A stretch of 64,000 bases of DNA from Pseudarthrobacter oxydans (lineage in GTDB: Bacteria > Actinomycetota > Actinomycetes > Actinomycetales > Micrococcaceae), in NCBI RefSeq assembly GCF_034258515.1, contig NZ_CP139438.1, forward strand, positions 868,001 through 932,000. The letters run 5' to 3'. Below, piece by piece: positions 1 to 64,000 of the stretch (positions are counted from its first letter, which is position 1; each line of letters begins with the position of its first letter). The position numbers and the translations under genes were made by a program. Below the pieces are notes generated by a model. That model was given only the letters and a program-made list of their open reading frames with translations, did not search any database and had not been told where the DNA came from.

Positions 1-816
1 CCCCACCCTGTTGGTGCCGAAGAGGCTTTCTTCCAGGCCCGCGCCGGAGTCCTCGGTAGCCACCGTGGCCGGCGGGCTTGCCTTGGAGTCGCGCTGTTCC
101 TTGAGCCGCTCCCAGAAGGAAGCGGCCGTTGCAGTGTCGAAATCGAGCTTGCCGTCCTCGGAGTAGAGATTCTCCCCATGCTGGCGAAGCCAGATGATCA
201 GGTCTGCCTCGTTGCTGCCATATGCTGCGCCGTAGTTCTTGCCGTCTCCGGCGGCGCTGATCTTCGTTGCAGTCTCAATGAAGTCGTCCCACGTCCATGA
301 GGTGTCATCCGGAAGCGGAACGTTTGCTGCCTCGAAAACCTTCGTGTTGGCCATGATGACGTAGGCGTTCCGGCCGGTGCTCAGGCCGTATTGGGCGCCG
401 TCGTACTGGCCCGAGGCCAGGGCTTCCTTGTCGAGTTTGGAGGTATCAATGCCGCTTTGCTTGGACAGATCCAGGAGCGCCCCGCGGCCGCCGTATTCGG
501 CAATGTACTTCTGGTCCATCTGGATCACGTCCGGCGCGTCGTTGGCCGCGGTCTTGGTGGCCAGCTTGTCCCAGTAGCTGCCCCATTCGCCCGGCTCGGA
601 CTCAATCCTGATGTTCGGGTGTTCCGCTTCAAAGGCATCGATGACCTTTTCGGTCTGGGCGTTGAGGTATTCGTTCCCCCACCAGGCGAAGCGCAGGGTT
701 ACTTGCTCATTGCCCTCGGAGCCGGAAGAGGAACCGCAGCCTGTGGCAAGGAGGGAAAGGGCGACGGCTGCTGCGCCGAGCTGGAACCTTCTCCGGCGGA
801 GGGTTGGAATCGTCAT
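1..816 (-). CDS. Sugar ABC transporter substrate-binding lipoprotein (partial)
   Basis: The gene reads leftward from an ATG at 816 and leaves the window, so only the first 272 codons are visible. The N terminus has an arginine-rich region, a hydrophobic stretch and a lipobox ending LLATGC, so the protein should be exported, lipidated and anchored outside the membrane. The following residues (FAWWGNEY, then EAEHPNIRIE and a GRNAYVIMANTKVF segment) are typical of family-1 extracellular solute-binding proteins that deliver oligosaccharides to ABC importers. The permease genes would be expected beyond the left edge. Two LacI-type operators upstream suggest sugar-inducible expression. The exact substrate cannot be read from the sequence. 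Confidence 0.88.
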   Translation of the reverse strand, partial: MTIPTLRRRRFQLGAAAVALSLLATGCGSSSGSEGNEQVTLRFAWWGNEYLNAQTEKVIDAFEAEHPNIRIESEPGEWGSYWDKLATKTAANDAPDVIQMDQKYIAEYGGRGALLDLSKQSGIDTSKLDKEALASGQYDGAQYGLSTGRNAYVIMANTKVFEAANVPLPDDTSWTWDDFIETATKISAAGDGKNYGAAYGSNEADLIIWLRQHGENLYSEDGKLDFDTATAASFWERLKEQRDSKASPPATVATEDSGAGLEESLFGTNRVG

Positions 817-890
817 TGATATGCCTTCCTAATGGCGGGGCGCTTCTCTTGGGTGGACGCTGGCGTCGGGTTGTCGGCAGTGCCGGCCGC

Positions 891-973
891 TGAGAAAACG
901 CTTTCTCATGTCAGTAGTGCGATTCTGCCTGCCTGCCATTGCCCGCGTCAAGCATTTTCGGTAAACGCTTTCC
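891..973 (-). promoter_or_regulatory. Promoter with two LacI-family operators
   Basis: On the minus strand, -35 TTGACG (951-946) and -10 CAGAAT (927-922) are 18 bp apart. They are flanked by two palindromes with the central CG typical of LacI-family operators: TGAGAAAACGCTTTCTCA at 891-908 just downstream of the expected start, and GGTAAACGCTTTCC at 960-973 just upstream of the -35. This geometry suggests repression of the sugar-binding protein gene by a LacI-family protein, possibly with looping. The regulator is not identified. Confidence 0.65.
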
Positions 974-1094
974 GTCAGGTCAAGGCCTGATCCGCCTGGC
1001 GGCCCGGGTAGGGCGCGTGTGCGGCGGAGGTACGGTACGGCATCGTACGGTGGCAAAGGCCCGGTTTGTCCTGCCGGTCTGGGAGGATGGACCG

Positions 1095-2069
1095 GTGACA
1101 ATTACTGCAGCGGCCGACGGTTCGGCCTTGGGAAACCCCGGTCCGGCCGGCTGGGCCTGGTACGTGAACGACGATTGCTGGCGCGCCGGAGGATGGCCCC
1201 ACGGGACGAACAACCAAGGCGAGCTGATGGCGGTCCTGGATCTGTTGCGGGCCACGGCCCACCTTCCCCAGGAGGACCTGCACATCCTCTGCGACAGCCA
1301 GTACGTCATCAATTCGATCACCAAGTGGATGCCGGGATGGAAACGCAAAGGCTGGCGCAAGGCCGACGGCAAGCCGGTCCTCAACGTGGATTTGCTCAAG
1401 GAGCTGGACCGGGAGCTCGCCGGCCGGAAGTACACCTTCGAATGGGTCAAGGGGCATGCCGGGCATGACTTGAACGAAGCCGCGGACGAGCGCGCCAGGG
1501 CGGCCGCGACCGCCTACCAGCAGGGGGTGGCTGCCCGGTCCGGGCCCGGTTTCCCTGGCGCCCACCACGCCCACCATCCGCCGGCGGCCAAGGATACGCC
1601 GGAGGCCGCCCCCCGTGCACCCCGGGAAGCCGCGACCTTGCCAGGAGCCTACGAGGAGCCGGACCTGTTCAGCCAGCTGGACAACGGCGCTTTCGGCGGA
1701 CCGGACGCCGCTGCCCAGCCAGGTGCCGCCGTGCCGGAGGCCTTGGTGGAGGAACTGGAGCGCGAGCTGCTGGGCCCCCTGGTGCGGGGGGACATCGGCC
1801 GGACGGCTGTCCTGCTGCACCCCGATTTCATGGAGATCGGAAGCTCGGGCAGGGTGTGGACCCGGGACGCCATGATGATGGCGCTCGAGGAGGACCCGGG
1901 CGAGCGGACAGACATTGAGATACTTGGCGCGGACCGTATTGGCGCTGACGCGGTCCTGCTGACGTACCGCAGCTACGCGCGCTCCGGCACCACGCTCAGA
2001 AGCTCACTGTGGGTGCTGGACGGCGGCCGCTGGCGGCTGCGGTTCCACCAAGGTACTCCCGAGGCTTAG
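1095..2069 (+). CDS. Ribonuclease HI fused to a C-terminal NTF2/DUF4440-like domain
   Basis: A 324-residue protein. Residues 1-140 are RNase HI, which cuts the RNA strand of RNA/DNA hybrids. All four catalytic acids are at the expected spacing: D8 (AADGS), E43 (NNQGEL), D67 (CDSQY) and D131 (NEAADER), with H121 as the usual catalytic histidine. A low-complexity Pro/Ala linker (about 145-210) joins a C-terminal domain of about 110 residues resembling DUF4440/SnoaL folds (FMEIGSSGRVWTRDAM, then LLTYRSYARSG and SSLWVLDGGRWRLRFHQG). The GTG at 1095 was chosen because GGGAGG lies 8 bases upstream and the domain starts immediately; the frame stays open upstream to 939. The role of the extra domain is unknown. 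Confidence 0.85.
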   Translation: MTITAAADGSALGNPGPAGWAWYVNDDCWRAGGWPHGTNNQGELMAVLDLLRATAHLPQEDLHILCDSQYVINSITKWMPGWKRKGWRKADGKPVLNVDLLKELDRELAGRKYTFEWVKGHAGHDLNEAADERARAAATAYQQGVAARSGPGFPGAHHAHHPPAAKDTPEAAPRAPREAATLPGAYEEPDLFSQLDNGAFGGPDAAAQPGAAVPEALVEELERELLGPLVRGDIGRTAVLLHPDFMEIGSSGRVWTRDAMMMALEEDPGERTDIEILGADRIGADAVLLTYRSYARSGTTLRSSLWVLDGGRWRLRFHQGTPEA

Positions 2070-2092
2070 CCGGCTCCTGGGTATCTACCCGG

Positions 2093-2380
2093 TCAGCTGA
2101 ACCGCTGCGTGTTGCCCTGTTCCGCCTGTGCGTAGGTGGCAGCCGCGGAGGCAAGCGCCGTGTTGATGGACGCCAACGAGGCCTCCACGCGTCCCTGCGT
2201 GATGGTCCATTCCGTGATGAGCGCCTGGAAATTCGTGGCGGCGGTGCCCCGCCATGACCCCTGGAGCTCGTCCAGCCCGCGTTTCATTGCCTGGACGTCC
2301 GCGCTGATCCTGTCCACTGTCGCCTGGACACTGGCGGACTTCAGCTGAAGGAGTTCGGTGTCGACGGAAATGATGCTCAT
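2093..2380 (-). CDS. WXG100 family (ESAT-6-like) protein
   Basis: A 95-residue helical-hairpin protein with the diagnostic W-x-G turn (SWRG, W43) between two predicted helices, the usual length and architecture of WXG100 proteins. Such proteins are substrates of type VII (ESX/Yuk) secretion, usually exported as dimers. A GAAAGG ribosome-binding site lies 8 bases before the ATG at 2380. No EssC/EccC ATPase, second WXG100 gene or LXG toxin is visible nearby, so it looks like an orphan here. Family assignment is firm; export and partner are inferred. Confidence 0.85.
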   Translation of the reverse strand: MSIISVDTELLQLKSASVQATVDRISADVQAMKRGLDELQGSWRGTAATNFQALITEWTITQGRVEASLASINTALASAAATYAQAEQGNTQRFS

Positions 2381-2475
2381 GGCCGTGCCTTTCGCTGTGG
2401 GGGCAGCTTTCGCCTGCGGGGCCCGGCTGGTCCGGACCGCTGATAACGAGCGTAGGGAGCAGGCCCCTGGAGCCG

Positions 2476-3978
2476 CTACGGTCCGGCGCTATATGTGGAC
2501 AACCCCGCCGTCGCTGCCTGTTCCGCCTCGGCAGCTGCCCCGGTATTCAGCGCGTCATCACGGTGCGGAAGGCTGACCACCAAGGTCGCGCCGCCGCCGT
2601 CGGTATTTTCCACCCGGACGGAACCGCCGTGGGACCCTACAATTGCGGCCACAATGGCCAGGCCGAGTCCGCTTCCGCCCGTTTCCCTGGTCCGTGAGGT
2701 GTCCGCCCGGTAGAAGCGCTCAAAGACCTTGGAGGCGTCCTCTTCGGAGATGCCGGGTCCATGGTCGCGCACTTCAATGACCGAGCGCAGCTGTCCGTCC
2801 TCCCTGGCGCGCACCCCCACCGCCAGTTCGATCGGGCTGCCCTCCGGCGTGTAACGCAGGGCATTGCCCACGAGGTTCCCCACCACCTGTCGGAGTTTGG
2901 CTTCGTCCCCCAGCACCGGGGCAGCCGCGGCAGGTCCGCCGTCGAGCCCGGTCAGCGAAATCGCCCGCGAGCGGTCGCTGGCCTGCGTGTCCACCACGGC
3001 GTCATGGGCGAGCAGCTGGAGGTCCACGGGCTTCTGCTGCAGCGGCCGCTGCTCGTCGAGGCGGGCCAGCAGGAGAAGGTCTTCGACCATTGAGCCCATG
3101 CGCTTGGCTTCGCTTTCAATCCTTCCCATGGCTGTGGCCACGTCTTCCTCGGTGGTCAGTGCGCCGTGCCGGTACAGCTCAGAGAAGCCACGGATGGTGA
3201 CAAGCGGGGTCCGCAGTTCGTGGGAGGCGTCAGCGGCGAACCGCCGCATCCTCGCCTCCGAGGCCGTACGTGCCGCGAAGGCCGTCTCAATGTGGGCCAG
3301 CATGGCATTAAGCGACCTGCTGAGCCGTCCCAGTTCAGTGCCGGGATTTTCGACGTCGACACGGCGGGAAAGGTCACCGGCGGCAATGGCCGCCGCCGTC
3401 TTTTCCACCCGGGCCAGCGGGCGGAAGGAGCGGGACACGGTCCAGCTCGCGATCAGGGAGGCCAGCAGCAGGGTCAGCAGGCCCACCCCGGTCACCACCA
3501 GGGAGGCATGTTTGAGGACATCGTCCACGCTCTGCAGGGGCAGCCCGATGACCACCACAGCGGTGGTCTGGTTGTTCTGCACCGGCACGGCCACCACCCG
3601 CCAGTTCTGCCCGTCCGTACCGCGCACCTGATAGGGAACGGCGCCGCGTTCCTGCGCCTGCTGCACCGTGACGGAGCTGATGTCCGGACGGCTCTCAGGG
3701 TCGCCGCCGAACGGATACGGCTCCTCGCCTGGCGCGAAGAGAATAAGTGAGTAGTCAGTGGGAACCATCGGGTTGGGCGCCTGAAGCGGGGTGAAGGACC
3801 GCTGCTGCCGGGCCAGGTCTACCGCCGCGGTGAGTTTGTCATCCACCTGTGCCTGCAGGTAGCTGTGGAGCAGGGCCAGCGTTCCCGCTCCGGTCACCGT
3901 CAGGGCAACTATCAGCAGCGCCATGATCATGGCCACCAGTTGCGTCCTCAGCGAGGCCGACTTCCATCGCTGCAGCAA
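2476..3978 (-). CDS. Two-component sensor histidine kinase
   Basis: A 500-residue membrane kinase. Domains in order: TM1 (about 13-37), an extracytoplasmic sensor region (40-155), TM2 (about 157-180), HAMP (181-235), HisKA with phospho-acceptor H253 (ASHELRTPL), and a C-terminal HATPase_c with N, D-x-G-x-G (DHGPGI) and G-x-G (GGSGLGLAI) boxes. The start is a TTG two bases after the upstream regulator's stop, consistent with translational coupling. It should phosphorylate the response regulator encoded immediately upstream in the same operon. The stimulus is unknown. Confidence 0.92.
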   Translation of the reverse strand: MLQRWKSASLRTQLVAMIMALLIVALTVTGAGTLALLHSYLQAQVDDKLTAAVDLARQQRSFTPLQAPNPMVPTDYSLILFAPGEEPYPFGGDPESRPDISSVTVQQAQERGAVPYQVRGTDGQNWRVVAVPVQNNQTTAVVVIGLPLQSVDDVLKHASLVVTGVGLLTLLLASLIASWTVSRSFRPLARVEKTAAAIAAGDLSRRVDVENPGTELGRLSRSLNAMLAHIETAFAARTASEARMRRFAADASHELRTPLVTIRGFSELYRHGALTTEEDVATAMGRIESEAKRMGSMVEDLLLLARLDEQRPLQQKPVDLQLLAHDAVVDTQASDRSRAISLTGLDGGPAAAAPVLGDEAKLRQVVGNLVGNALRYTPEGSPIELAVGVRAREDGQLRSVIEVRDHGPGISEEDASKVFERFYRADTSRTRETGGSGLGLAIVAAIVGSHGGSVRVENTDGGGATLVVSLPHRDDALNTGAAAEAEQAATAGLSTYSAGP

Positions 3979-3980
3979 GG

Positions 3981-4691
3981 TCAGCGCTTTTCAGCCGTCC
4001 GAAGCACGTAGCCCACACCGCGCTTGGTCTGGATCAGGGCGGGAGCGTCGGGATCGATGTCCACCTTGCGGCGCAGGTAGGAGATGTACGACTCCACGAT
4101 GGAGGCATCACCGTTGAAGTTGTATTCCCATACGTGGTCCAGGATCTGGGACTTGGACAGCACCCGGTTGGGGTTGAGCATGAGGTACCGGAGCAGCTTG
4201 AACTCGGTGGGGGAGAGCTCGATCACCGTGCCGCCGCGCCGCACTTCGTGGGCGTCGTCGTCGAGCTCCAGGTCGTCGACGCGGATGACGGCGTCGTCAT
4301 CCAGCAGCGGCTGCGTCCGGCGCAGGACGGCGCGGATACGGGCCACCACCTCGTCAAGGCTGAACGGCTTGGTGACGTAGTCATCCCCGCCGACGGTGAG
4401 GCCTGTGACCTTGTCCTCGGTATCGTCCTTCGCGGTCAGGAACAGTACCGGGAAGTGCTTGCCCGAGGCCCGGAGGCGGCGGGTGACGGTGAAGCCGTCC
4501 ATGTCCGGAAGCATGACATCCAGCACGGCCAGGTCCGGGGCATGGGTTTCGGCAGCCGCCAGGGCGTCCCGGCCGTTCGCGGCCGAGACAACCTCGAAGC
4601 CGGCAAACCTTAGCGAGGTGGACAGCAGCTCGCGGATGTTGGGTTCATCGTCAACAACAAGGAGCTTTGCCTCGGGACCGTTCTTGTTCAT
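3981..4691 (-). CDS. OmpR/PhoB-family response regulator
   Basis: A 236-residue regulator. The receiver domain (9-125) has the acidic pair D14/D15, phospho-acceptor D58 (LDVMLPD), the conserved T/A region LFLTAKD and K in YVTKPFS. The C-terminal half is a winged-helix DNA-binding domain (LSPTEFKLLRYL to YLRRKVD). The sequence is closest in character to the PhoP/TrcR group of actinobacteria. The ATG at 4691 starts directly at the receiver domain; the frame is open to an upstream ATG at 4748, which would add 19 residues, and neither start has an ideal ribosome-binding site. It forms an operon with the downstream histidine kinase. Confidence 0.9.
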   Translation of the reverse strand: MNKNGPEAKLLVVDDEPNIRELLSTSLRFAGFEVVSAANGRDALAAAETHAPDLAVLDVMLPDMDGFTVTRRLRASGKHFPVLFLTAKDDTEDKVTGLTVGGDDYVTKPFSLDEVVARIRAVLRRTQPLLDDDAVIRVDDLELDDDAHEVRRGGTVIELSPTEFKLLRYLMLNPNRVLSKSQILDHVWEYNFNGDASIVESYISYLRRKVDIDPDAPALIQTKRGVGYVLRTAEKR

Positions 4692-4784
4692 GCTCCCATT
4701 CTGCTCCCAGAGTCTGTGAGTTTTCTGGATGCATGGTGAATGTTGCATGGGCGTCCGCGGCGCGCAGTAAAGTTGGTGGCGCCG

Positions 4785-4820
4785 CCAGGGTCCCCTGCAC
4801 GGGAGTGCGGAGGACCCTGG
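4785..4820 (-). terminator. Hairpin downstream of the SpaA-like gene
   Basis: Perfect 9-bp arms CCAGGGTCC (4785-4793) and GGACCCTGG (4812-4820), with an inner GCAC/GTGC stem. The hairpin lies between the stop of the SpaA-like gene and the start of the response regulator. There is no clear T-run on the minus strand, so it may be a weak or Rho-assisted terminator. Confidence 0.4.
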
Positions 4821-4828
4821 CTTTGGGA

Positions 4829-4844
4829 ATCACTTCAAAGTGAT
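4829..4844. repeat. Short palindrome, possible operator
   Basis: ATCACTT (4829-4835) and AAGTGAT (4838-4844) form a perfect inverted repeat with a two-base spacer, just beyond the stop of the SpaA-like gene and upstream of the two-component operon. It could be a regulator site or part of the 3' end. No assignment is possible. Confidence 0.3.
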
Positions 4845-4872
4845 CAGCTGGTCAGGTGCCAGATTTCCCTGT

Positions 4873-6243
4873 CTACTGCGGGATGTCCACATTCGCGGGG
4901 TGACCGCCGTAGCTCTTGTCGTCATACGCAGCGCCGCCCAGGCTGCAAAGCTGGGCGGCCGTGGTGCCTGAGGGAGCCGTGGCCAGCGAGTCCTTGTTGA
5001 CGCCATCAACCGTGACCTGGCTTGAGTACAGCGAGTTGTCGGCTTCCTTGCAGACGAGCACGATGATCTTGAAGTCGCGCGGGTCTACAAAGGTCAGGCT
5101 GACGTTCGTGCCCCCCACGACGGTCACTGCTTGGGGCACTGCCGTGTCGTGCCCCGTTGGTGTGGTGGTCTCAACTACCCAGTAATTGCCTTGGAGAACC
5201 TGGCTGAACGAGCACTTGCCGTCGGCGCCGGTGGTGCAGGTTGTGGCGGGGGTTACGGCCAGGTCTGTTGCCGGATCAAAGGTTCCGCCGACAGGTGCGG
5301 CATCGTTGTAGAGCGTGAAGACGGCACCGGCCAGTGGGGAGGCCGGCGAGTCGTCGTCGGTCTTCAGCACGTTAATGTCGGCGCACTTGGACGTGGCGAC
5401 GGATATCGGGGCGATGAAGTCCTTCAGAGCCGCTGTAAATGAATCTGAGGAGCGGCTCTTCAAGTACGCACTGCTGAACGGCAGGCAAGGGTCCGTGCCG
5501 ACGATACCGGCAGCGGTCAGGTTGATGGCTGCTTCGCCGAAGGTCCGGACACTCAGATCTCTCGGAGCGTTGGGTGCGATGGGGTCCGTAACCACAGCGG
5601 TGTTGATTGAACCCTCGAAAGTTCCGGTCAATGGCTGGACTTTGCCCCAGCAGGGGGTCGCGTTGGCTGCCTCGCAGAGCGTCCGGGCACCGGTGGTGAT
5701 CCACCGGTGGAATCCAAGAATCGGATTCACGCCGCCTTGGGACAGGTCATATTTGATCAGGACATCGCCGGCCGTACGGACGGGGGTCACACCGTTGGAG
5801 GACAGCACAGACGACTGGTTGAATTCGAAGTCCATGTTGGTAGTGCCATTTGGTTCCTGGACCCGCTCCCACGCGAGGTATGCGTACGTGCTGCCGTTGG
5901 ATTCTTCCACGAACTTGGCGTAGAAGCGTGTCAGGTCGCTCTTGTTGTTGGGGATGGATCCGTCGACGACGGACGGTACTGCGGTGTCTTCCTTCGTGCC
6001 TGTACCGAATGAATTGTCTGTCTGGCCGGTTGGAAGATCGAGACCGCAACCACCGGTCAACGTTGAACAATCAATGCCGATGTTCGCCCAGTCTTTGATG
6101 TCGCCTGTGTCGACGACCAGGTTGCCGTCCTGAGCGTTTAGTTGGGCTCCGGAGAGCGTGGCCTGAGCCGACGTGACTCCGGTAAGGATCAAAGCCAGAC
6201 AAGCCATGCCTGCGCCCAAGCGGGCGCGCGTTATATTCTCCAT
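4873..6243 (-). CDS. Secreted protein with a SpaA-like prealbumin-fold domain
   Basis: A 456-residue exported protein. A Sec signal peptide is visible (ITRARLGAG followed by a hydrophobic core and TSAQA). Residues of about 25-285 form a conserved but unnamed ectodomain rich in Asn/Thr/Ser, with paired cysteines. Residues of about 300-390 match a SpaA-like (Cna-B type) domain: DINVLKTDDDSPASPLAGAVFT, split here as DINVLKTDDD and LAGAVFTLY, then CSFSQVLQGNYWVVETTTP. No LPXTG motif or C-terminal membrane anchor is present; the protein ends NVDIPQ, suggesting release or non-covalent wall binding. The start at 6243 was chosen for the signal peptide; the open frame extends upstream to 6525 without sensible protein. 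Confidence 0.78.
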   Translation of the reverse strand: MENITRARLGAGMACLALILTGVTSAQATLSGAQLNAQDGNLVVDTGDIKDWANIGIDCSTLTGGCGLDLPTGQTDNSFGTGTKEDTAVPSVVDGSIPNNKSDLTRFYAKFVEESNGSTYAYLAWERVQEPNGTTNMDFEFNQSSVLSSNGVTPVRTAGDVLIKYDLSQGGVNPILGFHRWITTGARTLCEAANATPCWGKVQPLTGTFEGSINTAVVTDPIAPNAPRDLSVRTFGEAAINLTAAGIVGTDPCLPFSSAYLKSRSSDSFTAALKDFIAPISVATSKCADINVLKTDDDSPASPLAGAVFTLYNDAAPVGGTFDPATDLAVTPATTCTTGADGKCSFSQVLQGNYWVVETTTPTGHDTAVPQAVTVVGGTNVSLTFVDPRDFKIIVLVCKEADNSLYSSQVTVDGVNKDSLATAPSGTTAAQLCSLGGAAYDDKSYGGHPANVDIPQ

Positions 6244-6944
6244 TGAATTACTCACTTCTGGGAGTGGCGGATGGTGTGACGGTCGGCGCGGACCTGTGGT
6301 CCGGCACCGGGAGGTCCCCCAGCATCCCTCTCCAAGAATCTGATCGGATGGCGCCCGCGCGTCGGGTGCCCGCCGGCTACTCCGGTGGTCGCGTCTTTGC
6401 GGCACGGAGCGGGCAGGCAGCACGGAGCCAAGTGTTATAGCTTGGGGGTGCGCGGGTGGATCGGCTGGGGCGACTGCGCATGCACGCGTCCTCATACACG
6501 GGGAAAGCCATGAGGCTTCGCCCATCCTGATCTGAGTTCAGGACCTTTTACCAATGTGTAACCCAGCGCTCTGAGCGTAGCCCGGGGATAACGGGATGAC
6601 AACGTCCGGAAGAGATATTGACCAAATATTGCCCGAGGGTTCATCAAAGCTGACATGCGGCTCCACGCTGCGATCCCGTCCATGGAGGCGGGCACCTACC
6701 TGTGCGAGCCGTTGGGGACCGCGAGGTTCTCGGTCTAGCCGGTGAACACGTCCGTGGCGGTCAGGGTCCCGGGCGAACTCCCCCGCGGGCACGCCTTCCA
6801 TTACCGCTACGCCCTCGCCGCAGCGAAGACACGGGCATATTGGAAGCAGAAACCACGGGCATCGGAAGCATTCAGCCACGCGAGCCGGTGCGGCACGGAC
6901 AACACGTTTGCGGGCATCCCGTGACATACCCGGTAGGTGGCGAC
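6244..6944. other. Gene-free stretch of about 700 bp
   Basis: No open frame here has a recognisable domain or a good start signal. Minus-strand frames at 6492-6695 and 6538-6927 and short plus-strand frames look random. The left part should hold the promoter of the SpaA-like gene; a TATAAC box on the minus strand (6439-6434) lies inside the inverted repeat CCAAG/CTTGG (6429-6445), but no convincing -35 was found. The rest may be degraded coding sequence. Confidence 0.4.
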
Positions 6945-8600
6945 TTAGGCCCCGGCGGGATTCTGTTCCACATCCTTGGCATCCATGATCCGGTAGGCAT
7001 AGCCCTGTTCCGCCAGGAACCGCTGGCGCTTCGCCGCGAATTCCTGGTCCAGGGTGTCCCGGGCAACGAGCGAATAGAAACGCGCCGCCCTGCCGTCCTT
7101 CTTGGGCCGCAGGAGCCGGCCCAGGCGCTGCGCCTCCTCCTGCCGCGAGCCGAACGAACCCGATACCTGGATGGCCACCGATGCTTCCGGAAGGTCGATG
7201 GAGAAGTTGGCCACCTTGGAAACCACGAGCGTCTGGATGTCCCCGGCCCGGAAGTCGTCAAAAAGCTTCTGGCGTACCTTCACGGAGGTGTCGCCCTTGA
7301 TCACCGGCGCCTGCAGGCGCTCGCCGAGGTCATCGAGCTGGTCGATGTACTGGCCGATGACCAGCAGCTGTTCACCGGCATGCCGGGCCACCAGCTGTTC
7401 CACTACGTGCGTCTTGGACTCGGAGGTGGCGCAAAGCCGGTACTTGTCCGCATCATCGGCCATGGCATAGGCAACCCGTTCGTCCTTGGGCAGGTCGACC
7501 CGGACTTCCACACAGTCTGCCGGCGCGATGTAGCCCTGGGACTCAATGTCCTTCCAGGGGGCGTCGTACCGCTTGGGCCCGATAAGGCTGAACACCTCGC
7601 CCTCGCGGCCGTCCTCGCGCACCAGGGTTGCGGTAAGGCCCAGCCGGCGCCGTGCCTGGAGGTCGGCGGTCATCCGGAAAATCGGTGCCGGCAGCAGGTG
7701 CACCTCGTCGTAAATGATCAGTCCCCAGTCGTGGCCGTCCACAAGCTCCAGGTGCGGGTACAGGCCGCCGCGTTTGGTGGTCAGCACCTGGTACGTGGCG
7801 ATGGTCACCGGCCGGACTTCCTTGACCGCTCCTGAGTATTCGCCGATCTCGTCCGCGGTGAGGGACGTGCGCTTGAGCAGCTCGTCCTTCCATTGCCTGG
7901 CGGCTACCGTGTTCGTGACCAGGATCAGGGTTGTGGTGGAGCCGGTAGCCATTGCCGCGGCGCCCACCAGGGTCTTCCCGGCTCCGCAGGGAAGCACCAC
8001 CACGCCGCTTCCCCCCGACCAGAAGTTGTCGCTCGCCATCTGCTGGTACGGCCGCAGCTTCCAGCCATCCTCGTTGAGCGCGATCAGGTGCGGGGTACCG
8101 TCCACATACCCGGCCAGGTCCTCCGCCGGCCAGCCGATCTTCAGCAGGAGCTGCTTGAGCTGCCCCCGCTGGGAGGCGTGCACCACAACGGTTTCACCGT
8201 CGATCCGGGGCCCCAGCAGGGGCTGGATCTTCTTGGCCCGGATCACTTCCTCCAGGACGGGGTAGTCGTCCGTCCGCATGACCAGGCCGTGCTGCGGGTC
8301 CTTCTCCAGGCGCAGCCGCCCGTACCTGGACATGGTTTCTTCAACGTCGATCAGCAGCGAATGCGGAACCGGGAAGCGCGAGTACTTCAGCAGCGTGTCC
8401 AGCATCTTTTCCGCATCCAGCCCGGCGGCGCGGGCGTTCCAGAGCCCCAGCGGTGTCAGCCGGTAACTGTGCATGTGCTCCGGTGCCCGTTCCAGCTCGG
8501 CGAAGGGCGCGATGGCATGACGGGCTTCAGTTGCCAGTTCATGGTCCACCTCAAGCAGGATGGTTTTGTCACTCTGGACAATCAGGGGTCCGTCGTTCAC
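6945..8600 (-). CDS. XPB/Ercc3-type DNA repair helicase
   Basis: A 551-residue superfamily-2 helicase. Walker A is PCGAGKT (204-210) and the Walker B box is DEVH (298-301), followed by motif III (LGLTATLVRED), a RED-like segment and the C-terminal helicase motif ending in SGSFGSRQEEAQRLGRLLRP. This matches the bacterial XPB family, 3'-5' helicases implicated in DNA repair. The GTG at 8600 was chosen because AAGGA lies 9 bases upstream and the conserved domain starts there; the frame is open to 8696 but overlaps the upstream gene. It lies 13 bp downstream of its usual actinobacterial partner gene, so they are probably co-transcribed. Confidence 0.9.
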   Translation of the reverse strand: MNDGPLIVQSDKTILLEVDHELATEARHAIAPFAELERAPEHMHSYRLTPLGLWNARAAGLDAEKMLDTLLKYSRFPVPHSLLIDVEETMSRYGRLRLEKDPQHGLVMRTDDYPVLEEVIRAKKIQPLLGPRIDGETVVVHASQRGQLKQLLLKIGWPAEDLAGYVDGTPHLIALNEDGWKLRPYQQMASDNFWSGGSGVVVLPCGAGKTLVGAAAMATGSTTTLILVTNTVAARQWKDELLKRTSLTADEIGEYSGAVKEVRPVTIATYQVLTTKRGGLYPHLELVDGHDWGLIIYDEVHLLPAPIFRMTADLQARRRLGLTATLVREDGREGEVFSLIGPKRYDAPWKDIESQGYIAPADCVEVRVDLPKDERVAYAMADDADKYRLCATSESKTHVVEQLVARHAGEQLLVIGQYIDQLDDLGERLQAPVIKGDTSVKVRQKLFDDFRAGDIQTLVVSKVANFSIDLPEASVAIQVSGSFGSRQEEAQRLGRLLRPKKDGRAARFYSLVARDTLDQEFAAKRQRFLAEQGYAYRIMDAKDVEQNPAGA

Positions 8601-8613
8601 GCAGGGAAATCCT

Positions 8614-11100
8614 TCACTGGCGCAGTTCCTCTGCAGCCTCAATGTCGATGATGCGGTGGATGGACAGTACGCGTTCTGTTTCCTTTGCAGGATCAAACAC
8701 CCGGACGCGTCCGCCGCTTACTGATAGCGGAACAACTACTTCCAGGCTGGCATTCCCCAGCCCGTCCACCACGTTCATGCTGATCCGCTGCTTGAGCCTG
8801 ATGGCCCGCTGCAGGGCCTCAAGCCCCAGCTGGGTTCCGGCCTCGCCGTCCCGGTGTCCGGAACCGCCGCGGTGTCCGACGGCGGCGCCCACCTGGCGCA
8901 GGACCGCGAGCTGTGCGTCCACCTCCTCAGCCCCCGGCGCCGTCCGCGGGGCGGTGTAGACAGGGCGCAGGTGGTCCTGCGGGGTCGGGGCTGCCCGGAG
9001 CCGGACCACCGGTTCGTCCGCGCCGTCCACGGAGGGGGAGAGCCCCAGGGTGCGGAGAACCTGGGCGGTTTCCCGCGGTGGCGCCGAGGAAACCAGGACG
9101 GTGGGAGCAATCTTCACCAGGTTCAGGCCGGACGCCTTCGGCCCGGAGAGAAGCTCCAGGAGCGCGGCTTCGTCTTCGCTCTGGATAAAGCTGGCAGCCG
9201 CCCCCACCCGCAATCTTCCGTGCCGTGAGGCCGTGTCCTCCACAAGGTATTCGAGTGGCTGGGGCACGGCGGTGGCAGAGTGCTCACGGAGGAACTCCAG
9301 GATGCCGGCGGCGTCCTGTCCGCTGTCCAGGGCCCGCTTGATGGAGCCGGCGGAAAAGCGGTAGGTGGTTGCCGGACCTTGGCCTTCCGCGTCAGCCATC
9401 AGCAGCAGCTTCCCGGTCAGTTCGGGGGCCAGGTACCCCGGGGCGACGGCAGTGAGGTCGGCCTGCAGTAAAACGTGGGTGACAGCTGCCGGCAGGTGCT
9501 CGCCCAGGATGGCAAGCGCGGCTTCAGGGTTGTCTTCCGCCAACGCGCTTCCAAGCTGGCTCAGGGCTCCGGATCCCACCAGTCCAAGGAGCTCGGCTTC
9601 GGCGAGCACGCCGCGGATCATCGAGCTGAAGCGCCTGGCCATCCTGGGCTGTGCCCACTCTGCGCGCTGGAGAACAGCTGCGGCATCAAGTACTGGTGCG
9701 GTCCCGTCCGGGGCGCCTGCCTCGGCAGTCAGCTCATCCAGGATCTCCAGGATGCGTTTGCGGACCACCGGGGCATCAGGCCGCTGCGCTTCGGCTGACA
9801 GCGCGATGACGGTGCTGCCGGAGGCGGAACGGTGTGCCGCCGGCACGCTGCGCGTTCCATTGACGGGCTGGCCCACCAGGGACGGCACGCGCTGGCTGGA
9901 CAGCCAGGCGTTCACCAGCCAGAGCCACTGTTCCTGCCGCGGCAGGACGAGCCATTCCAGCTGCGGAGGCTGGATCCAGGACGAGGAATCGACATCCAGG
10001 CGGATGAGTCCGGCCAGTGCGGTCAGCTCCAGCAGGATTCCCGCGTGCTGCAGGTCGATCCGCAGCAGTTCGGCAAGGCGCCTCATCTCGCGCACTCCCA
10101 CACCGCCGCTGCGCAGCGTGACCAGCGGTTGCTCCCCTACAGCGTGGAGCAAATCGCTTACCAGGCGCAGCGTCTCCGAGATGGCGCTGAGTGCTGCGTT
10201 CCGGCGCAGCGCCGCTGAGGTCCGGCCGAGTTGGGGGACCGGGGGCGACAACGTGAAATCGTCGATCACCGCACCGCCGCGCAGCGAGATCCCCACGCTG
10301 TGCGGCAGCTCGACGTGCGCCGCGTCCAGCGGCACCAGCAGGCCCCGCGCCAGGAGCCAGTCCACGGGCCCGACGTCGGATCCTTCCGTGGCGATTGAGG
10401 CCTTCCGTTGGGCCTGGGGGACGGCACCCATGGCCCAGTTCCGGAACCTGGCGAGCAGCGCCGTCGTCCGCTCCGGGGCAGTGGACAGTATGCTCTGGAG
10501 AGCCTCGGGGGAGGAGGTCCAGTGCTGCAGCGCCAGCGCCGCCTCCATGGGGGTGGTGGCATCGTGGATGGCAACACCGCTGCGGTGCAGTTCGGACACC
10601 AGTTGCACGGCCCGCTGCGCGAAGGCCGGCTGAAGGCGGACCAGCTCGGTGTAGCTCCTGCCCAGCCCGGCGGGATAGATGCCCACCACGTCCTTCAGCG
10701 AACCCACCGGGAGGTAGTAGTGGTGTTTCGCCGCGGATGCCGGGGTGCCGTGCGGCGGCTCGGCGCGGTGCACCAGCGCAAGTTCCTGCAGCGAATGCAG
10801 GATCCGCTCCACCGAGGCTGCCGAAGACCCGGAAATCATCTTCCGGAGTCCCGCGGCGGACGCGCTGTGGCCGGTGTCCGTATTGGTGCACAGGTGGAGG
10901 GTTTCGAGGACCTGCATCTGCGGACGGTTGAGGCGTTCAAGTGCCCGCTGCACGCTGAGCCGGGCACTTGCCCGCGCGGCAAGGGCGGGGAAGTCCGGAA
11001 CGGGGGGCGAAATGAGGTCCGGCCGCGCATCGAACAGCGCACGCAGTGAATCGTCGCTGCGTGCCTCCAGCTCCTTGCTCAATGCGCGAATGAGGGACAT
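8614..11100 (-). CDS. Helicase-associated protein, partner of XPB
   Basis: An 828-residue protein of the family annotated as helicase C-terminal/helicase-associated domain protein, regularly found beside bacterial xpb (in Mycobacterium tuberculosis, Rv0862c next to Rv0861c). Visible features are an N-terminal helical region with winged-helix-like segments (LNRPQMQVLETLHL) and a C-terminal domain ending RVFDPAKETERVLSIHRIIDIEAAEELRQ, split here as RVFDPAKETERVLS and IHRIIDIEAAEELRQ, resembling a WYL-like fold. No Walker motifs are seen, so it is probably not an ATPase. The ATG at 11100 opens the conserved MSLIRALSKEL. Its operon position with xpb implies a shared DNA-transaction role, which is inference. 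Confidence 0.78.
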   Translation of the reverse strand: MSLIRALSKELEARSDDSLRALFDARPDLISPPVPDFPALAARASARLSVQRALERLNRPQMQVLETLHLCTNTDTGHSASAAGLRKMISGSSAASVERILHSLQELALVHRAEPPHGTPASAAKHHYYLPVGSLKDVVGIYPAGLGRSYTELVRLQPAFAQRAVQLVSELHRSGVAIHDATTPMEAALALQHWTSSPEALQSILSTAPERTTALLARFRNWAMGAVPQAQRKASIATEGSDVGPVDWLLARGLLVPLDAAHVELPHSVGISLRGGAVIDDFTLSPPVPQLGRTSAALRRNAALSAISETLRLVSDLLHAVGEQPLVTLRSGGVGVREMRRLAELLRIDLQHAGILLELTALAGLIRLDVDSSSWIQPPQLEWLVLPRQEQWLWLVNAWLSSQRVPSLVGQPVNGTRSVPAAHRSASGSTVIALSAEAQRPDAPVVRKRILEILDELTAEAGAPDGTAPVLDAAAVLQRAEWAQPRMARRFSSMIRGVLAEAELLGLVGSGALSQLGSALAEDNPEAALAILGEHLPAAVTHVLLQADLTAVAPGYLAPELTGKLLLMADAEGQGPATTYRFSAGSIKRALDSGQDAAGILEFLREHSATAVPQPLEYLVEDTASRHGRLRVGAAASFIQSEDEAALLELLSGPKASGLNLVKIAPTVLVSSAPPRETAQVLRTLGLSPSVDGADEPVVRLRAAPTPQDHLRPVYTAPRTAPGAEEVDAQLAVLRQVGAAVGHRGGSGHRDGEAGTQLGLEALQRAIRLKQRISMNVVDGLGNASLEVVVPLSVSGGRVRVFDPAKETERVLSIHRIIDIEAAEELRQ

Positions 11101-11110
11101 CAGTCCAACG

Positions 11111-11344
11111 TTACCGCCGGTCCGGGTTTGCTGCCCGGCGGCGCCCGGCAACGCTGTCCAGAACCAGGAACAGCATCAGGAGGAACGCAAGCGGCAGGCC
11201 GTAAAGCGCCGTATAGGTGACCCAGGCCGGAGCCACTGAGCCGGCAAAGGCAAGGGCCATCACGCTGCCCACTGCCACCAGGGAAAGCACGGCCACAGCC
11301 GCGGCGATGATCATCAGGGCACGCCGGTAGCGCGAGGGTGTCAT
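11111..11344 (-). CDS. Small two-TM membrane protein, unknown function
   Basis: A 77-residue protein with a basic N terminus (TPSRYRRALM), two hydrophobic segments (about 8-34 and 40-62) and a basic tail (GRRRAANPDRR). It ends 10 bp before the helicase-partner gene and reads in the same direction, so it could be the first gene of that operon. AGGAGG lies about 15 bases before the ATG at 11344, longer than ideal. No family is recognised. Confidence 0.6.
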   Translation of the reverse strand: MTPSRYRRALMIIAAAVAVLSLVAVGSVMALAFAGSVAPAWVTYTALYGLPLAFLLMLFLVLDSVAGRRRAANPDRR

Positions 11345-11570
11345 GGACGTAACGCTACCCCTCCTGCCGCACCGGGAGTGAATGGTGCTGAAGGAGGCAG
11401 CCGGAAGGTTGCACTGGGCCGTTGAAAGCGTCAATAGGGCGGTGGGCAGGATAACCTTGAGGGATAGACCAACACGGTCCGCAGCCGCCATACCTTGAAC
11501 CCGCATTGCAGTGCGGATGCGGTGACGGCTGGCCGTGTCAGAAGACGTCAGAACGAAGAAGGTTGATTAC

Positions 11571-11954
11571 GTGCCTACCGGCAAGGTCAAGTGGTATGAC
11601 AAGGACAAGGGCTTCGGGTTCCTCGCAGGCGAAGACGGCCAGGAGGTATTCCTGCCCAAATCGTCGCTGCCCGAAGGCGTAACAGAGCTCAAGGCAGGCA
11701 CCCGGGTTGAATTCGGGGTAGCCGACGGACGCAAGGGCGCCCAGGCCCTGGGGCTGCGCGTCCTGGACAAGACGCCCTCGATCGCCAAGGCCAAACGGCC
11801 CAACGCCAAGGAACTCGCCCCGCTGGTCCAGGACCTGGTGACCGTGCTGGACAATCTCTCCGGAACCCTCTCCGCAGGCAAGTATCCGGAAGGCAACAAG
11901 GGCAAGGCCATCGCCGCTGCCCTGCGTAAGGTTGCCGACGAGCTGGACGTTTAG
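11571..11954 (+). CDS. Cold-shock-domain protein with C-terminal extension
   Basis: A 127-residue protein. Residues 2-65 are a cold-shock OB-fold: TGKVKWYDKDKGFGFL contains RNP1-like KGFGF, and EVFLPKSSLP replaces the common VFVH RNP2 motif. The C-terminal 60 residues are helical (ELAPLVQDLVTVLDNL) and not part of classical CspA proteins. It should bind single-stranded nucleic acid. The GTG at 11571 was chosen because GAAGAAGG lies 8 bases upstream and the cold-shock domain begins there; an in-frame GTG at 11535 has no site. It is 6 bp from the DUF3027 gene, a conserved actinobacterial pairing. Confidence 0.88.
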   Translation: MPTGKVKWYDKDKGFGFLAGEDGQEVFLPKSSLPEGVTELKAGTRVEFGVADGRKGAQALGLRVLDKTPSIAKAKRPNAKELAPLVQDLVTVLDNLSGTLSAGKYPEGNKGKAIAAALRKVADELDV

Positions 11955-11960
11955 GCGCCG

Positions 11961-12515
11961 ATGAACCCGGAAGCTGAACAGCCGGTGGCCGCCGCCCAGG
12001 ACCAGGACGGTCCGACGGCGGGGGCTGCTGCCGCTGCCAACCCTGCGGCTGCGGGGGCCAAGGCCATGTCCAAGCGCCGCGCGGGTGTTCCGGTGTGGCG
12101 GACAGGCAAGCCTGATGCCTTCCTGGCTGCAGCCGTGGACACCGCCCGCACCGCCATCGAGGGCATCACGGCACCGGCTACGATCGGCCAACACCTTGCG
12201 GCCAAGAGCGAAGGCGACCGCCTGGTGACCCATCTGTTTGAGTCGAAGCTGGCCGGTTACCTGGGCTGGCAGTGGTACGCGGTGCTCACCCGTAACTCCC
12301 GCTCCAAGGTCGTCACCGTCAACGAACTCGGCCTGCTGCCGTCGGAGGATTCGATCCTTGCCCCGGAATGGGTGCCGTGGGCGGAACGTGTCAGACCCGA
12401 GGACGAGCAGGAGCCGGAGCAGGTGCCGGCCCAGGAGCCGGAACAGGGCCAGGAATCCGGGGAGGAAAAGCCCGGCGACGGTGGACAGCCCGGCGACGAA
12501 GCAAGGACTTCCTGA
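11961..12515 (+). CDS. DUF3027 family protein
   Basis: A 184-residue protein. After an Ala-rich N terminus, residues of about 35-140 match DUF3027 (AVDTARTAIEGIT, then LFESKLAGYLGWQWYAVLTR and VTVNELGLLP, ending with APEWVPWAERVRPED). The acidic Glu/Gln/Pro C terminus (about 143-184) is low complexity. The function is unknown; the family is restricted to actinobacteria and sits between a cold-shock gene and serC, as here. A bidirectional terminator follows. Confidence 0.82.
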   Translation: MNPEAEQPVAAAQDQDGPTAGAAAAANPAAAGAKAMSKRRAGVPVWRTGKPDAFLAAAVDTARTAIEGITAPATIGQHLAAKSEGDRLVTHLFESKLAGYLGWQWYAVLTRNSRSKVVTVNELGLLPSEDSILAPEWVPWAERVRPEDEQEPEQVPAQEPEQGQESGEEKPGDGGQPGDEARTS

Positions 12516-12527
12516 CCACACACGAAC

Positions 12528-12558
12528 GGCGCCGTCCGGGATGATCCCGGGCGGCGCC
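12528..12558. terminator. Bidirectional terminator between DUF3027 and serC
   Basis: A 13-bp stem (12528-12540 pairing with 12546-12558, one G-U wobble) with a five-base ATGAT loop lies between two convergent genes. It is GC-rich with weak T-runs on either side, and should stop transcription from both directions. Confidence 0.7.
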
Positions 12559-12580
12559 GTCGTACGTTAAGGCTGCCGGC

Positions 12581-13840
<1,260 letters not shown>

Positions 13841-13900
13841 TCATAGTCCAGACATTGAGACAGGGCCCCTGCCCGCGCCGTCAACTATTCGGACAAACTC

Positions 13901-13919
13901 AAAATAGGCTAAGCTTTCC
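13901..13919 (+). promoter_or_regulatory. Possible DtxR-type box upstream of the regulator gene
   Basis: AAAATAGGCTAAGCTTT contains the TAGGCTAA core of DtxR/IdeR operators inside an imperfect palindrome, about 75 bp before the regulator's start. The flanks diverge from the consensus TTAGG/CCTAA arms. Autoregulation is a guess. Confidence 0.3.
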
Positions 13920-13991
13920 AACGGACCACGCTGCATGTGAAGGCGGTACGGTGGGACAACGCAAGGTACTGCGCTCGAGGAGCTGAGCTGG

Positions 13992-14684
13992 ATGACGGAT
14001 CTGATCGACACTACGGAGATGTACCTTCGGACCATCTTGGAGCTTGAGGAAGAAAACATCGTTGCCCTCCGGGCCCGGATCGCGGAGCGGCTGCGCCACT
14101 CCGGGCCCACTGTGTCGCAGACCATCGGCAGGATGGAACGGGACGGCCTGGTGGTTGTCTCCGGAGATCGGCACCTTGAACTCACGGAGGTGGGCCGGAA
14201 GCGCGCCACCGAAGTCATGCGGAAGCACAGGTTGGCGGAGCGGCTCCTGGCCGATGTCATCGGGCTGGACTGGGCCTACGTCCATGACGAAGCCTGCCGC
14301 TGGGAGCACGTCATGAGCGAACGGGTGGAACGGCGCATTTACGAAATGCTGAACCATCCCACTGAGTCCCCGTATGGCAATCCCATCCCGGGATTGGCGG
14401 CCCTCGGGGGCGAGGCGCAGGCCGCTGCGGACGCGGCGGTCAGCCTGCTTGAGGCCATGAAGACCTACGGCCCGGCGTCTGAGGTGACAGTCAGCCGCCT
14501 GGCAGAGCCGATCCAGGTGGAACCCGAGTTGTTGGTCCAGCTTGATGAAGGCGGAATCCGGCCCGGTGCCTCGGTCTCGCTGGAGCGGGTGGGGGAGTAC
14601 ATTTCGGTCCGCGTCCCGGGCATCGAAGGGGCCCTGGAGCTGCCGCCGGAAGTCGCGGCGCACGTCTTCGTGGCCGTACGCTAG
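13992..14684 (+). CDS. dtxR: DtxR/IdeR-family metal-dependent transcriptional repressor
   Basis: A 230-residue regulator: winged-helix DNA-binding domain (1-70; [17 protein letters not shown] recognition helix), metal-binding dimerisation domain (71-140) and C-terminal SH3-like domain (about 155-230). All seven DtxR metal ligands fall at the classical numbers: M10, H79, E83, H98, C102, E105 and H106, so Fe2+-dependent repression of iron uptake and siderophore genes is expected. GAGGAG lies 9 bases before the ATG. The DtxR core YGNPIPG is present. It is transcribed divergently from serC. Confidence 0.93.
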
Positions 14685-14743
14685 GGACCGCTTGAGGCCT
14701 CCCGGCTACCCCAACGGGTGCCGGTTACGCAAAGATAACGGAA

Positions 14744-14773
14744 TTGTTACTTTGGGACTTTTGCCCCTATAGT
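14744..14773 (+). promoter_or_regulatory. Promoter of the first c-di-AMP riboswitch transcript
   Basis: -35 TTGTTA (14744-14749) and -10 TATAGT (14768-14773), 18 bp apart, place a start near 14780. This gives a leader of about 270 nt carrying the riboswitch. Confidence 0.6.
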
Positions 14774-14819
14774 TAAACCCAAGCGTTGATACTAAAGCGT
14801 TACCTGATCTGGAGCCGAG

Positions 14820-15040
14820 CTCTGCCAGCGGATCAGGTGCACGAGTCATTACTGGCAGAGGCGGGGGAACCACAAACGGCAGCCGGGGGACTGCCTTGGG
14901 GTGAAGTCCGTCAGCAGCAAGCCTCTTCCAGTGAAGGATCCTCCGTGGATACCTCTGTGCCGAAGCTTGCTTACGGCGGACCGGGTCTTTGAACTCTCTG
15001 ACCCGAATCCGACAGCTAACTTCGCAGGCTTTCCAGAGAG
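14820..15040 (+). promoter_or_regulatory. c-di-AMP (ydaO/yuaA) riboswitch upstream of the M23 peptidase
   Basis: Conserved blocks of the actinobacterial ydaO class are present: stem CTCTGCCAG (14820-14828)/CTGGCAGAG (14852-14860), GGCGGGGGAACC (14860-14871), TTGGGGTGAAGTCCG (14896-14910), and CCGAATCCGACAGCTAAC (15003-15020) followed by TTCGCAGGC. CTCTCTG (14994-15000) can pair with CAGAGAG (15034-15040), which overlaps the ribosome-binding site of the next gene. Such elements usually shut off cell-wall hydrolase genes when c-di-AMP is high; here control at translation is suggested by the overlap. Confidence 0.88.
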
Positions 15041-15049
15041 GAACCCTTC

Positions 15050-15877
15050 TTGTCCATGCAGACCCCCAGGGGACGCCGCCGCGCAGCGGTGCCCGCTTCG
15101 ACGCCGCGGGTTGTTGAAGTCATCACCACGGAACGCCCCCGCGATCCCCACCGTGATGCGCGCCGCCGTCGTGGTCCCTTCCGCCAAGTCACCGAGTTCG
15201 CTGCTGCGAGCGGAATCGGCCAGAAGGCCGGAATCGCACTCGCAGCCACAGGCCTGGTGCTGACCGTGACGGTGCCGGCCACCAGCCCCGTGATGGCCAC
15301 CGACGCTCCCGGTGTTACTCCGATGGCAGCCTCAGCCGTCACGCCGCAGCCGCAGATCTCAGCCGAGGCCGGTGCCCAGATCGATTTCAGCCGTTCCGCC
15401 GTGGTCACCCAGGCGGATCCGGACGGCAAGCTCAAGCAGCTTCTCAGTGCCCAGTCCGCCGGCTCGGTGTCACGTGCTGCCTCGGCAGGAAGCCTCGGCG
15501 CTCCACTGGCCACGCTGACCACAGCGTCCCCCTTCGGCTACCGCGTCAGCCCGATCACCGGTGGCTCAGGCGACTTCCACCGCGGCCAGGACTATGTGGC
15601 CCAGTGCGGTACGTCGGTCTTCGCTGCCGCCACCGGTACCGTGACCTTCGTGGGCTGGCACCAGTTCGGCGGCGGAAACCGCGTTGTGGTGGACCACGGC
15701 AACGGCCTGGAAACCACGTACAACCACCTCTCCTCCTTCAGCGTGAGGGAGGGGCAGACCGTCTCGCGCGGGGACGTAATTGCCCTTAGCGGGACCACGG
15801 GCGCCTCCACGGGCTGCCACCTCCACTTCGAGGTGCAGGTCAACGGCGAAGTGGTCGATCCGACTGGCTGGCTGTAG
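15050..15877 (+). CDS. Secreted M23 (LytM-type) peptidoglycan endopeptidase
   Basis: A 275-residue exported hydrolase. A long basic N terminus (RGRRRA, DARRRRGPFR) precedes a hydrophobic segment (about 62-85, ending TSPVMA). The M23 domain (about 165-275) has the zinc ligands in FHRGQD and the catalytic HLH in GCHLHFEVQ, so it should cut peptide crosslinks in peptidoglycan. The TTG at 15050 is preferred because AGAGGA lies 8 bases upstream; an ATG two codons later (15056) is an alternative. It lies behind a c-di-AMP riboswitch, which ties it to cell-wall and osmotic homeostasis. Confidence 0.9.
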   Translation: MSMQTPRGRRRAAVPASTPRVVEVITTERPRDPHRDARRRRGPFRQVTEFAAASGIGQKAGIALAATGLVLTVTVPATSPVMATDAPGVTPMAASAVTPQPQISAEAGAQIDFSRSAVVTQADPDGKLKQLLSAQSAGSVSRAASAGSLGAPLATLTTASPFGYRVSPITGGSGDFHRGQDYVAQCGTSVFAAATGTVTFVGWHQFGGGNRVVVDHGNGLETTYNHLSSFSVREGQTVSRGDVIALSGTTGASTGCHLHFEVQVNGEVVDPTGWL

Positions 15878-15962
15878 TCAAGTGACGGTGAACTATCAGA
15901 TGATCGTGACTTGCCGTGACCTGAATGTGACATTCACTCAAAACTGCTGTACCGTCTAACTC

Positions 15963-15987
15963 GCGTCAACTTTTCCGAAGTTGACGC
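15963..15987 (+). promoter_or_regulatory. Hairpin just upstream of the second riboswitch
   Basis: Perfect 10-bp arms GCGTCAACTT (15963-15972) and AAGTTGACGC (15978-15987) with a TTCCG loop. It precedes the aptamer by about 20 nt and may be a 5' stabiliser or the terminator of the M23 gene. No long T-run follows. Confidence 0.45.
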
Positions 15988-16005
15988 TCTTGTGCGGATT
16001 GCCTA

Positions 16006-16183
16006 ACTCTGCCACCGCTCAAGGTCCGTTCGCATTTCATCGTCTGGCAGGGGCGGGGGAACCAATTTTGGTCTTGGCTTTGGCTAAGACCTTGGGGTTA
16101 AGTCGCAAAACTTCCTTGGAAGCAGCGCGGCCGGGTGACTCCCATCCGAATCCGACAGCTCACCTCGCAGGCATTGGGAGAGG
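16006..16183 (+). promoter_or_regulatory. c-di-AMP (ydaO/yuaA) riboswitch upstream of the NlpC/P60 gene
   Basis: Second copy of the same class: CTGCCA (16009-16014)/TGGCAG (16045-16050), GGCGGGGGAACC (16052-16063), CCTTGGGGTTAAGTCGC (16090-16106) and CCGAATCCGACAGCTCAC (16146-16163) with CTCGCAGGC. CTCCCA (16139-16144) can pair with TGGGAG (16175-16180), which overlaps the GGAGAGG ribosome-binding site of the next gene. The architecture closely mirrors the first copy, about 1.2 kb upstream. Confidence 0.88.
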
Positions 16184-16191
16184 CTACCTTC

Positions 16192-16929
16192 GTGTCTTCA
16201 CGCAATAATTCTGCGCGCCACCGTGCGCAAACGGTTCGTACCAACCCCTTGGACACTATGTCCAAGGCTGTTAGTGCCAATGCCGGGACAGTAGGTCGCC
16301 AGGCTGCCGTTATCGCCGCAGCTTCCGGTCTTATCCTCAGCATGGGCCTGCCCGCCAACGCAGCGGACACCACCGCTGGTGTTTCCGCTTCCACCGAGTC
16401 CGGCTCCGCGCAGGCTGCCCTGGCAGTCACCGCAGCCCCCACGGCCACCGTGTCGTTCGAGCGGCCCGTGGTCAAGACCACTGCCGCCCCGAAGCCGGAG
16501 CGGGTGCGCCCACAGTCCACCGCCACGGAAACGGGCGCAGCGTCGAGTTCGGAGTCTGCAGCGGACAAGCTGGCCAAGACTGTCTCTTCCGCTTCCACCT
16601 CAGGCATTGCTGCCATCGCCTACACGGGCATTGGCAGCCCCTACGTCTGGGGCGGCACCAGCCCGGTCACCGGATGGGACTGCTCCGGCTTCACCCAGTG
16701 GGTTTACGCCCAGGCCGGCATCAGCATCCCCCGCGTCAACGCCTGGACTGCCATGACCCCCACCTCCACCCCGCAGCCCGGCGACCTGGTCATGCAGAAC
16801 GGCGGAGCGCACGTCGGCATCTACGTCGGCAACGGCATGATGGTCAGCGCGCTCAACCCCTCCCAGGGCACGCTGCTCCACGCCGTAGCCGCCACCGGCA
16901 CCTCTTCGTTCTTCACCATCAGCAAATAG
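16192..16929 (+). CDS. Secreted NlpC/P60 peptidoglycan hydrolase (riboswitch-controlled)
   Basis: A 245-residue exported protein. The N-terminal module VGRQAAVIAAASGLIL followed by a signal cleavage region (LPANAA) is shared with the next gene. A Thr/Pro/Ala-rich linker leads to an NlpC/P60 domain (about 140-245) with catalytic Cys in WDCSGFTQWVY and His in GAHVGIYVGNG. These enzymes cut gamma-D-Glu-diaminopimelate-type bonds in stem peptides. The GTG at 16192 has GGAGAGG 8 bases upstream, inside the riboswitch stem; the frame extends to 16135 but that would lie in the aptamer. Confidence 0.9.
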   Translation: MSSRNNSARHRAQTVRTNPLDTMSKAVSANAGTVGRQAAVIAAASGLILSMGLPANAADTTAGVSASTESGSAQAALAVTAAPTATVSFERPVVKTTAAPKPERVRPQSTATETGAASSSESAADKLAKTVSSASTSGIAAIAYTGIGSPYVWGGTSPVTGWDCSGFTQWVYAQAGISIPRVNAWTAMTPTSTPQPGDLVMQNGGAHVGIYVGNGMMVSALNPSQGTLLHAVAATGTSSFFTISK

Positions 16930-16958
16930 TTCTTGGACCCTCGGGTCCAAGAACTATT
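16925..16958 (+). terminator. Strong intrinsic terminator of the NlpC/P60 gene
   Basis: A perfect 16-bp stem, AATAGTTCTTGGACCC (16925-16940) with GGGTCCAAGAACTATT (16943-16958), followed by TCTTT. The stem contains the stop codon of the preceding gene. This isolates the third hydrolase gene from the riboswitch transcript. Confidence 0.9.
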
Positions 16959-17088
16959 TCTTTGCTCCACCACGCTTTCCGCTAACACCACATCCCCGTT
17001 CGGGGCGTGCCGGCGTACCCCCAAGATGCCGGCGCGTCCACATCCCTTGGTGCCCACAACGGCCTGAGGAAAACGAAAGAGAGAACTG

Positions 17089-17856
17089 ATGACTACTCGT
17101 GCTACCGCACGGCATCGCGCCGAGGTCACCAAAACCAGCTCAATCGCCATCATCGCCAAGGCTGTCGGCGAGAACGCCGGCGGCGTAGGCCGCCAGGCCG
17201 CTGTCATCGCCGCCGCTTCCGGCCTGGTACTGACCAGCGGCATCGCGGCGAACGCTGCCGACTCCAACGTCCAGCGCGACTCCGCTCCGGCTTCCACCCT
17301 GGAAGTTGAATCCGCCGTCGAAGCCCCCATCTCCGCGGCCTCCACGATCAACATCACCTTCGAAAAGCCCGCCGTCACCACCACGCCGGCCCCGGTTATC
17401 GAAGAACCCGCACCTGTCGAGGTCCAGGAGGCCGAGCCGGCCCCCGTCGCCCAGCCTGCTGCTCCCAAGGTCACGGCCAAGGTTTCCACGGCCTCGGCCC
17501 CGGCCGCCGCTCCCACTGCTTCCGCCAGCGGCAAGGGTGCAGCCATCCTGTCGGCTGCATACGCCCAGCTGGGTGTTATGCAGGACTGCACCATGCTGGT
17601 CACGAACTCCCTGGCAGCAGTGGGGATCAACTTCCACGACTGGCCTGCAGGCTACCTCTCCCTGGGTCGCACCGTCAGCGCTGCCGAGGCGCAGCCCGGC
17701 GACCTGATCTACTACGCCGACGGCGGTGCCGGCATGGCACACATTGCTGTCTACGCAGGCAACGGCCAGGCCGTCCACGGTGGCTACAACGGAAACCAGA
17801 CGGTGGTCTTCAGCGCCAACGTCGGCTCCGGCCCCGTGTTCATCCGAGTGAACTGA
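17089..17856 (+). CDS. Secreted NlpC/P60 peptidoglycan hydrolase (paralogue)
   Basis: A 255-residue exported protein related to the preceding one: shared N-terminal VGRQAAVIAAASGLVL and the ANAA signal region, a Pro/Ala/Glu-rich linker (about 80-150) and a C-terminal NlpC/P60 domain (about 155-255) with Cys in MQDCTMLVTNSL and His in MAHIAVYAGNGQAVHGGY. A purine-rich GAAAGAGAGA site precedes the ATG. Unlike its neighbours, it has no riboswitch in its 130-bp leader and sits behind a strong terminator, so it should be controlled separately. Confidence 0.88.
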   Translation: MTTRATARHRAEVTKTSSIAIIAKAVGENAGGVGRQAAVIAAASGLVLTSGIAANAADSNVQRDSAPASTLEVESAVEAPISAASTINITFEKPAVTTTPAPVIEEPAPVEVQEAEPAPVAQPAAPKVTAKVSTASAPAAAPTASASGKGAAILSAAYAQLGVMQDCTMLVTNSLAAVGINFHDWPAGYLSLGRTVSAAEAQPGDLIYYADGGAGMAHIAVYAGNGQAVHGGYNGNQTVVFSANVGSGPVFIRVN

Positions 17857-17889
17857 CCCGCCAGTTCCGGCGGTCCGACCAGGACTCAA

Positions 17890-17920
17890 AAGAACCCTTG
17901 CCCTCACGGCAAGGGTTCTT
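17890..17920 (+). terminator. Intrinsic terminator after the second NlpC/P60 gene
   Basis: Perfect 13-bp stem AAGAACCCTTGCC (17890-17902)/GGCAAGGGTTCTT (17908-17920), loop CTCAC, followed by GCCTTTTA. The rest of the 260-bp gap to the HNH gene shows no gene. Confidence 0.88.
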
Positions 17921-18116
17921 GCCTTTTAACTGCCGGCTGCTCCAGCCGTTCAGTATGCGCCGCCTGACTGGATCGACACGACCGTTCAGGGAAAGGGCGA
18001 TTAGCCGATCGCGCGCTTCTATGTTTACTCTTGTGGTGTCGATCCATAGCCCGGACATGCCGAGGGCAGCCGGCCCTCGTGCCCCTGGACGGGTGCGGCC
18101 GTGAAGAGGTACGTGC

Positions 18117-18617
18117 ATGCGCACTCTCGTTCTGAATGCTGGGTATGAGCCCCTGGCGGTGATCACTTTCCGCCGGGCGCTGGTGCTTGTGCTCACGGGC
18201 AAGGCCAGCGTGGTTGCCGAAGGCGATGATCCCGTGGTGGGACCGCAGGAAATCCTGGGCCGTCCCTCGGTGATTCTCCTGAACCGTTACATCCGGCCGA
18301 GGTACAACCAGGCCACTGCTGTCAGCCGCCGCGGAGTGCTCAGGCGCGACGGCCACAGATGCGCGTACTGCGGTAAAGCGGCCCACACCATCGACCACGT
18401 CCACCCCAAGTCCCGGGGCGGCGAGGACTCCTGGGAGAACCTGGTGGCGGCCTGCCTGCGCTGCAACAACGTCAAGGGCGACCATACGCCGGCGGAAATG
18501 GGCTGGAAACTGCGTTTCGTCCCGGAGCCACCGCATGGAACCATCTGGCAGATCAAGGAACTTGAGAAGCCCACTCCAGCCTGGGATCCGTTCCTTCTGC
18601 CGGAGCGGGCCGCCTGA
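18117..18617 (+). CDS. HNH endonuclease family protein
   Basis: A 166-residue protein with an HNH nuclease fold near residues 75-125: CAYCGK and CLRCNN zinc-type cysteine pairs, IDHVHPKSRGG (His of the HNH motif) and ENLVAACLRCN. The N-terminal 60 residues (MRTLVLNAGYEPL) are typical of the conserved stand-alone actinobacterial HNH proteins, whose role is unknown. GAAGAGG lies about 7 bases before the ATG. Single gene, with no methylase or restriction partner nearby. Confidence 0.88.
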   Translation: MRTLVLNAGYEPLAVITFRRALVLVLTGKASVVAEGDDPVVGPQEILGRPSVILLNRYIRPRYNQATAVSRRGVLRRDGHRCAYCGKAAHTIDHVHPKSRGGEDSWENLVAACLRCNNVKGDHTPAEMGWKLRFVPEPPHGTIWQIKELEKPTPAWDPFLLPERAA

Positions 18618-18666
18618 CCGGAACCTTCGGCACGCCCGCAGCGCCGCCGATGGCTAGGCTGGGGGC

Positions 18667-19308
18667 ATGGAACAGAAGCGGCTGGACTTCAATGCAGTGA
18701 TCCTGGCCGGCGGCCGGTCTTCCCGGTTGGGCGGGGTGCCGAAACAGGGCTTGGTTTTCCATCATGACACCCTCCTCCAGCGCGCCCTGGCCGCTGCAGC
18801 GGATGCTGCGCGGACGGCGGTGGTGGGCCCGGACGCCGGACATTCTGTCCCCGGGGTGCTTTTCTGCCGGGAAGAGCCGGAGTTCGCGGGGCCGGCAGCT
18901 GCCATCTCCGCCGGACTTGACGCCTTGGCCCGGGACGGACACGAGGCGGAGTTCACTTTGGTGCTGGCGTGTGACATGCCGCTGGTCCGGGACGCAGTGG
19001 AGGCACTGGTGGCGGCCATGGTTTCGACGAACGCAGACGGCGCCATGGCACGCGCGGAAGACGGCCGGCTCCAGCCTCTGGCCGGTTTTTACCGCACGGC
19101 TGCGTTAAAAACCTCGGCGGCGCAGCTCTCGTCCCGTGGCGCCCTTATTAACGGCTCCGTGCGCTCCCTCCTTGCTAGTCTGGAGGTGCAGCCTGTCACC
19201 GTCCCTGCAGGTTCCACGGCAGACGTGGACACCTGGGATGATGCCGCCGCACTAGGGATTGCCGCCGGCAACCAGGACAAAGGCCAGGACCGGCGCAGCC
19301 GCAGTTAA
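18667..19308 (+). CDS. mobA: Molybdenum cofactor guanylyltransferase (MobA-like)
   Basis: A 213-residue nucleotidyltransferase. N-terminal LAGGRSSRLGGVPKQ is the signature GTP-binding loop, and LACDMPLV carries the metal-binding Asp. MobA links GMP to molybdopterin to give the guanine-dinucleotide cofactor used by, for example, formate dehydrogenases. First gene of a molybdenum-cofactor group with DUF6457, moeA and fdhD. A related CTP- or cofactor-transferase specificity cannot be excluded. Confidence 0.83.
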   Translation: MEQKRLDFNAVILAGGRSSRLGGVPKQGLVFHHDTLLQRALAAAADAARTAVVGPDAGHSVPGVLFCREEPEFAGPAAAISAGLDALARDGHEAEFTLVLACDMPLVRDAVEALVAAMVSTNADGAMARAEDGRLQPLAGFYRTAALKTSAAQLSSRGALINGSVRSLLASLEVQPVTVPAGSTADVDTWDDAAALGIAAGNQDKGQDRRSRS

Positions 19309-19324
19309 ATAGGGAGGCACGTTC

Positions 19325-19618
19325 GTGAAAAGCCAGGATGAAACGCTGGAGGAGTGGTGCAGGTCCCTCCTCCAGGCCTATGAACTGGAGGACGTCCAGG
19401 TGGACGTCAACGCCATCCTTGCCTTGGCCGGTGTGGCCGCCCACTCGGTGGTCCGTCCGGCCGCGCCCCTGACGACGTTTATTGCCGGGTATGCCGCCGG
19501 CCTGGCGTCCGGCTCGGGCCGGGCACCCAATGCTGCTTCCATGGAGTCCGCCCTGGCCGTGGCCCGTTCCCTGGCTGCCGACTACGATGCTGAAGCCGCC
19601 GGGGCTCCCGGCGAATGA
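19325..19618 (+). CDS. DUF6457 family small protein
   Basis: A 97-residue helical protein of the actinobacterial DUF6457 type (EEWCRSLLQAYELEDVQVDV, then VVRPAAPLTTFIAGYAAGLA). The function is unknown, but the family often lies beside mobA/moeA genes, as here. A GGAGG site precedes the GTG at 19325, and its stop overlaps the moeA start (ATGA, 19615-19618), so it is translationally coupled to moeA. A role in molybdopterin handling is inference. Confidence 0.75.
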   Translation: MKSQDETLEEWCRSLLQAYELEDVQVDVNAILALAGVAAHSVVRPAAPLTTFIAGYAAGLASGSGRAPNAASMESALAVARSLAADYDAEAAGAPGE

Positions 19619-20991
19619 CGAAGGAGTCCCAGCAAGCAGCGGATGCTCCCGGGGGCGGGCAGCCGAGGCACCTCGACCATACGTGGGAAGAAGCCCGGCA
19701 GGCAGCTTTCGACGCCGGCACTCCAATCCCCGCCGGCCCTGTTCCCCTGGAGCTGGCCCTCGGACGCAGGCTGGACCAGGACATTGTGGCCCTGCAGGTG
19801 ATGCCCCACTATGCGTCATCGGCGATGGACGGCTGGGCCGTTAATGGCACGGGGCCGTGGATCCTGGTGGATGCAGGTTTGCCGCTGGCTCCGCACCAGG
19901 CCAGTCCCATTGCCACGGGGGGACTCATACCGCCCGGGGCGAAGGCGGTGCTGCGCAGCGAAAGCGCCCGCCTGGACAAAGACGAAGACGGGCTGCCCGT
20001 CCTGGTGACCGGCGGCACTGCCCGCCCTGGCGAGCCCCGTGCAGGCCAGCATGTCAGGAAAGCAGGGGAGGAGGCCTCGGAAGGGGACATCCTGGTCAAG
20101 GCCGGCGTGGTGCTGAACCCTGCGCACCTGGCCCTCGCAGCCCTGGCCGGTTATGACGAACTTGTGGTCCAGGGAAAGCCCCTGGTCCGGCTGCTGCTGA
20201 CCGGTTCTGAAGTGGTTGGGAGCGGCCTGCCGGTTCCGGGGCAGGTGCGTGACACCTTCGGCCCGCAGCTACCGGCCGTGGTGGGCATGCTGGGCGGGCT
20301 GCCGGGCGGACAGCAACGGATCGGCGATTCGTACGCTGAATGGCTGGCGGCACTGGAGGACGTGGTCCCCGGGGTGCCGGGCGCGCCGGACCTGCCGGCC
20401 GACGTCGTCATCACCACAGGCGGGACCGGAAAATCCGGCACCGACCACCTTCGCCGGGCCGTGCGGGAGCTGGGCGGGCGGCTGATCATTGACGGCGTGG
20501 CCATGCGTCCCGGACACCCGGCCGTCCTGGCCGAACTTCCGGACGGGCGGTTCGTGCTTGGACTGCCGGGTAACCCCCTTGCAGCCATGATGGCACTTTC
20601 CACGGTGGGGGCCCCGCTGCTCGCGGCGCTGGGACACCGCACGCTGCCGGCCGTGCAGGAGGTTCCCTGCGGAACCACCCTCGACCCCGAACCCGGGCGC
20701 ACACGCCTGGTCCCGTTCCGCCTGCTTTACGGCATGGCCTCTCCCGCCCAGCACACCGGCCCGGGCATGATGCGCGGGCTGGCTTCAGCGGACGGCGTTC
20801 TGGTTGTGCCTCCCCACGGGGTGCAGCTGGGAGAGCTGGTGCCCGCCTTTGCCCTTCCGTGGGGGCCGCCCATCCCGGCGCCGCCCGAGCCCGCCGCCAA
20901 GACGAAGGCGCGCACTGCCGGACGGACGGGCAAGCCGGCCGCCAAACCGGCGCCGGCCGGCCCCGTAGACTGGAGCGCACTCCTTGGCTGA
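19615..20991 (+). CDS. moeA: Molybdopterin molybdenumtransferase
   Basis: A 458-residue MoeA/Glp-type enzyme that inserts molybdate into adenylated molybdopterin. Recognisable are the N-terminal domain with PHYASSAMDGWAV, the MoCF-binding fold with TTGGTGKSGTDHLR, and GLPGNPLAAMM before the C-terminal beta-barrel (to about 410). The last 45 residues (PAAKTKARTAGRTGKPAAKP) are a basic low-complexity tail not usual for MoeA. Translationally coupled to DUF6457 and followed by fdhD. Confidence 0.93.
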   Translation: MTKESQQAADAPGGGQPRHLDHTWEEARQAAFDAGTPIPAGPVPLELALGRRLDQDIVALQVMPHYASSAMDGWAVNGTGPWILVDAGLPLAPHQASPIATGGLIPPGAKAVLRSESARLDKDEDGLPVLVTGGTARPGEPRAGQHVRKAGEEASEGDILVKAGVVLNPAHLALAALAGYDELVVQGKPLVRLLLTGSEVVGSGLPVPGQVRDTFGPQLPAVVGMLGGLPGGQQRIGDSYAEWLAALEDVVPGVPGAPDLPADVVITTGGTGKSGTDHLRRAVRELGGRLIIDGVAMRPGHPAVLAELPDGRFVLGLPGNPLAAMMALSTVGAPLLAALGHRTLPAVQEVPCGTTLDPEPGRTRLVPFRLLYGMASPAQHTGPGMMRGLASADGVLVVPPHGVQLGELVPAFALPWGPPIPAPPEPAAKTKARTAGRTGKPAAKPAPAGPVDWSALLG

Positions 20992-21072
20992 GGCCTGCCA
21001 ACGTGCTGCAGCCACGCTGGCATCGCCCCAAGGCAGTTGCGATGATGGACACATGGACAGGAACGGTGGGAT

Positions 21073-21951
21073 ATGGGACGCGTGACCCAGCGCCGCAAGG
21101 TGCACAAGTATGTGCTGGACGGTTCCCCGAACGCCCTCGAGTTTCCGGTCCGGTACCGGGAGGACGTCCTGGCGGTGGAAGAGCCGCTGGAAATCCGGCT
21201 GGGAAGCCTGTCCTACTCGGTAACCATGCGCACGCCGGGGGATGACTTCGACCTCGTGGCCGGGTTCCTCGTGTCAGAGGGCGTCATCTGGGAGTCCGGG
21301 CAGCTCGTTTCGCTGCGCTTTTGCGCCGGGGAAGACGAAAACGGGGTGCAGACCTTCAACGTGGTGGAGGCCCAGTTGCGGCCCGACGTGGAGCTTCCTT
21401 CCATCGGCCGGCACGTCTACACCTCCAGTTCATGCGGCATCTGCGGGACCGACTCCATAGAATCCGTCCGGAAATCCTCGCACTTCAACCCCGCCGGGGA
21501 TCCGCTGAGCGTCTCCGCGGAGGTGCTTGCCTCGCTTCCGGGCATCCTCCGGGAGTCCCAGCGCCTCTTCGATGACACCGGCGGCGTCCATGCTGCCGGG
21601 CTCTTCAAGATAGGGGACGACGGCGGCCCCCAGCTTCTGTGCCTTCGGGAGGATGTGGGGCGGCACAATGCGGTGGACAAGGTTGTGGGGTGGGCCCTGA
21701 GGGAAGGTTTGCTGCCGCTTCGCGGCACCGTGCTCCAAGTCTCCGGCCGGGCATCCTTCGAGCTGGTCCAAAAGGCTGCGCTCGCCGGAATCCCCGTCCT
21801 CGCTGCGGTCAGTGCGCCGTCGAGCCTTGCCGTCGAACTCGCCGAGGCCAGCGGAGTGACCCTCGCCGGCTTCAGCAGGGGAACCAGCCTTAACATCTAT
21901 GCCGGTGACGGAAGGATACGGCGGCCGGTGGCCGCGGCGCCGCCGTCGTAA
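21073..21951 (+). CDS. fdhD: Formate dehydrogenase accessory sulfurtransferase
   Basis: A 292-residue FdhD. The active-site cysteine pair is in SSSCGICGTDSI, with the conserved GEDENGVQ-like and RDDTGGVHAAGL-type segments (here FDDTGGVHAAGLF) and the C-terminal REDVGRHNAVDKVVG and SGRASFELVQKA. FdhD passes sulfur to the molybdenum cofactor of formate dehydrogenase before insertion. The formate dehydrogenase itself is not in the window. The gene ends inside a 19-bp tandem duplication. Confidence 0.95.
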   Translation: MGRVTQRRKVHKYVLDGSPNALEFPVRYREDVLAVEEPLEIRLGSLSYSVTMRTPGDDFDLVAGFLVSEGVIWESGQLVSLRFCAGEDENGVQTFNVVEAQLRPDVELPSIGRHVYTSSSCGICGTDSIESVRKSSHFNPAGDPLSVSAEVLASLPGILRESQRLFDDTGGVHAAGLFKIGDDGGPQLLCLREDVGRHNAVDKVVGWALREGLLPLRGTVLQVSGRASFELVQKAALAGIPVLAAVSAPSSLAVELAEASGVTLAGFSRGTSLNIYAGDGRIRRPVAAAPPS

Positions 21952-21974
21952 GCTTCGGCCGCCGTCGTAAGCTT
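21940..21974. repeat. 19-bp tandem duplication over the fdhD stop
   Basis: CCGCCGTCGTAAGCTT occurs at 21940-21955 and again at 21959-21974, giving a 19-bp period. The first copy contains the fdhD stop codon (TAA). It is probably a replication-slippage duplication and leaves the protein end unchanged. Confidence 0.85.
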
Positions 21975-22100
21975 GACTTGCGCGCAGGTCAGCGTCCGGG
22001 ATGCGTTTTCCGAAAGGGTTGGTAAACGGGCTACCAGCGGGTAGATTTATCCATCGAATGGACAGCATGGTCCAGTCCCAACCGCTGAAGAGGGCCCACA

Positions 22101-25100
22101 TTGCATGACGACCGCCGGATAACGGAAGTCCGCCTCCAAAGGTTCGTGCGTGAACGGATTAGCCCGGCGGTCTACGGCCGGAGCCTTCCCCTTACCCTGA
22201 GCAGCTGGGATGCGCCCGATGAGCCAGTCCCCGCGCTGGAGGCAATGCGGCAGGACTTCCAGCCCCAGGAACACGGGGCTCCCTGGGGGAAGCCTTGGGG
22301 GACCAAATGGCTCCGGCTCCAGGGCGAAGTCCCCGAATCGTGGGGCACCGGGCCGGACACCACTGTTGAAGTGCTCGTGGACCTCGGTTTCACCACCGAA
22401 ATTCCCGGCTTCCAGTGCGAAGGCCTGGCCTGGCGTCCGGACGGCACCACCATCAAGGCTGTCTCGCCCAGGAACCAGTACATACCGCTGAAGCTGCTGG
22501 GTGGCGGCATGGCGGTGGACTTCTACGTGGAAGCCGCCGCGAACCCGGACGTCGCGCAGGGCTGGACCTTCGCCCCCATGCCGTACGGTGACAAGTCCAC
22601 GGCCGGGACGGCGCCGCAGTACCGGCTGGGGAACATCGCCATTGCGGAACTGAACCAGGCGGTCTGGGAACTCCAGCAGGATATCCGGACCCTTTCCGGC
22701 CTGATGGCGGAACTGCCCCTGGAACTGCCGCGGCGGCATGAGATCCTCCGCGCCCTTGAACGCATGATGGACGTCATGGACCCGGACGATGTTCCTGGCA
22801 CCGCCGCAGCGGGACGTGAAGCACTTGCCGAAGTACTGGCCCGGCCGGCCTATGCCTCAGCCCACCAGCTGGTGGCCACCGGCCACGCGCACATCGACTC
22901 CGCCTGGCTCTGGCCGGTGCGCGAGACGGTCCGCAAGTGTGCACGGACCTTCTCCAACGTGGTGTCCCTGATGGATGAAAATCCGGACTTTGTGTTCTCC
23001 TGCTCCTCGGCGCAGCAGCTGGCCTGGATCAAGGAGCTCTACCCTGAACTGTTCAGCCGTATCCGCGAGAAGGTCCGCTCTGGCCAGTTTGTCCCCGTGG
23101 GCGGAATGTGGGTCGAGTCGGACACCAATATGCCCGGCGGTGAGGCCATGGCACGCCAGTTCGTGGAGGGCAAGGGCTTCTTCATGGCGGAATTCGGCGT
23201 TGAGTGCCACGAAGCCTGGCTGCCTGATTCATTTGGCTATTCTGCTGCGCTGCCGCAGATCGTCAAGTCTGCCGGCAGCCGCTGGTTCCTGACCCAGAAG
23301 ATCTCCTGGAACCAAACCAACAAGTTTCCCCACCACACCTTCAACTGGGAGGGCATTGACGGCACCAGGCTCTTCACCCACTTCCCGCCGGTAGACACCT
23401 ACAACTCGGAGCTGACCGGCCGCGAACTGGCACACGCGGAACGCAACTACCGGGACCATGGGCGCGGCACCGTGTCCCTGGTGCCGTTCGGCTACGGCGA
23501 CGGCGGTGGCGGACCAACGCGGGAAATGCTGGCGGCAGCGTCGCGCGCCGCCAACCTGGAAGGCTCGCCCAAGGTCCGGATCGGCTCGGCCGAGAGCTTT
23601 TTCACGCAGGCGGAGGAAGACTACCCCGTCCTGCCTGTCTGGGTTGGCGAGATGTACCTCGAACTGCACCGCGGAACCTACACCAGCCAGGCCAGGACAA
23701 AGAAGGGCAACAGGCGCAGTGAGCACCTGCTGCGGGAGGCCGAACTGTGGTGCACCACGGCCGCGGTCCGTGCCAGCGGCGGATACGCCTACCCGGCCGC
23801 TGAGCTCAAGCGGCTGTGGCAGCTGGTGCTGCTGCAGCAGTTCCATGACATCCTTCCGGGCAGCGCCATTGCCTGGGTGCACCAGGATGCCGAGCGCAAC
23901 TACCAGGCAATCGGTGAAGCCCTTGAAGCAATCATCAGCCAAGCTGCCGCCGCCACGCTGGGCAAGGGCGAGCGGACCTTCCTGCTGAACGCAGCGCCGC
24001 ATGCCAGGGCCGGCGTTCCCGCCCTGGCTGCGGGCGAACCTGCCGCGCCGGCCGGAGAGGTCCATGCCAAGGCCCATGACGGCGGCTACATCCTGGACAA
24101 CGGCGTCATCCGCGCGGTGCTGGACGGTAGCGGGCTTCTCACGTCATTGGTGGATCATGCCACCGGCCGCGAAGCCATTGCGCCGGGCCAGCGCGGCAAC
24201 CTCCTCGAACTGCACCGGGACACGCCCAACGAATGGGACGCCTGGGACATCGACGGGTTCTACCGGCGCAACGTCACGCCGCTGACCCAGGCGGCATCCG
24301 TGCGGTTGAGCCGGGAAGGGGCAGAGGCTGTCGTCACGGTGGAGCGGCTTGCCGGCGCGTCCCCCGTTACGCAGCACATCAGCCTTGCGGCCGGCAGCCC
24401 GTCCCTTTCCATCACCACATCCGTGGACTGGCAGGAACGCGAAAAGCTGCTCAAGCTCGGGTTCGCCCTGGATGTCCGGGCGGAGAGGTCTGCGGCGGAG
24501 ACGCAGTTCGGCCACGTCTTCCGGCCCACGCACACCAATACGTCCTGGGAAACGGCAAAGTTCGAAATCTGCGCACACCGGTGGATCCACGTGGCCGAGC
24601 CGGGGTATGGCGTGGCCATTTCCAACTCCTCCACCTACGGGCACGATGTCACGCGGAGCATCAGGGAGTCCGACGGCGGCACCACCACTACCGTGCGGCT
24701 CTCACTGCTGCGCGCCCCGAAGTTCCCGGATCCCGACGCCGACCGCGGGCTTCATGAACTCACCGTCACCATCCGTCCGGGAGCCGGTATTGCCGATGCC
24801 GTGGAGGAAGGCTACCGAACCAACCTCGTGCCCCGGCTGGTCCACGGCGCTTCGCCGGTGGAACCGCTCTTCTCCGTGACGAATCCTGCGCTCGTCATTG
24901 AAGCGGTCAAGCTGGCCGAGGACGGGTCCGGCGATGTGGTTGTCCGCCTGTACGAGTCACTGGGCGAGCGCTCTGCGGGGAAGCTCACGGCGAACTTTCC
25001 GGTGCGGCGCGTCACTGCCGTCGACTTGCTGGAGCGCCCGGTCCCCGCACCCGGAGTGGAAACGTGCCGGGACGGAGCGGATCTGGTTTTGCGACCGTTC

Positions 25101-25151
25101 CAGCTGGTGACCCTCAGGCTTGCCAGGGAGACTCGCCCGGCCCCTAAATGA
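22101..25151 (+). CDS. Alpha-mannosidase, glycoside hydrolase family 38
   Basis: A 1016-residue cytoplasmic-type GH38 enzyme. The metal-binding GHAHIDSAWLWPVRET segment opens the catalytic domain (about 250-520), and the catalytic nucleophile is in EAWLPDSFGYSAALPQ. The middle domain (QQFHDILPGSAI) and the C-terminal beta-sandwich domains are present, so it is full length. It hydrolyses terminal alpha-mannosyl residues. The start is TTG with GAAGAGG upstream; no signal peptide is seen. It stands alone, with no transporter or regulator immediately adjacent. Confidence 0.92.
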   Translation: MHDDRRITEVRLQRFVRERISPAVYGRSLPLTLSSWDAPDEPVPALEAMRQDFQPQEHGAPWGKPWGTKWLRLQGEVPESWGTGPDTTVEVLVDLGFTTEIPGFQCEGLAWRPDGTTIKAVSPRNQYIPLKLLGGGMAVDFYVEAAANPDVAQGWTFAPMPYGDKSTAGTAPQYRLGNIAIAELNQAVWELQQDIRTLSGLMAELPLELPRRHEILRALERMMDVMDPDDVPGTAAAGREALAEVLARPAYASAHQLVATGHAHIDSAWLWPVRETVRKCARTFSNVVSLMDENPDFVFSCSSAQQLAWIKELYPELFSRIREKVRSGQFVPVGGMWVESDTNMPGGEAMARQFVEGKGFFMAEFGVECHEAWLPDSFGYSAALPQIVKSAGSRWFLTQKISWNQTNKFPHHTFNWEGIDGTRLFTHFPPVDTYNSELTGRELAHAERNYRDHGRGTVSLVPFGYGDGGGGPTREMLAAASRAANLEGSPKVRIGSAESFFTQAEEDYPVLPVWVGEMYLELHRGTYTSQARTKKGNRRSEHLLREAELWCTTAAVRASGGYAYPAAELKRLWQLVLLQQFHDILPGSAIAWVHQDAERNYQAIGEALEAIISQAAAATLGKGERTFLLNAAPHARAGVPALAAGEPAAPAGEVHAKAHDGGYILDNGVIRAVLDGSGLLTSLVDHATGREAIAPGQRGNLLELHRDTPNEWDAWDIDGFYRRNVTPLTQAASVRLSREGAEAVVTVERLAGASPVTQHISLAAGSPSLSITTSVDWQEREKLLKLGFALDVRAERSAAETQFGHVFRPTHTNTSWETAKFEICAHRWIHVAEPGYGVAISNSSTYGHDVTRSIRESDGGTTTTVRLSLLRAPKFPDPDADRGLHELTVTIRPGAGIADAVEEGYRTNLVPRLVHGASPVEPLFSVTNPALVIEAVKLAEDGSGDVVVRLYESLGERSAGKLTANFPVRRVTAVDLLERPVPAPGVETCRDGADLVLRPFQLVTLRLARETRPAPK

Positions 25152-25333
25152 GCATGAGGGGCGGGGGGCTTGGCGCCCCGAAAACAGCGTTAAATAGGCT
25201 GAGTGGGGGCGGTCCCCAACGTCCCGCCACCACTCATCCCCCCAATGCATGCGAAGGCCCCCGGAACGCAAGCGTTCAAGAAATATCCCCGTTCGCAAAC
25301 GCCATGCGCTCCACCTTCACACATTCATGATTG

Positions 25334-25359
25334 TTTCACATTCTAATGTTTTTGTGAAA
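25334..25359. repeat. AT-rich inverted repeat between GH38 and the membrane-protein gene
   Basis: TTTCACA (25334-25340) and TGTGAAA (25353-25359) flank a 12-base AT-rich loop, in an unusually AT-rich patch between two convergent genes. The adjoining AAAGCCCGCTTT (25357-25368) can also fold. Probably the 3' end or terminator of both genes. Confidence 0.4.
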
Positions 25360-25369
25360 GCCCGCTTTG

Positions 25370-26107
25370 TTACTTTTCGGTATATGTCCTTTTGGTGGAC
25401 AAAGGCCTGCCGCTGCGCACCCGCGCCGCCCAGATCAGCGCCAGCCCAACCACGTAACACAGCACGGCGGTGTAGTTGACCACGAACATGATGGCGCCCC
25501 ATCCCGGAGGCACCAAGGGAAACAGCAGGCTGAGGCCAATCGCCACGCCGCCCAGGGCAAGAAGGGCGGCTGCCACCCGCACCAGCACCGGCAGCCGGCT
25601 CCGGACTGCCCGCACCATGGCGGGCAGCAGGACGAGGCCTACATATGCGGGGTAGGCGCGGCCGGCGGCACCGTAGTACTGGGCCAAGATGGCGTTGTGC
25701 TGGTTTCTGACCGACGGTGCCGACAGTCCCGCCGATGAACCGGTGGTGTCCATAAGGAAGAACACCGCTGTCATCACCAGCGAAACGACCGCCAGCACCA
25801 TCATGCCGGCCTTTCCCGTGATGAGCCGGTACGCGCCTTCAGCACCGAAGCCGCGCGTGACGCGTATCCCGATGAAATAGATGGCGGCAAAGATGATGAA
25901 GCGCAGCAGCAGGTTGGCAAGGTTGATGCCGCCCAACGCCTGGTCGATGGCTACGTACGGCGCCTCGATGCTCAAGAGGATGGCTGCGGTCATCAGGGCG
26001 AAGATATAGAAGAGCGACCTGTTCTCGCCGCGCAGGGCGCTGGGGAGGCGGGCAGCCGCAACAAGGCCGCAGATGGCAAGGGTGGACCACTGAAGAATTT
26101 CGATCAT
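25370..26107 (-). CDS. Seven-TM integral membrane protein paired with an HTH regulator
   Basis: A 245-residue protein with about seven hydrophobic helices, beginning MIEILQWSTLAICGLVAAAR and ending with a basic tail (SGRPLSTKRTYTEK). It resembles the membrane halves of actinobacterial regulator/membrane-protein pairs, but no named family is assigned with confidence. The ATG at 26107 overlaps the stop of the upstream HTH gene (ATGA, 26104-26107), so the two are translationally coupled and probably act together. Function unknown. Confidence 0.7.
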   Translation of the reverse strand: MIEILQWSTLAICGLVAAARLPSALRGENRSLFYIFALMTAAILLSIEAPYVAIDQALGGINLANLLLRFIIFAAIYFIGIRVTRGFGAEGAYRLITGKAGMMVLAVVSLVMTAVFFLMDTTGSSAGLSAPSVRNQHNAILAQYYGAAGRAYPAYVGLVLLPAMVRAVRSRLPVLVRVAAALLALGGVAIGLSLLFPLVPPGWGAIMFVVNYTAVLCYVVGLALIWAARVRSGRPLSTKRTYTEK

Positions 26108-26838
26108 CCCAGGTTCTCCCAGATCTTTTCGGTCTGCGCCTGGTCTTGCTCCTGGCGCCGCAGTACCTTGCCCAGTGCCTGCAGCCTGTCGCCGGCCAAG
26201 GCGGTGAGGTCGCCGTCGGACAGGCTGTCCAAGGCCCGCTGCCGGGCGCCGGCCGGCCAACCGGCCTCTTCCTCCGTGATGAGGCCGGTAGCCACCAGCC
26301 CGCCTGTGGGTCCGACGCCCGCGGCGAGGGACGTGGCTATGGCCAGTTCAGGGGACAGCCGGTTCGCGGTCAGCTGGGCAGAGTAGTTCTGGGGCGCAAC
26401 CCCCGTGGCAGCCGATACGCGGTGCCGCAGTTCGCCGTCGTCGATTGCATCAACCCAGTTCTTGACCGACGTGGAGTGCGGCGCCGCAGAGAGCGGCAGG
26501 GGCTCCTTCCCGGGGGCGGCTGCTTCCATCGCCGGCCGCGCCAGCAGTGCCTGCAGGAGGTCGGCCGTGGAAATCTGGCTCACCAGTTCACACCGGGTGG
26601 GCGGAGGCAGGGGACCGGCCAGGTCCCGGTAGGCCTCGAAGGTGGCGAGGGCCGCAACAGGATTGACGCCGTAGGCGCGGCTGATGCTCACGACAGTGCC
26701 CACGGCGACTTTCCCGCGGACCAGCTGCTGGGCGAGCGTGGTCCGCTTGATCCCGGAGATCCTGCAGACATCTGCCGTGCTGGCGTCCGGCGCAATGCCT
26801 TGCAGCCAGCGCTGGAACGCCTTGGCGGGGATGGTCAT
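26104..26838 (-). CDS. Helix-turn-helix regulator-like protein
   Basis: A 244-residue protein. Residues of about 15-70 form an HTH (TADVCRISGIKRTTLAQQLV, then GKVAVGTVVSISRAYGVNPV) like that of XRE/phage-type regulators. The middle region (WVDAIDDGELRHRVSAATGV, then PELAIATSLAAGV) is helical, and the C terminus (LQALGKVLRRQEQDQAQTEK) is charged and coiled-coil-like. It is translationally coupled to a seven-TM membrane protein and divergent from the ABC-F operon. Not recognised as a characterised regulator. Confidence 0.65.
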   Translation of the reverse strand: MTIPAKAFQRWLQGIAPDASTADVCRISGIKRTTLAQQLVRGKVAVGTVVSISRAYGVNPVAALATFEAYRDLAGPLPPPTRCELVSQISTADLLQALLARPAMEAAAPGKEPLPLSAAPHSTSVKNWVDAIDDGELRHRVSAATGVAPQNYSAQLTANRLSPELAIATSLAAGVGPTGGLVATGLITEEEAGWPAGARQRALDSLSDGDLTALAGDRLQALGKVLRRQEQDQAQTEKIWENLG

Positions 26839-26897
26839 GGAGGGCTCTCTGCAGAACGGGTGTTTCGTTGATTTTAGCCTGCCCCTTGAGTCCCGGT

Positions 26898-26926
26898 TTT
26901 ACCCGCGCAGCCGTTTCGACTATGCT
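26898..26926 (+). promoter_or_regulatory. Promoter of the ABC-F operon
   Basis: -35 TTTACC (26898-26903) and -10 TATGCT (26921-26926), separated by 17 bp, place the start near 26933, about 155 nt before the ABC-F start codon. Confidence 0.55.
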
Positions 26927-26934
26927 TGATGGTC

Positions 26935-26982
26935 GAGCCCGTTGGTCCGTACACCCCCCAAGTCCGGACCAGCGGGTTCTTT
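26935..26982 (+). terminator. Transcription attenuator hairpin in the ABC-F leader
   Basis: GAGCCCGTTGGTCCG (26935-26949) pairs with CGGACCAGCGGGTTC (26965-26979), a 15-bp stem with two G-U wobbles and a 15-base loop, followed by the T-rich TTCTTT. It lies directly after the predicted start and about 105 nt before the gene, as in ABC-F resistance genes controlled by ribosome-dependent attenuation. Antitermination would be needed for expression. No leader peptide was identified. Confidence 0.65.
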
Positions 26983-27087
26983 CATGTCCTGCGGCCCGCG
27001 CACCTTCCTCCCGGGCAATCGGCATGGCCCTGCCGGCCGGTTTTAGGCAGAAAACACGCTGCGCAACAGCGGCGAAAGGATGGATCA

Positions 27088-28758
27088 ATGACTGCAACCC
27101 TTGTAGCCAAGGACGTTTCCGGCGGTCATGACCACCGGCAGCTTTTCTCCGGGCTTTCCCTGACCGTCGCGCCCGGGGACGTAGTGGGCGTGGTGGGTGC
27201 CAACGGAGCCGGGAAGTCGACGCTGCTCCGGCTTCTGGCGGGCGTGGACGAGCCGCAGGACGGCTCGGTCAGTCTTGCCCCTGCCGACGCTTTCGTGGGG
27301 TGGCTTCCCCAGGAGCATGAACGGGTGCCGGGTGAAACCGTTGCGGGGTACATTGCGCGGCGCACGGGTTGTGCACAGGCCACGGCCGACATGGAAGCCA
27401 CGGCGGAGGCGCTCGGAGCAGGTGCCCCGGGAGCCGATGATGCCTATGCACTGGCTTTCGACCGGTGGATGGCTTCGGGTGCGGCCGACCTGGACGACCG
27501 GCTTCCAGCGGTATTGGCGGACCTTGGGCTGGAGACCGGCCCGGATGCGGCCATGACGGCCCTTTCCGGCGGGCAGGCCGCGCGGGTTGCGCTGGCTGCG
27601 CTGCTCCTGAGCCGGTTTGACGTGGTGCTGCTGGATGAACCCACCAATGACCTTGACCTGGAGGGCCTCGACAAGCTCGAGGACTTCGTCAAAGGCCTGC
27701 GGGGCGGTGCTGTGCTGGTGAGCCACGACCGCGAGTTCCTGGCCCGCTGTGTCACCACGGTGGTGGAACTGGACCTGGCGCAGAATGCCGTGGCAGTCTA
27801 CGACGGCGGCTATGACGCCTTCCTCGAGGAACGCGCCGTTGCCCGGCGGCACGCCCGCGAAAAGTACGAGGAGTTTGCGGCCACCAAGGCCGACCTGGTG
27901 TCCCGGGCCCGGACCCAGCGTGAATGGAGCTCCCAGGGCGTCCGGAATGCCATGAAAAAGAGCCCGGACAATGACAAGATCCGCCGCGCCGCCAGCACCG
28001 AGTCTTCAGAGAAGCAGGCCCAGAAAGTGCGGCAGATGGAGTCCCGCATTGCAAGGCTGGATGTGGTGGAAGAGCCGCGGAAAGAATGGCAGCTCCAGTT
28101 CTCCATCGGCAAGGCACCCCGCTCCAGTTCCGTGGTTGCGACGCTCCGCGATGCCGTGGTCCGGCAGGGCGGCTTCACCCTGGGACCCGTCAACCTCCAG
28201 CTCAACGCGGGGGAGCGGATTGGCATTACCGGACCCAACGGTGCCGGGAAGTCCACCCTGCTGCGGCTGCTGCTGGGCGGCATCGAGCCCGATTCCGGCA
28301 GTGCCGCCATGGGGGCCTCCGTGGCCATTGGCGAGATTGACCAGGCCCGCGGGCTGCTGGCCGGCAACCTGACCCTGGCTGACGCCGTCGAGGCAGTCCT
28401 GGTGGATCTGACCGCGGCCGAGGTCCGCACCCTGCTTGCCAAGTTCGGCCTAAGGGCGGACCACACGTCCCGGACCGTCGACTCCCTGTCGCCGGGCGAG
28501 CGGACCCGGGCCGCGCTCGCGCTGCTGCAGGCCCGCGGCGTGAACCTCCTGGTCCTGGACGAGCCCACCAACCACCTTGACCTTCCCGCCATCGAGCAGC
28601 TGGAGGAGGCCCTGGAAAGCTACGATGGTGCCCTGCTTTTGGTGACCCACGACCGGCGGCTCCTGGAAAACGTGCGGCTGGATGTACGTTGGAATGTGGA
28701 TAACGGCGTCATTACGGAAATGCCGGGCGCCAGCGCCCCGAAAGGCACCAGAAAATGA
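27088..28758 (+). CDS. ABC-F family ribosome-associated ATPase
   Basis: A 556-residue protein with two ABC domains and no membrane segment. Domain 1: Walker A VGANGAGKST, signature LSGGQAARVA, Walker B VVLLDEPTNDLDLEG. Domain 2: Walker A ITGPNGAGKST, signature LSPGERTRAA, Walker B LLVLDEPTNHLDLP. The linker (about 250-340) is charged and helical, as in ABC-F proteins that act on the ribosome. The ATG at 27088 has AAAGGA 7 bases upstream; the frame is open back to 26926, through the attenuator. It overlaps the downstream exporter gene (ATGA, 28755-28758). Confidence 0.9.
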   Translation: MTATLVAKDVSGGHDHRQLFSGLSLTVAPGDVVGVVGANGAGKSTLLRLLAGVDEPQDGSVSLAPADAFVGWLPQEHERVPGETVAGYIARRTGCAQATADMEATAEALGAGAPGADDAYALAFDRWMASGAADLDDRLPAVLADLGLETGPDAAMTALSGGQAARVALAALLLSRFDVVLLDEPTNDLDLEGLDKLEDFVKGLRGGAVLVSHDREFLARCVTTVVELDLAQNAVAVYDGGYDAFLEERAVARRHAREKYEEFAATKADLVSRARTQREWSSQGVRNAMKKSPDNDKIRRAASTESSEKQAQKVRQMESRIARLDVVEEPRKEWQLQFSIGKAPRSSSVVATLRDAVVRQGGFTLGPVNLQLNAGERIGITGPNGAGKSTLLRLLLGGIEPDSGSAAMGASVAIGEIDQARGLLAGNLTLADAVEAVLVDLTAAEVRTLLAKFGLRADHTSRTVDSLSPGERTRAALALLQARGVNLLVLDEPTNHLDLPAIEQLEEALESYDGALLLVTHDRRLLENVRLDVRWNVDNGVITEMPGASAPKGTRK

Positions 28759-30668
28759 GTATGGACCGGGTGGCCTGGAGCTCCCTCTACAACATCGCCC
28801 GCGCTACGAACGGCTCCAAGCCGTTCTCCAAGGAGCTCCTCAAGCGCGTGTTCGGCTTCGCCCGGCCGCATCGCGGAAAGCTCACCGCCTTCGTGCTGCT
28901 GTCCATCGTGATGGCGGTCCTTGCGGTGGCCACACCCGTGCTCGCAGGCCAGGTGGTCGACGCGATCATCGCGAAGGCGGACGCCGGAACGGTGATATGG
29001 CTGGCGGTGCTGATCGCGGTCGCAGCCGTGGCAGAAGCCGGGCTTGGACTGGTGACGCGCTGGCTGTCCTCTTCGATCGGTGAGGGCGTGATCCTGGACC
29101 TGCGCACCAAGGTTTTCGACCACGTGCAGAAGATGCCGATAGCGTTCTTCACGCGCACCCGCACCGGCGCGCTGGTCAGTCGGCTCAACAACGATGTGAT
29201 CGGCGCGCAGTCGGCTTTCGCCGGCACGCTCTCCGGCGTGGTCAGCAACGTGGTGGCGCTGGCCTTGACGCTGGTGGTGATGCTGAACAAGTCCTGGCTG
29301 GTGACTGTGCTGGCCATGATCCTGCTTCCGATCTTCCTGATCCCGGCCCGCCGGATGGGTTCCCGGCTGGCGGAGCTGCGCCGCGAGGCCGCCGAACACA
29401 ACGCCACCATGGGCACGCAGATGACGGAGCGTTTCTCCGCCCCCGGCGCCACGCTGGTAAAGCTCTTCGGCCGCCCGGACGAAGAATCCCGTGAATTCGC
29501 CCTCCGGGCCGGCCGGGTGCGGGACATCGGCGTCCGCACGGCAATGCTCCAGTTCACCTTTGTCACGGCACTGACCCTGGTCTCCGCACTGGCTCTCGCC
29601 CTGGTCTACGGCCTGGGCGGATGGCTGGCGCTCGGAGGCCAACTCGCCGCAGGCGACGTTGTTGTGCTGGCTTTGCTGCTTACCCGGCTCTACGCCCCGC
29701 TGACCGCACTCTCCAATGCCCGGGTCGAGATCATGAGCGCCCTGGTCAGCTTTGAGCGCGTGTTCGAGATCCTGGACCTCAAGCCGCTCATCCGGGAAAA
29801 GCCGGATGCGGTGGAATCGCCGCGCGGCCCGCTCTCGGTGGAGTTCGACAACGTCCGCTTCTCCTACCCCTCTGCGGACAAGGTCTCCCTGGCTTCACTC
29901 GAAGACGTCTCCATCCTTGACACCCGCGGCGGGGAGGAAGTCCTGCACGGTATCAGTTTCCGGGTGGAGCCCGGGCAGACCGTGGCGCTGGTGGGCTCCT
30001 CCGGCGCCGGCAAGTCGACCATCGCGCAGCTGCTGGCCCGGCTCTACGATGTGGATTCCGGCGCCGTCCGCTTCGGCGGCGTGGAGCGGGGCGCCGGGGT
30101 GGATGTCCGCGACCTGACCTTCGACTCCATGCGGCAGACCTTGGGCATGGTCACGCAGGACGGCCACCTCTTCCACGAATCCATCGCCTCCAACCTTCGG
30201 CTTGCCAGGCCGGATGCCACGGAAGCGGACATGTGGGAGGCCATCCGGCAGGCCAGGCTGGAAACCATGATCCGTTCCCTGCCGGACGGGCTGGACACCG
30301 TGGTGGGGGAGCGCGGCTACCGGCTTTCGGGCGGTGAACGGCAGCGCCTCACCATTGCGCGGCTGCTTATCGCCCAGCCGCGGGTGGTCATCCTCGATGA
30401 AGCAACGGCTGCCCTTGACTCCACCAACGAAGCGGCCGTACAGGCGGCACTGGGGGCCGCGCTCGAGGGGCGCACCGCCGTCGTGATTGCGCACCGACTG
30501 TCCACGGTCCGGGCCGCGGACGCCATCCTGGTAGTGGAGGACGGCCGGATCGTGGAACGCGGGACCCACACCGAACTGCTTGCTGCCGAAGGGCGGTACG
30601 CCGAGCTTTACCGGACGCAGTTCAACGAGGCCACGGCAGTAGCCCAGGAAGCAGTTCCGGAGTTCTAG
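28755..30668 (+). CDS. ABC exporter (fused permease and ATPase)
   Basis: A 637-residue half-transporter. The N-terminal six-helix ABC transmembrane domain (about 30-330) is followed by a nucleotide-binding domain with Walker A LVGSSGAGKSTIA, Q-loop VTQDGHLFHESI, signature YRLSGGERQRL, Walker B VVILDEATAALD and the switch His in VVIAHRLSTVR. It should form a homodimer or heterodimer exporting drugs, lipids or peptides. Its start overlaps the ABC-F stop, so the two are co-translated under the attenuator. The combination suggests antibiotic or stress response, which is inference. Confidence 0.9.
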   Translation: MSMDRVAWSSLYNIARATNGSKPFSKELLKRVFGFARPHRGKLTAFVLLSIVMAVLAVATPVLAGQVVDAIIAKADAGTVIWLAVLIAVAAVAEAGLGLVTRWLSSSIGEGVILDLRTKVFDHVQKMPIAFFTRTRTGALVSRLNNDVIGAQSAFAGTLSGVVSNVVALALTLVVMLNKSWLVTVLAMILLPIFLIPARRMGSRLAELRREAAEHNATMGTQMTERFSAPGATLVKLFGRPDEESREFALRAGRVRDIGVRTAMLQFTFVTALTLVSALALALVYGLGGWLALGGQLAAGDVVVLALLLTRLYAPLTALSNARVEIMSALVSFERVFEILDLKPLIREKPDAVESPRGPLSVEFDNVRFSYPSADKVSLASLEDVSILDTRGGEEVLHGISFRVEPGQTVALVGSSGAGKSTIAQLLARLYDVDSGAVRFGGVERGAGVDVRDLTFDSMRQTLGMVTQDGHLFHESIASNLRLARPDATEADMWEAIRQARLETMIRSLPDGLDTVVGERGYRLSGGERQRLTIARLLIAQPRVVILDEATAALDSTNEAAVQAALGAALEGRTAVVIAHRLSTVRAADAILVVEDGRIVERGTHTELLAAEGRYAELYRTQFNEATAVAQEAVPEF

Positions 30669-31102
30669 GCTCCCAAGGGAGCGCTGCCCGGCCTGGCGGC
30701 GAGCTCGGGCAGGATGTGGTCCGTCAGCAGCGGTGCCAGGTCTTCGACGGGTTCCGTGCCGCTGCCCACGGCAGCCAGGTCCAGCCAGCGGATTTCTTCG
30801 ATCTCCGCCGAGGGGCGGGCCGCCCATGTGCCCGGCGCAGTGAAGACGGTGGCTTCAATATCAGTGGCGACCTCGTTCGCGGCATCGGCAATCCAGACGC
30901 CCATCAGCTGCAGATCACGTGGGTCGAGGACGATGCCAACTTCTTCAGCCAGCTCCCGGGCTGCCGCCTGGACAGCTGTTTCGCCGGCCTCCGGCTTCCC
31001 GCCCGGGTGCATGAACATTGCCGTGCCGCGCTTCCTCACCGTGAGGAGCCGGCCGGCGTCGTCGAACACGCAGACGGCGGAGACCACAATGCGGTCCTTC
31101 AT
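30665..31102 (-). CDS. Nudix hydrolase
   Basis: A 145-residue Nudix domain protein. The Nudix box is complete: GGKPEAGETAVQ followed by AARELAEEVGIVL, carrying the metal-binding Glu cluster. The N-terminal VVSAVCVFDDAGRLLTVRK is typical. These enzymes hydrolyse nucleoside diphosphates linked to another group; the substrate cannot be read here. It overlaps the upstream DUF6314 gene (ATGA, 31099-31102), and its stop overlaps the end of the convergent ABC exporter gene. Confidence 0.9.
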   Translation of the reverse strand: MKDRIVVSAVCVFDDAGRLLTVRKRGTAMFMHPGGKPEAGETAVQAAARELAEEVGIVLDPRDLQLMGVWIADAANEVATDIEATVFTAPGTWAARPSAEIEEIRWLDLAAVGSGTEPVEDLAPLLTDHILPELAARPGSAPLGA

Positions 31103-31587
31103 GCGGCAACGCCCGGGATCCGGACCAGATGCGAGGCCAGCAGCAGGTCCTTCTTTGGGCCCTTCACGTCCCACGTGTAGCTGAAGCTGTTGGCGTCCCC
31201 ATAGGTGTAGGCGACGCGGTAGGTGTCGGGATCGCACCAGTGCTGGTCCAGGTTCGCCTCCGGAGTGAAGCTCATGGTGTGGAAGGGTCGGCCGTCCGGG
31301 AAGAAAACGTCCAGTGCGTCCGGGCGGGCTGTGCTTTTCAGCAGGTATTCGCGGGAAGCGGGGCCTGTAAAGGACGGCCAGCGCATGGTGCCTTCCTCGC
31401 GAAGGGCCAGGCCGTCGTCGTCCGTGGGAGCAAAATGCGCGACGCCGGAAAAGGTGCCGCGGGTGCCCTCCGCGCGGTCCAGCAGGTCCCGCTGGACGGC
31501 CCACCGTCCCGCCTCTGCGGCGCGGCCGGGCCCGTTGGCGCCAAGGAGGTAGGCGCGAAGCCGGAACTCCGGGGAAGGATCGTTCAA
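31099..31587 (-). CDS. DUF6314 family protein
   Basis: A 162-residue protein of the DUF6314 type, a small beta-rich domain with characteristic FSGVAHFAPT, LALREEGTMRW, SREYLLKSTA, DGRPFHTMSF and HWCDPDTYRVAYTY segments. The function is unknown; the fold and sequence suggest ligand binding. Translationally coupled to the downstream Nudix hydrolase gene, which suggests a shared nucleotide or metabolite substrate. Just upstream, on the same strand, is a tRNA-Arg gene. Confidence 0.78.
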   Translation of the reverse strand: MNDPSPEFRLRAYLLGANGPGRAAEAGRWAVQRDLLDRAEGTRGTFSGVAHFAPTDDDGLALREEGTMRWPSFTGPASREYLLKSTARPDALDVFFPDGRPFHTMSFTPEANLDQHWCDPDTYRVAYTYGDANSFSYTWDVKGPKKDLLLASHLVRIPGVAA

Positions 31588-31588
31588 G

Positions 31589-31661
31589 TGCCCTCGATTG
31601 GAATCGAACCAACGACACCGGCTTTAGGAGAGCCGTGCTCTATCCACTGAGCTACGAGGGC
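31589..31661 (-). tRNA. tRNA-Arg (CCU anticodon)
   Basis: A 73-nt cloverleaf on the minus strand: acceptor GCCCTCG/CGAGGGC with discriminator A, D-arm GCTC/GAGC, anticodon stem CGGCT/AGCCG around the loop CTCCTAA (anticodon CCU, reading AGG), and a T-arm with TTCGATT. CCA is not encoded. No integrase or truncated copy is visible next to it. Confidence 0.95.
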
Positions 31662-31743
31662 TTGCGTCCGTAGGATCGGCGGGCCAGTCCGGCCGGACAC
31701 GGATACAAGCATACAAGGTGCGGGGCCGTACTACGCTCAAGGC

Positions 31744-32499
31744 ATGAGTTCAGCGCCGTCCGCCGCCCCAGCCTTCGCCTTCATTCCGGACACCACCTCC
31801 ACACGGCAGTACATCGGCGCGTGGTCCGTCCTGAGCGTGCTGCAATATTTCGCGGCGGAGGCGGCAGTGATCGGAGCGTGGGCAGGACCCGCCGCCTACG
31901 ACCTCCGGACCGGCTATATCAGCGACCTCGGGGCACTGAACTGCGGAATTTATGACGGCCGCCAGGTGTGTTCCCCGCTGAACTGGCTGATGAACGCCTC
32001 GTTCGTGGTCCAGGGCCTGGGGATGCTGCTGGGTGCTGTTTTGCTGACGTCCGGGCTGCTGTGCGTGGCGGCCCGGGCGGATCTGCGGGCGCAGCCGCGG
32101 CGGCGGCCCTGGATGGCGGCTGTCTGGGTGCGGATCCTGACCGGGGCGGCCGGGGCCGGGACTGTGATCGTGGGACTGGTGCCGGAGGATGCGGGCTCCA
32201 GCTGGCACCTCGTGGGCGCTGTGGTGTACTTCCTCACCGGGGCGGCCGCCCTGTTGGTGCTGGGCGTCCTTTGGCTGCGGAAGACCGCTTTCGCCTGGTT
32301 CATCCTGGCCTGCGGCGCTGTTTCCTTCGCTGCTTTGGTAACCGGCGGGCTGACGCGCATGGACGTGCCGGAGCCGGGCACGCTGGAGCGGCTGATGGGC
32401 TACCCGGTCACGGTGGGCATGGCCACCGCAGGCTTGGTGATTGCGCACCGCGTGCACCGGCACCGCAAGGAGGTCCGGGCCCGGGCTGCGGTCAGCTAG
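31744..32499 (+). CDS. DUF998 family membrane protein
   Basis: A 251-residue protein with about six hydrophobic helices and the DUF998 pattern: DLRTGYISDLGALNCGIYD after TM1, CSPLNWLMNASFVVQGLGML, then IVGLVPEDAGSSWHLVGAVV. The function is unknown. Transcribed convergently with the next membrane-protein gene, whose stop it overlaps by a few bases. Confidence 0.78.
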   Translation: MSSAPSAAPAFAFIPDTTSTRQYIGAWSVLSVLQYFAAEAAVIGAWAGPAAYDLRTGYISDLGALNCGIYDGRQVCSPLNWLMNASFVVQGLGMLLGAVLLTSGLLCVAARADLRAQPRRRPWMAAVWVRILTGAAGAGTVIVGLVPEDAGSSWHLVGAVVYFLTGAAALLVLGVLWLRKTAFAWFILACGAVSFAALVTGGLTRMDVPEPGTLERLMGYPVTVGMATAGLVIAHRVHRHRKEVRARAAVS

Positions 32500-33121
32500 C
32501 TGCCTTCGGCTTCCGGGTACCGAGGACGACTGCGGCAGCGCCCGCGAGCACCTTCAGGACCAGCAGGACCCAGCCGGCAACGGTGAGGCCGGATGCAAGG
32601 GCAACTTGGCCGGCGTCGGGTGTTTCTGCTCCCAGCATGCCGTCGATAGCCACGTTTGCCCAGAGCCGCACCACGACGAAGAGCAGCGGGAGAGCCCAAA
32701 GCGCCCAGCGCAGCGCCTTCCGGGCAACGTTCGTGCTGATCAGCAGCAGCCACGTGAACCCGAAGATCAGCGGAAACAGGGTGCCCGCCGTCTTGTGCAC
32801 GTAGTTGAGCTGACCGCGGGCGTCCGCGTCCATGGCGGCCTGCAGCGTGCCGACGTAGGAGGGGTCGAAACCGCCAATGAGGGAGTCCGGCATGGCCAGG
32901 CCGCCGGAGAGTTGCCGGAGCTGGTCCAGGGTCAGCAGGTGCAGGTACCAGAAAAGGAACAGGCTGGCCACGACGCCCGCGATGAGGATGAGGTTGCTGT
33001 TGCTTTGGGCTTTTTGCGGGGTACGGGCCGTGGTGGGGTTCACCACGGGCGGGAGGTGGTGCTGGGGTACCGCCGCCCTGGAACCGTGCTTCTTGATCCG
33101 CTGGGCAGGTGTCTTGGCCAT
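32492..33121 (-). CDS. Four-TM membrane protein, unknown function
   Basis: A 209-residue protein: a cytoplasmic basic N terminus (AKTPAQRIKKHGSR), TM1 (about 45-64), an exterior loop with LDQLRQLSGGLAMPDSLIGG, and three further hydrophobic helices (about 110-205), ending in a basic tail (GTRKPKAAS). An in-frame ATG at 33142 would add seven residues. No family is recognised. Divergent from the inositol-monophosphatase-like gene, with only a short gap between them. Confidence 0.65.
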   Translation of the reverse strand: MAKTPAQRIKKHGSRAAVPQHHLPPVVNPTTARTPQKAQSNSNLILIAGVVASLFLFWYLHLLTLDQLRQLSGGLAMPDSLIGGFDPSYVGTLQAAMDADARGQLNYVHKTAGTLFPLIFGFTWLLLISTNVARKALRWALWALPLLFVVVRLWANVAIDGMLGAETPDAGQVALASGLTVAGWVLLVLKVLAGAAAVVLGTRKPKAAS

Positions 33122-33153
33122 GGCACCATTATCGCGCCCCATAAACTGAAGCC

Positions 33154-33984
33154 ATGACCATTGGCCGGCACAGCGCTGTTGAACTTGACCCTTCACTTGA
33201 CGACTATCAGCTTGCGGCCGCCTTGGTGCGCGAGGCCGGCCAATTGGCGCTCCTGATGCGGATGGCAGGCCTGCAGTCGCAGCAGAAAACTTCCATCTCG
33301 GATGTCGTGACAGCGGCCGACCATGCAGCGGAAGCCTATGTCCTGGAGCAGCTGCAGCGCTGCCGGCCCCAGGACGGCATCCTGGGTGAGGAAGGCGCGT
33401 CCGTGCAGGGCAGCAGCGGCCGCACCTGGGTGATTGATCCCGTGGACGGCACCTACAACTTCCTGCACGGCTCCACATACTGGTGCTCGGCCATCGCCCT
33501 GAAAGACCAGTCCGACGTGGTGCTGGGCGCCATCTTCCAGCCGGAGGAGGACAAGCTCTGGCTGGGTGGACGGTCGCACCCCGCCACCCTGAACGGCGAA
33601 CAGCTGACGGTTTTCCACGACAACAGGGGAGAGCGGAACGCGACCGCCGTTGCCGAGCTGGGGGCAGCCACCTATATCCACCCCAGCTGGCTGATGGACC
33701 CTCTCTGCGCCATGCCCTGGCATGCGGCGGCAACATCGGCCGCTGCCCTGCGGATGCTCGGCTCCGGCTCCTGCGACCTTGGCAGGGTAGCGGATGGGCA
33801 GATCGGCTGCTGGTTCCAGCACAGCTGCCCGGAATGGGACTGGCTGCCCGGCAAGGCGATCGTGCGGGCCGCCGGAGGTGCTGTGGACACCGTGCGCGTG
33901 AACGGGCTGGAATGGTTCATGGCAGGAGGCGCGACGGCGGTACGCGAGTTGCGTGCGGCCCTCGCGTCAGGTTCGGTGGCCTAG
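33154..33984 (+). CDS. Inositol-monophosphatase family phosphatase
   Basis: A 276-residue Mg2+-dependent phosphatase. Family motifs: EEG (ILGEEGAS), DPVDGTYNFLHG (metal-binding), and the C-terminal PEWDWLPGKAIVRAAGG in place of the usual W-D-x-A-A motif. Substrates in the family include inositol-1-phosphate, histidinol-phosphate and 3'-phosphoadenosine phosphate. This sequence does not settle which; a link to the inositol genes 9 kb away is only speculative. Confidence 0.85.
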   Translation: MTIGRHSAVELDPSLDDYQLAAALVREAGQLALLMRMAGLQSQQKTSISDVVTAADHAAEAYVLEQLQRCRPQDGILGEEGASVQGSSGRTWVIDPVDGTYNFLHGSTYWCSAIALKDQSDVVLGAIFQPEEDKLWLGGRSHPATLNGEQLTVFHDNRGERNATAVAELGAATYIHPSWLMDPLCAMPWHAAATSAAALRMLGSGSCDLGRVADGQIGCWFQHSCPEWDWLPGKAIVRAAGGAVDTVRVNGLEWFMAGGATAVRELRAALASGSVA

Positions 33985-34097
33985 GGGCATGCCACAGCCC
34001 AGGCACGGCACGCACCCCTCAGCGCTATGTGGATAAAGCCCCGTAATCCACAGCCTGGAACTGGGTGTCGGCCCCACCGCCTAGACTTGTAGGCACC

Positions 34098-36641
34098 ATG
34101 GATATGTTGTTTGACCCGTACTCTGACGGACCGTTCAAGGCCGCTTCCGCAGCGGCTTCCCGCACCAAGTCGCGACCTGACGGCGCTACGGCGGCTGGTC
34201 CTGGCGGTTCTGCGCCCTGGGAGAACCGGCCAGGTGCGGGCCTTGCGGGCAGCAACCACGAGCCTGATGCTCAGCACGGGGAGGGGCATCGCCACGGCAA
34301 TCGCAGGCCGGACGCAGCCCAGCTCCTGGAGGGGTTGAACCCGCAGCAGGAAGAAGCGGTCAAACACGTCGGGCCCGCCCTGCTGATCGTGGCCGGCGCC
34401 GGTTCGGGCAAGACCCGTGTGCTTAGCAACAGGATCGCCTACCTGATCGCCACCGGACGTGCCCACCACGGCGAAATCCTGGCCATCACCTTCACGAACA
34501 AGGCCGCGGCGGAAATGCGGGAACGCATCGAAAAGCTCGTGGGCGGACGTGCCAAGATCATGTGGATTTCCACGTTCCATTCATCCTGCGTCCGCATCCT
34601 TCGGCAGGAGGCGGCAAATGTCGGCCTGAAGTCGAACTTCTCCATCTACGACTCCGCGGACTCGCTCCGGCTCGTCACCCAAGTATCCAAAGCCCTGGAC
34701 CTGGATCCCAAGAAGTTCGCACCCAAGGCCATCCAGCACAAGATTTCCGCCTTGAAGAACGAACTCATCGATGCTGACTCGTACGCCTCTGCCGCGAACT
34801 ACAACGATCCTTTCGAGCAGGCCGTAGCCGATGTCTTCAAGGGCTATACCCAGCGGCTGCGCCAGGCGAATGCCATGGACTTTGACGACCTCATCGCGGA
34901 GACCGTCTACATGTTCCGGGCTTTCCCCGCGCTTGCTGAGTCCTACCGGCGCCGGTTCAGGCATGTGCTTGTGGACGAATACCAGGACACCAACCATGCC
35001 CAGTACGCGCTGGTCCGGGAAATCGTGGGGGAAGGTCCGGGTGCGTCAGAGCTGACGGTCGTGGGTGATTCCGATCAGTCCATCTACGCATTCCGCGGCG
35101 CCGACATCCGCAACATCGTCGAGTTCGAAAAGGACTATCCCGAGGCCCGGACCATCAAGCTGGAGCAGAATTACCGTTCCACCCAGAACATTCTCAGCGC
35201 AGCGAACTCCGTCATCTCAAGGAACCCGAACCGTCCCGAGAAGCGGCTGTGGACGGCGGAGGGGGACGGCCACAAAATCATCGGTTATGTGGGCGAGAAC
35301 GAGCACGACGAAGCCCAGTTCATTGCCAAGGAGATTGACCGGCTCCAGGACGAAGACAACCTCCGTCCCGGCGATGTCGCTATTTTCTACCGCACCAATG
35401 CCCAGTCCCGCTCCATCGAAGACGTCCTGGTCCGCGTGGGCCTGCCCTACAAGGTGGTGGGCGGCACGCGCTTCTACGAGCGCAAGGAGATCAAGGACGC
35501 CCTCGCCTACCTGCGCGTCCTGGTCAACCCGGACGACGACGTCAACCTCCGCCGGGTGCTTAACGAGCCGAAAAGGGGCATCGGAGACCGGGCCGAAGGC
35601 GCCGTAGCGGCACTGGCCCAGCGCGAGCGGACCTCCTTTATGGACGCTGCACGCCGTGCTGACCAGGCTCCGGGAATGGCAACCCGGTCCGTGAACGCCG
35701 TCCTCGGTTTTGTGAAGCTGCTGGATGACCTCGCCGAGGTGGCTGCCGGTTCAGGCGCCGCGGCGGCATTGGAGGCAGTCCTGGAGCAGACCGGCTACCT
35801 TGCCGCGCTGCGCTCCAGCACTGACCCGCAGGACGAGTCGCGGGTGGAAAACCTGGCGGAACTCGTCGCCGTCGTCCGTGAGTATGAGCAGGAGAACCCG
35901 GAAGGGTCGCTGGGCGCCTTCCTGGAACAGGTCTCGCTGGTGGCAGACGCAGACCAGATCCCTGACGCGCCGGGAGCAGACATTGATGCCGCCGTGGCGG
36001 AAGCCAAACGGCTGGGCGTAGTCACGCTGATGACACTGCACACCGCGAAGGGCCTCGAGTTCCCGGTGGTGTTCCTGACCGGCATGGAACACGGACTGTT
36101 TCCGCATCAGCGCTCGGCCACGGACCCCAAGGAACTGGCCGAGGAACGCCGGCTTGCCTATGTGGGCCTAACCCGCGCGCGGAAACGGCTCTATGTCACC
36201 CGCTCCGAGGTCCGCAGCATGTGGGGGCAGAGCCAGTACAACCCGGCCAGCCAGTTCCTCGAGGAGATTCCCGCCGAACTCCTGGAGTGGAAGCGCGAGG
36301 GGACCAGCAGGCAGGGCGGCTGGGGGAGCAGCGGTTCCATCGGCTCCAACCGCTACAGCGGGTCCTTCTGGGGCGCGGGAACCGCGCGCGGTGCGTCGGC
36401 TGATGCCTCGGCCGGCTTCAATGCGGATGTTCCCGCCGCCATCGCGCGGAACCGCGTTCAGCCGCAAAAGGAAATTGTGGCGGTCAGCGTTGGGGACAAG
36501 GTCAACCACACCAGCTTCGGCAACGGAACAGTCCTGGCGCTTGAGGGAGCGGGGGACAAGACAGTGGCCAAGGTGAAGTTCGACGTCGGCGAGAAGCGGC
36601 TGCTGCTGCGCTACGCCCCGCTGACAAAGCTCGATGCCTGA
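34098..36641 (+). CDS. pcrA: UvrD/PcrA-family DNA helicase
   Basis: An 847-residue superfamily-1 helicase. After a low-complexity N terminus, motif I is VAGAGSGKTRVL, motif II VDEYQDTNHAQYAL, motif IV QNYRSTQNIL, motif V TLHTAKGLEFPVVFLTG and motif VI VGLTRARKRLY. A C-terminal Tudor-like domain (VSVGDKVNHTSFGNGTVLAL) is the PcrA extension that contacts RNA polymerase. It unwinds DNA in repair and in replication/transcription conflicts. The ATG at 34098 follows a GGCACC stretch; an in-frame GTG lies upstream at 34065. Confidence 0.93.
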   Translation: MDMLFDPYSDGPFKAASAAASRTKSRPDGATAAGPGGSAPWENRPGAGLAGSNHEPDAQHGEGHRHGNRRPDAAQLLEGLNPQQEEAVKHVGPALLIVAGAGSGKTRVLSNRIAYLIATGRAHHGEILAITFTNKAAAEMRERIEKLVGGRAKIMWISTFHSSCVRILRQEAANVGLKSNFSIYDSADSLRLVTQVSKALDLDPKKFAPKAIQHKISALKNELIDADSYASAANYNDPFEQAVADVFKGYTQRLRQANAMDFDDLIAETVYMFRAFPALAESYRRRFRHVLVDEYQDTNHAQYALVREIVGEGPGASELTVVGDSDQSIYAFRGADIRNIVEFEKDYPEARTIKLEQNYRSTQNILSAANSVISRNPNRPEKRLWTAEGDGHKIIGYVGENEHDEAQFIAKEIDRLQDEDNLRPGDVAIFYRTNAQSRSIEDVLVRVGLPYKVVGGTRFYERKEIKDALAYLRVLVNPDDDVNLRRVLNEPKRGIGDRAEGAVAALAQRERTSFMDAARRADQAPGMATRSVNAVLGFVKLLDDLAEVAAGSGAAAALEAVLEQTGYLAALRSSTDPQDESRVENLAELVAVVREYEQENPEGSLGAFLEQVSLVADADQIPDAPGADIDAAVAEAKRLGVVTLMTLHTAKGLEFPVVFLTGMEHGLFPHQRSATDPKELAEERRLAYVGLTRARKRLYVTRSEVRSMWGQSQYNPASQFLEEIPAELLEWKREGTSRQGGWGSSGSIGSNRYSGSFWGAGTARGASADASAGFNADVPAAIARNRVQPQKEIVAVSVGDKVNHTSFGNGTVLALEGAGDKTVAKVKFDVGEKRLLLRYAPLTKLDA

Positions 36642-36764
36642 CAGTCGCATAAGCCGCTCACCCCTTCACGGGCAAGGAACCATACCCCTTGCCGGTGCCG
36701 GGGCCCAGGGCTAAGGTTCAGGGACCGTCCCGCAGCAGCCGCAGGACCAGTCGGAGCAGGTCCA

Positions 36765-38075
36765 ATGAAAATCCTTTTCGCCAGCCAGGCAATAGACGGG
36801 CATTTCAATCCCATGACGGGTGTTGCCGTATGCCTCAAAGAACGCGGCCATGAAGTCGCGTGGTACACCGGTCCCGTCTTCAGCCAAAAACTCCGGGAAC
36901 TGGACGTTCCGCTCATGCCTTTCAAGCGGGCCATTGAGCACCGGGCGGACAACCTGTTCGAGCTGTACCCCGAACGCGCCAAGCTCAAAGGCCCGCGGGC
37001 TATCGGGTTCGACGGGGAAAAGATCTTCGCCAGCAACGTCAGCAACTTCTTCGAGGACATCCGCGAACTGGAACAGGACTTCTCCTTTGACGTGGCCGTG
37101 GTTGACAGCTCCATGTTTGTCCACCGCCTCGTCTCGCACCTGATGGGTAAACCGCTGGTGAACTTCGTTGCCATTCCCAACATGGAAAGCGACCCGCAGG
37201 TACCCCCGCTCTTCTTCGGTTTCAAGCCCCCTCGCAACGCGGTGGAGAGATCCGTCCAGGCCGCCGCGGGCGTCCTGTCCGATAAGGTGATTCTCCGGCC
37301 CGCCGGCCTCAGCTACCGCCGCCAGCTTGCCGTTTACGGCCAGAACGTCCCGAAGCGCGGTCGGCTGACGGACGAGCCCTACAAGACTTCAAAGGCAGTG
37401 ATCCAGACCGGGCCGGAAGCGCTGGACTTCCCGCGGCGGAACAGGAATCCCGCGGTGCATTATGTGGGGGCACTCCTGCCCTACAGGCTGCCGGGAACTG
37501 CAGCGCAGGCATCCGGTGATGAGGCGCAGGTGGCGGACCCGTGGCCGCAGTACCCGCGCACGTTGCTGGTGACCCAGGGAACGGTGGACAACGTGGACCA
37601 GGACAAGCTCATTGTTCCGGCGCTGGAGGCGGTAAAGGACATGGACGCTTTGGTGATCGTTGCCACCGGTGGGCGTGGAACAGAAGCCCTCAAGTCCCGC
37701 TACCCGCAGCCCAACATTGTTGTCCGCGATTTCGTGGATTTCGCGAATGTCCTGGATTTCACGGACGTCTTCATTACCAACGGCGGCTTTGGCGGAGTGC
37801 AGCTCAGCCTGTCCAAGGGAGTGCCCATGGTGGTGTCCGGAATCAACGAGGGCAAGAGCGACGTCAACGCCCGGGTGGAGTATGCGGGCGTTGGTATCAG
37901 CCTGAAAACCGAACGGCCCAGACCATCCCGGATCGCCAAAGCAGTGCGCGAAATTCTCTCGGATCCTGCCTGGCGGGCCCGGGCAGGGAACATGCGTGAC
38001 CAGTTTGCCGCCGGGGATCCCGCCGCTGTTGCTGCCGGCGTCGTAGAAAAGGCGGCCGGCCTGCGGGCAGAATGA
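36765..38075 (+). CDS. GT1-type glycosyltransferase (UDP-glycosyltransferase-like)
   Basis: A 436-residue GT-B glycosyltransferase. The N-terminal Rossmann half begins ILFASQAIDGHFNPMTGVAV with the family's His near the start, and the C-terminal nucleotide-binding half has LVTQGTVDN, the acceptor/donor motif FITNGGFGGVQLSLSKGVPM and VSGINEGKSDVNARVEYAGV. These enzymes glycosylate lipids, macrolides or other small molecules. Donor and acceptor are unknown. Stand-alone gene downstream of pcrA. Confidence 0.85.
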   Translation: MKILFASQAIDGHFNPMTGVAVCLKERGHEVAWYTGPVFSQKLRELDVPLMPFKRAIEHRADNLFELYPERAKLKGPRAIGFDGEKIFASNVSNFFEDIRELEQDFSFDVAVVDSSMFVHRLVSHLMGKPLVNFVAIPNMESDPQVPPLFFGFKPPRNAVERSVQAAAGVLSDKVILRPAGLSYRRQLAVYGQNVPKRGRLTDEPYKTSKAVIQTGPEALDFPRRNRNPAVHYVGALLPYRLPGTAAQASGDEAQVADPWPQYPRTLLVTQGTVDNVDQDKLIVPALEAVKDMDALVIVATGGRGTEALKSRYPQPNIVVRDFVDFANVLDFTDVFITNGGFGGVQLSLSKGVPMVVSGINEGKSDVNARVEYAGVGISLKTERPRPSRIAKAVREILSDPAWRARAGNMRDQFAAGDPAAVAAGVVEKAAGLRAE

Positions 38076-38093
38076 AGGCCGCGGTGAAGCATA

Positions 38094-38804
38094 ATGGAGC
38101 CCATGCGACGGACTGTTTGGGGGATGCTCGCCGCCCTTTTCCTGCTGGGTGCCACAGGGTGCGCGGTGACGGTGGAAGACCGCGGGTATGTAGCACCGCC
38201 GCCGCTGCCACCAATGCAACAGCTGGAGCAGGCAGCGCTGGTTGACCCGGAGGACTACTCCGGCGGAGCTGATGGCGTTGTTTCGTTCATCACGGAAGAC
38301 CGAACTGTGGCATGCTCCCTCACGGCTGCCCGCGGGCCGCACATCAACCTCCCTTATGAGCAGAACAGCTTCAGCGACAGCGAAAACAACAAGCTGGCCA
38401 TTGTGCCGGTGGCCCACTGCGAACTGGCCAGGTACCCCAAGCCGCAAACGGAAGACGTGGCAGACGACTGTGCGGCAACGAACCTCGGCTACCTGGGCGG
38501 CGTTGCGCTGCTGACGCCTGACGCCGCAACGTATGGCGAGTGCCGTTCCGGCGTCACACAAATGGAGGCAGCGTACGGCCCCCGGGGCAGCAAGGCAGGA
38601 CCGCTGGCGCAGCTGACTGTCCTGGCGGACGGGAAAATCCTCGAACGCAACGGGCTGCGCTGCTCTGCCTATAACGGCGGCGTAGCGTGCGGAAACGTGT
38701 CCGCAGGGGTCGGTTTCTTCGTGTCGCCGGATCATTACGAACTGATCGCAGGACCGGCCGCAAGCCCCCCGGCGGCGACGGCAGGGGCCTCAAAAACCCC
38801 GTAA
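38094..38804 (+). CDS. Putative lipoprotein
   Basis: A 236-residue protein with a lipoprotein signal (RRTVWGMLAALFLLGATGC; lipobox LGATGC), so it is probably anchored outside the membrane. Several cysteine pairs follow (ACSLTAARG, HCELARYPK, DDCAATNLGY, GECRSGVTQ, LRCSAYNGGVACG), suggesting disulfides. No family is recognised. A second ATG three codons in (38103) is an equally good start. A strong terminator overlaps the stop codon. Confidence 0.7.
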   Translation: MEPMRRTVWGMLAALFLLGATGCAVTVEDRGYVAPPPLPPMQQLEQAALVDPEDYSGGADGVVSFITEDRTVACSLTAARGPHINLPYEQNSFSDSENNKLAIVPVAHCELARYPKPQTEDVADDCAATNLGYLGGVALLTPDAATYGECRSGVTQMEAAYGPRGSKAGPLAQLTVLADGKILERNGLRCSAYNGGVACGNVSAGVGFFVSPDHYELIAGPAASPPAATAGASKTP

Positions 38805-38817
38805 TTCCGGGGTTTTT
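38792..38817 (+). terminator. Intrinsic terminator of the lipoprotein gene
   Basis: AAAAACCCCG (38792-38801) pairs with CGGGGTTTTT (38808-38817), with TAATTC as the loop; the loop holds the stop codon. A T-rich tail is built into the stem. The 210 bp between here and sucC hold no gene. Confidence 0.9.
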
Positions 38818-39027
38818 CTACGCTTCATAGAATAGTGTCCTTACTCACATAAGGGGTAGTCTGGGACGGGCCGGTCCTCCCAAAGGACTAGAGTTCCCAG
38901 TGGAGCATCACGCCGCGTGGCTCGTTTCCGACAGGCCGCCGGTGCGTGCAATTCCGCAGCCCGGTCATCGTCTTGCGATGGTGTCCGACTGTACAGAAAC
39001 TACTTCGACGTAGAAGGACACTAAACC

Positions 39028-40197
39028 GTGGACCTGTTTGAATACCAGGCGCGCGATATGTTCGAGGCGCACGGTGTACCCGTGCTTGCTGGCATCGTGG
39101 CGTACACCCCAGAAGAAGCAAAGGCAGCTGCCGAGAAGATCGGCGGCGTTACTGTCGTTAAAGCACAGGTCAAGGCTGGCGGCCGCGGCAAGGCCGGCGG
39201 CGTCAAGGTGGCAAAGTCCGCGGATGAGGCACTTGAACACGCCACCAACATCCTGGGCATGGACATCAAGGGCCACACCGTCAAAAAGGTGATGATTGCC
39301 CAGGGTGCGGACATTGCCGAGGAGTACTACTTCTCCGTCCTGCTGGACCGGGCCAACCGCAACTACCTGGCCATGTGCTCGGTTGAGGGCGGCATGGAAA
39401 TCGAACAGCTCGCCGTCGAACGCCCCGAGGCGCTCGCCAAGATCGCCATCGACCCCGCCGTGGGCATCGACCAGGCAAAGGCCGACGAAATCGTCGCAGC
39501 CGCAGGCTTCGCTGAGGAACTCCGCGGCAAGGTCGCCGCAGTGATCCTCAAGCTCTGGGACGTCTTCAAGAAGGAAGACGCCACCCTGGTGGAGGTCAAC
39601 CCGCTGGTCAAGACCGGCGCCGGCGAAATCGTCGCCCTCGACGGCAAGGTCTCGCTCGACGAGAACGCCGAGTTCCGCCACGCAAAGCACGCCCTCCTCG
39701 AGGACAAGGACGCTGCTGACCCGCTTGAGGCCAAGGCAAAGGCGCAGGACCTCAACTACGTCAAGCTCGACGGCGAAGTGGGCATCATCGGCAACGGTGC
39801 AGGCCTGGTGATGTCCACCCTGGACGTCGTCGCCTACGCCGGGGAGAACCACGGCAACGTGAAGCCCGCCAACTTCCTGGACATCGGTGGTGGAGCATCC
39901 GCAGAGGTCATGGCCGCCGGCCTGGACGTCATCCTCGGCGATGAGCAGGTCAAGTCCGTCTTCGTGAACGTCTTCGGCGGCATCACCGCCTGTGACGCGG
40001 TAGCCAAGGGCATCGTCGGTGCATTGGCCGAACTGGGCCACTCCGCGAACAAGCCGCTGGTAGTCCGCCTTGACGGCAACAACGTTGAGGAAGGCCGCCG
40101 CATCCTGGTCGAGGCGAACCACCCGCTGGTTACCCTGGCCGCAACCATGGACGAGGGCGCCGACAAGGCAGCCGAGCTCGCCAACGCAGCTAAGTAA
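39028..40197 (+). CDS. sucC: Succinyl-CoA synthetase beta subunit (ADP-forming)
   Basis: A 389-residue ATP-grasp protein: [19 protein letters not shown], the nucleotide-binding [18 protein letters not shown], and the C-terminal CoA-ligase domain [17 protein letters not shown]. With SucD it interconverts succinyl-CoA and succinate in the TCA cycle with ATP/ADP exchange. GTG start with AAGGA upstream. Only 11 bp separate it from sucD. Confidence 0.96.
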
Positions 40198-40208
40198 AGG
40201 GACGCACC

Positions 40209-41111
40209 ATGTCTATCTATCTGAACAAGGACTCCAAGGTCATCGTCCAGGGCATCACCGGCGGCGAAGGCACCAAGCACACCGCCCTGATGCTCAAGGC
40301 CGGCACCAACATCGTGGGCGGCGTCAACGCCCGCAAGGCCGGCACCACCGTCCTGCACGGCGACAAGGAAATCACCGTCTTCGGCACCGTCAAGGAAGCC
40401 ATGGCGGAAACCGGCGCTGATGTCTCCATCGTCTTCGTGCCGCCGGCGTTCACCAAGAGCGCCGTGGTCGAAGCCATCGAGGCCGGCATCGGCCTGGTCG
40501 TTGTGATCACCGAAGGCGTGCCGGTCCAGGACTCCGCCGAGTTCTGGGCGCTGGCCCAGTCCAAGGTGGACGCCGACGGCAACCAGGTCACCCGCATCAT
40601 CGGACCGAACTGCCCCGGCATCATCACCCCCGGCGAGGCGCTGGTCGGCATTACCCCGGCCAACATCACGGGCAAGGGTCCCATCGGCCTGGTTTCCAAG
40701 TCCGGAACCCTGACCTACCAGATGATGTACGAACTGCGGGACCTGGGCTTCTCCACCGCCATCGGCATCGGCGGCGACCCCATCATCGGCACCACGCACA
40801 TTGACGCCCTGGCCGCGTTCGAGGCTGACCCCGAGACCAAGGCGATCGTGATGATCGGCGAAATCGGCGGCGACGCCGAAGAGCGTGCAGCCGACTTCAT
40901 CAAGGCCAACGTCACCAAGCCGGTCGTCGGCTACGTTGCAGGCTTCACCGCTCCCGAAGGCAAGACCATGGGCCACGCCGGGGCCATCGTTTCCGGTTCC
41001 GCCGGAACCGCCCAGGCCAAGAAGGAAGCCCTGGAAGCCGCTGGCGTGAAGGTCGGCAAGACGCCGTCCGAAACCGCCAAGCTGCTGCGCGAAGTCTACG
41101 CAGCGCTCTAA
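40209..41111 (+). CDS. sucD: Succinyl-CoA synthetase alpha subunit
   Basis: A 300-residue subunit with CoA-binding [17 protein letters not shown] and the phosphohistidine in [20 protein letters not shown], which carries the phosphate during catalysis. [13 protein letters not shown] and [15 protein letters not shown] are diagnostic. Co-transcribed with sucC; two large hairpins follow. Confidence 0.96.
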
Positions 41112-41126
41112 CTCCCAGTAACAAAC

Positions 41127-41187
41127 AACGCGGGGTCACTCCCGGCCCGATCCATCCCCTGGATTGGGCGCGGAGTGACCCCGCGTT
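41127..41187 (+). terminator. Long inverted repeat after sucD
   Basis: Perfect 16-bp arms AACGCGGGGTCACTCC (41127-41142) and GGAGTGACCCCGCGTT (41172-41187) enclose 29 bases. No T-run follows directly. Probably a 3' processing or stabilising hairpin, ahead of the stronger one downstream. Confidence 0.5.
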
Positions 41188-41209
41188 GCTGTTTAACGTG
41201 CGACTTAAC

Positions 41210-41269
41210 GTACGACGGCGAACGGTCGCCTTTCCCAGCGAAAGGTGACCTCCCGTCGTCGTACTTTTT
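41210..41269 (+). terminator. Large terminator hairpin between sucD and the SRPBCC gene
   Basis: An outer stem (GTACGACGGCG at 41210-41220 with CGTCGTCGTAC at 41254-41264, one mismatch) and an inner stem (GGTCGCCTTTC/GAAAGGTGACC, one G-U) are followed by TTTTTG. It should terminate sucCD and may also act on the convergent SRPBCC gene. Confidence 0.75.
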
Positions 41270-41274
41270 GCCTG

Positions 41275-41757
41275 TCAGACCTTGGCTCCGCTGAGGAGTT
41301 CGTCCAGCCGCTCGTAGCCCTCGCTCATGCCGCCTTCCATTCCTGACTGGGCCATCCCGTCCCGCGCCTCCTGGCTTGGGTAGACGGAGTGGCCCCGCAG
41401 GCGGCACCGTCCATTGCCGAGGTCCTCGAAGGTCATGAATTCCAGGCTCACCACGTCCGGGTAGCCGCCGAACTCAAAGGTCTGGATGGCGAATTCGTTC
41501 TCGCGGACCGTGTGGAAGATGCCCCTGAACTCGTAGGGCACCCCTTCGGGCCCGGTGTGCAGGTAGCTGTAGCTGCCGCCGGTCCGGAAATCGTAGTGGT
41601 CGATTTCCATCTTGTAGCCCCGCGGGCCCAGCCACTGGACGATCAGGTCCGGTTCCTTGTGGGCCCGGAAGACGTCCGCGACGGGGAAATCAAACTCGCG
41701 CTCGTAGTCGATGAAGGGGACGCCCTCAGGAACGCTGAGTTTCAGGGAATTACTCAT
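41275..41757 (-). CDS. SRPBCC (AHSA1-like) family protein
   Basis: A 160-residue START/AHSA1-like beta-grip protein: FDFPVADVFRAHKEPDLIVQ, WLGPRGYKMEI, FRTGGSYSYLH and SVYPSQEARDGMAQSGMEGG are typical. Ligand and function unknown. The ATG at 41757 overlaps the upstream ArsR-type gene by 8 bp; AHSA1-like genes paired with an ArsR regulator are common and probably form a self-contained regulatory unit. Confidence 0.85.
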   Translation of the reverse strand: MSNSLKLSVPEGVPFIDYEREFDFPVADVFRAHKEPDLIVQWLGPRGYKMEIDHYDFRTGGSYSYLHTGPEGVPYEFRGIFHTVRENEFAIQTFEFGGYPDVVSLEFMTFEDLGNGRCRLRGHSVYPSQEARDGMAQSGMEGGMSEGYERLDELLSGAKV

Positions 41758-42115
41758 GATGACTCCTTGGAGATGGATCGCTGCTGGCCGCAGCATTTGA
41801 TCTAAGTACGGCGTCGAGGCTCCGGAACTGCCCTTCGCGGACCAGCCTGTACTGGTCGATCCAGGCTGTCAGCGCCTCAAGCCGCGCAGGGTTCAGGTGG
41901 ACGGGCCGGCGCTGCGCATCCCTGGTCCGGGTGACCAGTCCCGCCTGCTCGAGTACCTGGATATGTTTTGAGACCGCCTGCTTGGAGATCTCAAACGGTT
42001 CCGCCAGTTCGTTCACGGTGGCCTGGCCCCGGCTGAGCCGGGCGATGATGCTCCGCCGCACGGGATCGGCCAAGGCCATGAAGGCCGAGTCCAAGGCTGC
42101 GCTTTCGGAGTTCAT
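41750..42115 (-). CDS. ArsR-family transcriptional regulator
   Basis: A 121-residue winged-helix regulator: MALADPVRRSIIARLSRGQA, then VNELAEPFEISKQAVSKHIQ with the recognition helix and VLEQAGLVTRTRD wing. No ArsR metal-binding cysteines (no ELCVCD) are present, which places it in the non-metal subgroup that accompanies SRPBCC genes. Divergently transcribed from the tautomerase gene. Confidence 0.88.
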   Translation of the reverse strand: MNSESAALDSAFMALADPVRRSIIARLSRGQATVNELAEPFEISKQAVSKHIQVLEQAGLVTRTRDAQRRPVHLNPARLEALTAWIDQYRLVREGQFRSLDAVLRSNAAASSDPSPRSHHE

Positions 42116-42240
42116 CAGGTCCCTTCCTTATTCAACCTTTTCTTTTATCAACCTTGAGGTTGTTTAAGTCTATGCCTGTTCCGGCGGCTGTTCAAGATCC
42201 CCAGAGGCGCTCTTGCCGCAGCTTGAACAACTTTGTTAGT

Positions 42241-42263
42241 ATGTCAGTACAAACTTTCAAAGG
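42241..42263 (+). promoter_or_regulatory. Partial copy of the iol/ABC operator box before the tautomerase
   Basis: ATGTCAGTACAAA (42241-42253) is identical to the first 13 bases of the box upstream of iolC, but TTGACA is missing. It lies just before the ribosome-binding site. It may be a regulator site that links the tautomerase to the inositol operon. Confidence 0.55.
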
Positions 42264-42270
42264 AGAGAAA

Positions 42271-42675
42271 GTGCCACTCGTTCGTATCGATGTAAATCTG
42301 GGCCGCAGCCGGGAGGACCTGCAGCAGTTGAGCCGGGGAATCCACGACGCCATCCTTGCTGAATACGGCATCCCGGAGCGCGACTACTTCCACATCCTCA
42401 CCGAGCATCCCGCCGGGCAGATCTTTGCCCAGGATGCCGGACTCGGTTTTGAGCGGACAAGTGGTGTGGTGATGATCCAGATCTTCACCCAGGGCGGACG
42501 GTCGCAGGAGGCAAAGCAGCGCCTCTTTGCCGCCGTGGCGGACAAGCTCGCTGGGGTGGGGATCGCCGGCGAGGACGTGTTCATTGGCTACGTGGAGAAC
42601 ACCGCCGGCGACTGGTCCTTCGGCTTTGGCCGCGCCCAGTACGTTACCGGCGAGCTGGCTGTACCCCGGAAGTAG
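42271..42675 (+). CDS. Tautomerase family protein
   Basis: A 134-residue 4-oxalocrotonate-tautomerase-like protein. Reading from the GTG at 42271, the residue after the initiator is Pro (PLVRIDVNLG), the family's catalytic N-terminal base; AGGAGAG lies a few bases upstream. Conserved segments include RDYFHILTEHPAG and YVENTAGDWSFGFGRAQY. The frame is open upstream to 42154. It precedes the iol operon and carries a related operator box, so a role in isomerising a keto intermediate is conceivable but unproven. Confidence 0.83.
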   Translation: MPLVRIDVNLGRSREDLQQLSRGIHDAILAEYGIPERDYFHILTEHPAGQIFAQDAGLGFERTSGVVMIQIFTQGGRSQEAKQRLFAAVADKLAGVGIAGEDVFIGYVENTAGDWSFGFGRAQYVTGELAVPRK

Positions 42676-42705
42676 GGCGTCGTCTTCTGCTCGCGGGACC
42701 CTTCC

Positions 42706-42723
42706 GGCTCCCCCTGGGGAGCC
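42706..42723 (+). terminator. Hairpin after the tautomerase
   Basis: GGCTCCCC (42706-42713) and GGGGAGCC (42716-42723) form a perfect 8-bp stem with a two-base loop, about 30 bp after the tautomerase stop. No T-run follows; weak terminator or hairpin. Confidence 0.4.
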
Positions 42724-42752
42724 CAAAACTGCCGCTATGGCAACTTGTAAAC

Positions 42753-42780
42753 ATGTCAGTACAAACCTTTGACAGGACAT
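42753..42780 (+). promoter_or_regulatory. Promoter and operator box of the iol operon
   Basis: The 22-base box at 42753-42774 (ATGTCAG, T, ACAAA, CCT, TTGACA) ends in a consensus -35. It shares 18 of 22 bases with the box at 56466-56487 before the sugar ABC transporter. TTGACAGGACAT also matches the promoter at 55370. The -10 is weak (near 42793-42798). iolC starts at 42892. Confidence 0.65.
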
Positions 42781-42891
42781 TGATTCTAGGGCAAAGTAGT
42801 GGGTGTGACCCCGCTCATGGAGGGGCCAGCCAGGCACCGGAGCTCTAGCTGTTTGAGGTAAGAGTTCAAACTAGAAAGGTCCGCAAACACC

Positions 42892-43896
42892 GTGACCCAC
42901 GAACTGCTCACGATCGGGCGCATCAGCGTTGATATCTACCCGAACGACATTGGGGTGGACCTGGAGGACGTGACGTCCTTCGGCAAGTACCTCGGCGGAT
43001 CGCCGTCGAACGTTGCGGTAGCGGCCGCCCGGCATGGCCGCCGGACCGGGGTGATTACCCGTACCGGTGACGACGCTTTCGGCAAGTACCTCCACAGGGA
43101 ACTGAAGAAGTTCAACGTTGACGACGCCTTCGTCACCCCGGTCAGGGAATGGCCCACCGCGGTGACGTTCTGTGCGATCAAGCCGGCTACGGACGAGTTC
43201 CCGCTCTACTTTTACGGGCGTTTCCCTACCGCCCCGGATCTGCAGATCAAGGCCGAAGAGCTTGACCTGGACGCTATCCGCGACGCGCGGATCTTCTGGT
43301 CCACCGTGACCGGCCTGTGCCAGGAGCCCAGCCGAAGCGCGCACATTGCCGCTCATGAGGCCCGCCCGCGCGCCGGCCTCAAGGAAGGCCAGTTCACCAT
43401 CCTGGACCTGGACTATCGGCCCATGTTCTGGGCCTCCGAAGAGGAAGCCCGGGAACAGATCGGCCGGATCCTGCCGCACGTGACCGTGGCCATTGGCAAC
43501 GACAAGGAATGCGCGGTGGCCGTTGGGGAGGGGACGCCTGATGAGCAGGCTGACCGGCTGCTGGCAGCCGGTGTTGAGATTGCCGTCGTGAAGCTTGGCG
43601 CCGAGGGTGTGATGGCCAAGACCCGCACGGAGCGTGTTGTTTCTGCGCCGGTACCGGTGGAAACCGTCAACGGCCTGGGTGCCGGCGATTCCTTCGGCGG
43701 CGCCTTCTGCCACGGCCTGCTCTCGGGCTGGCCGCTTGCCCGGGTCCTGGATTATGCCAACGCCGCAGGTGCGATCGTCGCGTCCCGGCTTTCCTGCGCC
43801 GACGCGATGCCGACGCCGGAGGAGGTCACCTCGCTGCTTGCCGAACGCGGCCGCCTGGTTCCTGGTCAGTTTGCCACCGAAGGAGCAGCGCTGTGA
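42892..43896 (+). CDS. iolC: 5-dehydro-2-deoxygluconokinase
   Basis: A 334-residue PfkB-type kinase that phosphorylates 2-deoxy-5-keto-gluconate in myo-inositol catabolism. The N-terminal substrate motif YLGGSPSNVAVAAAR and the C-terminal ATP/catalytic motif GLGAGDSFGGAFCHG with catalytic Asp are present. GTG start, AGAAAGG upstream. First gene of the iol operon; its stop overlaps the next gene's GTG (GTGA, 43893-43896). Confidence 0.92.
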   Translation: MTHELLTIGRISVDIYPNDIGVDLEDVTSFGKYLGGSPSNVAVAAARHGRRTGVITRTGDDAFGKYLHRELKKFNVDDAFVTPVREWPTAVTFCAIKPATDEFPLYFYGRFPTAPDLQIKAEELDLDAIRDARIFWSTVTGLCQEPSRSAHIAAHEARPRAGLKEGQFTILDLDYRPMFWASEEEAREQIGRILPHVTVAIGNDKECAVAVGEGTPDEQADRLLAAGVEIAVVKLGAEGVMAKTRTERVVSAPVPVETVNGLGAGDSFGGAFCHGLLSGWPLARVLDYANAAGAIVASRLSCADAMPTPEEVTSLLAERGRLVPGQFATEGAAL

Positions 43897-44843
43897 CCCT
43901 CACCCCCCTCGCCTCGAACAATGCCCTGGACGACGACCCCCGCCGTTATGCCCACTTGAGCACCATCCGGCTTGAAGACCCGGACGCCATAGCCCGGGCC
44001 GCGAAGGCGCGGCGCCGCCACCCCGGCCTGAAATACGGCAAGCAGAACTTCATTGTGGCTGCGGACCACCCCGCGCGCGGCGCCCTCGCCGTCGGTTCGG
44101 ATCCCGTGGCCATGGCAGACCGCCGGCAGTTGCTGGACCGGCTGCAGATTGCGCTGGCCAACCCGGCCGTGGACGGTGTGCTTGCCTCGCCGGACATCAT
44201 GGACGACCTGCTCCTGCTGGGTGCGCTGGACGGAAAACTCGTTTTTGGCTCGATGAACCGCGGCGGGCTCGCGGGCCTGGTCAACGAATTCGATGACCGT
44301 TTCACCGGGCACACGGCTGCTGCCCTGGAAGCTCTTGGTGCCGATGGCGGCAAGATGCTGACGCGCATCTGCCTGGGGGACCCGGATACGGTCGTCACCC
44401 TCGAGGCAACGGCCAAGGCCATCGATTCGCTTGCCGAGCGTAAGCTGATCGCCATGGTGGAGCCGTTCCTGTCGGTCCGGGAAAACGGCCGCGTCCGGAA
44501 CGACCTCTCAACGGACGCCGTGATCAAGTCCATCGCCATCGCCGAGGGTCTGGGCTCCACCAGTGCCTACACGTGGATGAAGCTTCCCGTTGTTGCAAAC
44601 ATGGAACGGGTCATGGCAGCTACCACCATGCCCACCGTCCTGCTGGGCGGGGACCCGGACAGCAGCCAGGACGAGGTCTTCGCAAGCTGGCAGGCAGCCC
44701 TCGCGCTGCCCGGGGTGCAGGGTCTCACAGTGGGACGGACCCTCCTGTACCCGGCCGACGGCGATGTTTCCGGCGCCGTTGCCACCGCCGCCTCGCTGCT
44801 GAACCACACCACCCCAAACCGAACCGAAGAAGTATCGGAGTAG
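43893..44843 (+). CDS. Cgl0159-family (beta/alpha)8 aldolase-like enzyme
   Basis: A 316-residue TIM barrel like the Cgl0159 protein of corynebacterial iol clusters. Conserved parts are KYGKQNFIVAADHPARGALA, LLLLGALDGKLVFGSMNRGG, MVEPFLSVRENGRVRNDL and AYTWMKLPVVANMERVMAA, with a Lys near the end of a strand as expected for a class I aldolase. It probably cleaves the phosphorylated product of IolC to DHAP and malonate semialdehyde, in place of IolJ. It sits between iolC and iolD, where other actinobacteria also encode iolB. Confidence 0.78.
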   Translation: MTLTPLASNNALDDDPRRYAHLSTIRLEDPDAIARAAKARRRHPGLKYGKQNFIVAADHPARGALAVGSDPVAMADRRQLLDRLQIALANPAVDGVLASPDIMDDLLLLGALDGKLVFGSMNRGGLAGLVNEFDDRFTGHTAAALEALGADGGKMLTRICLGDPDTVVTLEATAKAIDSLAERKLIAMVEPFLSVRENGRVRNDLSTDAVIKSIAIAEGLGSTSAYTWMKLPVVANMERVMAATTMPTVLLGGDPDSSQDEVFASWQAALALPGVQGLTVGRTLLYPADGDVSGAVATAASLLNHTTPNRTEEVSE

Positions 44844-44850
44844 CCTCCCC

Positions 44851-46812
44851 ATGGGAACAACATCAGGAACTGCAACGCGCAGAATGACGGTCGCCCAGGC
44901 CGTGGTGGAATACCTTTCCAAGCAGTACACGGTGGACTCCGTTGGCGGCGTTGAGTACCGCGAGCGGCTGATTCCGGGGACCTTTGGCATCTTCGGGCAC
45001 GGGAACGTGGCCGGTGTGGGCCAGGCGCTGAAGCAGTACCAGCAGCTGGACCCGGCCATCATGCCCTACTACCAGGGCCGGAACGAGCAGGCCCAGGTGC
45101 ACCAGGCCGTGGGGTATGCCCGGCACACCCGCCGCCGACAGACCTTCGCGGTCAGCACCTCGATCGGTCCGGGTTCCTCGAACCTGCTGACCGGTGCCGC
45201 CCTGGCCACCACGAACCGGCTGCCGGTGCTGCTGCTGCCGTCCGACACGTTCGCCACCCGTGCCGCGGATCCGGTGCTGCAGCAGCTGGAGCAGCCTTAC
45301 GCGTACGACCTGACCGTGAACGATGCGTTCCGGCCGCTGTCCAAGTTCTTTGACCGGGTGACCCGGCCGGAGCAGCTGTTCTCCGCGTTCCACCACGGCC
45401 TGCGCGTCCTGACGGACCCGGCAGAGACCGGCGCGGTGACCATTTCGCTGCCGCAGGATGTCCAGGCCGAGGCGTTTGACGTGCCTGCGGAGTTCCTGGC
45501 CGAGCGGGAGTGGCGGATCCGCCGCCCGGACGCGGACGACGACGACATCGCCCGCGCCGCAGCGGCGATCCGTGCCGCGAAGCGCCCGCTGATCATCGCC
45601 GGCGGCGGCGTCCTGTACGCCTACGCCAACGACGAACTCGCGAAGCTCGTGGAGCTGACGGGCATCCCGGTGGGCAACACGCAGGCGGGCGTCGGCGTCC
45701 TGCCCTGGGACCACACGTTCTCCCTGGGGGCGATTGGTTCCACGGGGACGACGGCGGCGAACGCCATCGCTGCCGAGGCGGACCTGATCATCGGCATCGG
45801 CACCCGGTACGAGGACTTCACCACCGCGTCCCGCACGGCCTTCCAGAACCCGGACGTACGGTTCGTCAACATCAACGTCGCCCCGATCGACGCGTACAAG
45901 CACGGCACCACGCTGCCGATCGTGGCCGACGCCCGCAAGGCACTGGTGAAGCTCAACGCAGCTTTGGGTGGCTACCGGGTGGGTGCGGACCTGGAACAGA
46001 AAATCAAGGCTGAGAAGAAGCGCTGGGACGCCACCGTGGACGAGGCCTTCGACACGCGCTATACCCCGCTGCCGGCGCAGAACGAGATCATCGGCGCAAC
46101 CTCCCGGGCCATGGACGCGCAGGATGTTGTGATCTGTGCGGCCGGTTCCCTGCCCGGTGACCTGCACAAGATGTGGCGGGTCCGGGACCCGTTCGGCTAC
46201 CACGTGGAATACGCGTACTCCTGCATGGGCTACGAAATCCCGGGCGGCCTCGGCGTCAAGCGCGCGGCGCTGGCGGAAGCCGCCAAAGGCGGAACCCGGC
46301 GCGACGTCGTCGTCATGGTGGGGGACGGCTCCTACCTGATGATGCACACCGAACTGGTCACCGCCGTCGCCGAACGCATCAAACTGATCGTGGTGCTGAT
46401 CCAGAACCACGGCTACGCCTCCATCGGCTCGCTCTCCGAGATGCTCGGCTCACAGCGTTTCGGCACCCAGTACCGGGCCCTGGACGAAGAACAGCACAGC
46501 TTCGACGAAGGCGAGACCCTGCCCGTGGACCTGGCCCTGAACGCCGAGTCCCTGGGCGTGAAGGTCATCCGGATCGAACCGGGGGAGAAGGTCATCGCCG
46601 AACTCGAACAGGCCATCCGCGACGCCAAGGCCGCCCCGGAACGCGGCGGCCCCATCCTGATCCACGTCGAATCCGACCCGCTGCTGGACGCCCCGTCCTC
46701 CGAGTCCTGGTGGGACGTTCCCGTCTCCCAGGTATCAGAACTGGACTCGACGAAAGCGGCCTACCAGACCTACACCGACCACAAAGCCCGCCAGCGCAAA
46801 CTGCTCGGCTGA
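44851..46812 (+). CDS. iolD: 3D-(3,5/4)-trihydroxycyclohexane-1,2-dione acylhydrolase
   Basis: A 653-residue thiamine-diphosphate enzyme that opens the inositol ring. The ThDP/metal-binding motif is MVGDGSYLMMHTELV (G-D-G through N-x-x-x-x), followed by QNHGYASIGSLSEML; the central domain has LIIAGGGVLYAYAND. Full length. Its product, 5-deoxy-glucuronate, normally goes to IolB, which is not encoded here. It lies between the aldolase and iolA. Confidence 0.94.
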   Translation: MGTTSGTATRRMTVAQAVVEYLSKQYTVDSVGGVEYRERLIPGTFGIFGHGNVAGVGQALKQYQQLDPAIMPYYQGRNEQAQVHQAVGYARHTRRRQTFAVSTSIGPGSSNLLTGAALATTNRLPVLLLPSDTFATRAADPVLQQLEQPYAYDLTVNDAFRPLSKFFDRVTRPEQLFSAFHHGLRVLTDPAETGAVTISLPQDVQAEAFDVPAEFLAEREWRIRRPDADDDDIARAAAAIRAAKRPLIIAGGGVLYAYANDELAKLVELTGIPVGNTQAGVGVLPWDHTFSLGAIGSTGTTAANAIAAEADLIIGIGTRYEDFTTASRTAFQNPDVRFVNINVAPIDAYKHGTTLPIVADARKALVKLNAALGGYRVGADLEQKIKAEKKRWDATVDEAFDTRYTPLPAQNEIIGATSRAMDAQDVVICAAGSLPGDLHKMWRVRDPFGYHVEYAYSCMGYEIPGGLGVKRAALAEAAKGGTRRDVVVMVGDGSYLMMHTELVTAVAERIKLIVVLIQNHGYASIGSLSEMLGSQRFGTQYRALDEEQHSFDEGETLPVDLALNAESLGVKVIRIEPGEKVIAELEQAIRDAKAAPERGGPILIHVESDPLLDAPSSESWWDVPVSQVSELDSTKAAYQTYTDHKARQRKLLG

Positions 46813-46853
46813 CACTCCACCCCGGCACAGCCACAGACCAAGGAAGTCCACAC

Positions 46854-48362
46854 ATGTCAACGACGACCACCACTGTCATCAACCACTTCATCAACGGCGC
46901 CGAGACCGCCGGCGAGGGCGACCGCACCACCAACGTCTACAACCCGGCCACCGGCCAGGTCAGCGCAGAGCTGCGGCTGGCGAACCGGGCGGACCTAAAC
47001 GCCACCGTTGCGGCCGCCCGCAAGGCCGCCGATACCTGGGGCGACATCTCCCTGGCCAAGCGCACCGCCGTGCTGTTCAAGTTCCGCGAGCTCGTCGCCT
47101 CACACATCGATGAGCTCGCCCAGCTGATCACGGCCGAGCACGGCAAGGTCCTCTCCGACGCCAAGGGCGAGATCGGCCGCGGCCTGGAAGTCATCGAATA
47201 CGCGTGCGGCATCCCCACCCTGCTCAAGGGCGACTACTCGGACCAGGTGTCCACCGGCATCGACGTCTTCAACTTCCGCGAACCCCTTGGCGTGGTCGCC
47301 GGCATCACCCCGTTCAACTTCCCGGTGATGGTCCCGCTGTGGATGGCCCCGATGGCGATCGCCACCGGCAACGCGTTCATCCTCAAGCCCTCCGAACGCG
47401 ACCCCTCCGCCTCCATGCTCCTGGCCAAGCTCTGGAAGCAGGCCGGCCTGCCCGACGGCGTGTTCCAGGTCCTGCACGGCGACAAGGAAACCGTGGACGG
47501 GCTCCTGACCCACCCGGACGTGGACGGCATCTCCTTCGTCGGCTCCACCCCGATCGCCCAGTACGTCCACGAGACTGCCACCAAGCACGGCAAGCGCGTC
47601 CAGGCCCTGGGCGGGGCGAAGAACCACGCCATCGTCATGCCCGACGCCGACCTGGACAACGCCGCGGACCACCTCGCCGCCGCCGCGTTCGGCTCCGCCG
47701 GCGAACGCTGCATGGCCATCTCCGTCGCCGTCGCCGTCGCGGACGCAGCCGACCTGATCGTCAAGAAGGTCGAAGAACGCGCCCTGGCCGTGAAGGTCAA
47801 CAACGGCACCGAGCCCGACGCCGAAATGGGCCCGGTGATCACCCCCGCTTCCAAGGAACGCATCGTCCGGATCGTCACCGAAGCCGAACAGGCCGGCGCC
47901 GCCATGGTCGTTGACGGCCGCGACCTCGTGGTCCCCGGCCACGAGGACGGCTTCTGGGTGGGCCCCACCGTCATCGACCACGTCAGGACCGAAATGACCG
48001 CCTACACCGAGGAAATCTTCGGACCGGTCCTCGTCGTGGTCCGCGTTGACAGCCTCGAGGACGGCATCAACCTCATCAACGCCAACCCGTACGGCAACGG
48101 CACCGCCATCTTCACCTCCTCCGGCGCCGCAGCCCGCAAGTTCCAGCGCTCGGTGACCGTCGGCATGATCGGCATCAACGTGCCCCTGCCCGTTCCCGTG
48201 GCTTACCACTCCTTCGGCGGCTGGAAGGCATCCCTCTTTGGCGACAAGCACATCTACGGCCCCGAGGGCGTCTCCTTCTACACCCGCGGCAAAGTGGTCA
48301 CCTCACGCTGGCCCGAAACCCACCACGCCTCCGGCGCCTCCTACAACTTCCCGTCCAACTAG
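46854..48362 (+). CDS. iolA: Methylmalonate/malonate-semialdehyde dehydrogenase (CoA-acylating)
   Basis: A 502-residue aldehyde dehydrogenase. Catalytic Cys in GSAGERCMAISVAVAV, the cofactor region VAGITPFNFPVMVPLW, and FGGWKASLFGDKHIYGPEGV at the C terminus are typical of IolA/MmsA. It converts malonate semialdehyde, NAD+ and CoA to acetyl-CoA and CO2. The ATG at 46854 has AAGGA 9 bases upstream; the open frame runs back into iolD but that part is noise. Confidence 0.93.
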   Translation: MSTTTTTVINHFINGAETAGEGDRTTNVYNPATGQVSAELRLANRADLNATVAAARKAADTWGDISLAKRTAVLFKFRELVASHIDELAQLITAEHGKVLSDAKGEIGRGLEVIEYACGIPTLLKGDYSDQVSTGIDVFNFREPLGVVAGITPFNFPVMVPLWMAPMAIATGNAFILKPSERDPSASMLLAKLWKQAGLPDGVFQVLHGDKETVDGLLTHPDVDGISFVGSTPIAQYVHETATKHGKRVQALGGAKNHAIVMPDADLDNAADHLAAAAFGSAGERCMAISVAVAVADAADLIVKKVEERALAVKVNNGTEPDAEMGPVITPASKERIVRIVTEAEQAGAAMVVDGRDLVVPGHEDGFWVGPTVIDHVRTEMTAYTEEIFGPVLVVVRVDSLEDGINLINANPYGNGTAIFTSSGAAARKFQRSVTVGMIGINVPLPVPVAYHSFGGWKASLFGDKHIYGPEGVSFYTRGKVVTSRWPETHHASGASYNFPSN

Positions 48363-48382
48363 TCCCCACCCCGACAACCACC

Positions 48383-48442
48383 ATCGACTGCTCCGTACCC
48401 GCCGTTTTGAGCGTCCAAAAAGACACCTGCGGAGCAATCGAT
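48383..48442 (+). promoter_or_regulatory. Inverted repeat between iolA and iolE
   Basis: Arms 48383-48395 (ATCGA, C, TGCTCCG) and 48430-48442 (CGGAGCA, ATCGAT) pair except at one bulge, with a 34-base loop. It lies just before iolE's ribosome-binding site. Possibly a processing or stability element; no T-run to suggest termination. Confidence 0.4.
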
Positions 48443-48457
48443 GAGGAGGAACGCACA

Positions 48458-49369
48458 ATGACTGAGAACAAACTGATCATCGGCACGGCGCCGGACTCCT
48501 GGGGCGTCTGGTTCCCGGACGACCCCAAGCAGACGCCGTGGGAACGGTTCCTCGACGAGGTTGCCGAATCCGGCTACAAGTGGATCGAACTGGGCCCTTA
48601 CGGGTACCTTCCCACCGACCCCGCGCGGCTGGCCGAGGAGCTCAAGCAGCGCGACCTCAAGATCTCCGCCGGTACTGTGTTCACCGCTTTCCACCGCGGA
48701 CTGGACCAGTGGGAAACCGCGTGGGAGCCCGCCCGGAAGGTTGCCGAACTGACTGCAGCCATGGGCGGCGAGCACATCGTGGTCATCCCTGCCATGTGGC
48801 GCGACGACGTTACCGGCGAGGCAGTGGAAAGCGGCACCCTGAACGACAAGGCCTGGGGCGACCTCTTCGAGGGCCACAACCGCCTGGGCAAGACGCTCCT
48901 GGAGGACTTCGGCCTGAAGCAGCAGTTCCACTCCCACGCGGATTCCCACGTGGGAGCCCAGGAGGACATCGAAACCTTGCTGGCTGCGACTGACCCGAAG
49001 TATGTGAACCTTTGCCTGGATACGGGCCATGCCGAGTACTGCGGCGCATCAAGCCTGGAGCTCATCAAGAACTACCCGGACCGGATCGGCTACCTGCACC
49101 TGAAGCAGATCAACCCGGAGATCCTCAAGAAGGTCAACGAGGAAAACATGACCTGGGCTGCCGCCAACCTGGCAGGCGTTATGACCGAGCCGCCGAACGG
49201 CCTGCCCGACCTCCGCGCCGTAATCGAAGCGGTCGAGGGCCTCAACCGCCCCATCTTCGGCATCGTGGAGCAGGACATGTACCCGGTGGACTTCGACGTG
49301 CCCATGCCGATCGCCAAGCGCACCCGCAACTACCTGCTGTCCTGCGGTTCCCGAACCACCGTCAACTGA
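48458..49369 (+). CDS. iolE: Inosose dehydratase-like TIM barrel
   Basis: A 303-residue xylose-isomerase-like barrel. IolE-type features: N-terminal IIGTAPDSWGVWFPDDPKQT and EVAESGYKWIELGPYGYLP, metal ligands around LCLDTGHAEYCG and FHSHADSHVGA-like QQFHSHADSHVG. It dehydrates 2-keto-myo-inositol to the diketone used by IolD. GAGGAGG precedes the ATG at 48458; the frame extends to 48407. Sits between iolA and iolG. Confidence 0.83.
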   Translation: MTENKLIIGTAPDSWGVWFPDDPKQTPWERFLDEVAESGYKWIELGPYGYLPTDPARLAEELKQRDLKISAGTVFTAFHRGLDQWETAWEPARKVAELTAAMGGEHIVVIPAMWRDDVTGEAVESGTLNDKAWGDLFEGHNRLGKTLLEDFGLKQQFHSHADSHVGAQEDIETLLAATDPKYVNLCLDTGHAEYCGASSLELIKNYPDRIGYLHLKQINPEILKKVNEENMTWAAANLAGVMTEPPNGLPDLRAVIEAVEGLNRPIFGIVEQDMYPVDFDVPMPIAKRTRNYLLSCGSRTTVN

Positions 49370-49414
49370 CAACAAGACAGCCCGCATCCGTTACAGACAC
49401 AGAAGGACGAAACA

Positions 49415-50428
49415 ATGACTCAAAACCTCCGCGTCGCCGTCATCGGCGCCGGGCGCATGGGCGCCGACCACATCCAGCGGCTCAACACCCGCATCCACGG
49501 TGCCGAGGTTGCCGCCGTCGTCGACGTTGACCTGGCCCGTGCCCAGGCGGCCGTTGAAGGCATTCCGGGAGCCGTTGCCCTTGCTGACGCCGAGGAAGCG
49601 CTCAACAACGGCGACGTCAATGCAGTACTCATTGCCACCCCTGGTTTCCTGCACGAGGACATCCTGCTCAAGGCCGTTGCCAAGGACATCCCCATCCTTT
49701 GCGAGAAGCCGCTGACCCCGGATGCCGAGTCCTCCTGGAAGATCGTCCAGGCCGAGGTTGCACTGGGGCACAAGCGCATCCAGGTCGGCTTCATGCGCCG
49801 GTTCGACGCCGAATATGCAGCCCTTGGCCAGATCATCCGGAACCACGAACTGGGTGAACTGCTGATGCTGCACCACCAGCACCGCAACCCCACCACGCCG
49901 GCCGGCTTCACCAATGAGATGCTGATCAACGACTCCGTTGTGCACGAGTTCGACGCCATCAGGTACTTCACTGGCGAGGAGATCACCAGCGTCCAGGTCC
50001 GCCTGGGCAAGGCGACCAAGAACGCGCCCGCGGGCCAGCACGACCCCCAGCACGTCCTGCTCGAGACCGAGTCGGGTGTCCTGGCCGACGTCGAAATCTA
50101 CGTGAATGCCAAGTTCGGCTACGAAGTGGCCACCCAGGCTTCCTTCGAAGAGGGCATCGTCAGCATCGGAGGAGACAAGGGTCCCTACACCCGGAGCGCC
50201 GGCCACTGGGGCGGCAACGTCACCCCCGGCTTCGAGGAGCGTTTCGGTGCGGCATACGACGTCGAAATCCAGTCATGGGTGGACGCGGCACTTAAGGGCG
50301 AGATCGGCGGTCCCACGGCCTGGGACGGTTACGCCACCGCAGCCTGCTGTGAAGCAGGCGTCGAGGCGCAGAAGAACGGCGAAAAGGTGGCCGTGAAGCT
50401 TGCCCCCAAGCCGGACCTCTACAAGTAG
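49415..50428 (+). CDS. iolG: myo-inositol 2-dehydrogenase
   Basis: A 337-residue Gfo/Idh/MocA dehydrogenase. Rossmann motif VAVIGAGRMGADHIQRLNTR, the catalytic Lys in CEKPLT, IolG-like GFMRRFDAEYAALGQI, and the active-site His in NDSVVHEFDAIRYF. It oxidises inositol to 2-keto-myo-inositol (inosose), with NAD+ expected. AAGGA lies 8 bases before the ATG. First catabolic step, encoded next to iolE. Confidence 0.9.
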   Translation: MTQNLRVAVIGAGRMGADHIQRLNTRIHGAEVAAVVDVDLARAQAAVEGIPGAVALADAEEALNNGDVNAVLIATPGFLHEDILLKAVAKDIPILCEKPLTPDAESSWKIVQAEVALGHKRIQVGFMRRFDAEYAALGQIIRNHELGELLMLHHQHRNPTTPAGFTNEMLINDSVVHEFDAIRYFTGEEITSVQVRLGKATKNAPAGQHDPQHVLLETESGVLADVEIYVNAKFGYEVATQASFEEGIVSIGGDKGPYTRSAGHWGGNVTPGFEERFGAAYDVEIQSWVDAALKGEIGGPTAWDGYATAACCEAGVEAQKNGEKVAVKLAPKPDLYK

Positions 50429-50504
50429 GACAGAAAGGGGATGGAGCGATCCGTCCCCTTTTCCGTCTCCAACCCTTTACCGATCCACAACGGAGTGTTT
50501 TTTC

Positions 50505-51377
50505 GTGAAAATCGCACTTGACCCTACGCCCTTCCACCCCTCGCACAGCCTGCTCGAGTTCCCAAAGGTGGTTGCGGACCTCGGCTACAAGTACATGCAG
50601 ATGACCCCGCACGCGGACTTCATCCCCTTCTACAACCACCCCAAGGCCGATGACGAACTGGTGGGTCAGCTCAGCAAGGCCTGCCGGGACGCGGGGATTG
50701 AGATTGCGTCCGTGCTGCCGGTCCTCCGATGGTCAGGACCGGACGAGGATGCCCGCGAAGCAGCAGTCCGCTACTGGAAGCGGGTCATCCAGATCACGGT
50801 CGACCTCGGCGTCGGCACCATCAACACGGAGTTCAGCGGAAGGCCGGAGAAGGCCGAGGAGTCCGAGCGGGCCTTCTACCGTTCCATGGAGGAACTCCTG
50901 CCGATCATTGAACGCGAGGGCCTCGACCTGCTGATCGACCCGCACCCGGACGACTTTGTGGAGGAAGGCCTGGCAGCGATCCGGGTGATCAGGGGGCTGA
51001 ACTCAAAGAACGTAGGCCTGGTCTACGTCGCCTCGCACAGCTTCCACATGAAGAACGCTCCACTGGACATCATGCGGGCAGCGGGGGACAAGCTGCGGCT
51101 GGTCCATGTCGCCGACACCATGAACCACCACGCCTCGCACGGGCTTCGGTACATCACCAACCCGCCGGGCAATCCCGTCCGCGTGCACCAGCACCTGAAG
51201 ATCGGTGACGGCGACGTGAACTGGGATGAATTCTTCGGCGGACTCAAGGAAATCGGCTTCCTGGACCGGGATGACACTGTAATGGTCTCCAGCGTTTTTG
51301 CGGAGGACGAGAAGGCTGATGAGGTTTCCCGGTACCAGCTGGAGACGATGAAGGCCTACATCGCCAAGGCGAAGTAG
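50505..51377 (+). CDS. iolH: IolH-like TIM-barrel protein
   Basis: A 290-residue AP-endonuclease/xylose-isomerase-like barrel. Characteristic are [40 protein letters not shown] and [20 protein letters not shown], with metal ligands in the last motif and in [14 protein letters not shown]. IolH is common in iol operons but its exact reaction is not settled. GTG start with a CGGAGTG site. Its stop overlaps the GTG of the MFS gene. Confidence 0.85.
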
Positions 51378-52846
51378 TGGAAACGCGGATGGAACACAGC
51401 AAAGGAATCTTAACGGAGCCCGAAGCCCCGGACGCGGCTATCGGCGGAGGAGCACCTGCAAAGGCCTATCAATCCGATCCGAAAAAGTTCATGCGGAAGG
51501 TGGCGCTGTTCTCCACCTTCGGCGGCCTGCTTTTTGGCTACGACACCGGAGTCATCAACGGCGCCCTCCCATTCATGCAGCGCGACCTTGGCCTTACACC
51601 GCTGACCGAAGGACTCGTGACATCGACGCTCCTGTTCGGTGCAGCCTTTGGCGCCATCAGTGCCGGCCGTCTGTCTGACCGTTTCGGCAGACGCAGAACC
51701 ATCATGGGGCTGGCGCTGATCTTCGTCGTCGCCACCATCTTCTGCACCATCTCGCCCAGCACTGAACTACTGATAGCGGCCAGGACCCTGCTGGGGCTCG
51801 CCGTGGGCGGCGCGTCGGTAATCGTGCCCGTGTACCTTGCGGAGATGTCGCCGGCGGCCCAGCGTGGCCGCATCGTCACGCAGAACGAACTGATGATCGT
51901 CACAGGCCAGTTCATCGCCTTCACGTTCAATGCCGTCCTGGGCAACGCCTTCCCGGAAGAGGCCAACATTTGGCGATGGATGCTCGTGATCGCTACGTTG
52001 CCGGCTGTGGTGCTGTGGTTTGGGATGCTGGTCCTGCCGGAAAGCCCGCGCTGGCTGGCGTCTGCCGGCCGGTTCGGTGCTGTTCTGGAAGTATTGCGCT
52101 CCACCCGCGCTGCCGGGGACGTATCGGCGGAGTTCGACGAAGTGCGGCAGGCGGCCCGCGAGGACTACCAGGCCAGACTCGGAACGGTCAAGGACCTTAC
52201 CGTTCCCTGGATCCGCAGGATCTTCGTGGTGGGTCTCGGCATGGCGATCATTAACCAGATCAGCGGCGTCAACGCAATCATGTACTACGGAACGTCCATC
52301 CTGTCTTCATCAGGATTCGGCGACCAAGGCGCACTGATCGCAAACGTTCTCAACGGCATCACCTCCGTAGTGGCCGTCGTTATAGGCATGTACCTGATGT
52401 CGCGTGTGCCTCGCAAACCCATGCTAATTGTGGGACTTTGCGGCACGGCCACATCCCTGCTGGCCATCGCGATGATCTCTCTGGCCCTGCCGGAAAGCAC
52501 CCCTCGCGGCTACCTGGTATTGCTGTTCATGGTGACGTTCCTGGCCTCTATGCAGGGCTGCATCGGCACCGTGACCTGGCTGACCATGTCCGAGATCTTC
52601 CCGATGCATGTCCGCGGCGTCGCCATGGGAATCTGCGTTTTTGTCTTGTGGATGGTCAACTTCCTCATCGGCTTCTTCTTCCCGCAGATGGTTTCGTGGA
52701 TCGGAGTTTCGGCTACCTTCCTCATCTTCGTGGCACTGCAGATCTGCGCGATCGCGTGGGTCAAGCGGGTGGTACCGGAAACGAAGGACAAGTCGCTTGA
52801 GGAGCTCGAACACCTCTTCAAAGAGCGTTCCGGCATGAACGCCTAA
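51377..52846 (+). CDS. Sugar-porter MFS transporter (IolT-like)
   Basis: A 489-residue, 12-helix permease of the sugar-porter family: [35 protein letters not shown], the central sugar motif [12 protein letters not shown] and [12 protein letters not shown] at the C terminus. Proton-coupled uptake of inositol or a related polyol is expected from its position at the end of the iol operon. GTG at 51377 overlaps the iolH stop (TAGTG); an ATG at 51389 is an alternative. Confidence 0.88.
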
Positions 52847-52882
52847 TCCCCCCAACGCAAGGCACACTCCGTGCCAAAAGAA

Positions 52883-52910
52883 GCGCCCGACGCCGGCTGG
52901 CGTCGGGCGC
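52883..52910 (+). terminator. Terminator of the iol operon
   Basis: Perfect 12-bp stem GCGCCCGACGCC (52883-52894)/GGCGTCGGGCGC (52899-52910), GGCT loop, then CTTTC. It ends the operon that starts at iolC. Confidence 0.8.
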
Positions 52911-53010
52911 CTTTCATCTTTGGAAGCAGGCCAAAGCCAGGATATCGGCGACACGCCGCCGATTGTGGCCGACATTCAGGACAACCCCGCCGGGAGAGAC
53001 AGCAGAAAGA

Positions 53011-53050
53011 CAGCAGGAGGAGCGGCGCGTGTGCGCCACCCCTCCTGCTG
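53011..53050 (-). terminator. Terminator of the minus-strand oxidoreductase operon
   Basis: CAGCAGGAGG (53011-53020) pairs with CCTCCTGCTG (53041-53050), with an inner GGCGC/GCGCC stem. On the minus strand it follows the stop of the isomerase gene and is trailed by CTTTCT. Confidence 0.55.
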
Positions 53051-53068
53051 TGCGGGTTTGTTGTGCGA

Positions 53069-54088
53069 TCAGGCCGTCAGTTTCAACGAAGCCGAGAGCG
53101 TTGCGTCTGCGTCCAGGAGAACCTTGGCCGCAACTTCCAGCCCTTCGATTCGGCCCAGTTCGACATCTTCGTGTTCGATGTTGACGAGCATGTTCGGGTC
53201 CACTTTGTGGAGGGCGCGGAGGAACTCGGCCCAGTAGGCGGTGTCGTGCCCCTTGCCCAGCGCGACAAAGTCCCAAGCTGCAGGCCTGGGCCATTCGTTA
53301 GCCCACTCGTTGCCGCCGAGGTTCGTCCGGTGTTCTTCCGGGGAGAGCCGCCGGAACCGGTTGTCCAAGACACCGTAGAGTGCGGCGGTTTCTTTGTTGA
53401 TCCGTACATCCTTCGCCGCGGCCTGGAATACCAGCGGCCCCAATTCGCGGACAACGGTTATGGGGTCCATCTGCTGCCAGAACAGGTGGGAGGCGTCCAG
53501 TTCCACACCGATGTGTGTCGCTCCGGTCAGCTCCACGAGCTTATGCACGTCGGCCGGGTTGAAGACCAGGTTCTGCGGGTGCAGCTCCAGGGCAACCTTC
53601 ACACCGTACTCCCGGGCCAGTTGGTCTGTTTCCTTCCAGAATCTGGCAGCCACGCCCCACTGGTAGTCCAGAACGTCCAGGGCGGCTGAGTTCCAGGCGT
53701 TGACGATCCAGTTGGTGACGGTGGCGCCGGGCTCTCCGCCGGGCAACCCTGACATTGTGACCACCCGGTTCTGCCCAAGGCGGTGCGCGAGGCGAATGGA
53801 ACGGCGGATGTCTTCGGCATGCTTCTCGCCGATCTCGCGCTTGGGATGCAGGGGGTTGCCGTTGCAGTTCAGGCCGGCGATTGACACCCCGGTACCCTCG
53901 AAGATCGCCAGGAAGTCATCGCGGGCTGCGTCACTTTCCAGGATCTGGTCCATGGCGGGCACGTGGACCGCAGGCAGGAACCCGCCGGTGTTGATTTCGA
54001 TCCCGGTGAGGCCGAGGTCGGCGATGACCTTCAATGCCTCGGGAAGGGGCCGGTCATGCAGGATCGCGTTATAGACACCCAGTTTCAT
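53069..54088 (-). CDS. Sugar phosphate isomerase/epimerase-like TIM barrel
   Basis: A 339-residue xylose-isomerase-like barrel: MKLGVYNAILHDRPLPEALK, GLTGIEINTGGFLP, metal-binding VALELHPQNLVFNP and IGVELDASHLFWQQMDP, then KDVRINKETAALYG. Family members isomerise, epimerise or dehydrate sugars and inosose-like compounds. Its ATG overlaps the stop of the upstream oxidoreductase (ATGA, 54085-54088), so the two act as an operon. Substrate unknown. Confidence 0.85.
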   Translation of the reverse strand: MKLGVYNAILHDRPLPEALKVIADLGLTGIEINTGGFLPAVHVPAMDQILESDAARDDFLAIFEGTGVSIAGLNCNGNPLHPKREIGEKHAEDIRRSIRLAHRLGQNRVVTMSGLPGGEPGATVTNWIVNAWNSAALDVLDYQWGVAARFWKETDQLAREYGVKVALELHPQNLVFNPADVHKLVELTGATHIGVELDASHLFWQQMDPITVVRELGPLVFQAAAKDVRINKETAALYGVLDNRFRRLSPEEHRTNLGGNEWANEWPRPAAWDFVALGKGHDTAYWAEFLRALHKVDPNMLVNIEHEDVELGRIEGLEVAAKVLLDADATLSASLKLTA

Positions 54089-55263
54089 AGCGAAATCTTC
54101 TTTCCGTTGTTGAGGGCGGACTCGGTGACGGCGCCGAGCAGTTCCATGTTGCGGACGCCCTCGTCGAAGGTGGCACACCGGGGGAGGGACTCTGCTTCGC
54201 TGATGCCGGCAACCTCTTCGAGGAATGCCCGTGCCTGGTAGCCGAACGCATCGTTTTGACCGAAGCCCACTTCCGGGGCGTCCATGGCGAGGCCGCCGGC
54301 GATGTAGGGGTGGCCTGGGCCGAGGATGACCTGCCGGTAGCCGTTTTCGTTGCCGGAGTCGTCGTTGAGGAAGAGCTGGATCTCGGACGGCCGGCGCTGG
54401 TCGAACTTGGCGGCGCCGTTTTCGCAAAACACCTCGAACTGCAGGCTGTTGGCGTGGCCGGCGGCAACGCGGGAGACTTCGAAGCTTCCCGCGCCGACGG
54501 CAAACTCTGCGTTGAAGGCTGCGTAGTCGTCGTTCTCGACGGCTTCGAAGGTGTCGCTGACGGCCACGTGGTCATGGCCCATCACTGCGGCCAGCGGCAG
54601 CGGACGCTTGCCGATGACGGTGCTGAGCTGTCCGCCGGAGATGGATTGAATATCGCCGCAGAGGAACTCAGAGACGTAAGCCAGATGGGACCCGACGTCG
54701 GCAAGGGCACCTGAACCTGCGCCACCCTTGTACCGCCAGCTCATGGGGGCGAAGGGGCTGAAGCCATAGTCGGTCCAGTACCGGCCGCTGAAATGCAGGA
54801 CGTTGCCGAGAACCCCGTTCCGGATGAGGTTGCGAATGTAGGCGATGCCCGGTGTACGGCGGAAGGTGAAGCCAATGCGGGCGATGCTGGACGCATTTCG
54901 GGCGGCGTCGGCCATTGCGCGGGCATCGTCCATCGAATCACTCAGGGGCTTTTCGCACAGCACGTGCTTGCCGGCGGCCAGCAAACCCTCAACAACCTCG
55001 CGGTGGAGGGAATTGGCGATGACCACGCTGACCACGTCGATGTCATCGGCTTCAGCGATTGCCTGCCATGAGGTGTCGTTACGCTCGTACCCGAATCGGC
55101 GGGCGGCCAGGGAGCCGAATTCAGCATTGACGTCGCCGATGGAAACCAGGCGCACCGGAGGAAGCGTCGGGCTGTACAGGGCGGATGCCGTCCGGTACGC
55201 GGCAGCGTGCGCCTTGCCTGCCATGCCTGCGCCGATGACTGCTACACCGAGGCTTTCAGCCAT
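54085..55263 (-). CDS. Gfo/Idh/MocA oxidoreductase (LacI-controlled)
   Basis: A 392-residue NAD(P)-dependent dehydrogenase. Rossmann VAVIGAGMAGKAHAAAYRTA, catalytic Lys in LCEKPLSDSM, active-site region GGAGSGALADVGSHLAYVSE, and a C-terminal domain with SLQFEVFCENGAAKFDQRRP. AAAGGAG lies 7 bases before the ATG. Coupled to the downstream isomerase and preceded by a LacI-type operator. It differs from iolG in lacking the IolG C-terminal pattern, so another polyol or sugar is likely. Confidence 0.87.
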   Translation of the reverse strand: MAESLGVAVIGAGMAGKAHAAAYRTASALYSPTLPPVRLVSIGDVNAEFGSLAARRFGYERNDTSWQAIAEADDIDVVSVVIANSLHREVVEGLLAAGKHVLCEKPLSDSMDDARAMADAARNASSIARIGFTFRRTPGIAYIRNLIRNGVLGNVLHFSGRYWTDYGFSPFAPMSWRYKGGAGSGALADVGSHLAYVSEFLCGDIQSISGGQLSTVIGKRPLPLAAVMGHDHVAVSDTFEAVENDDYAAFNAEFAVGAGSFEVSRVAAGHANSLQFEVFCENGAAKFDQRRPSEIQLFLNDDSGNENGYRQVILGPGHPYIAGGLAMDAPEVGFGQNDAFGYQARAFLEEVAGISEAESLPRCATFDEGVRNMELLGAVTESALNNGKKISL

Positions 55264-55310
55264 TGATTTCTCCTTTGAAATTCAGCCGCAGCGGAATCGC
55301 CAGCGGCATT

Positions 55311-55324
55311 TTGTAGCGCTACAA
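55311..55324. promoter_or_regulatory. LacI-type operator
   Basis: TTGTAGCGCTACAA is a perfect 14-bp palindrome with the central CG typical of LacI-family sites, flanked by ATTT/TTTT. It lies in the gap between the divergent oxidoreductase and LacI genes, about 11 to 24 bases into the predicted oxidoreductase transcript. Confidence 0.75.
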
Positions 55325-55341
55325 TTTTTACGCTGACCTTG

Positions 55342-55370
55342 AGCGTATCCATGTCCATATGTCCTGTCAA
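55342..55370 (-). promoter_or_regulatory. Promoter of the oxidoreductase operon
   Basis: On the minus strand, -35 TTGACA (55370-55365) and -10 TACGCT (55347-55342) are 17 bp apart. TTGACAGGACAT is identical to the promoter start of the iol operon (42769-42780). The LacI-type operator lies just downstream, so repression by blocking elongation or initiation is expected. Confidence 0.65.
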
Positions 55371-55414
55371 TTGTTCGCCGGGATATTCTCAACCGAGAGA
55401 AGAAAGGCATTTCC

Positions 55415-56455
55415 ATGACGCATGATCGCCTGACAAACCGGCGCCCCACCATCTATGACGTGGCCAAGCATGCGGGAGTCTCGCCATCGCTGGTTTCGCT
55501 GGTGCTGCAGAATCCGGTGCGCGTTAGCGAGAAGCGCCGCAATGCAGTGCAGGCGGCGATCTCGGAACTTGGCTACCGTCCCAGCCGGGCAGCCACGACG
55601 CTAGCCAGCAGCCGGACAAAGAGCATAGGACTTGTCATAGATGACTACCGGAACCTTTGGTTTGTCGATCTGCTGCGGGGTATGGAATCCGTGCTGACGG
55701 AGGGTGGCTACCAGGTGATGCTGGCCGATTCCCGCCCTGGCGCAAACCGTATCAGCGAGGCTGTGGACGGACTGCTGGCCATGCACGTTGATGGCCTGGT
55801 CATTGCTGCCGAGCCCACTTTGTCCATGCTGACCGGTGCGGGGGTGCCCACTATCGTGGCAGGCTGGCGAAACGGCGTGCCTGAGGGCATGGACCTGGTA
55901 ACGAATGATGACGACGCCGGGGGCGCCATGGCCGCCGCCCACCTGTTGGACCTCGGACACACCAGGATCGGGCACCTGTCCGGGTCCGGTGGTGCCGCTG
56001 CCCACCGAAGGGCCGGCTTTACTGGGCATCTCCGGGAGGCTGGTGTCGAGGTTTGCGTCGTCGGGGAGGCGGGGGGCACGTCTGAAGAGGACGGTTACGA
56101 ATCGGCACGCTGGCTGCTGGAGCACCATCCGGACACGACTGCCATTTTTGCAGCAAACGACACCATGGCAGTGGGCGCCCTCGGGGCCATCAGGGTCCGC
56201 GGACTGTCGGTCCCGCATGAGATTTCCGTCATCGGATACGACAACTCACAACTGGCCAAGTCGCGGTACCTGGACATCACCTCCGTGGATAATCGCAGTG
56301 ATCTTGTGGGTATTGAGGTCGCGCGCCGTCTGCTGGCCAGGCTTGAGGATCCTGCCGCCGTACCTCAGCGGACCCTGATCGATCCTGCCCTGATGGTCCG
56401 CTCGACTACAGCCACTGCGCCGTCCTCAAGCGCCCAACCATCTTCTTTGAAGTAA
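55415..56455 (+). CDS. LacI-family transcriptional regulator
   Basis: A 346-residue repressor: N-terminal HTH TIYDVAKHAGVSPSLVSLVL with hinge YRPSRAATTLASSRT, and a periplasmic-binding-like effector domain (IGLVIDDYRNLWFVDLL, IFAANDTMAVGALGAIRVRG, ISVIGYDNSQLA). Divergent from the oxidoreductase operon across a perfect operator, and upstream of the ABC transporter. It probably senses a sugar or polyol substrate of that operon and may autoregulate. Confidence 0.9.
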   Translation: MTHDRLTNRRPTIYDVAKHAGVSPSLVSLVLQNPVRVSEKRRNAVQAAISELGYRPSRAATTLASSRTKSIGLVIDDYRNLWFVDLLRGMESVLTEGGYQVMLADSRPGANRISEAVDGLLAMHVDGLVIAAEPTLSMLTGAGVPTIVAGWRNGVPEGMDLVTNDDDAGGAMAAAHLLDLGHTRIGHLSGSGGAAAHRRAGFTGHLREAGVEVCVVGEAGGTSEEDGYESARWLLEHHPDTTAIFAANDTMAVGALGAIRVRGLSVPHEISVIGYDNSQLAKSRYLDITSVDNRSDLVGIEVARRLLARLEDPAAVPQRTLIDPALMVRSTTATAPSSSAQPSSLK

Positions 56456-56465
56456 AAACATACTA

Positions 56466-56511
56466 ATGTCAGGACAAAGTCTTGACATGGGTGATCCCGA
56501 TCACCCATGAT
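56466..56511 (+). promoter_or_regulatory. Promoter, shared box and palindromic operator of the sugar ABC operon
   Basis: The box at 56466-56487 (ATGTCAG, G, ACAAA, GTC, TTGACA) ends with a consensus -35 (56482-56487) and matches the iol operon box at 18 of 22 bases. CATGGGTGATC (56486-56496) and GATCACCCATG (56499-56509), separated by CC, form a perfect inverted repeat between the -35 and a likely -10 (CATGAT, 56506-56511), a classic repressor position. Confidence 0.7.
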
Positions 56512-56577
56512 CTCTGTAGAGGGCCTCGAGTTCCTGCAGAGAGGCAGGGCCGCAACCCTTATCAAAGGAGATATATC

Positions 56578-57573
56578 GTGAAGAAGTTTTCCTGGCGGAA
56601 GGCGACCCTCGTGGCGGCCGTCGTTCCGATGCTGGCACTGAGCGCTTGCTCCAGCGGCGGAGGCAAGTCGGCAGACACTGCAAACTCCGGCTCATCGGGG
56701 CAGGTGGCAACCACCGCCCGCATCAAGGTGGCCCTGATCACCCATGCAGCAGCAGGCGACACCTTCTGGGACATCGTCCGCAAGGGGGCGGAGGAAGCAT
56801 CGGCTAAAGACAACGTTGAGCTCCTCTACACCAGCGATCCTGAAGCCGGTCGCCAGGCGCAGCTCGTCCAGCAGGCAATCGACCAGAAGGTCGATGGCAT
56901 CGCCGTCACCCTCGCCACCCCGGATGCCCTGAAGGACGTCCTGAAGAAGGCCACTGATGCCGGCATCCCGGTGGTGAGCCTCAATGCAGGCGAGAGCATC
57001 TCGTCACAGCTCGGCGCATTTACCCACTTCGGGTCCAACGAGAAACTCGCCGGCGAGGCCGTGGGGACCCGGTTGGCCGCCGAGGGCTTCAAGCACCCCG
57101 TATGCGTAATTCAGCAGCAGGGCCACGTTGGTCTGGAAGCACGCTGCGCAGGCGTCAAGGCCAAAGTTCCGGGAGCGGAGATACTGTACGTCGACGGCAA
57201 AGACATGACCGCAGTCCAGTCCACCGCCACCGCGAAGCTCCAGGCCGCCAAGGATGCCGACGTCATCATTGGCCTGGGCGCACCGATCACCCTGACGCTG
57301 CTCAAGTCCGTCGCGGATGCCGGCAGCTCTTCGAAGGTTGCCAGCTTCGACCTGAACGCAGATCTCGCGCAGAAGATCGTGGATGGTGCCGTGATCTTCA
57401 CCGTGGACCAGCAGCCGTGGCTCCAGGGCTACATGTCGATTGATTCCCTGTGGCAGGCAAAGCGCGGCGGCTTCAAGCTCGGCGGTGGACAGCCTGTCCT
57501 GACCGGCCCGACCATTGTCGATAAGTCGAACGCTTCAGACGTCCTCAAATTCGCCCAGCAGGGCGTCCGCTAG
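56578..57573 (+). CDS. Sugar/polyol ABC transporter substrate-binding lipoprotein
   Basis: A 331-residue lipoprotein: signal with lipobox LALSAC followed by a Ser/Gly-rich spacer, then a ribose/inositol-type binding fold (VALITHAAAGDTFWDIVRKG, GIAVTLATPDALKDVLKKA, HFGSNEKLAGEAVGTRLA, VIFTVDQQPWLQGYMSIDSL). GTG start with AAAGGAG upstream. First gene of a binding protein/permease/ATPase operon. The shared promoter box with the iol operon points to inositol or an inositol isomer as substrate. Confidence 0.9.
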   Translation: MKKFSWRKATLVAAVVPMLALSACSSGGGKSADTANSGSSGQVATTARIKVALITHAAAGDTFWDIVRKGAEEASAKDNVELLYTSDPEAGRQAQLVQQAIDQKVDGIAVTLATPDALKDVLKKATDAGIPVVSLNAGESISSQLGAFTHFGSNEKLAGEAVGTRLAAEGFKHPVCVIQQQGHVGLEARCAGVKAKVPGAEILYVDGKDMTAVQSTATAKLQAAKDADVIIGLGAPITLTLLKSVADAGSSSKVASFDLNADLAQKIVDGAVIFTVDQQPWLQGYMSIDSLWQAKRGGFKLGGGQPVLTGPTIVDKSNASDVLKFAQQGVR

Positions 57574-57582
57574 ATCCAGGAC

Positions 57583-57618
57583 TCAGGCCGTGCGGAGGGT
57601 ATCCGCCGCACGGCCTGA
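57583..57618 (+). terminator. Intercistronic hairpin between binding protein and permease
   Basis: Perfect 13-bp arms TCAGGCCGTGCGG (57583-57595) and CCGCACGGCCTGA (57606-57618) with a 10-base loop. There is no T-run, so it probably stabilises the upstream mRNA or stops only part of transcription, giving more binding protein than permease. Confidence 0.65.
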
Positions 57619-57637
57619 CCAACAAGGAGTTCTTCCA

Positions 57638-58705
57638 ATGGCAAATACAGCAACCCTGCCTCCGGCACCAGCCGCAGCAGCCGGGCCGCGCGGCGATGAG
57701 CGAGTCGGACAACGGAACCCGTTCCAGAAGCTCCTGGGCCGCCCTGAAGTTGGCGCTCTCGTAGGAGCAGTGGTCCTGTTCGTTTTCTTCGCGCTGGTTT
57801 CTTCGACCTTCACCCAGCCCAACGCCCTGGCAACCATTCTTTACGGCAGCTCCACCATCGGGATCATGGCCGTCGGTGTGTCGCTGCTGATGATAGGCGG
57901 CGAATTTGACCTTTCCACCGGCGTGGCCGTGATCTCATCAGCGCTGACCGCATCCCTTTTCAGCTGGAATTTCTCCATGAACGCGTGGGTAGGCGTTGCC
58001 TTGGCGCTCGCAGTCTCGCTGGCCATCGGGTTCATCAACGGCTGGATCCTGATCAAGACCAAGCTTCCCAGCTTCATCGTCACCCTCGCGACGTTCCTGA
58101 TGCTTACCGGCCTGAACCTGGCATTGACCAGGCTTATTGGCGGCAGCGTGTCCTCGCCGTCCATTTCCAAGCTGGACGGCTTCGAATCGGCCCGTGCCGT
58201 GTTCGCCTCGTCGATCAGCATCGGTGGCGTTGAAGTCAAAATCACCGTGTTCTTCTGGATCATCCTGGTTGCCATCGCATCCTGGGTACTGCTGCGCACC
58301 AAGGTGGGCAACTGGATCTTCGCAGTGGGCGGCAACGCCGACTCCGCACGCGCCGTGGGCGTGCCCGTGACGAAGACCAAGATCGGGCTGTTCATGGCGG
58401 TCGGGTTCTGCGGTTGGATCCTCGGCATGCACAACCTGTTCGCCTTCGACGCCGTGCAGTCGGGCGAGGGCGTGGGCAACGAATTCCTCTACATCATCGC
58501 CGCCGTGATCGGCGGCTGCCTCCTCACCGGTGGCTACGGTTCAGCCGTGGGAGGTGCGATCGGTGCCTTCATCTTTGGCATGGCCAACAAAGGCATTGTC
58601 TACGCGCAGTGGAACCCGGACTGGTTCAAGTTCTTCCTCGGCCTGATGCTTCTGCTGGCTACCATCGTCAACCTCATCGTCAAGCGCCGCGCGGAACTGA
58701 AGTAA
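57638..58705 (+). CDS. Sugar/polyol ABC transporter permease
   Basis: A 355-residue BPD_transp_2 (RbsC-like) permease with about eight to ten helices. Conserved motifs: GIMAVGVSLLMIGGEFDLSTG, split here as GIMAVGVSLLMIG and GEFDLSTGVAVI, and the EAA-like GNADSARAVGVPVTKTKIG. AAGGAG lies before the ATG at 57638. Partner of the binding protein and ATPase on either side. Confidence 0.92.
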   Translation: MANTATLPPAPAAAAGPRGDERVGQRNPFQKLLGRPEVGALVGAVVLFVFFALVSSTFTQPNALATILYGSSTIGIMAVGVSLLMIGGEFDLSTGVAVISSALTASLFSWNFSMNAWVGVALALAVSLAIGFINGWILIKTKLPSFIVTLATFLMLTGLNLALTRLIGGSVSSPSISKLDGFESARAVFASSISIGGVEVKITVFFWIILVAIASWVLLRTKVGNWIFAVGGNADSARAVGVPVTKTKIGLFMAVGFCGWILGMHNLFAFDAVQSGEGVGNEFLYIIAAVIGGCLLTGGYGSAVGGAIGAFIFGMANKGIVYAQWNPDWFKFFLGLMLLLATIVNLIVKRRAELK

Positions 58706-58717
58706 GGGGCGAAGGAA

Positions 58718-59653
58718 ATGAACGCCAAAGCAATCGACCAGCAGACCCTGCTCAAGAACGAAAAGGATCCGCTGACGCACACCCCTGTTCATTTGCTCTC
58801 CCTGGAAGGTGTAGGGAAGCACTACGGCAACATCATTGCCCTTCGTGACGTCACCATGGCCGTGGACAACGGCCGCGTCACGTGCGTTCTGGGAGACAAC
58901 GGCGCCGGTAAGTCCACGCTGATCAAGATCATCGCGGGCCTGCACCAGCACGACGAAGGCTCACTGTACGTCATGGGTGACGAACGGAAATTCAGTTCCC
59001 CTCGCGATGCCCTCGATGTCGGCATCGCGACGGTCTACCAGGACCTCGCGGTGGTTTCCCTGATGCCCATCTGGCGGAACTTCTTCCTCGGCTCGGAGCT
59101 CACCACCGGGTTCGGCCCGTTCAAGAGCCTCGATGTCCAGAAGATGAAGGACATCACCAAGAAAGAGCTCGCCGACATGGGCATCGACCTGCGCGATGTG
59201 GAGCAGCCCATCGGCCAGCTTTCGGGCGGCGAGCGCCAGTGTGTGGCCATTGCCCGGGCAGTGTACTTCGGAGCCAAGGTCCTGATCCTGGACGAGCCGA
59301 CGGCGGCCCTGGGCGTCAAGCAGTCGGGCGTAGTTTTGCGCTACATCCTCCAGGCGAGGGACCGGGGCCTCGGGGTCATCTTCATCACCCACAACCCGCA
59401 CCACGCCTTCCCCGTGGGCGACCGGTTCCTCCTGCTCAAGCGGGGCAAATCCATCGGCTACTACGACAAAAAGGACATCACGCTGGACGAGCTCACGGCC
59501 CAAATGGCTGGCGGCGCGGAACTTGCCGAACTTGCCCACGAGCTCGAACAGCTCGGCGGCCACGGCGACATCGTCAAGGAAGTCCAGGCCGAGGTTGCCG
59601 ACGTCACTGAAATCGCGGAATCTGCCAAGGAAAGCAGCCCGCGGCACGTGTAG
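58718..59653 (+). CDS. Sugar/polyol ABC transporter ATPase
   Basis: A 311-residue single-domain ATPase, unlike the duplicated RbsA type. Walker [14 protein letters not shown], signature [12 protein letters not shown], Walker [13 protein letters not shown] and H-loop [11 protein letters not shown] are present. The C terminus (about 265-311) is acidic and helical. Powers uptake with the permease 12 bp upstream. A weak hairpin follows. Confidence 0.92.
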
Positions 59654-59662
59654 CACCCCGCC

Positions 59663-59695
59663 GGGGGCCCGACGGCAAATGCCCGATGGGCCCCC
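59663..59695 (+). terminator. Possible terminator after the ABC ATPase
   Basis: GGGGGCCC (59663-59670) and GGGCCCCC (59688-59695) form an 8-bp GC stem with a 17-base loop. No strong T-run follows, so read-through into the next gene group is possible. Confidence 0.45.
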
Positions 59696-59741
59696 TCGCT
59701 CTGCCATTCGTGTGCGCACTGAACATTAGACAGGAAACAGC

Positions 59742-60737
59742 ATGCCGATCCGGGTGGGCGTCATTGGCGCCGGCATTATGGGCGCAGACCATATCAGGAA
59801 CCTTTCCGCCACCGTCAACGGTGCGGAAGTCACCTTCGTGGCAGACCTCGACGCCGGACGCGCAGCTGCTGGTGCGCCGCCGTCGGCCCGGACCACGACG
59901 GACCCCTCGGAGCTGATCAACTCCAGCGAGGTGGACGCCGTCGTTGTCGCTTCGCACGACTCCACCCACGCCGGACTGGTGCTGGAATGCTTCGAAGCGA
60001 TGACGCCCGTGCTTTGTGAAAAGCCGCTGGCCCCGACGCTCCTGGAGAGCCTTGACGTGGTGGAAGCTGAGGCGGACATCGTCGCGGCGACCGGTGCCAG
60101 GCTGCTGTCCATGGGCTTTATGAGGCGCTTCGATCCCGGCTACGCCGCCCTCCGCGAATCCACGCGGCTTCGGAGCCACGGCGAACCCCTGATTGTCCAC
60201 TGCACCAGCCGCACGGTAGCCTCGGGCCCCGGCACCAGCTCGGAAACGGCCATCACCAATTCGGCCATCCACGAGTTCGATATCATCCCCTGGCTGCTGG
60301 ACTCGCCCATCACCGAAGTTGCATGGCAGGCGGGGCGCAGCTCGCGGCACAGTCCTGGAGAACTGCAGGACCCTGCCGTGATGCTCCTCCGGACGGCCGA
60401 CGGAACCCTGGCGACCCTGGAACTGTTCCTGAACTCGCAGTACGGCTATACCACCGGGTGCGAAGTTGTTTCCGAGGGTGGCACCGCTGCCCTGCCCGAA
60501 CCCGCAGCCCTGGTGGTCCAGCGCGAGGGCCACCGCACGGCCGATATCCCTGCTGACTGGCGCCCGCGTTTCGCCGACGCCTACCGGCTGCAGCTCCAGG
60601 CCTGGATTTCCGCCCTCGAAAGGGGCGAGCCCGCACCGCTCGCCACCGGAGAAGACGGCCTGCGGGCATCGCAGGTTGCCCAGGCCATGATCCGGTCGCT
60701 GCACAGTGACGGAGCCTTCACGAAAGTAATCTACTGA
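59742..60737 (+). CDS. Gfo/Idh/MocA oxidoreductase, IolG-like
   Basis: A 331-residue dehydrogenase that resembles the iolG product: Rossmann VGVIGAGIMGADHIRNLSAT, CEKPLAPTLL, MGFMRRFDPGYAALRESTRL and active-site His in NSAIHEFDIIPWL. The similarity suggests an inositol-type or scyllo-inositol-like substrate. AGGAAACAGC precedes the ATG. First of a run of overlapping genes of the same superfamily; the next gene starts within the stop (TGATG). Confidence 0.86.
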   Translation: MPIRVGVIGAGIMGADHIRNLSATVNGAEVTFVADLDAGRAAAGAPPSARTTTDPSELINSSEVDAVVVASHDSTHAGLVLECFEAMTPVLCEKPLAPTLLESLDVVEAEADIVAATGARLLSMGFMRRFDPGYAALRESTRLRSHGEPLIVHCTSRTVASGPGTSSETAITNSAIHEFDIIPWLLDSPITEVAWQAGRSSRHSPGELQDPAVMLLRTADGTLATLELFLNSQYGYTTGCEVVSEGGTAALPEPAALVVQREGHRTADIPADWRPRFADAYRLQLQAWISALERGEPAPLATGEDGLRASQVAQAMIRSLHSDGAFTKVIY

Positions 60738-61765
60738 TGGCCGTTCCCGTCATGCCGGCATCACGCGTCCCGGATTCGAAGGGCGCACCCTCCCTGCGGT
60801 GGGGAATCATGGGGCCCGGGTGGATTGCAGAGCGGTTCACGGAGTCAGTGCAGGCGCATTCCCGCCAGGTGATTGCCGCCGTCGGCTCCCGCTCCGTGGC
60901 CCGCTCCAAAGAGTTTGCCGGGAAGTTTGGCGTGCCGGCCGCGTACGGAAGTTACGAGGAGCTCGCAGCGGCTCCCGATATCGACATTGTTTATGTCGCC
61001 ACACCGCACAATTTCCACCACAGCGCAGCCCTGCTCGCGCTCGAAGCAGGCAAACACGTCCTGATCGAAAAACCCATAGGGCTCAATGCGGACCAGGTAC
61101 GGGACATCGCCGCGCGGGCCGGGTCCGCCGGCGTCTTCGCCGCCGAGGCGCTGTGGAGTTTCTTCCTGCCAAAATTCGACGTCATCCGGCAGATCCTCGA
61201 AGCCGGGACGCTGGGGACCGTGACCACTGTGCTGGCGGAATACGGCGAGTACTTCGACCGCAGCCACCGCATCTTTGATCCAGCGCTGGCCGGGGGTCCG
61301 CTGCTGGACCTCGGGACCTATCCCTTGGCGCTTATAACCGAAATCCTGGGCTCCCCGGAGCAGATGCATGTCATTGGCCAGCAGCACGAGTCCGGGGTTA
61401 ACGCGCAGGTTTCGGCGATCATGCACTTCCCGGGCGGCAGCCAGGCAGTCATGAACACGCAGCTGCATAATTTCACCCCCACGGCTGCCACCATTGTCGG
61501 CTCCCAGGCAACACTGACCATGGACGGACCATTCAATATGCCCGGCGGTTTCGAGCTGCGTTTCCCCGACGGGACACGGCGGCGCTACAGCGAGCCGGCG
61601 GGCGGGCACTTCGAGGGCCTGCATTTCGAAGCCGCAGCAGTGGCCCGTTGCATCGCGGCCGGACAGGCAGAAAGCCCCCAGCGTCCACTCGCAGCCTCCA
61701 TCCGGACCATGGAAGCCGCCGACCAAATCCGGCGCCGGCTCGGCATTAGCTTTCCGGGCGAATGA
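60737..61765 (+). CDS. Gfo/Idh/MocA oxidoreductase, dihydrodiol/xylose-dehydrogenase-like
   Basis: A 342-residue protein: WGIMGPGWIAERFTESVQAH, VATPHNFHHSAALLALEAGK, LIEKPIGLNADQVRD and FAAEALWSFFLPKFDVIRQI, a pattern seen in NADP-dependent dihydrodiol or xylose dehydrogenases. DLGTYPLALITEILG is the typical active-site strand. Overlaps the genes on both sides. A different substrate from the iolG-like neighbour is likely. Confidence 0.85.
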   Translation: MAVPVMPASRVPDSKGAPSLRWGIMGPGWIAERFTESVQAHSRQVIAAVGSRSVARSKEFAGKFGVPAAYGSYEELAAAPDIDIVYVATPHNFHHSAALLALEAGKHVLIEKPIGLNADQVRDIAARAGSAGVFAAEALWSFFLPKFDVIRQILEAGTLGTVTTVLAEYGEYFDRSHRIFDPALAGGPLLDLGTYPLALITEILGSPEQMHVIGQQHESGVNAQVSAIMHFPGGSQAVMNTQLHNFTPTAATIVGSQATLTMDGPFNMPGGFELRFPDGTRRRYSEPAGGHFEGLHFEAAAVARCIAAGQAESPQRPLAASIRTMEAADQIRRRLGISFPGE

Positions 61766-61809
61766 CCCCCCGCTTAACCGTCTCTTCACACACCCGAAAG
61801 GATGAGCCC

Positions 61810-62901
61810 TTGGCTTACATCACCCAGAACCCCACGGCAGTCCCGGTACCGGTACGGATAGGGCTCATCGGCTCCGGCTGGATGGGCGCATTCCATGCCG
61901 ACAGCGTTGCCCGCCGCGTCCCCGGCGCGGTCCTGACGGCCATTGCCGACCCCAACATCGAGTCCGCCCGGAGCCTTGCCCTGGAACTGGGCACCACCAA
62001 GGTCACGGCCAGCGCCGACGACATCTTCGCGGATCCGGAGGTTGACGCCGTAATCATCGCCAGCCCGGCACGGTTCCACTCGGCACTTATCACCCAGGCG
62101 GCCGCCGCCGGGAAACACGTTTTCTGCGAAAAGCCGGGCGGCCAGGGGCTGGCGGAACTCGACGCCGCCTTGGCAGCCGTGGACGCTGCCGGCGTGCACT
62201 TCCAGATCGGATTCAACCGCCGTTACGCCGAAGATTTCCAGGCAGCAAAGAAGGACCTCGCCGCGGGCATCGCCGGGACCCCGCAACTCCTGCGCTCGCT
62301 GACCCGTGATCCGGGGAACGGAAGCATCCCCCATGCCGCCAGGGTCCCGGCCTGGACCATCTTCCTCGAAACCCTCATCCACGACTTCGACACCCTCAAC
62401 TGGTTCAACGAAGGGGCCGAACCCGTGGAGGTTTACGCGGTGGCCGATGCGCTCGTGGAGCCCTCGCTCCGTGACCAGGGGTTCCTGGATACAGCGGTGG
62501 TGACGATCAGGTACAGCAACGGTGCGTTGGCGGTGGCCGAGGCGAACTTCAGTGCGCTGTACGGGTACGACATCCGCGGCGAAGTCTTCGGCTCCAAGGG
62601 CATGGTCCAGGCCGGCCGGGCCACGGAGACGGCCGCCCGCCGCTACACCGCAGAGGGGCTGTCCGCGGACACCCCGCGGCTCAACGTCGAACTCTTCCGC
62701 CAGGCCTACACGGACGAACTGGCGGACTTCGCCGGGGCGGTCCGTGCCCGGCGCGACGGCGGCGTGCCATCGCCGTCGTCCGGTTTCACCCTGACGCCGG
62801 GCGCTGCCGACGCCCGCCGCGCCCTGGCAATGGCGCTGGCCTGCATCGAGTCCGTCAAGAGCGGCGCCCCTGTTGCCGTCGCCGGGAAGACAGCCGTCTG
62901 A
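61810..62901 (+). CDS. Gfo/Idh/MocA oxidoreductase
   Basis: A 363-residue dehydrogenase: VRIGLIGSGWMGAFHADSVA, IIASPARFHSALITQAAAAG, CEKPGGQGLAELD with Gly-Gly after the catalytic Lys-Pro, IGFNRRYAEDFQAAKKDLA and TLIHDFDTLNWFNEGAEP. The TTG at 61810 has AAAGGA 7 bases upstream; the alternative ATG at 61762 overlaps the preceding stop and adds 16 residues. Its own stop overlaps the next gene (TGATG). Confidence 0.84.
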   Translation: MAYITQNPTAVPVPVRIGLIGSGWMGAFHADSVARRVPGAVLTAIADPNIESARSLALELGTTKVTASADDIFADPEVDAVIIASPARFHSALITQAAAAGKHVFCEKPGGQGLAELDAALAAVDAAGVHFQIGFNRRYAEDFQAAKKDLAAGIAGTPQLLRSLTRDPGNGSIPHAARVPAWTIFLETLIHDFDTLNWFNEGAEPVEVYAVADALVEPSLRDQGFLDTAVVTIRYSNGALAVAEANFSALYGYDIRGEVFGSKGMVQAGRATETAARRYTAEGLSADTPRLNVELFRQAYTDELADFAGAVRARRDGGVPSPSSGFTLTPGAADARRALAMALACIESVKSGAPVAVAGKTAV

Positions 62902-63686
62902 TGCGCCTGGCAGTATGCGCCGAGATGGTCTTCCTGGACCTGCCGTTTGTGGAACGGGTGCGCAGGATCCACGAGGCGGGATTCGACGTCGAGCTCTGGG
63001 ACTCGCGCGGAAAGGACATCCAGGCGCTGAAGGCTACCGGGGCGGTCTTCTCCTCCATGACGGGCTACGTATCGGGCAGCCTGGTGGACCCGGACACGGC
63101 CGATGAGGTGGTGCGGACGGCTGAATCGCTGATCCCCACCGCCCTCGAACTGGGCGTCAGCCGCATGGTGGTGCACCCGGCTGAACTGGTGGAAGGCCGC
63201 GCCGCCCGCCCGGTGTACCGCTCCACCGGCCGTATGTGGGCCACGGGCGCCAGAACCCTGCAGCGGCTTGGCGCCCTGGGCGAAAAACACGGTGTGACGT
63301 TCTGCCTGGAGAACCTGAATACCATCCTTGACCACCCCGGCATCCCGCTGGCGCGGGCCAAGGACACCCTCGCACTGGTGGAGGCTGCCGGGCACCCGAA
63401 CGCCAAACTGATGCTGGACCTGTACCACGCGCAGCTGGGGGAGGGGAACCTCATCGAACTCGTGAGATCGGCCCTGCCGCACATCGGTGAAGTCCAGGTT
63501 GCGGATGTGCCCGGCCGCTGCGAGCCCGGAACCGGAGAAATCAACTACGCAGCCGTTGCCCGGGCCCTCGCCGATGCCGGCTACCACGGCACGGTGGGCA
63601 TGGAGGCGTGGGCCAGGGACGGCAGCGCCGCAGCCCTCGACGCCTTCCGGACCGCCTTTACCGTCTATGCAGAGGAAAAACAATGA
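62901..63686 (+). CDS. Hydroxypyruvate isomerase family TIM barrel
   Basis: A 261-residue barrel: MRLAVCAEMVFLDLPFVERV, GFDVELWDSRGKDI, metal-binding FCLENLNTILDHPG, KLMLDLYHAQLGEGNLIEL and VQVADVPGRCEPGTGEINYA. Matches Hyi/OtnI-like isomerases acting on hydroxypyruvate or keto-sugar acids. Overlaps the genes on both sides (TGATG, ATGA), so it belongs to the same operon as the four oxidoreductases and may isomerise their product. Confidence 0.85.
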   Translation: MRLAVCAEMVFLDLPFVERVRRIHEAGFDVELWDSRGKDIQALKATGAVFSSMTGYVSGSLVDPDTADEVVRTAESLIPTALELGVSRMVVHPAELVEGRAARPVYRSTGRMWATGARTLQRLGALGEKHGVTFCLENLNTILDHPGIPLARAKDTLALVEAAGHPNAKLMLDLYHAQLGEGNLIELVRSALPHIGEVQVADVPGRCEPGTGEINYAAVARALADAGYHGTVGMEAWARDGSAAALDAFRTAFTVYAEEKQ

Positions 63687-64000
63687 AGGATGTAACCCTT
63701 GGCCTGGTAGGCGTGGGCCGGATCGGCGTGATGCACGCCGGCAACATCGCGGGCCTCAACGGGGTGCTGAACCCCAAGGGCATCAACGTCAGGCTCCGGC
63801 TCACCGACGTGGCCGAAGAGCACGCGCGAACGGTGGCAGCCGGCCTGGGCGCCGAGTTTCTTCCGTCCGTCGAAGCCCTCCTTGCCTCCGGCATCGATGG
63901 CCTGGTGGTGGCTACAGGCACCGCCACCCATCCCGGGCTGATCAAAGCAGGGGTGGACGCGGGCATCCCGGTATTTTGCGAGAAACCGGTGGCAATGAAT
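63683..64000 (+). CDS. Gfo/Idh/MocA oxidoreductase (partial)
   Basis: The gene runs off the right edge; 106 codons are visible. LGLVGVGRIGVMHAGNIAGL is the Rossmann motif, VATGTATHPGLIKAGVDAGI and FCEKPVAMN hold the catalytic Lys. IolG-like in pattern. ATGA overlap with the upstream isomerase gene. Fourth oxidoreductase of the run. Confidence 0.85.
   Translation, partial: MKDVTLGLVGVGRIGVMHAGNIAGLNGVLNPKGINVRLRLTDVAEEHARTVAAGLGAEFLPSVEALLASGIDGLVVATGTATHPGLIKAGVDAGIPVFCEKPVAMN

Follow-up and report, generated by a model that had tools for sequence, protein, structure and literature searches.

The inositol locus and its repeated box

The 64-kb stretch of Pseudarthrobacter oxydans DNA that we analysed (hereafter the window) carries nearly the same 22 bp ahead of two operons, one for predicted inositol (iol) catabolism and one for a sugar ABC transporter, and we asked whether this box links them, which protein would read it, and what the transporter carries. 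Direct reading gave ATGTCAGTACAAACCTTTGACA at 42753-42774 and ATGTCAGGACAAAGTCTTGACA at 56466-56487; the copies agree at 18 of 22 positions and both close with TTGACA. An earlier note on this DNA had reported these copies and their identity correctly to the base, and was equally exact in placing a third occurrence of the first 13 bases (ATGTCAGTACAAA) before a tautomerase gene, at 42241-42253. The features are collected in Table 1. The iol operon runs in the order iolC, Cgl0159-like, iolD, iolA, iolE-like, iolG-like, TIM-barrel isomerase-like and MFS sugar porter, with iolE-like and iolG-like scores that fall under the curated cut-offs, and is likely to form a single transcript.

Table 1. Genes and predicted regulatory features of the locus, in window coordinates
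Feature	Position	Strand	Basis or remark
IolR operator (putative) before tautomerase gene	42232..42253	+	TTTGTTAGT-ATGTCAGTACAAA; exact 13-mer 42241-42253
Tautomerase gene	42271..42675	+	PF14552 / PF01361, Pfam scan
IolR operator 1 (putative), iolC operon	42753..42765	+	Operator in 30/30 iolC upstream regions
Second operator-like element TTTGACAGGACAT	42768..42780	+	-35 (42769-42774) within
iol operon	42892..52846	+	NCBIfam and Pfam scans
TIM-barrel isomerase-like gene, downstream of divergent dehydrogenase	53069..54088	-	PF01261
Gfo/Idh/MocA dehydrogenase	54085..55263	-	Nearest solved: levoglucosan dehydrogenase, scyllo-inositol dehydrogenase
Palindrome TTGTAGCGCTACAA, likely operator of neighbouring LacI protein	55311..55324	.	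Inverted repeat
Second-type element ATTGACAGGACAT, holds dehydrogenase operon -35	55359..55371	-	Exact, 1 of 2 in genome
LacI-family regulator	55415..56455	+	NCBIfam LacI/RbsR-like matches, all below cut-offs
IolR operator (putative), ABC transporter operon	56466..56478	+	Exact
Sigma-70-like promoter TTGACA-18-CATGAT, transporter operon	56482..56511	+	Consensus scan, 10 of 12
CRP-like dyad between -35 and -10	56486..56509	.	11-nt perfect arms; GTGATCCCGATCAC at 56491-56504
Sugar-binding protein of ABC transporter	56578..57573	+	
ABC permease and ATPase genes	57515..59653	+	NCBIfam
Three Gfo/Idh/MocA dehydrogenases (two IolG-like) and hydroxypyruvate-isomerase-like TIM barrel	59742..63686	+	

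The box is not a product of chance. With up to three mismatches allowed, the 22-mer had two matches in the window against 0.02 expected, and none of 100 dinucleotide shuffles produced two. We extended the count to the 4.44-Mb genome by pattern searches that allow mismatches, with reversed or control patterns alongside. Rather than standing at many unrelated promoters, the 22-mer occupied, at the same tolerance, the same two places only (one for the reversed pattern). The 13-mer with at most one mismatch was found at eight places, against three for its control. All three exact copies fall within the window; among the five with one mismatch, three lie inside predicted reading frames, one is at an apparent start codon, and the fifth (C1:935666-935678) lies 3.7 kb beyond the window end, with a GntR gene on one side and an MFS transporter gene on the other. 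A looser form of the operator, WTGTCNNKACAWW, occurred at four distinct genomic sites (five rows, one site being matched on both strands), namely the three iol sites and one at 71234. The latter precedes a LacI-type reading frame; the control pattern gave six such matches by chance.

Architecture of the putative operators and promoters

The earlier note had the letters right but treated the 22 bases as one box, whereas they resolve into two units at a set distance: a 13-bp operator built around the palindrome WTGTCNNGACAW and, after a gap of 3 bp, the -35 hexamer of a sigma-70 promoter. A second element, TTGACAGGACAT, which holds the -35 inside it, is common to the iolC promoter and that of the divergent dehydrogenase operon; its form WTTGACAGGACAW is exact at only these two promoters genome-wide. 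In relaxed form it was present in 29 of the 30 iolC promoters fetched by homology, and TTGACAGGACA stood in all 14 distinct upstream regions of the dehydrogenase operon. The tautomerase 13-mer ends 17 bases ahead of the GTG start. In loci obtained through homology to iolC, the relaxed operator lay upstream of the tautomerase gene in 26/26 and the strict TGTCNNNACA in 24/26; in mostly box-selected loci, the strict form was found in 31/40. The half-sites of the CRP-like dyad, as GTG-N5-8-TCAC, recur in 57 of 58 anchored transporter promoters.

One could read the boxes as conserved promoter sequence only, UP-like or an extended -35 for a strong sigma factor, with no pathway-specific regulator, and the perfect TTGACA that ends both copies and the nearly fixed spacing speak for such a reading. 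Because the 22-mer is present at only two places in the genome, however, a general promoter element is disfavoured; moreover, the tautomerase 13-mer has no -35 behind it and the operator at iolT (see below) is inverted. We rejected this explanation as very improbable.

A GntR-family candidate regulator

A gene encoding a GntR/UTRA protein lies 2.7 kb beyond the window end, at contig positions 934732-935469 (window 66732-67469). Pfam matches its product to GntR (PF00392, 56.4 bits) and UTRA (PF07702, 115.7 bits). The gene, iolR, adjoins iolB and forms a divergent pair with an MFS sugar transporter gene (iolT), whose promoter beside iolR holds the inverted operator ATGTACTGACAT. Where iolT lies beside iolR, 11 distinct upstream regions were compared, and TGTNCTGACA was present in 10 and TGTAAGGACA in one; the count becomes 11/11 only with a pattern that was widened after this single variant had been seen, the strict count being 10/11. 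At the iolR gene itself, what this genus shows is no more than a conserved, degenerate version of the operator. The predicted structure of IolR was poor (mean pLDDT 54.8), and no conclusion rests on that model.

Of the GntR and LacI proteins that the earlier note had put forward as candidates, the GntR part fits the evidence and the LacI part does not. The LacI-family protein encoded between the dehydrogenase and the transporter was attractive as the shared regulator, as its gene ends 10 bp ahead of the transporter box and sugar operons are often under the control of LacI proteins. It does not fit the box, because its intergenic region has a different, conserved palindrome of its own (TTGTAGCGCTACAA, exact in 10 of 14 loci, with TTGTAGCGCTCCAA in the remaining four), and because in at least 17 related genomes iolR, not the LacI gene, adjoins the ABC transporter, divergent from it and with the box kept between them. 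Copies of the box precede iolC and iolT as well. We therefore rejected the LacI protein, for which we see hardly any likelihood; the regulator of the box is very probably the GntR/UTRA protein IolR, a conclusion drawn from comparison of sequences.

Conservation within the genus and across the class

Of 150 genomes in the genus, 134 have both IolR and the box, three have IolR only, one has the box only, and 12 have neither. This co-occurrence is not by itself enough to point to IolR, because genomes that lose the iol cluster often lose IolR and the box with it. Of the 112 genomes that encode the binding protein, 101 have two or more boxes, and of the 38 that lack it, none has; the other 11 of the 112, with fewer than two, count against the association. 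The 22-mer was absent from three of the 137 genomes with IolR. In G090 the operator is retained with a 2-bp gap, and G119 is a 63% complete genome in which no iolC was seen; the third, G018, has iolC and a diverged IolR (74%), and counts against the association.

Further support comes from loci fetched without reference to the box. The operator was present in all 30 iolC upstream regions from the 30 best of the 134 matching genomes (of 150), fetched by iolC homology alone, and in all 35 distinct regions upstream of the binding-protein gene when loci were fetched by homology to IolR alone. These counts supersede those from mostly box-selected loci (iolC 47/47, binding protein 58/59), which are partly circular. 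Starting instead from the best box match in each genome, iolC, the binding protein or iolT lay downstream at 56 of 57 loci. Fourteen loci with extra boxes were also fetched: eight of these boxes stand before iolT and four before the binding protein (two of the four also before iolC), one locus is cut by a contig end, and in the last (L304) the box falls within a predicted reading frame and is not followed by any iol gene.

The operator also recurs ahead of iolR relatives class-wide. In 67 upstream regions of distant iolR genes, TGTCNNGACA was found in 26, against about one expected and zero to two for 11 permuted palindromes; that the strict palindrome is missing from the other 41 counts against the IolR reading. 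The motif KGWCHTRACA, which we take to be the consensus of Corynebacterium glutamicum IolR, was found on either strand in 39 of the 67, against 1.5 expected. At 25 of 40 distant iolR orthologue loci there is a relative of iolC, iolJ, iolB or iolD, and at the other 15, likewise a point against that reading, none of these four was present in the 10.7 kb fetched. In another genus (L244), the inverted core, ATGTCCTGACAAA, precedes a binding protein with 70% identity. The earlier note's proposal that a single regulator, encoded outside the window, governs the tautomerase, the iol operon and the transporter draws support from the comparative evidence.

The cargo of the ABC transporter

The transporter is of the CUT2 type, and its binding protein, which is about 67-93% identical among relatives, is 47-48% identical to the solved inositol-binding protein PDB 4ru1. 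The latter, ACEI_1806 of Acidothermus cellulolyticus, has been termed a verified myo-inositol transporter in print. This likeness supports, independently of the box, the inositol cargo that the earlier note had suggested, and we infer that inositol is the probable ligand.

IolR might instead control the box while the transporter carries another sugar, for example levoglucosan, L-glucose or a rhizopine-like compound, with the inositol genes co-regulated for a shared downstream step. In favour of this, the solved structures nearest to the divergent dehydrogenase are levoglucosan dehydrogenase (6a3f, 218 bits) and a scyllo-inositol dehydrogenase that also has activity on L-glucose (5ya8, 183 bits), the binding protein also matches the rhizopine ABC transporter model NF052284, at 169.5 bits and under its curated cut-off of 420, and PMC10066097 describes growth on levoglucosan in Paenarthrobacter. 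Against the levoglucosan dehydrogenase model NF052479 the dehydrogenase scores 251.6 bits, under the curated cut-off of 650. We consider a different cargo unlikely, and inositol the better reading.

Proposed mechanism

The reading that we favour with considerable confidence makes the box an operator site for IolR, a HutC-type GntR-family repressor that would bind as a dimer and be released by inositol. At iolC and the transporter, an IolR dimer would bind the palindromic core, 3 bp upstream of the -35; it may also bind the -35-containing element (the second site at iolC, and the dehydrogenase operon) and the tautomerase site at the gene start. Without inositol, bound IolR would hinder RNA polymerase; inositol or a breakdown product would release it, and therefore uptake systems, dehydrogenases and the iol pathway would be induced together. 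With the box as the docking site of IolR, the inositol-breakdown genes and the sugar pump would therefore be switched together. The sequences themselves show sites that exist, are rare, conserved and palindromic, and are linked to the regulator gene; from these we infer binding, the sign of control (repression) and the ligand.

The distance from operator to -35 is nearly rigid, in 35 of 35 binding-protein and 29 of 30 iolC upstream regions. Such spacing exceeds the needs of a simple repressor, which counts against a plain repressor reading. The near-rigid 3-bp gap at iolC, at the transporter and, elsewhere, at iolT could mean that IolR contacts RNA polymerase and activates with inositol, repressing where its site covers the promoter start; we regard this as improbable. 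If true, together with the CRP-like dyad in the same spacer, it would make an inositol-and-carbon-status gate, unlike the simple repressor of Corynebacterium.

Shared control by IolR is well supported by genome comparison, yet it would be an ordinary bacterial control circuit. Its value is that a likely regulator, operator and regulon can be named for the way a large group of soil actinobacteria uses inositol. An unnamed ABC transporter gains a likely cargo. The inositol regulon would also take in the tautomerase and a dehydrogenase/isomerase operon whose role was unknown, and their functions thereby become testable.

Comparison with known systems

Among HutC-subfamily regulators, DasR and YvoA have GntR and UTRA domains and a full-length match in common with IolR here, and their sites presumably have the GTC-NN-GAC geometry of the present operator. 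Their matches (about 100 and 94 bits) are weaker than that of 2ra5 (233 bits), and they serve a different pathway. The IolR of Bacillus subtilis presumably belongs to the DeoR family, and the Pfam scan of IolR found no DeoR domains. Going by titles cited in PMC9603128, the IolR of B. subtilis and the RpiR-like IolR of Sinorhizobium meliloti share the name and the control of iol genes. Both are of other protein families, whereas IolR here has GntR and UTRA only.

With C. glutamicum IolR we compared regulator class, targets and consensus. Both systems have a GntR-type regulator, with inositol transporter and breakdown genes as targets. The transporter core TGTCAGGACA (other strand, TGTCCTGACA) fits KGWCHTRACA, and the form at iolC and the tautomerase gene, TGTCAGTACA, fits it incompletely, one position off. 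PMC8634428 and PMC9603128 describe repression of iolT1 and the iol genes by C. glutamicum IolR, relieved by myo-inositol. Unlike in C. glutamicum, sites are found here also at a CUT2-type ABC transporter, at a tautomerase gene and at a second dehydrogenase operon, and a CRP-like dyad lies inside the transporter promoter. The circuit appears to be of the GntR-type IolR regulon kind known from C. glutamicum, in a larger form with a CRP-like second site.

A shared predicted operator and its probable regulator

The two 22-bp boxes that the earlier note had described, ahead of the iolC operon and of the sugar ABC transporter, and the 13-bp repeat of the box ahead of the tautomerase gene were recovered exactly, in sequence and in position. 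Two box matches were reached in none of 100 shuffles of the window, and a pattern search of the 4,440,103-base genome, of which the window is C1:868001-932000, at up to 3 mismatches returned just the two window sites; the box thus does not lie at many unrelated promoters. With one mismatch the 13-mer has five genome matches, one of which is 3.7 kb past the window end, between a GntR/UTRA gene, called IolR here, and an MFS sugar porter gene (iolT). The earlier proposal of one regulator, encoded outside the window, for the tautomerase, the iol operon and the transporter is largely supported. The gene of the probable regulator, iolR, lies past the window end, and predicted operators are present at all three.

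The box is made up of an operator followed, at a fixed spacing, by the -35 hexamer. The core of the operator, TGTC-NN-GACA, reads TGTCAGGACA at the transporter, and one half of it is altered at iolC and the tautomerase (TGTCAGTACA). A consensus scan called the transporter promoter as TTGACA-18-CATGAT and, by its rule, gave no promoter at iolC or the tautomerase. On our best reading an IolR dimer would repress these promoters until inositol, or a compound formed from it, releases the protein. The near-rigid spacing between operator and -35 leaves room for activation by IolR as a less likely alternative.

Features of the proposed inositol regulon and its surroundings (L011, fetched locus carrying the iolR/iolT region past the window end)
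Feature	Position	Strand	Remarks
13-mer	42241-42253		Tautomerase
Box	42753-42774		iolC operon
TTGTAGCGCTACAA palindrome	55311-55324		Between divergent dehydrogenase and LacI genes
WTTGACAGGACAW	55359-55371	-	Holds -35 of dehydrogenase/TIM-barrel operon; in 14/14 distinct upstream regions
Box	56466-56487		ABC transporter
Perfect 11-nt inverted repeat with GTGATCCCGATCAC (CRP/GlxR-like)	56486-56509		Spacer between transporter -35 and -10
iolR (GntR/UTRA)	contig 934732-935469		iolB follows
ATGTTCGCTTGATAGGACATA	L011:5543-5563		Upstream of iolR
Palindrome around TTAGAGCGCTCTAA	L011:5684-5701		iolT promoter, just downstream of -35

Conservation of the predicted operator

In loci chosen by iolC or IolR homology, and not by the box, the operator was present in all 30 iolC upstream regions taken from the best matches, with a spacing of 3 bp in 29 of them and 2 bp in the other, and it stood exactly 3 bp before TTGAC in 35/35 distinct binding-protein upstream regions from IolR-selected loci. 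In the iolC-fetched loci, upstream regions of relatives of the window's tautomerase gene (Tautomerase_2, 42271-42675) carried a relaxed form of the predicted IolR operator in 26/26 cases and the strict one in 24/26.

At up to 2 mismatches the 22-mer occurs in 135 of the 150 genus genomes and IolR in 137, with both in 134, IolR only in 3, the box only in 1 and neither in 12. The single box-only genome is 68% complete; of those with IolR only, G119 is 63% complete, G090 keeps the operator at 2-bp spacing, and G018 is an exception to the pairing. The transporter's binding protein (E up to 1e-100) was found in 112/150 genomes. Two or more boxes were present in 101 of these 112 versus 0 of the 38 lacking it, and, among IolR-positive genomes, in 101/112 versus 0/25; as the genomes are related, Fisher values for this co-occurrence are not independent-event probabilities. 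Ten genomes with the binding protein have one box only (G002, G029, G048, G055, G073, G129, G130, G138, G141, G146). In G002 and G055 the binding-protein gene is remote from the iolC promoter that carries the box, so copies of this kind may be controlled in another way.

Judged by positions, iolR is divergent from the binding-protein gene, with the box between them, in at least 17 genomes (G005, G008, G032, G036, G039, G047, G049, G050, G066, G085, G096, G097, G103, G110, G112, G118, G146); here, the place beside the transporter is taken by a LacI gene.

Family-wide, the box was found in 95/295 genomes and 15/32 genera. Among the matches listed, 57 loci (30 from the genus and 27 from the family box search), iolC, the binding protein or iolT lay downstream of 56. 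Class-wide, IolR relatives (E up to 1e-40) occur in 125/394 genomes and 44/137 genera. KGWCHTRACA is the reported consensus for Corynebacterium glutamicum IolR. Within 200 bp upstream of 67 distant iolR loci, TGTCNNGACA was present in 26 (about 1 expected; each of 11 permuted palindromes in 0-2), and KGWCHTRACA, on either strand, in 39 of the 67 upstream regions versus 1.5 expected, these expectations being if anything too high because they were computed from the same loci, upstream regions included.

Additional elements

A second element, TTTGACAGGACAT, encloses the -35 of the iolC promoter, and a relaxed form is present in 29/30 homology-fetched iolC promoters. WTTGACAGGACAW is exact at two genome places, the iolC promoter and the minus-strand site tabulated; with one mismatch it has 9 further matches, against a control total of 7. 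TTGTAGCGCTACAA is probably the operator of the LacI protein. In the transporter promoter, GTG-N5-8-TCAC is kept at the dyad in 57/58 anchored cases. The genome has six CRP-type HTH matches over the cut-off, two of them strong, and a CRP protein may bind at this dyad.

The iolT promoter carries a perfect palindrome, TTAGAGCGCTCTAA, downstream of the predicted IolR site in 11/11 cases, and the palindrome is also found in 8 iolT loci holding extra boxes. By this palindrome, iolT is probably under LacI-type control in addition to that proposed for IolR; a LacI gene adjoins iolT in several relatives. The exact 13-mer ATGTCAGGACAAA, with no -35 behind it, occurs in two other genomes (L292:3294-3314, L300:4048-4068), where it precedes a dehydrogenase related to that at window 60737-61765 and adjoining iolT. 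Among the matches listed, most relatives in the genus have a little-altered copy of ATGTTCGCTTGATAGGACATA, which looks like a degenerate operator and suggests iolR autoregulation.

Comparison with known systems

Among the top matches listed in a literature search that covered few subscription papers, none dealt with this box or with inositol regulation in relatives of Arthrobacter. In C. glutamicum, the genes for taking up and degrading inositol are repressed by IolR, a GntR-type protein, and myo-inositol lifts this repression (PMC8634428, PMC9603128, PMC12298647); IpsA, a LacI-type regulator of the same species, responds to myo-inositol (PMC3899939). The present system is very probably a conserved instance of the known IolR kind of regulon. 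It has two additions: a second shared element, by which the divergent dehydrogenase operon would join the regulon, and a site resembling that of CRP within the transporter promoter.
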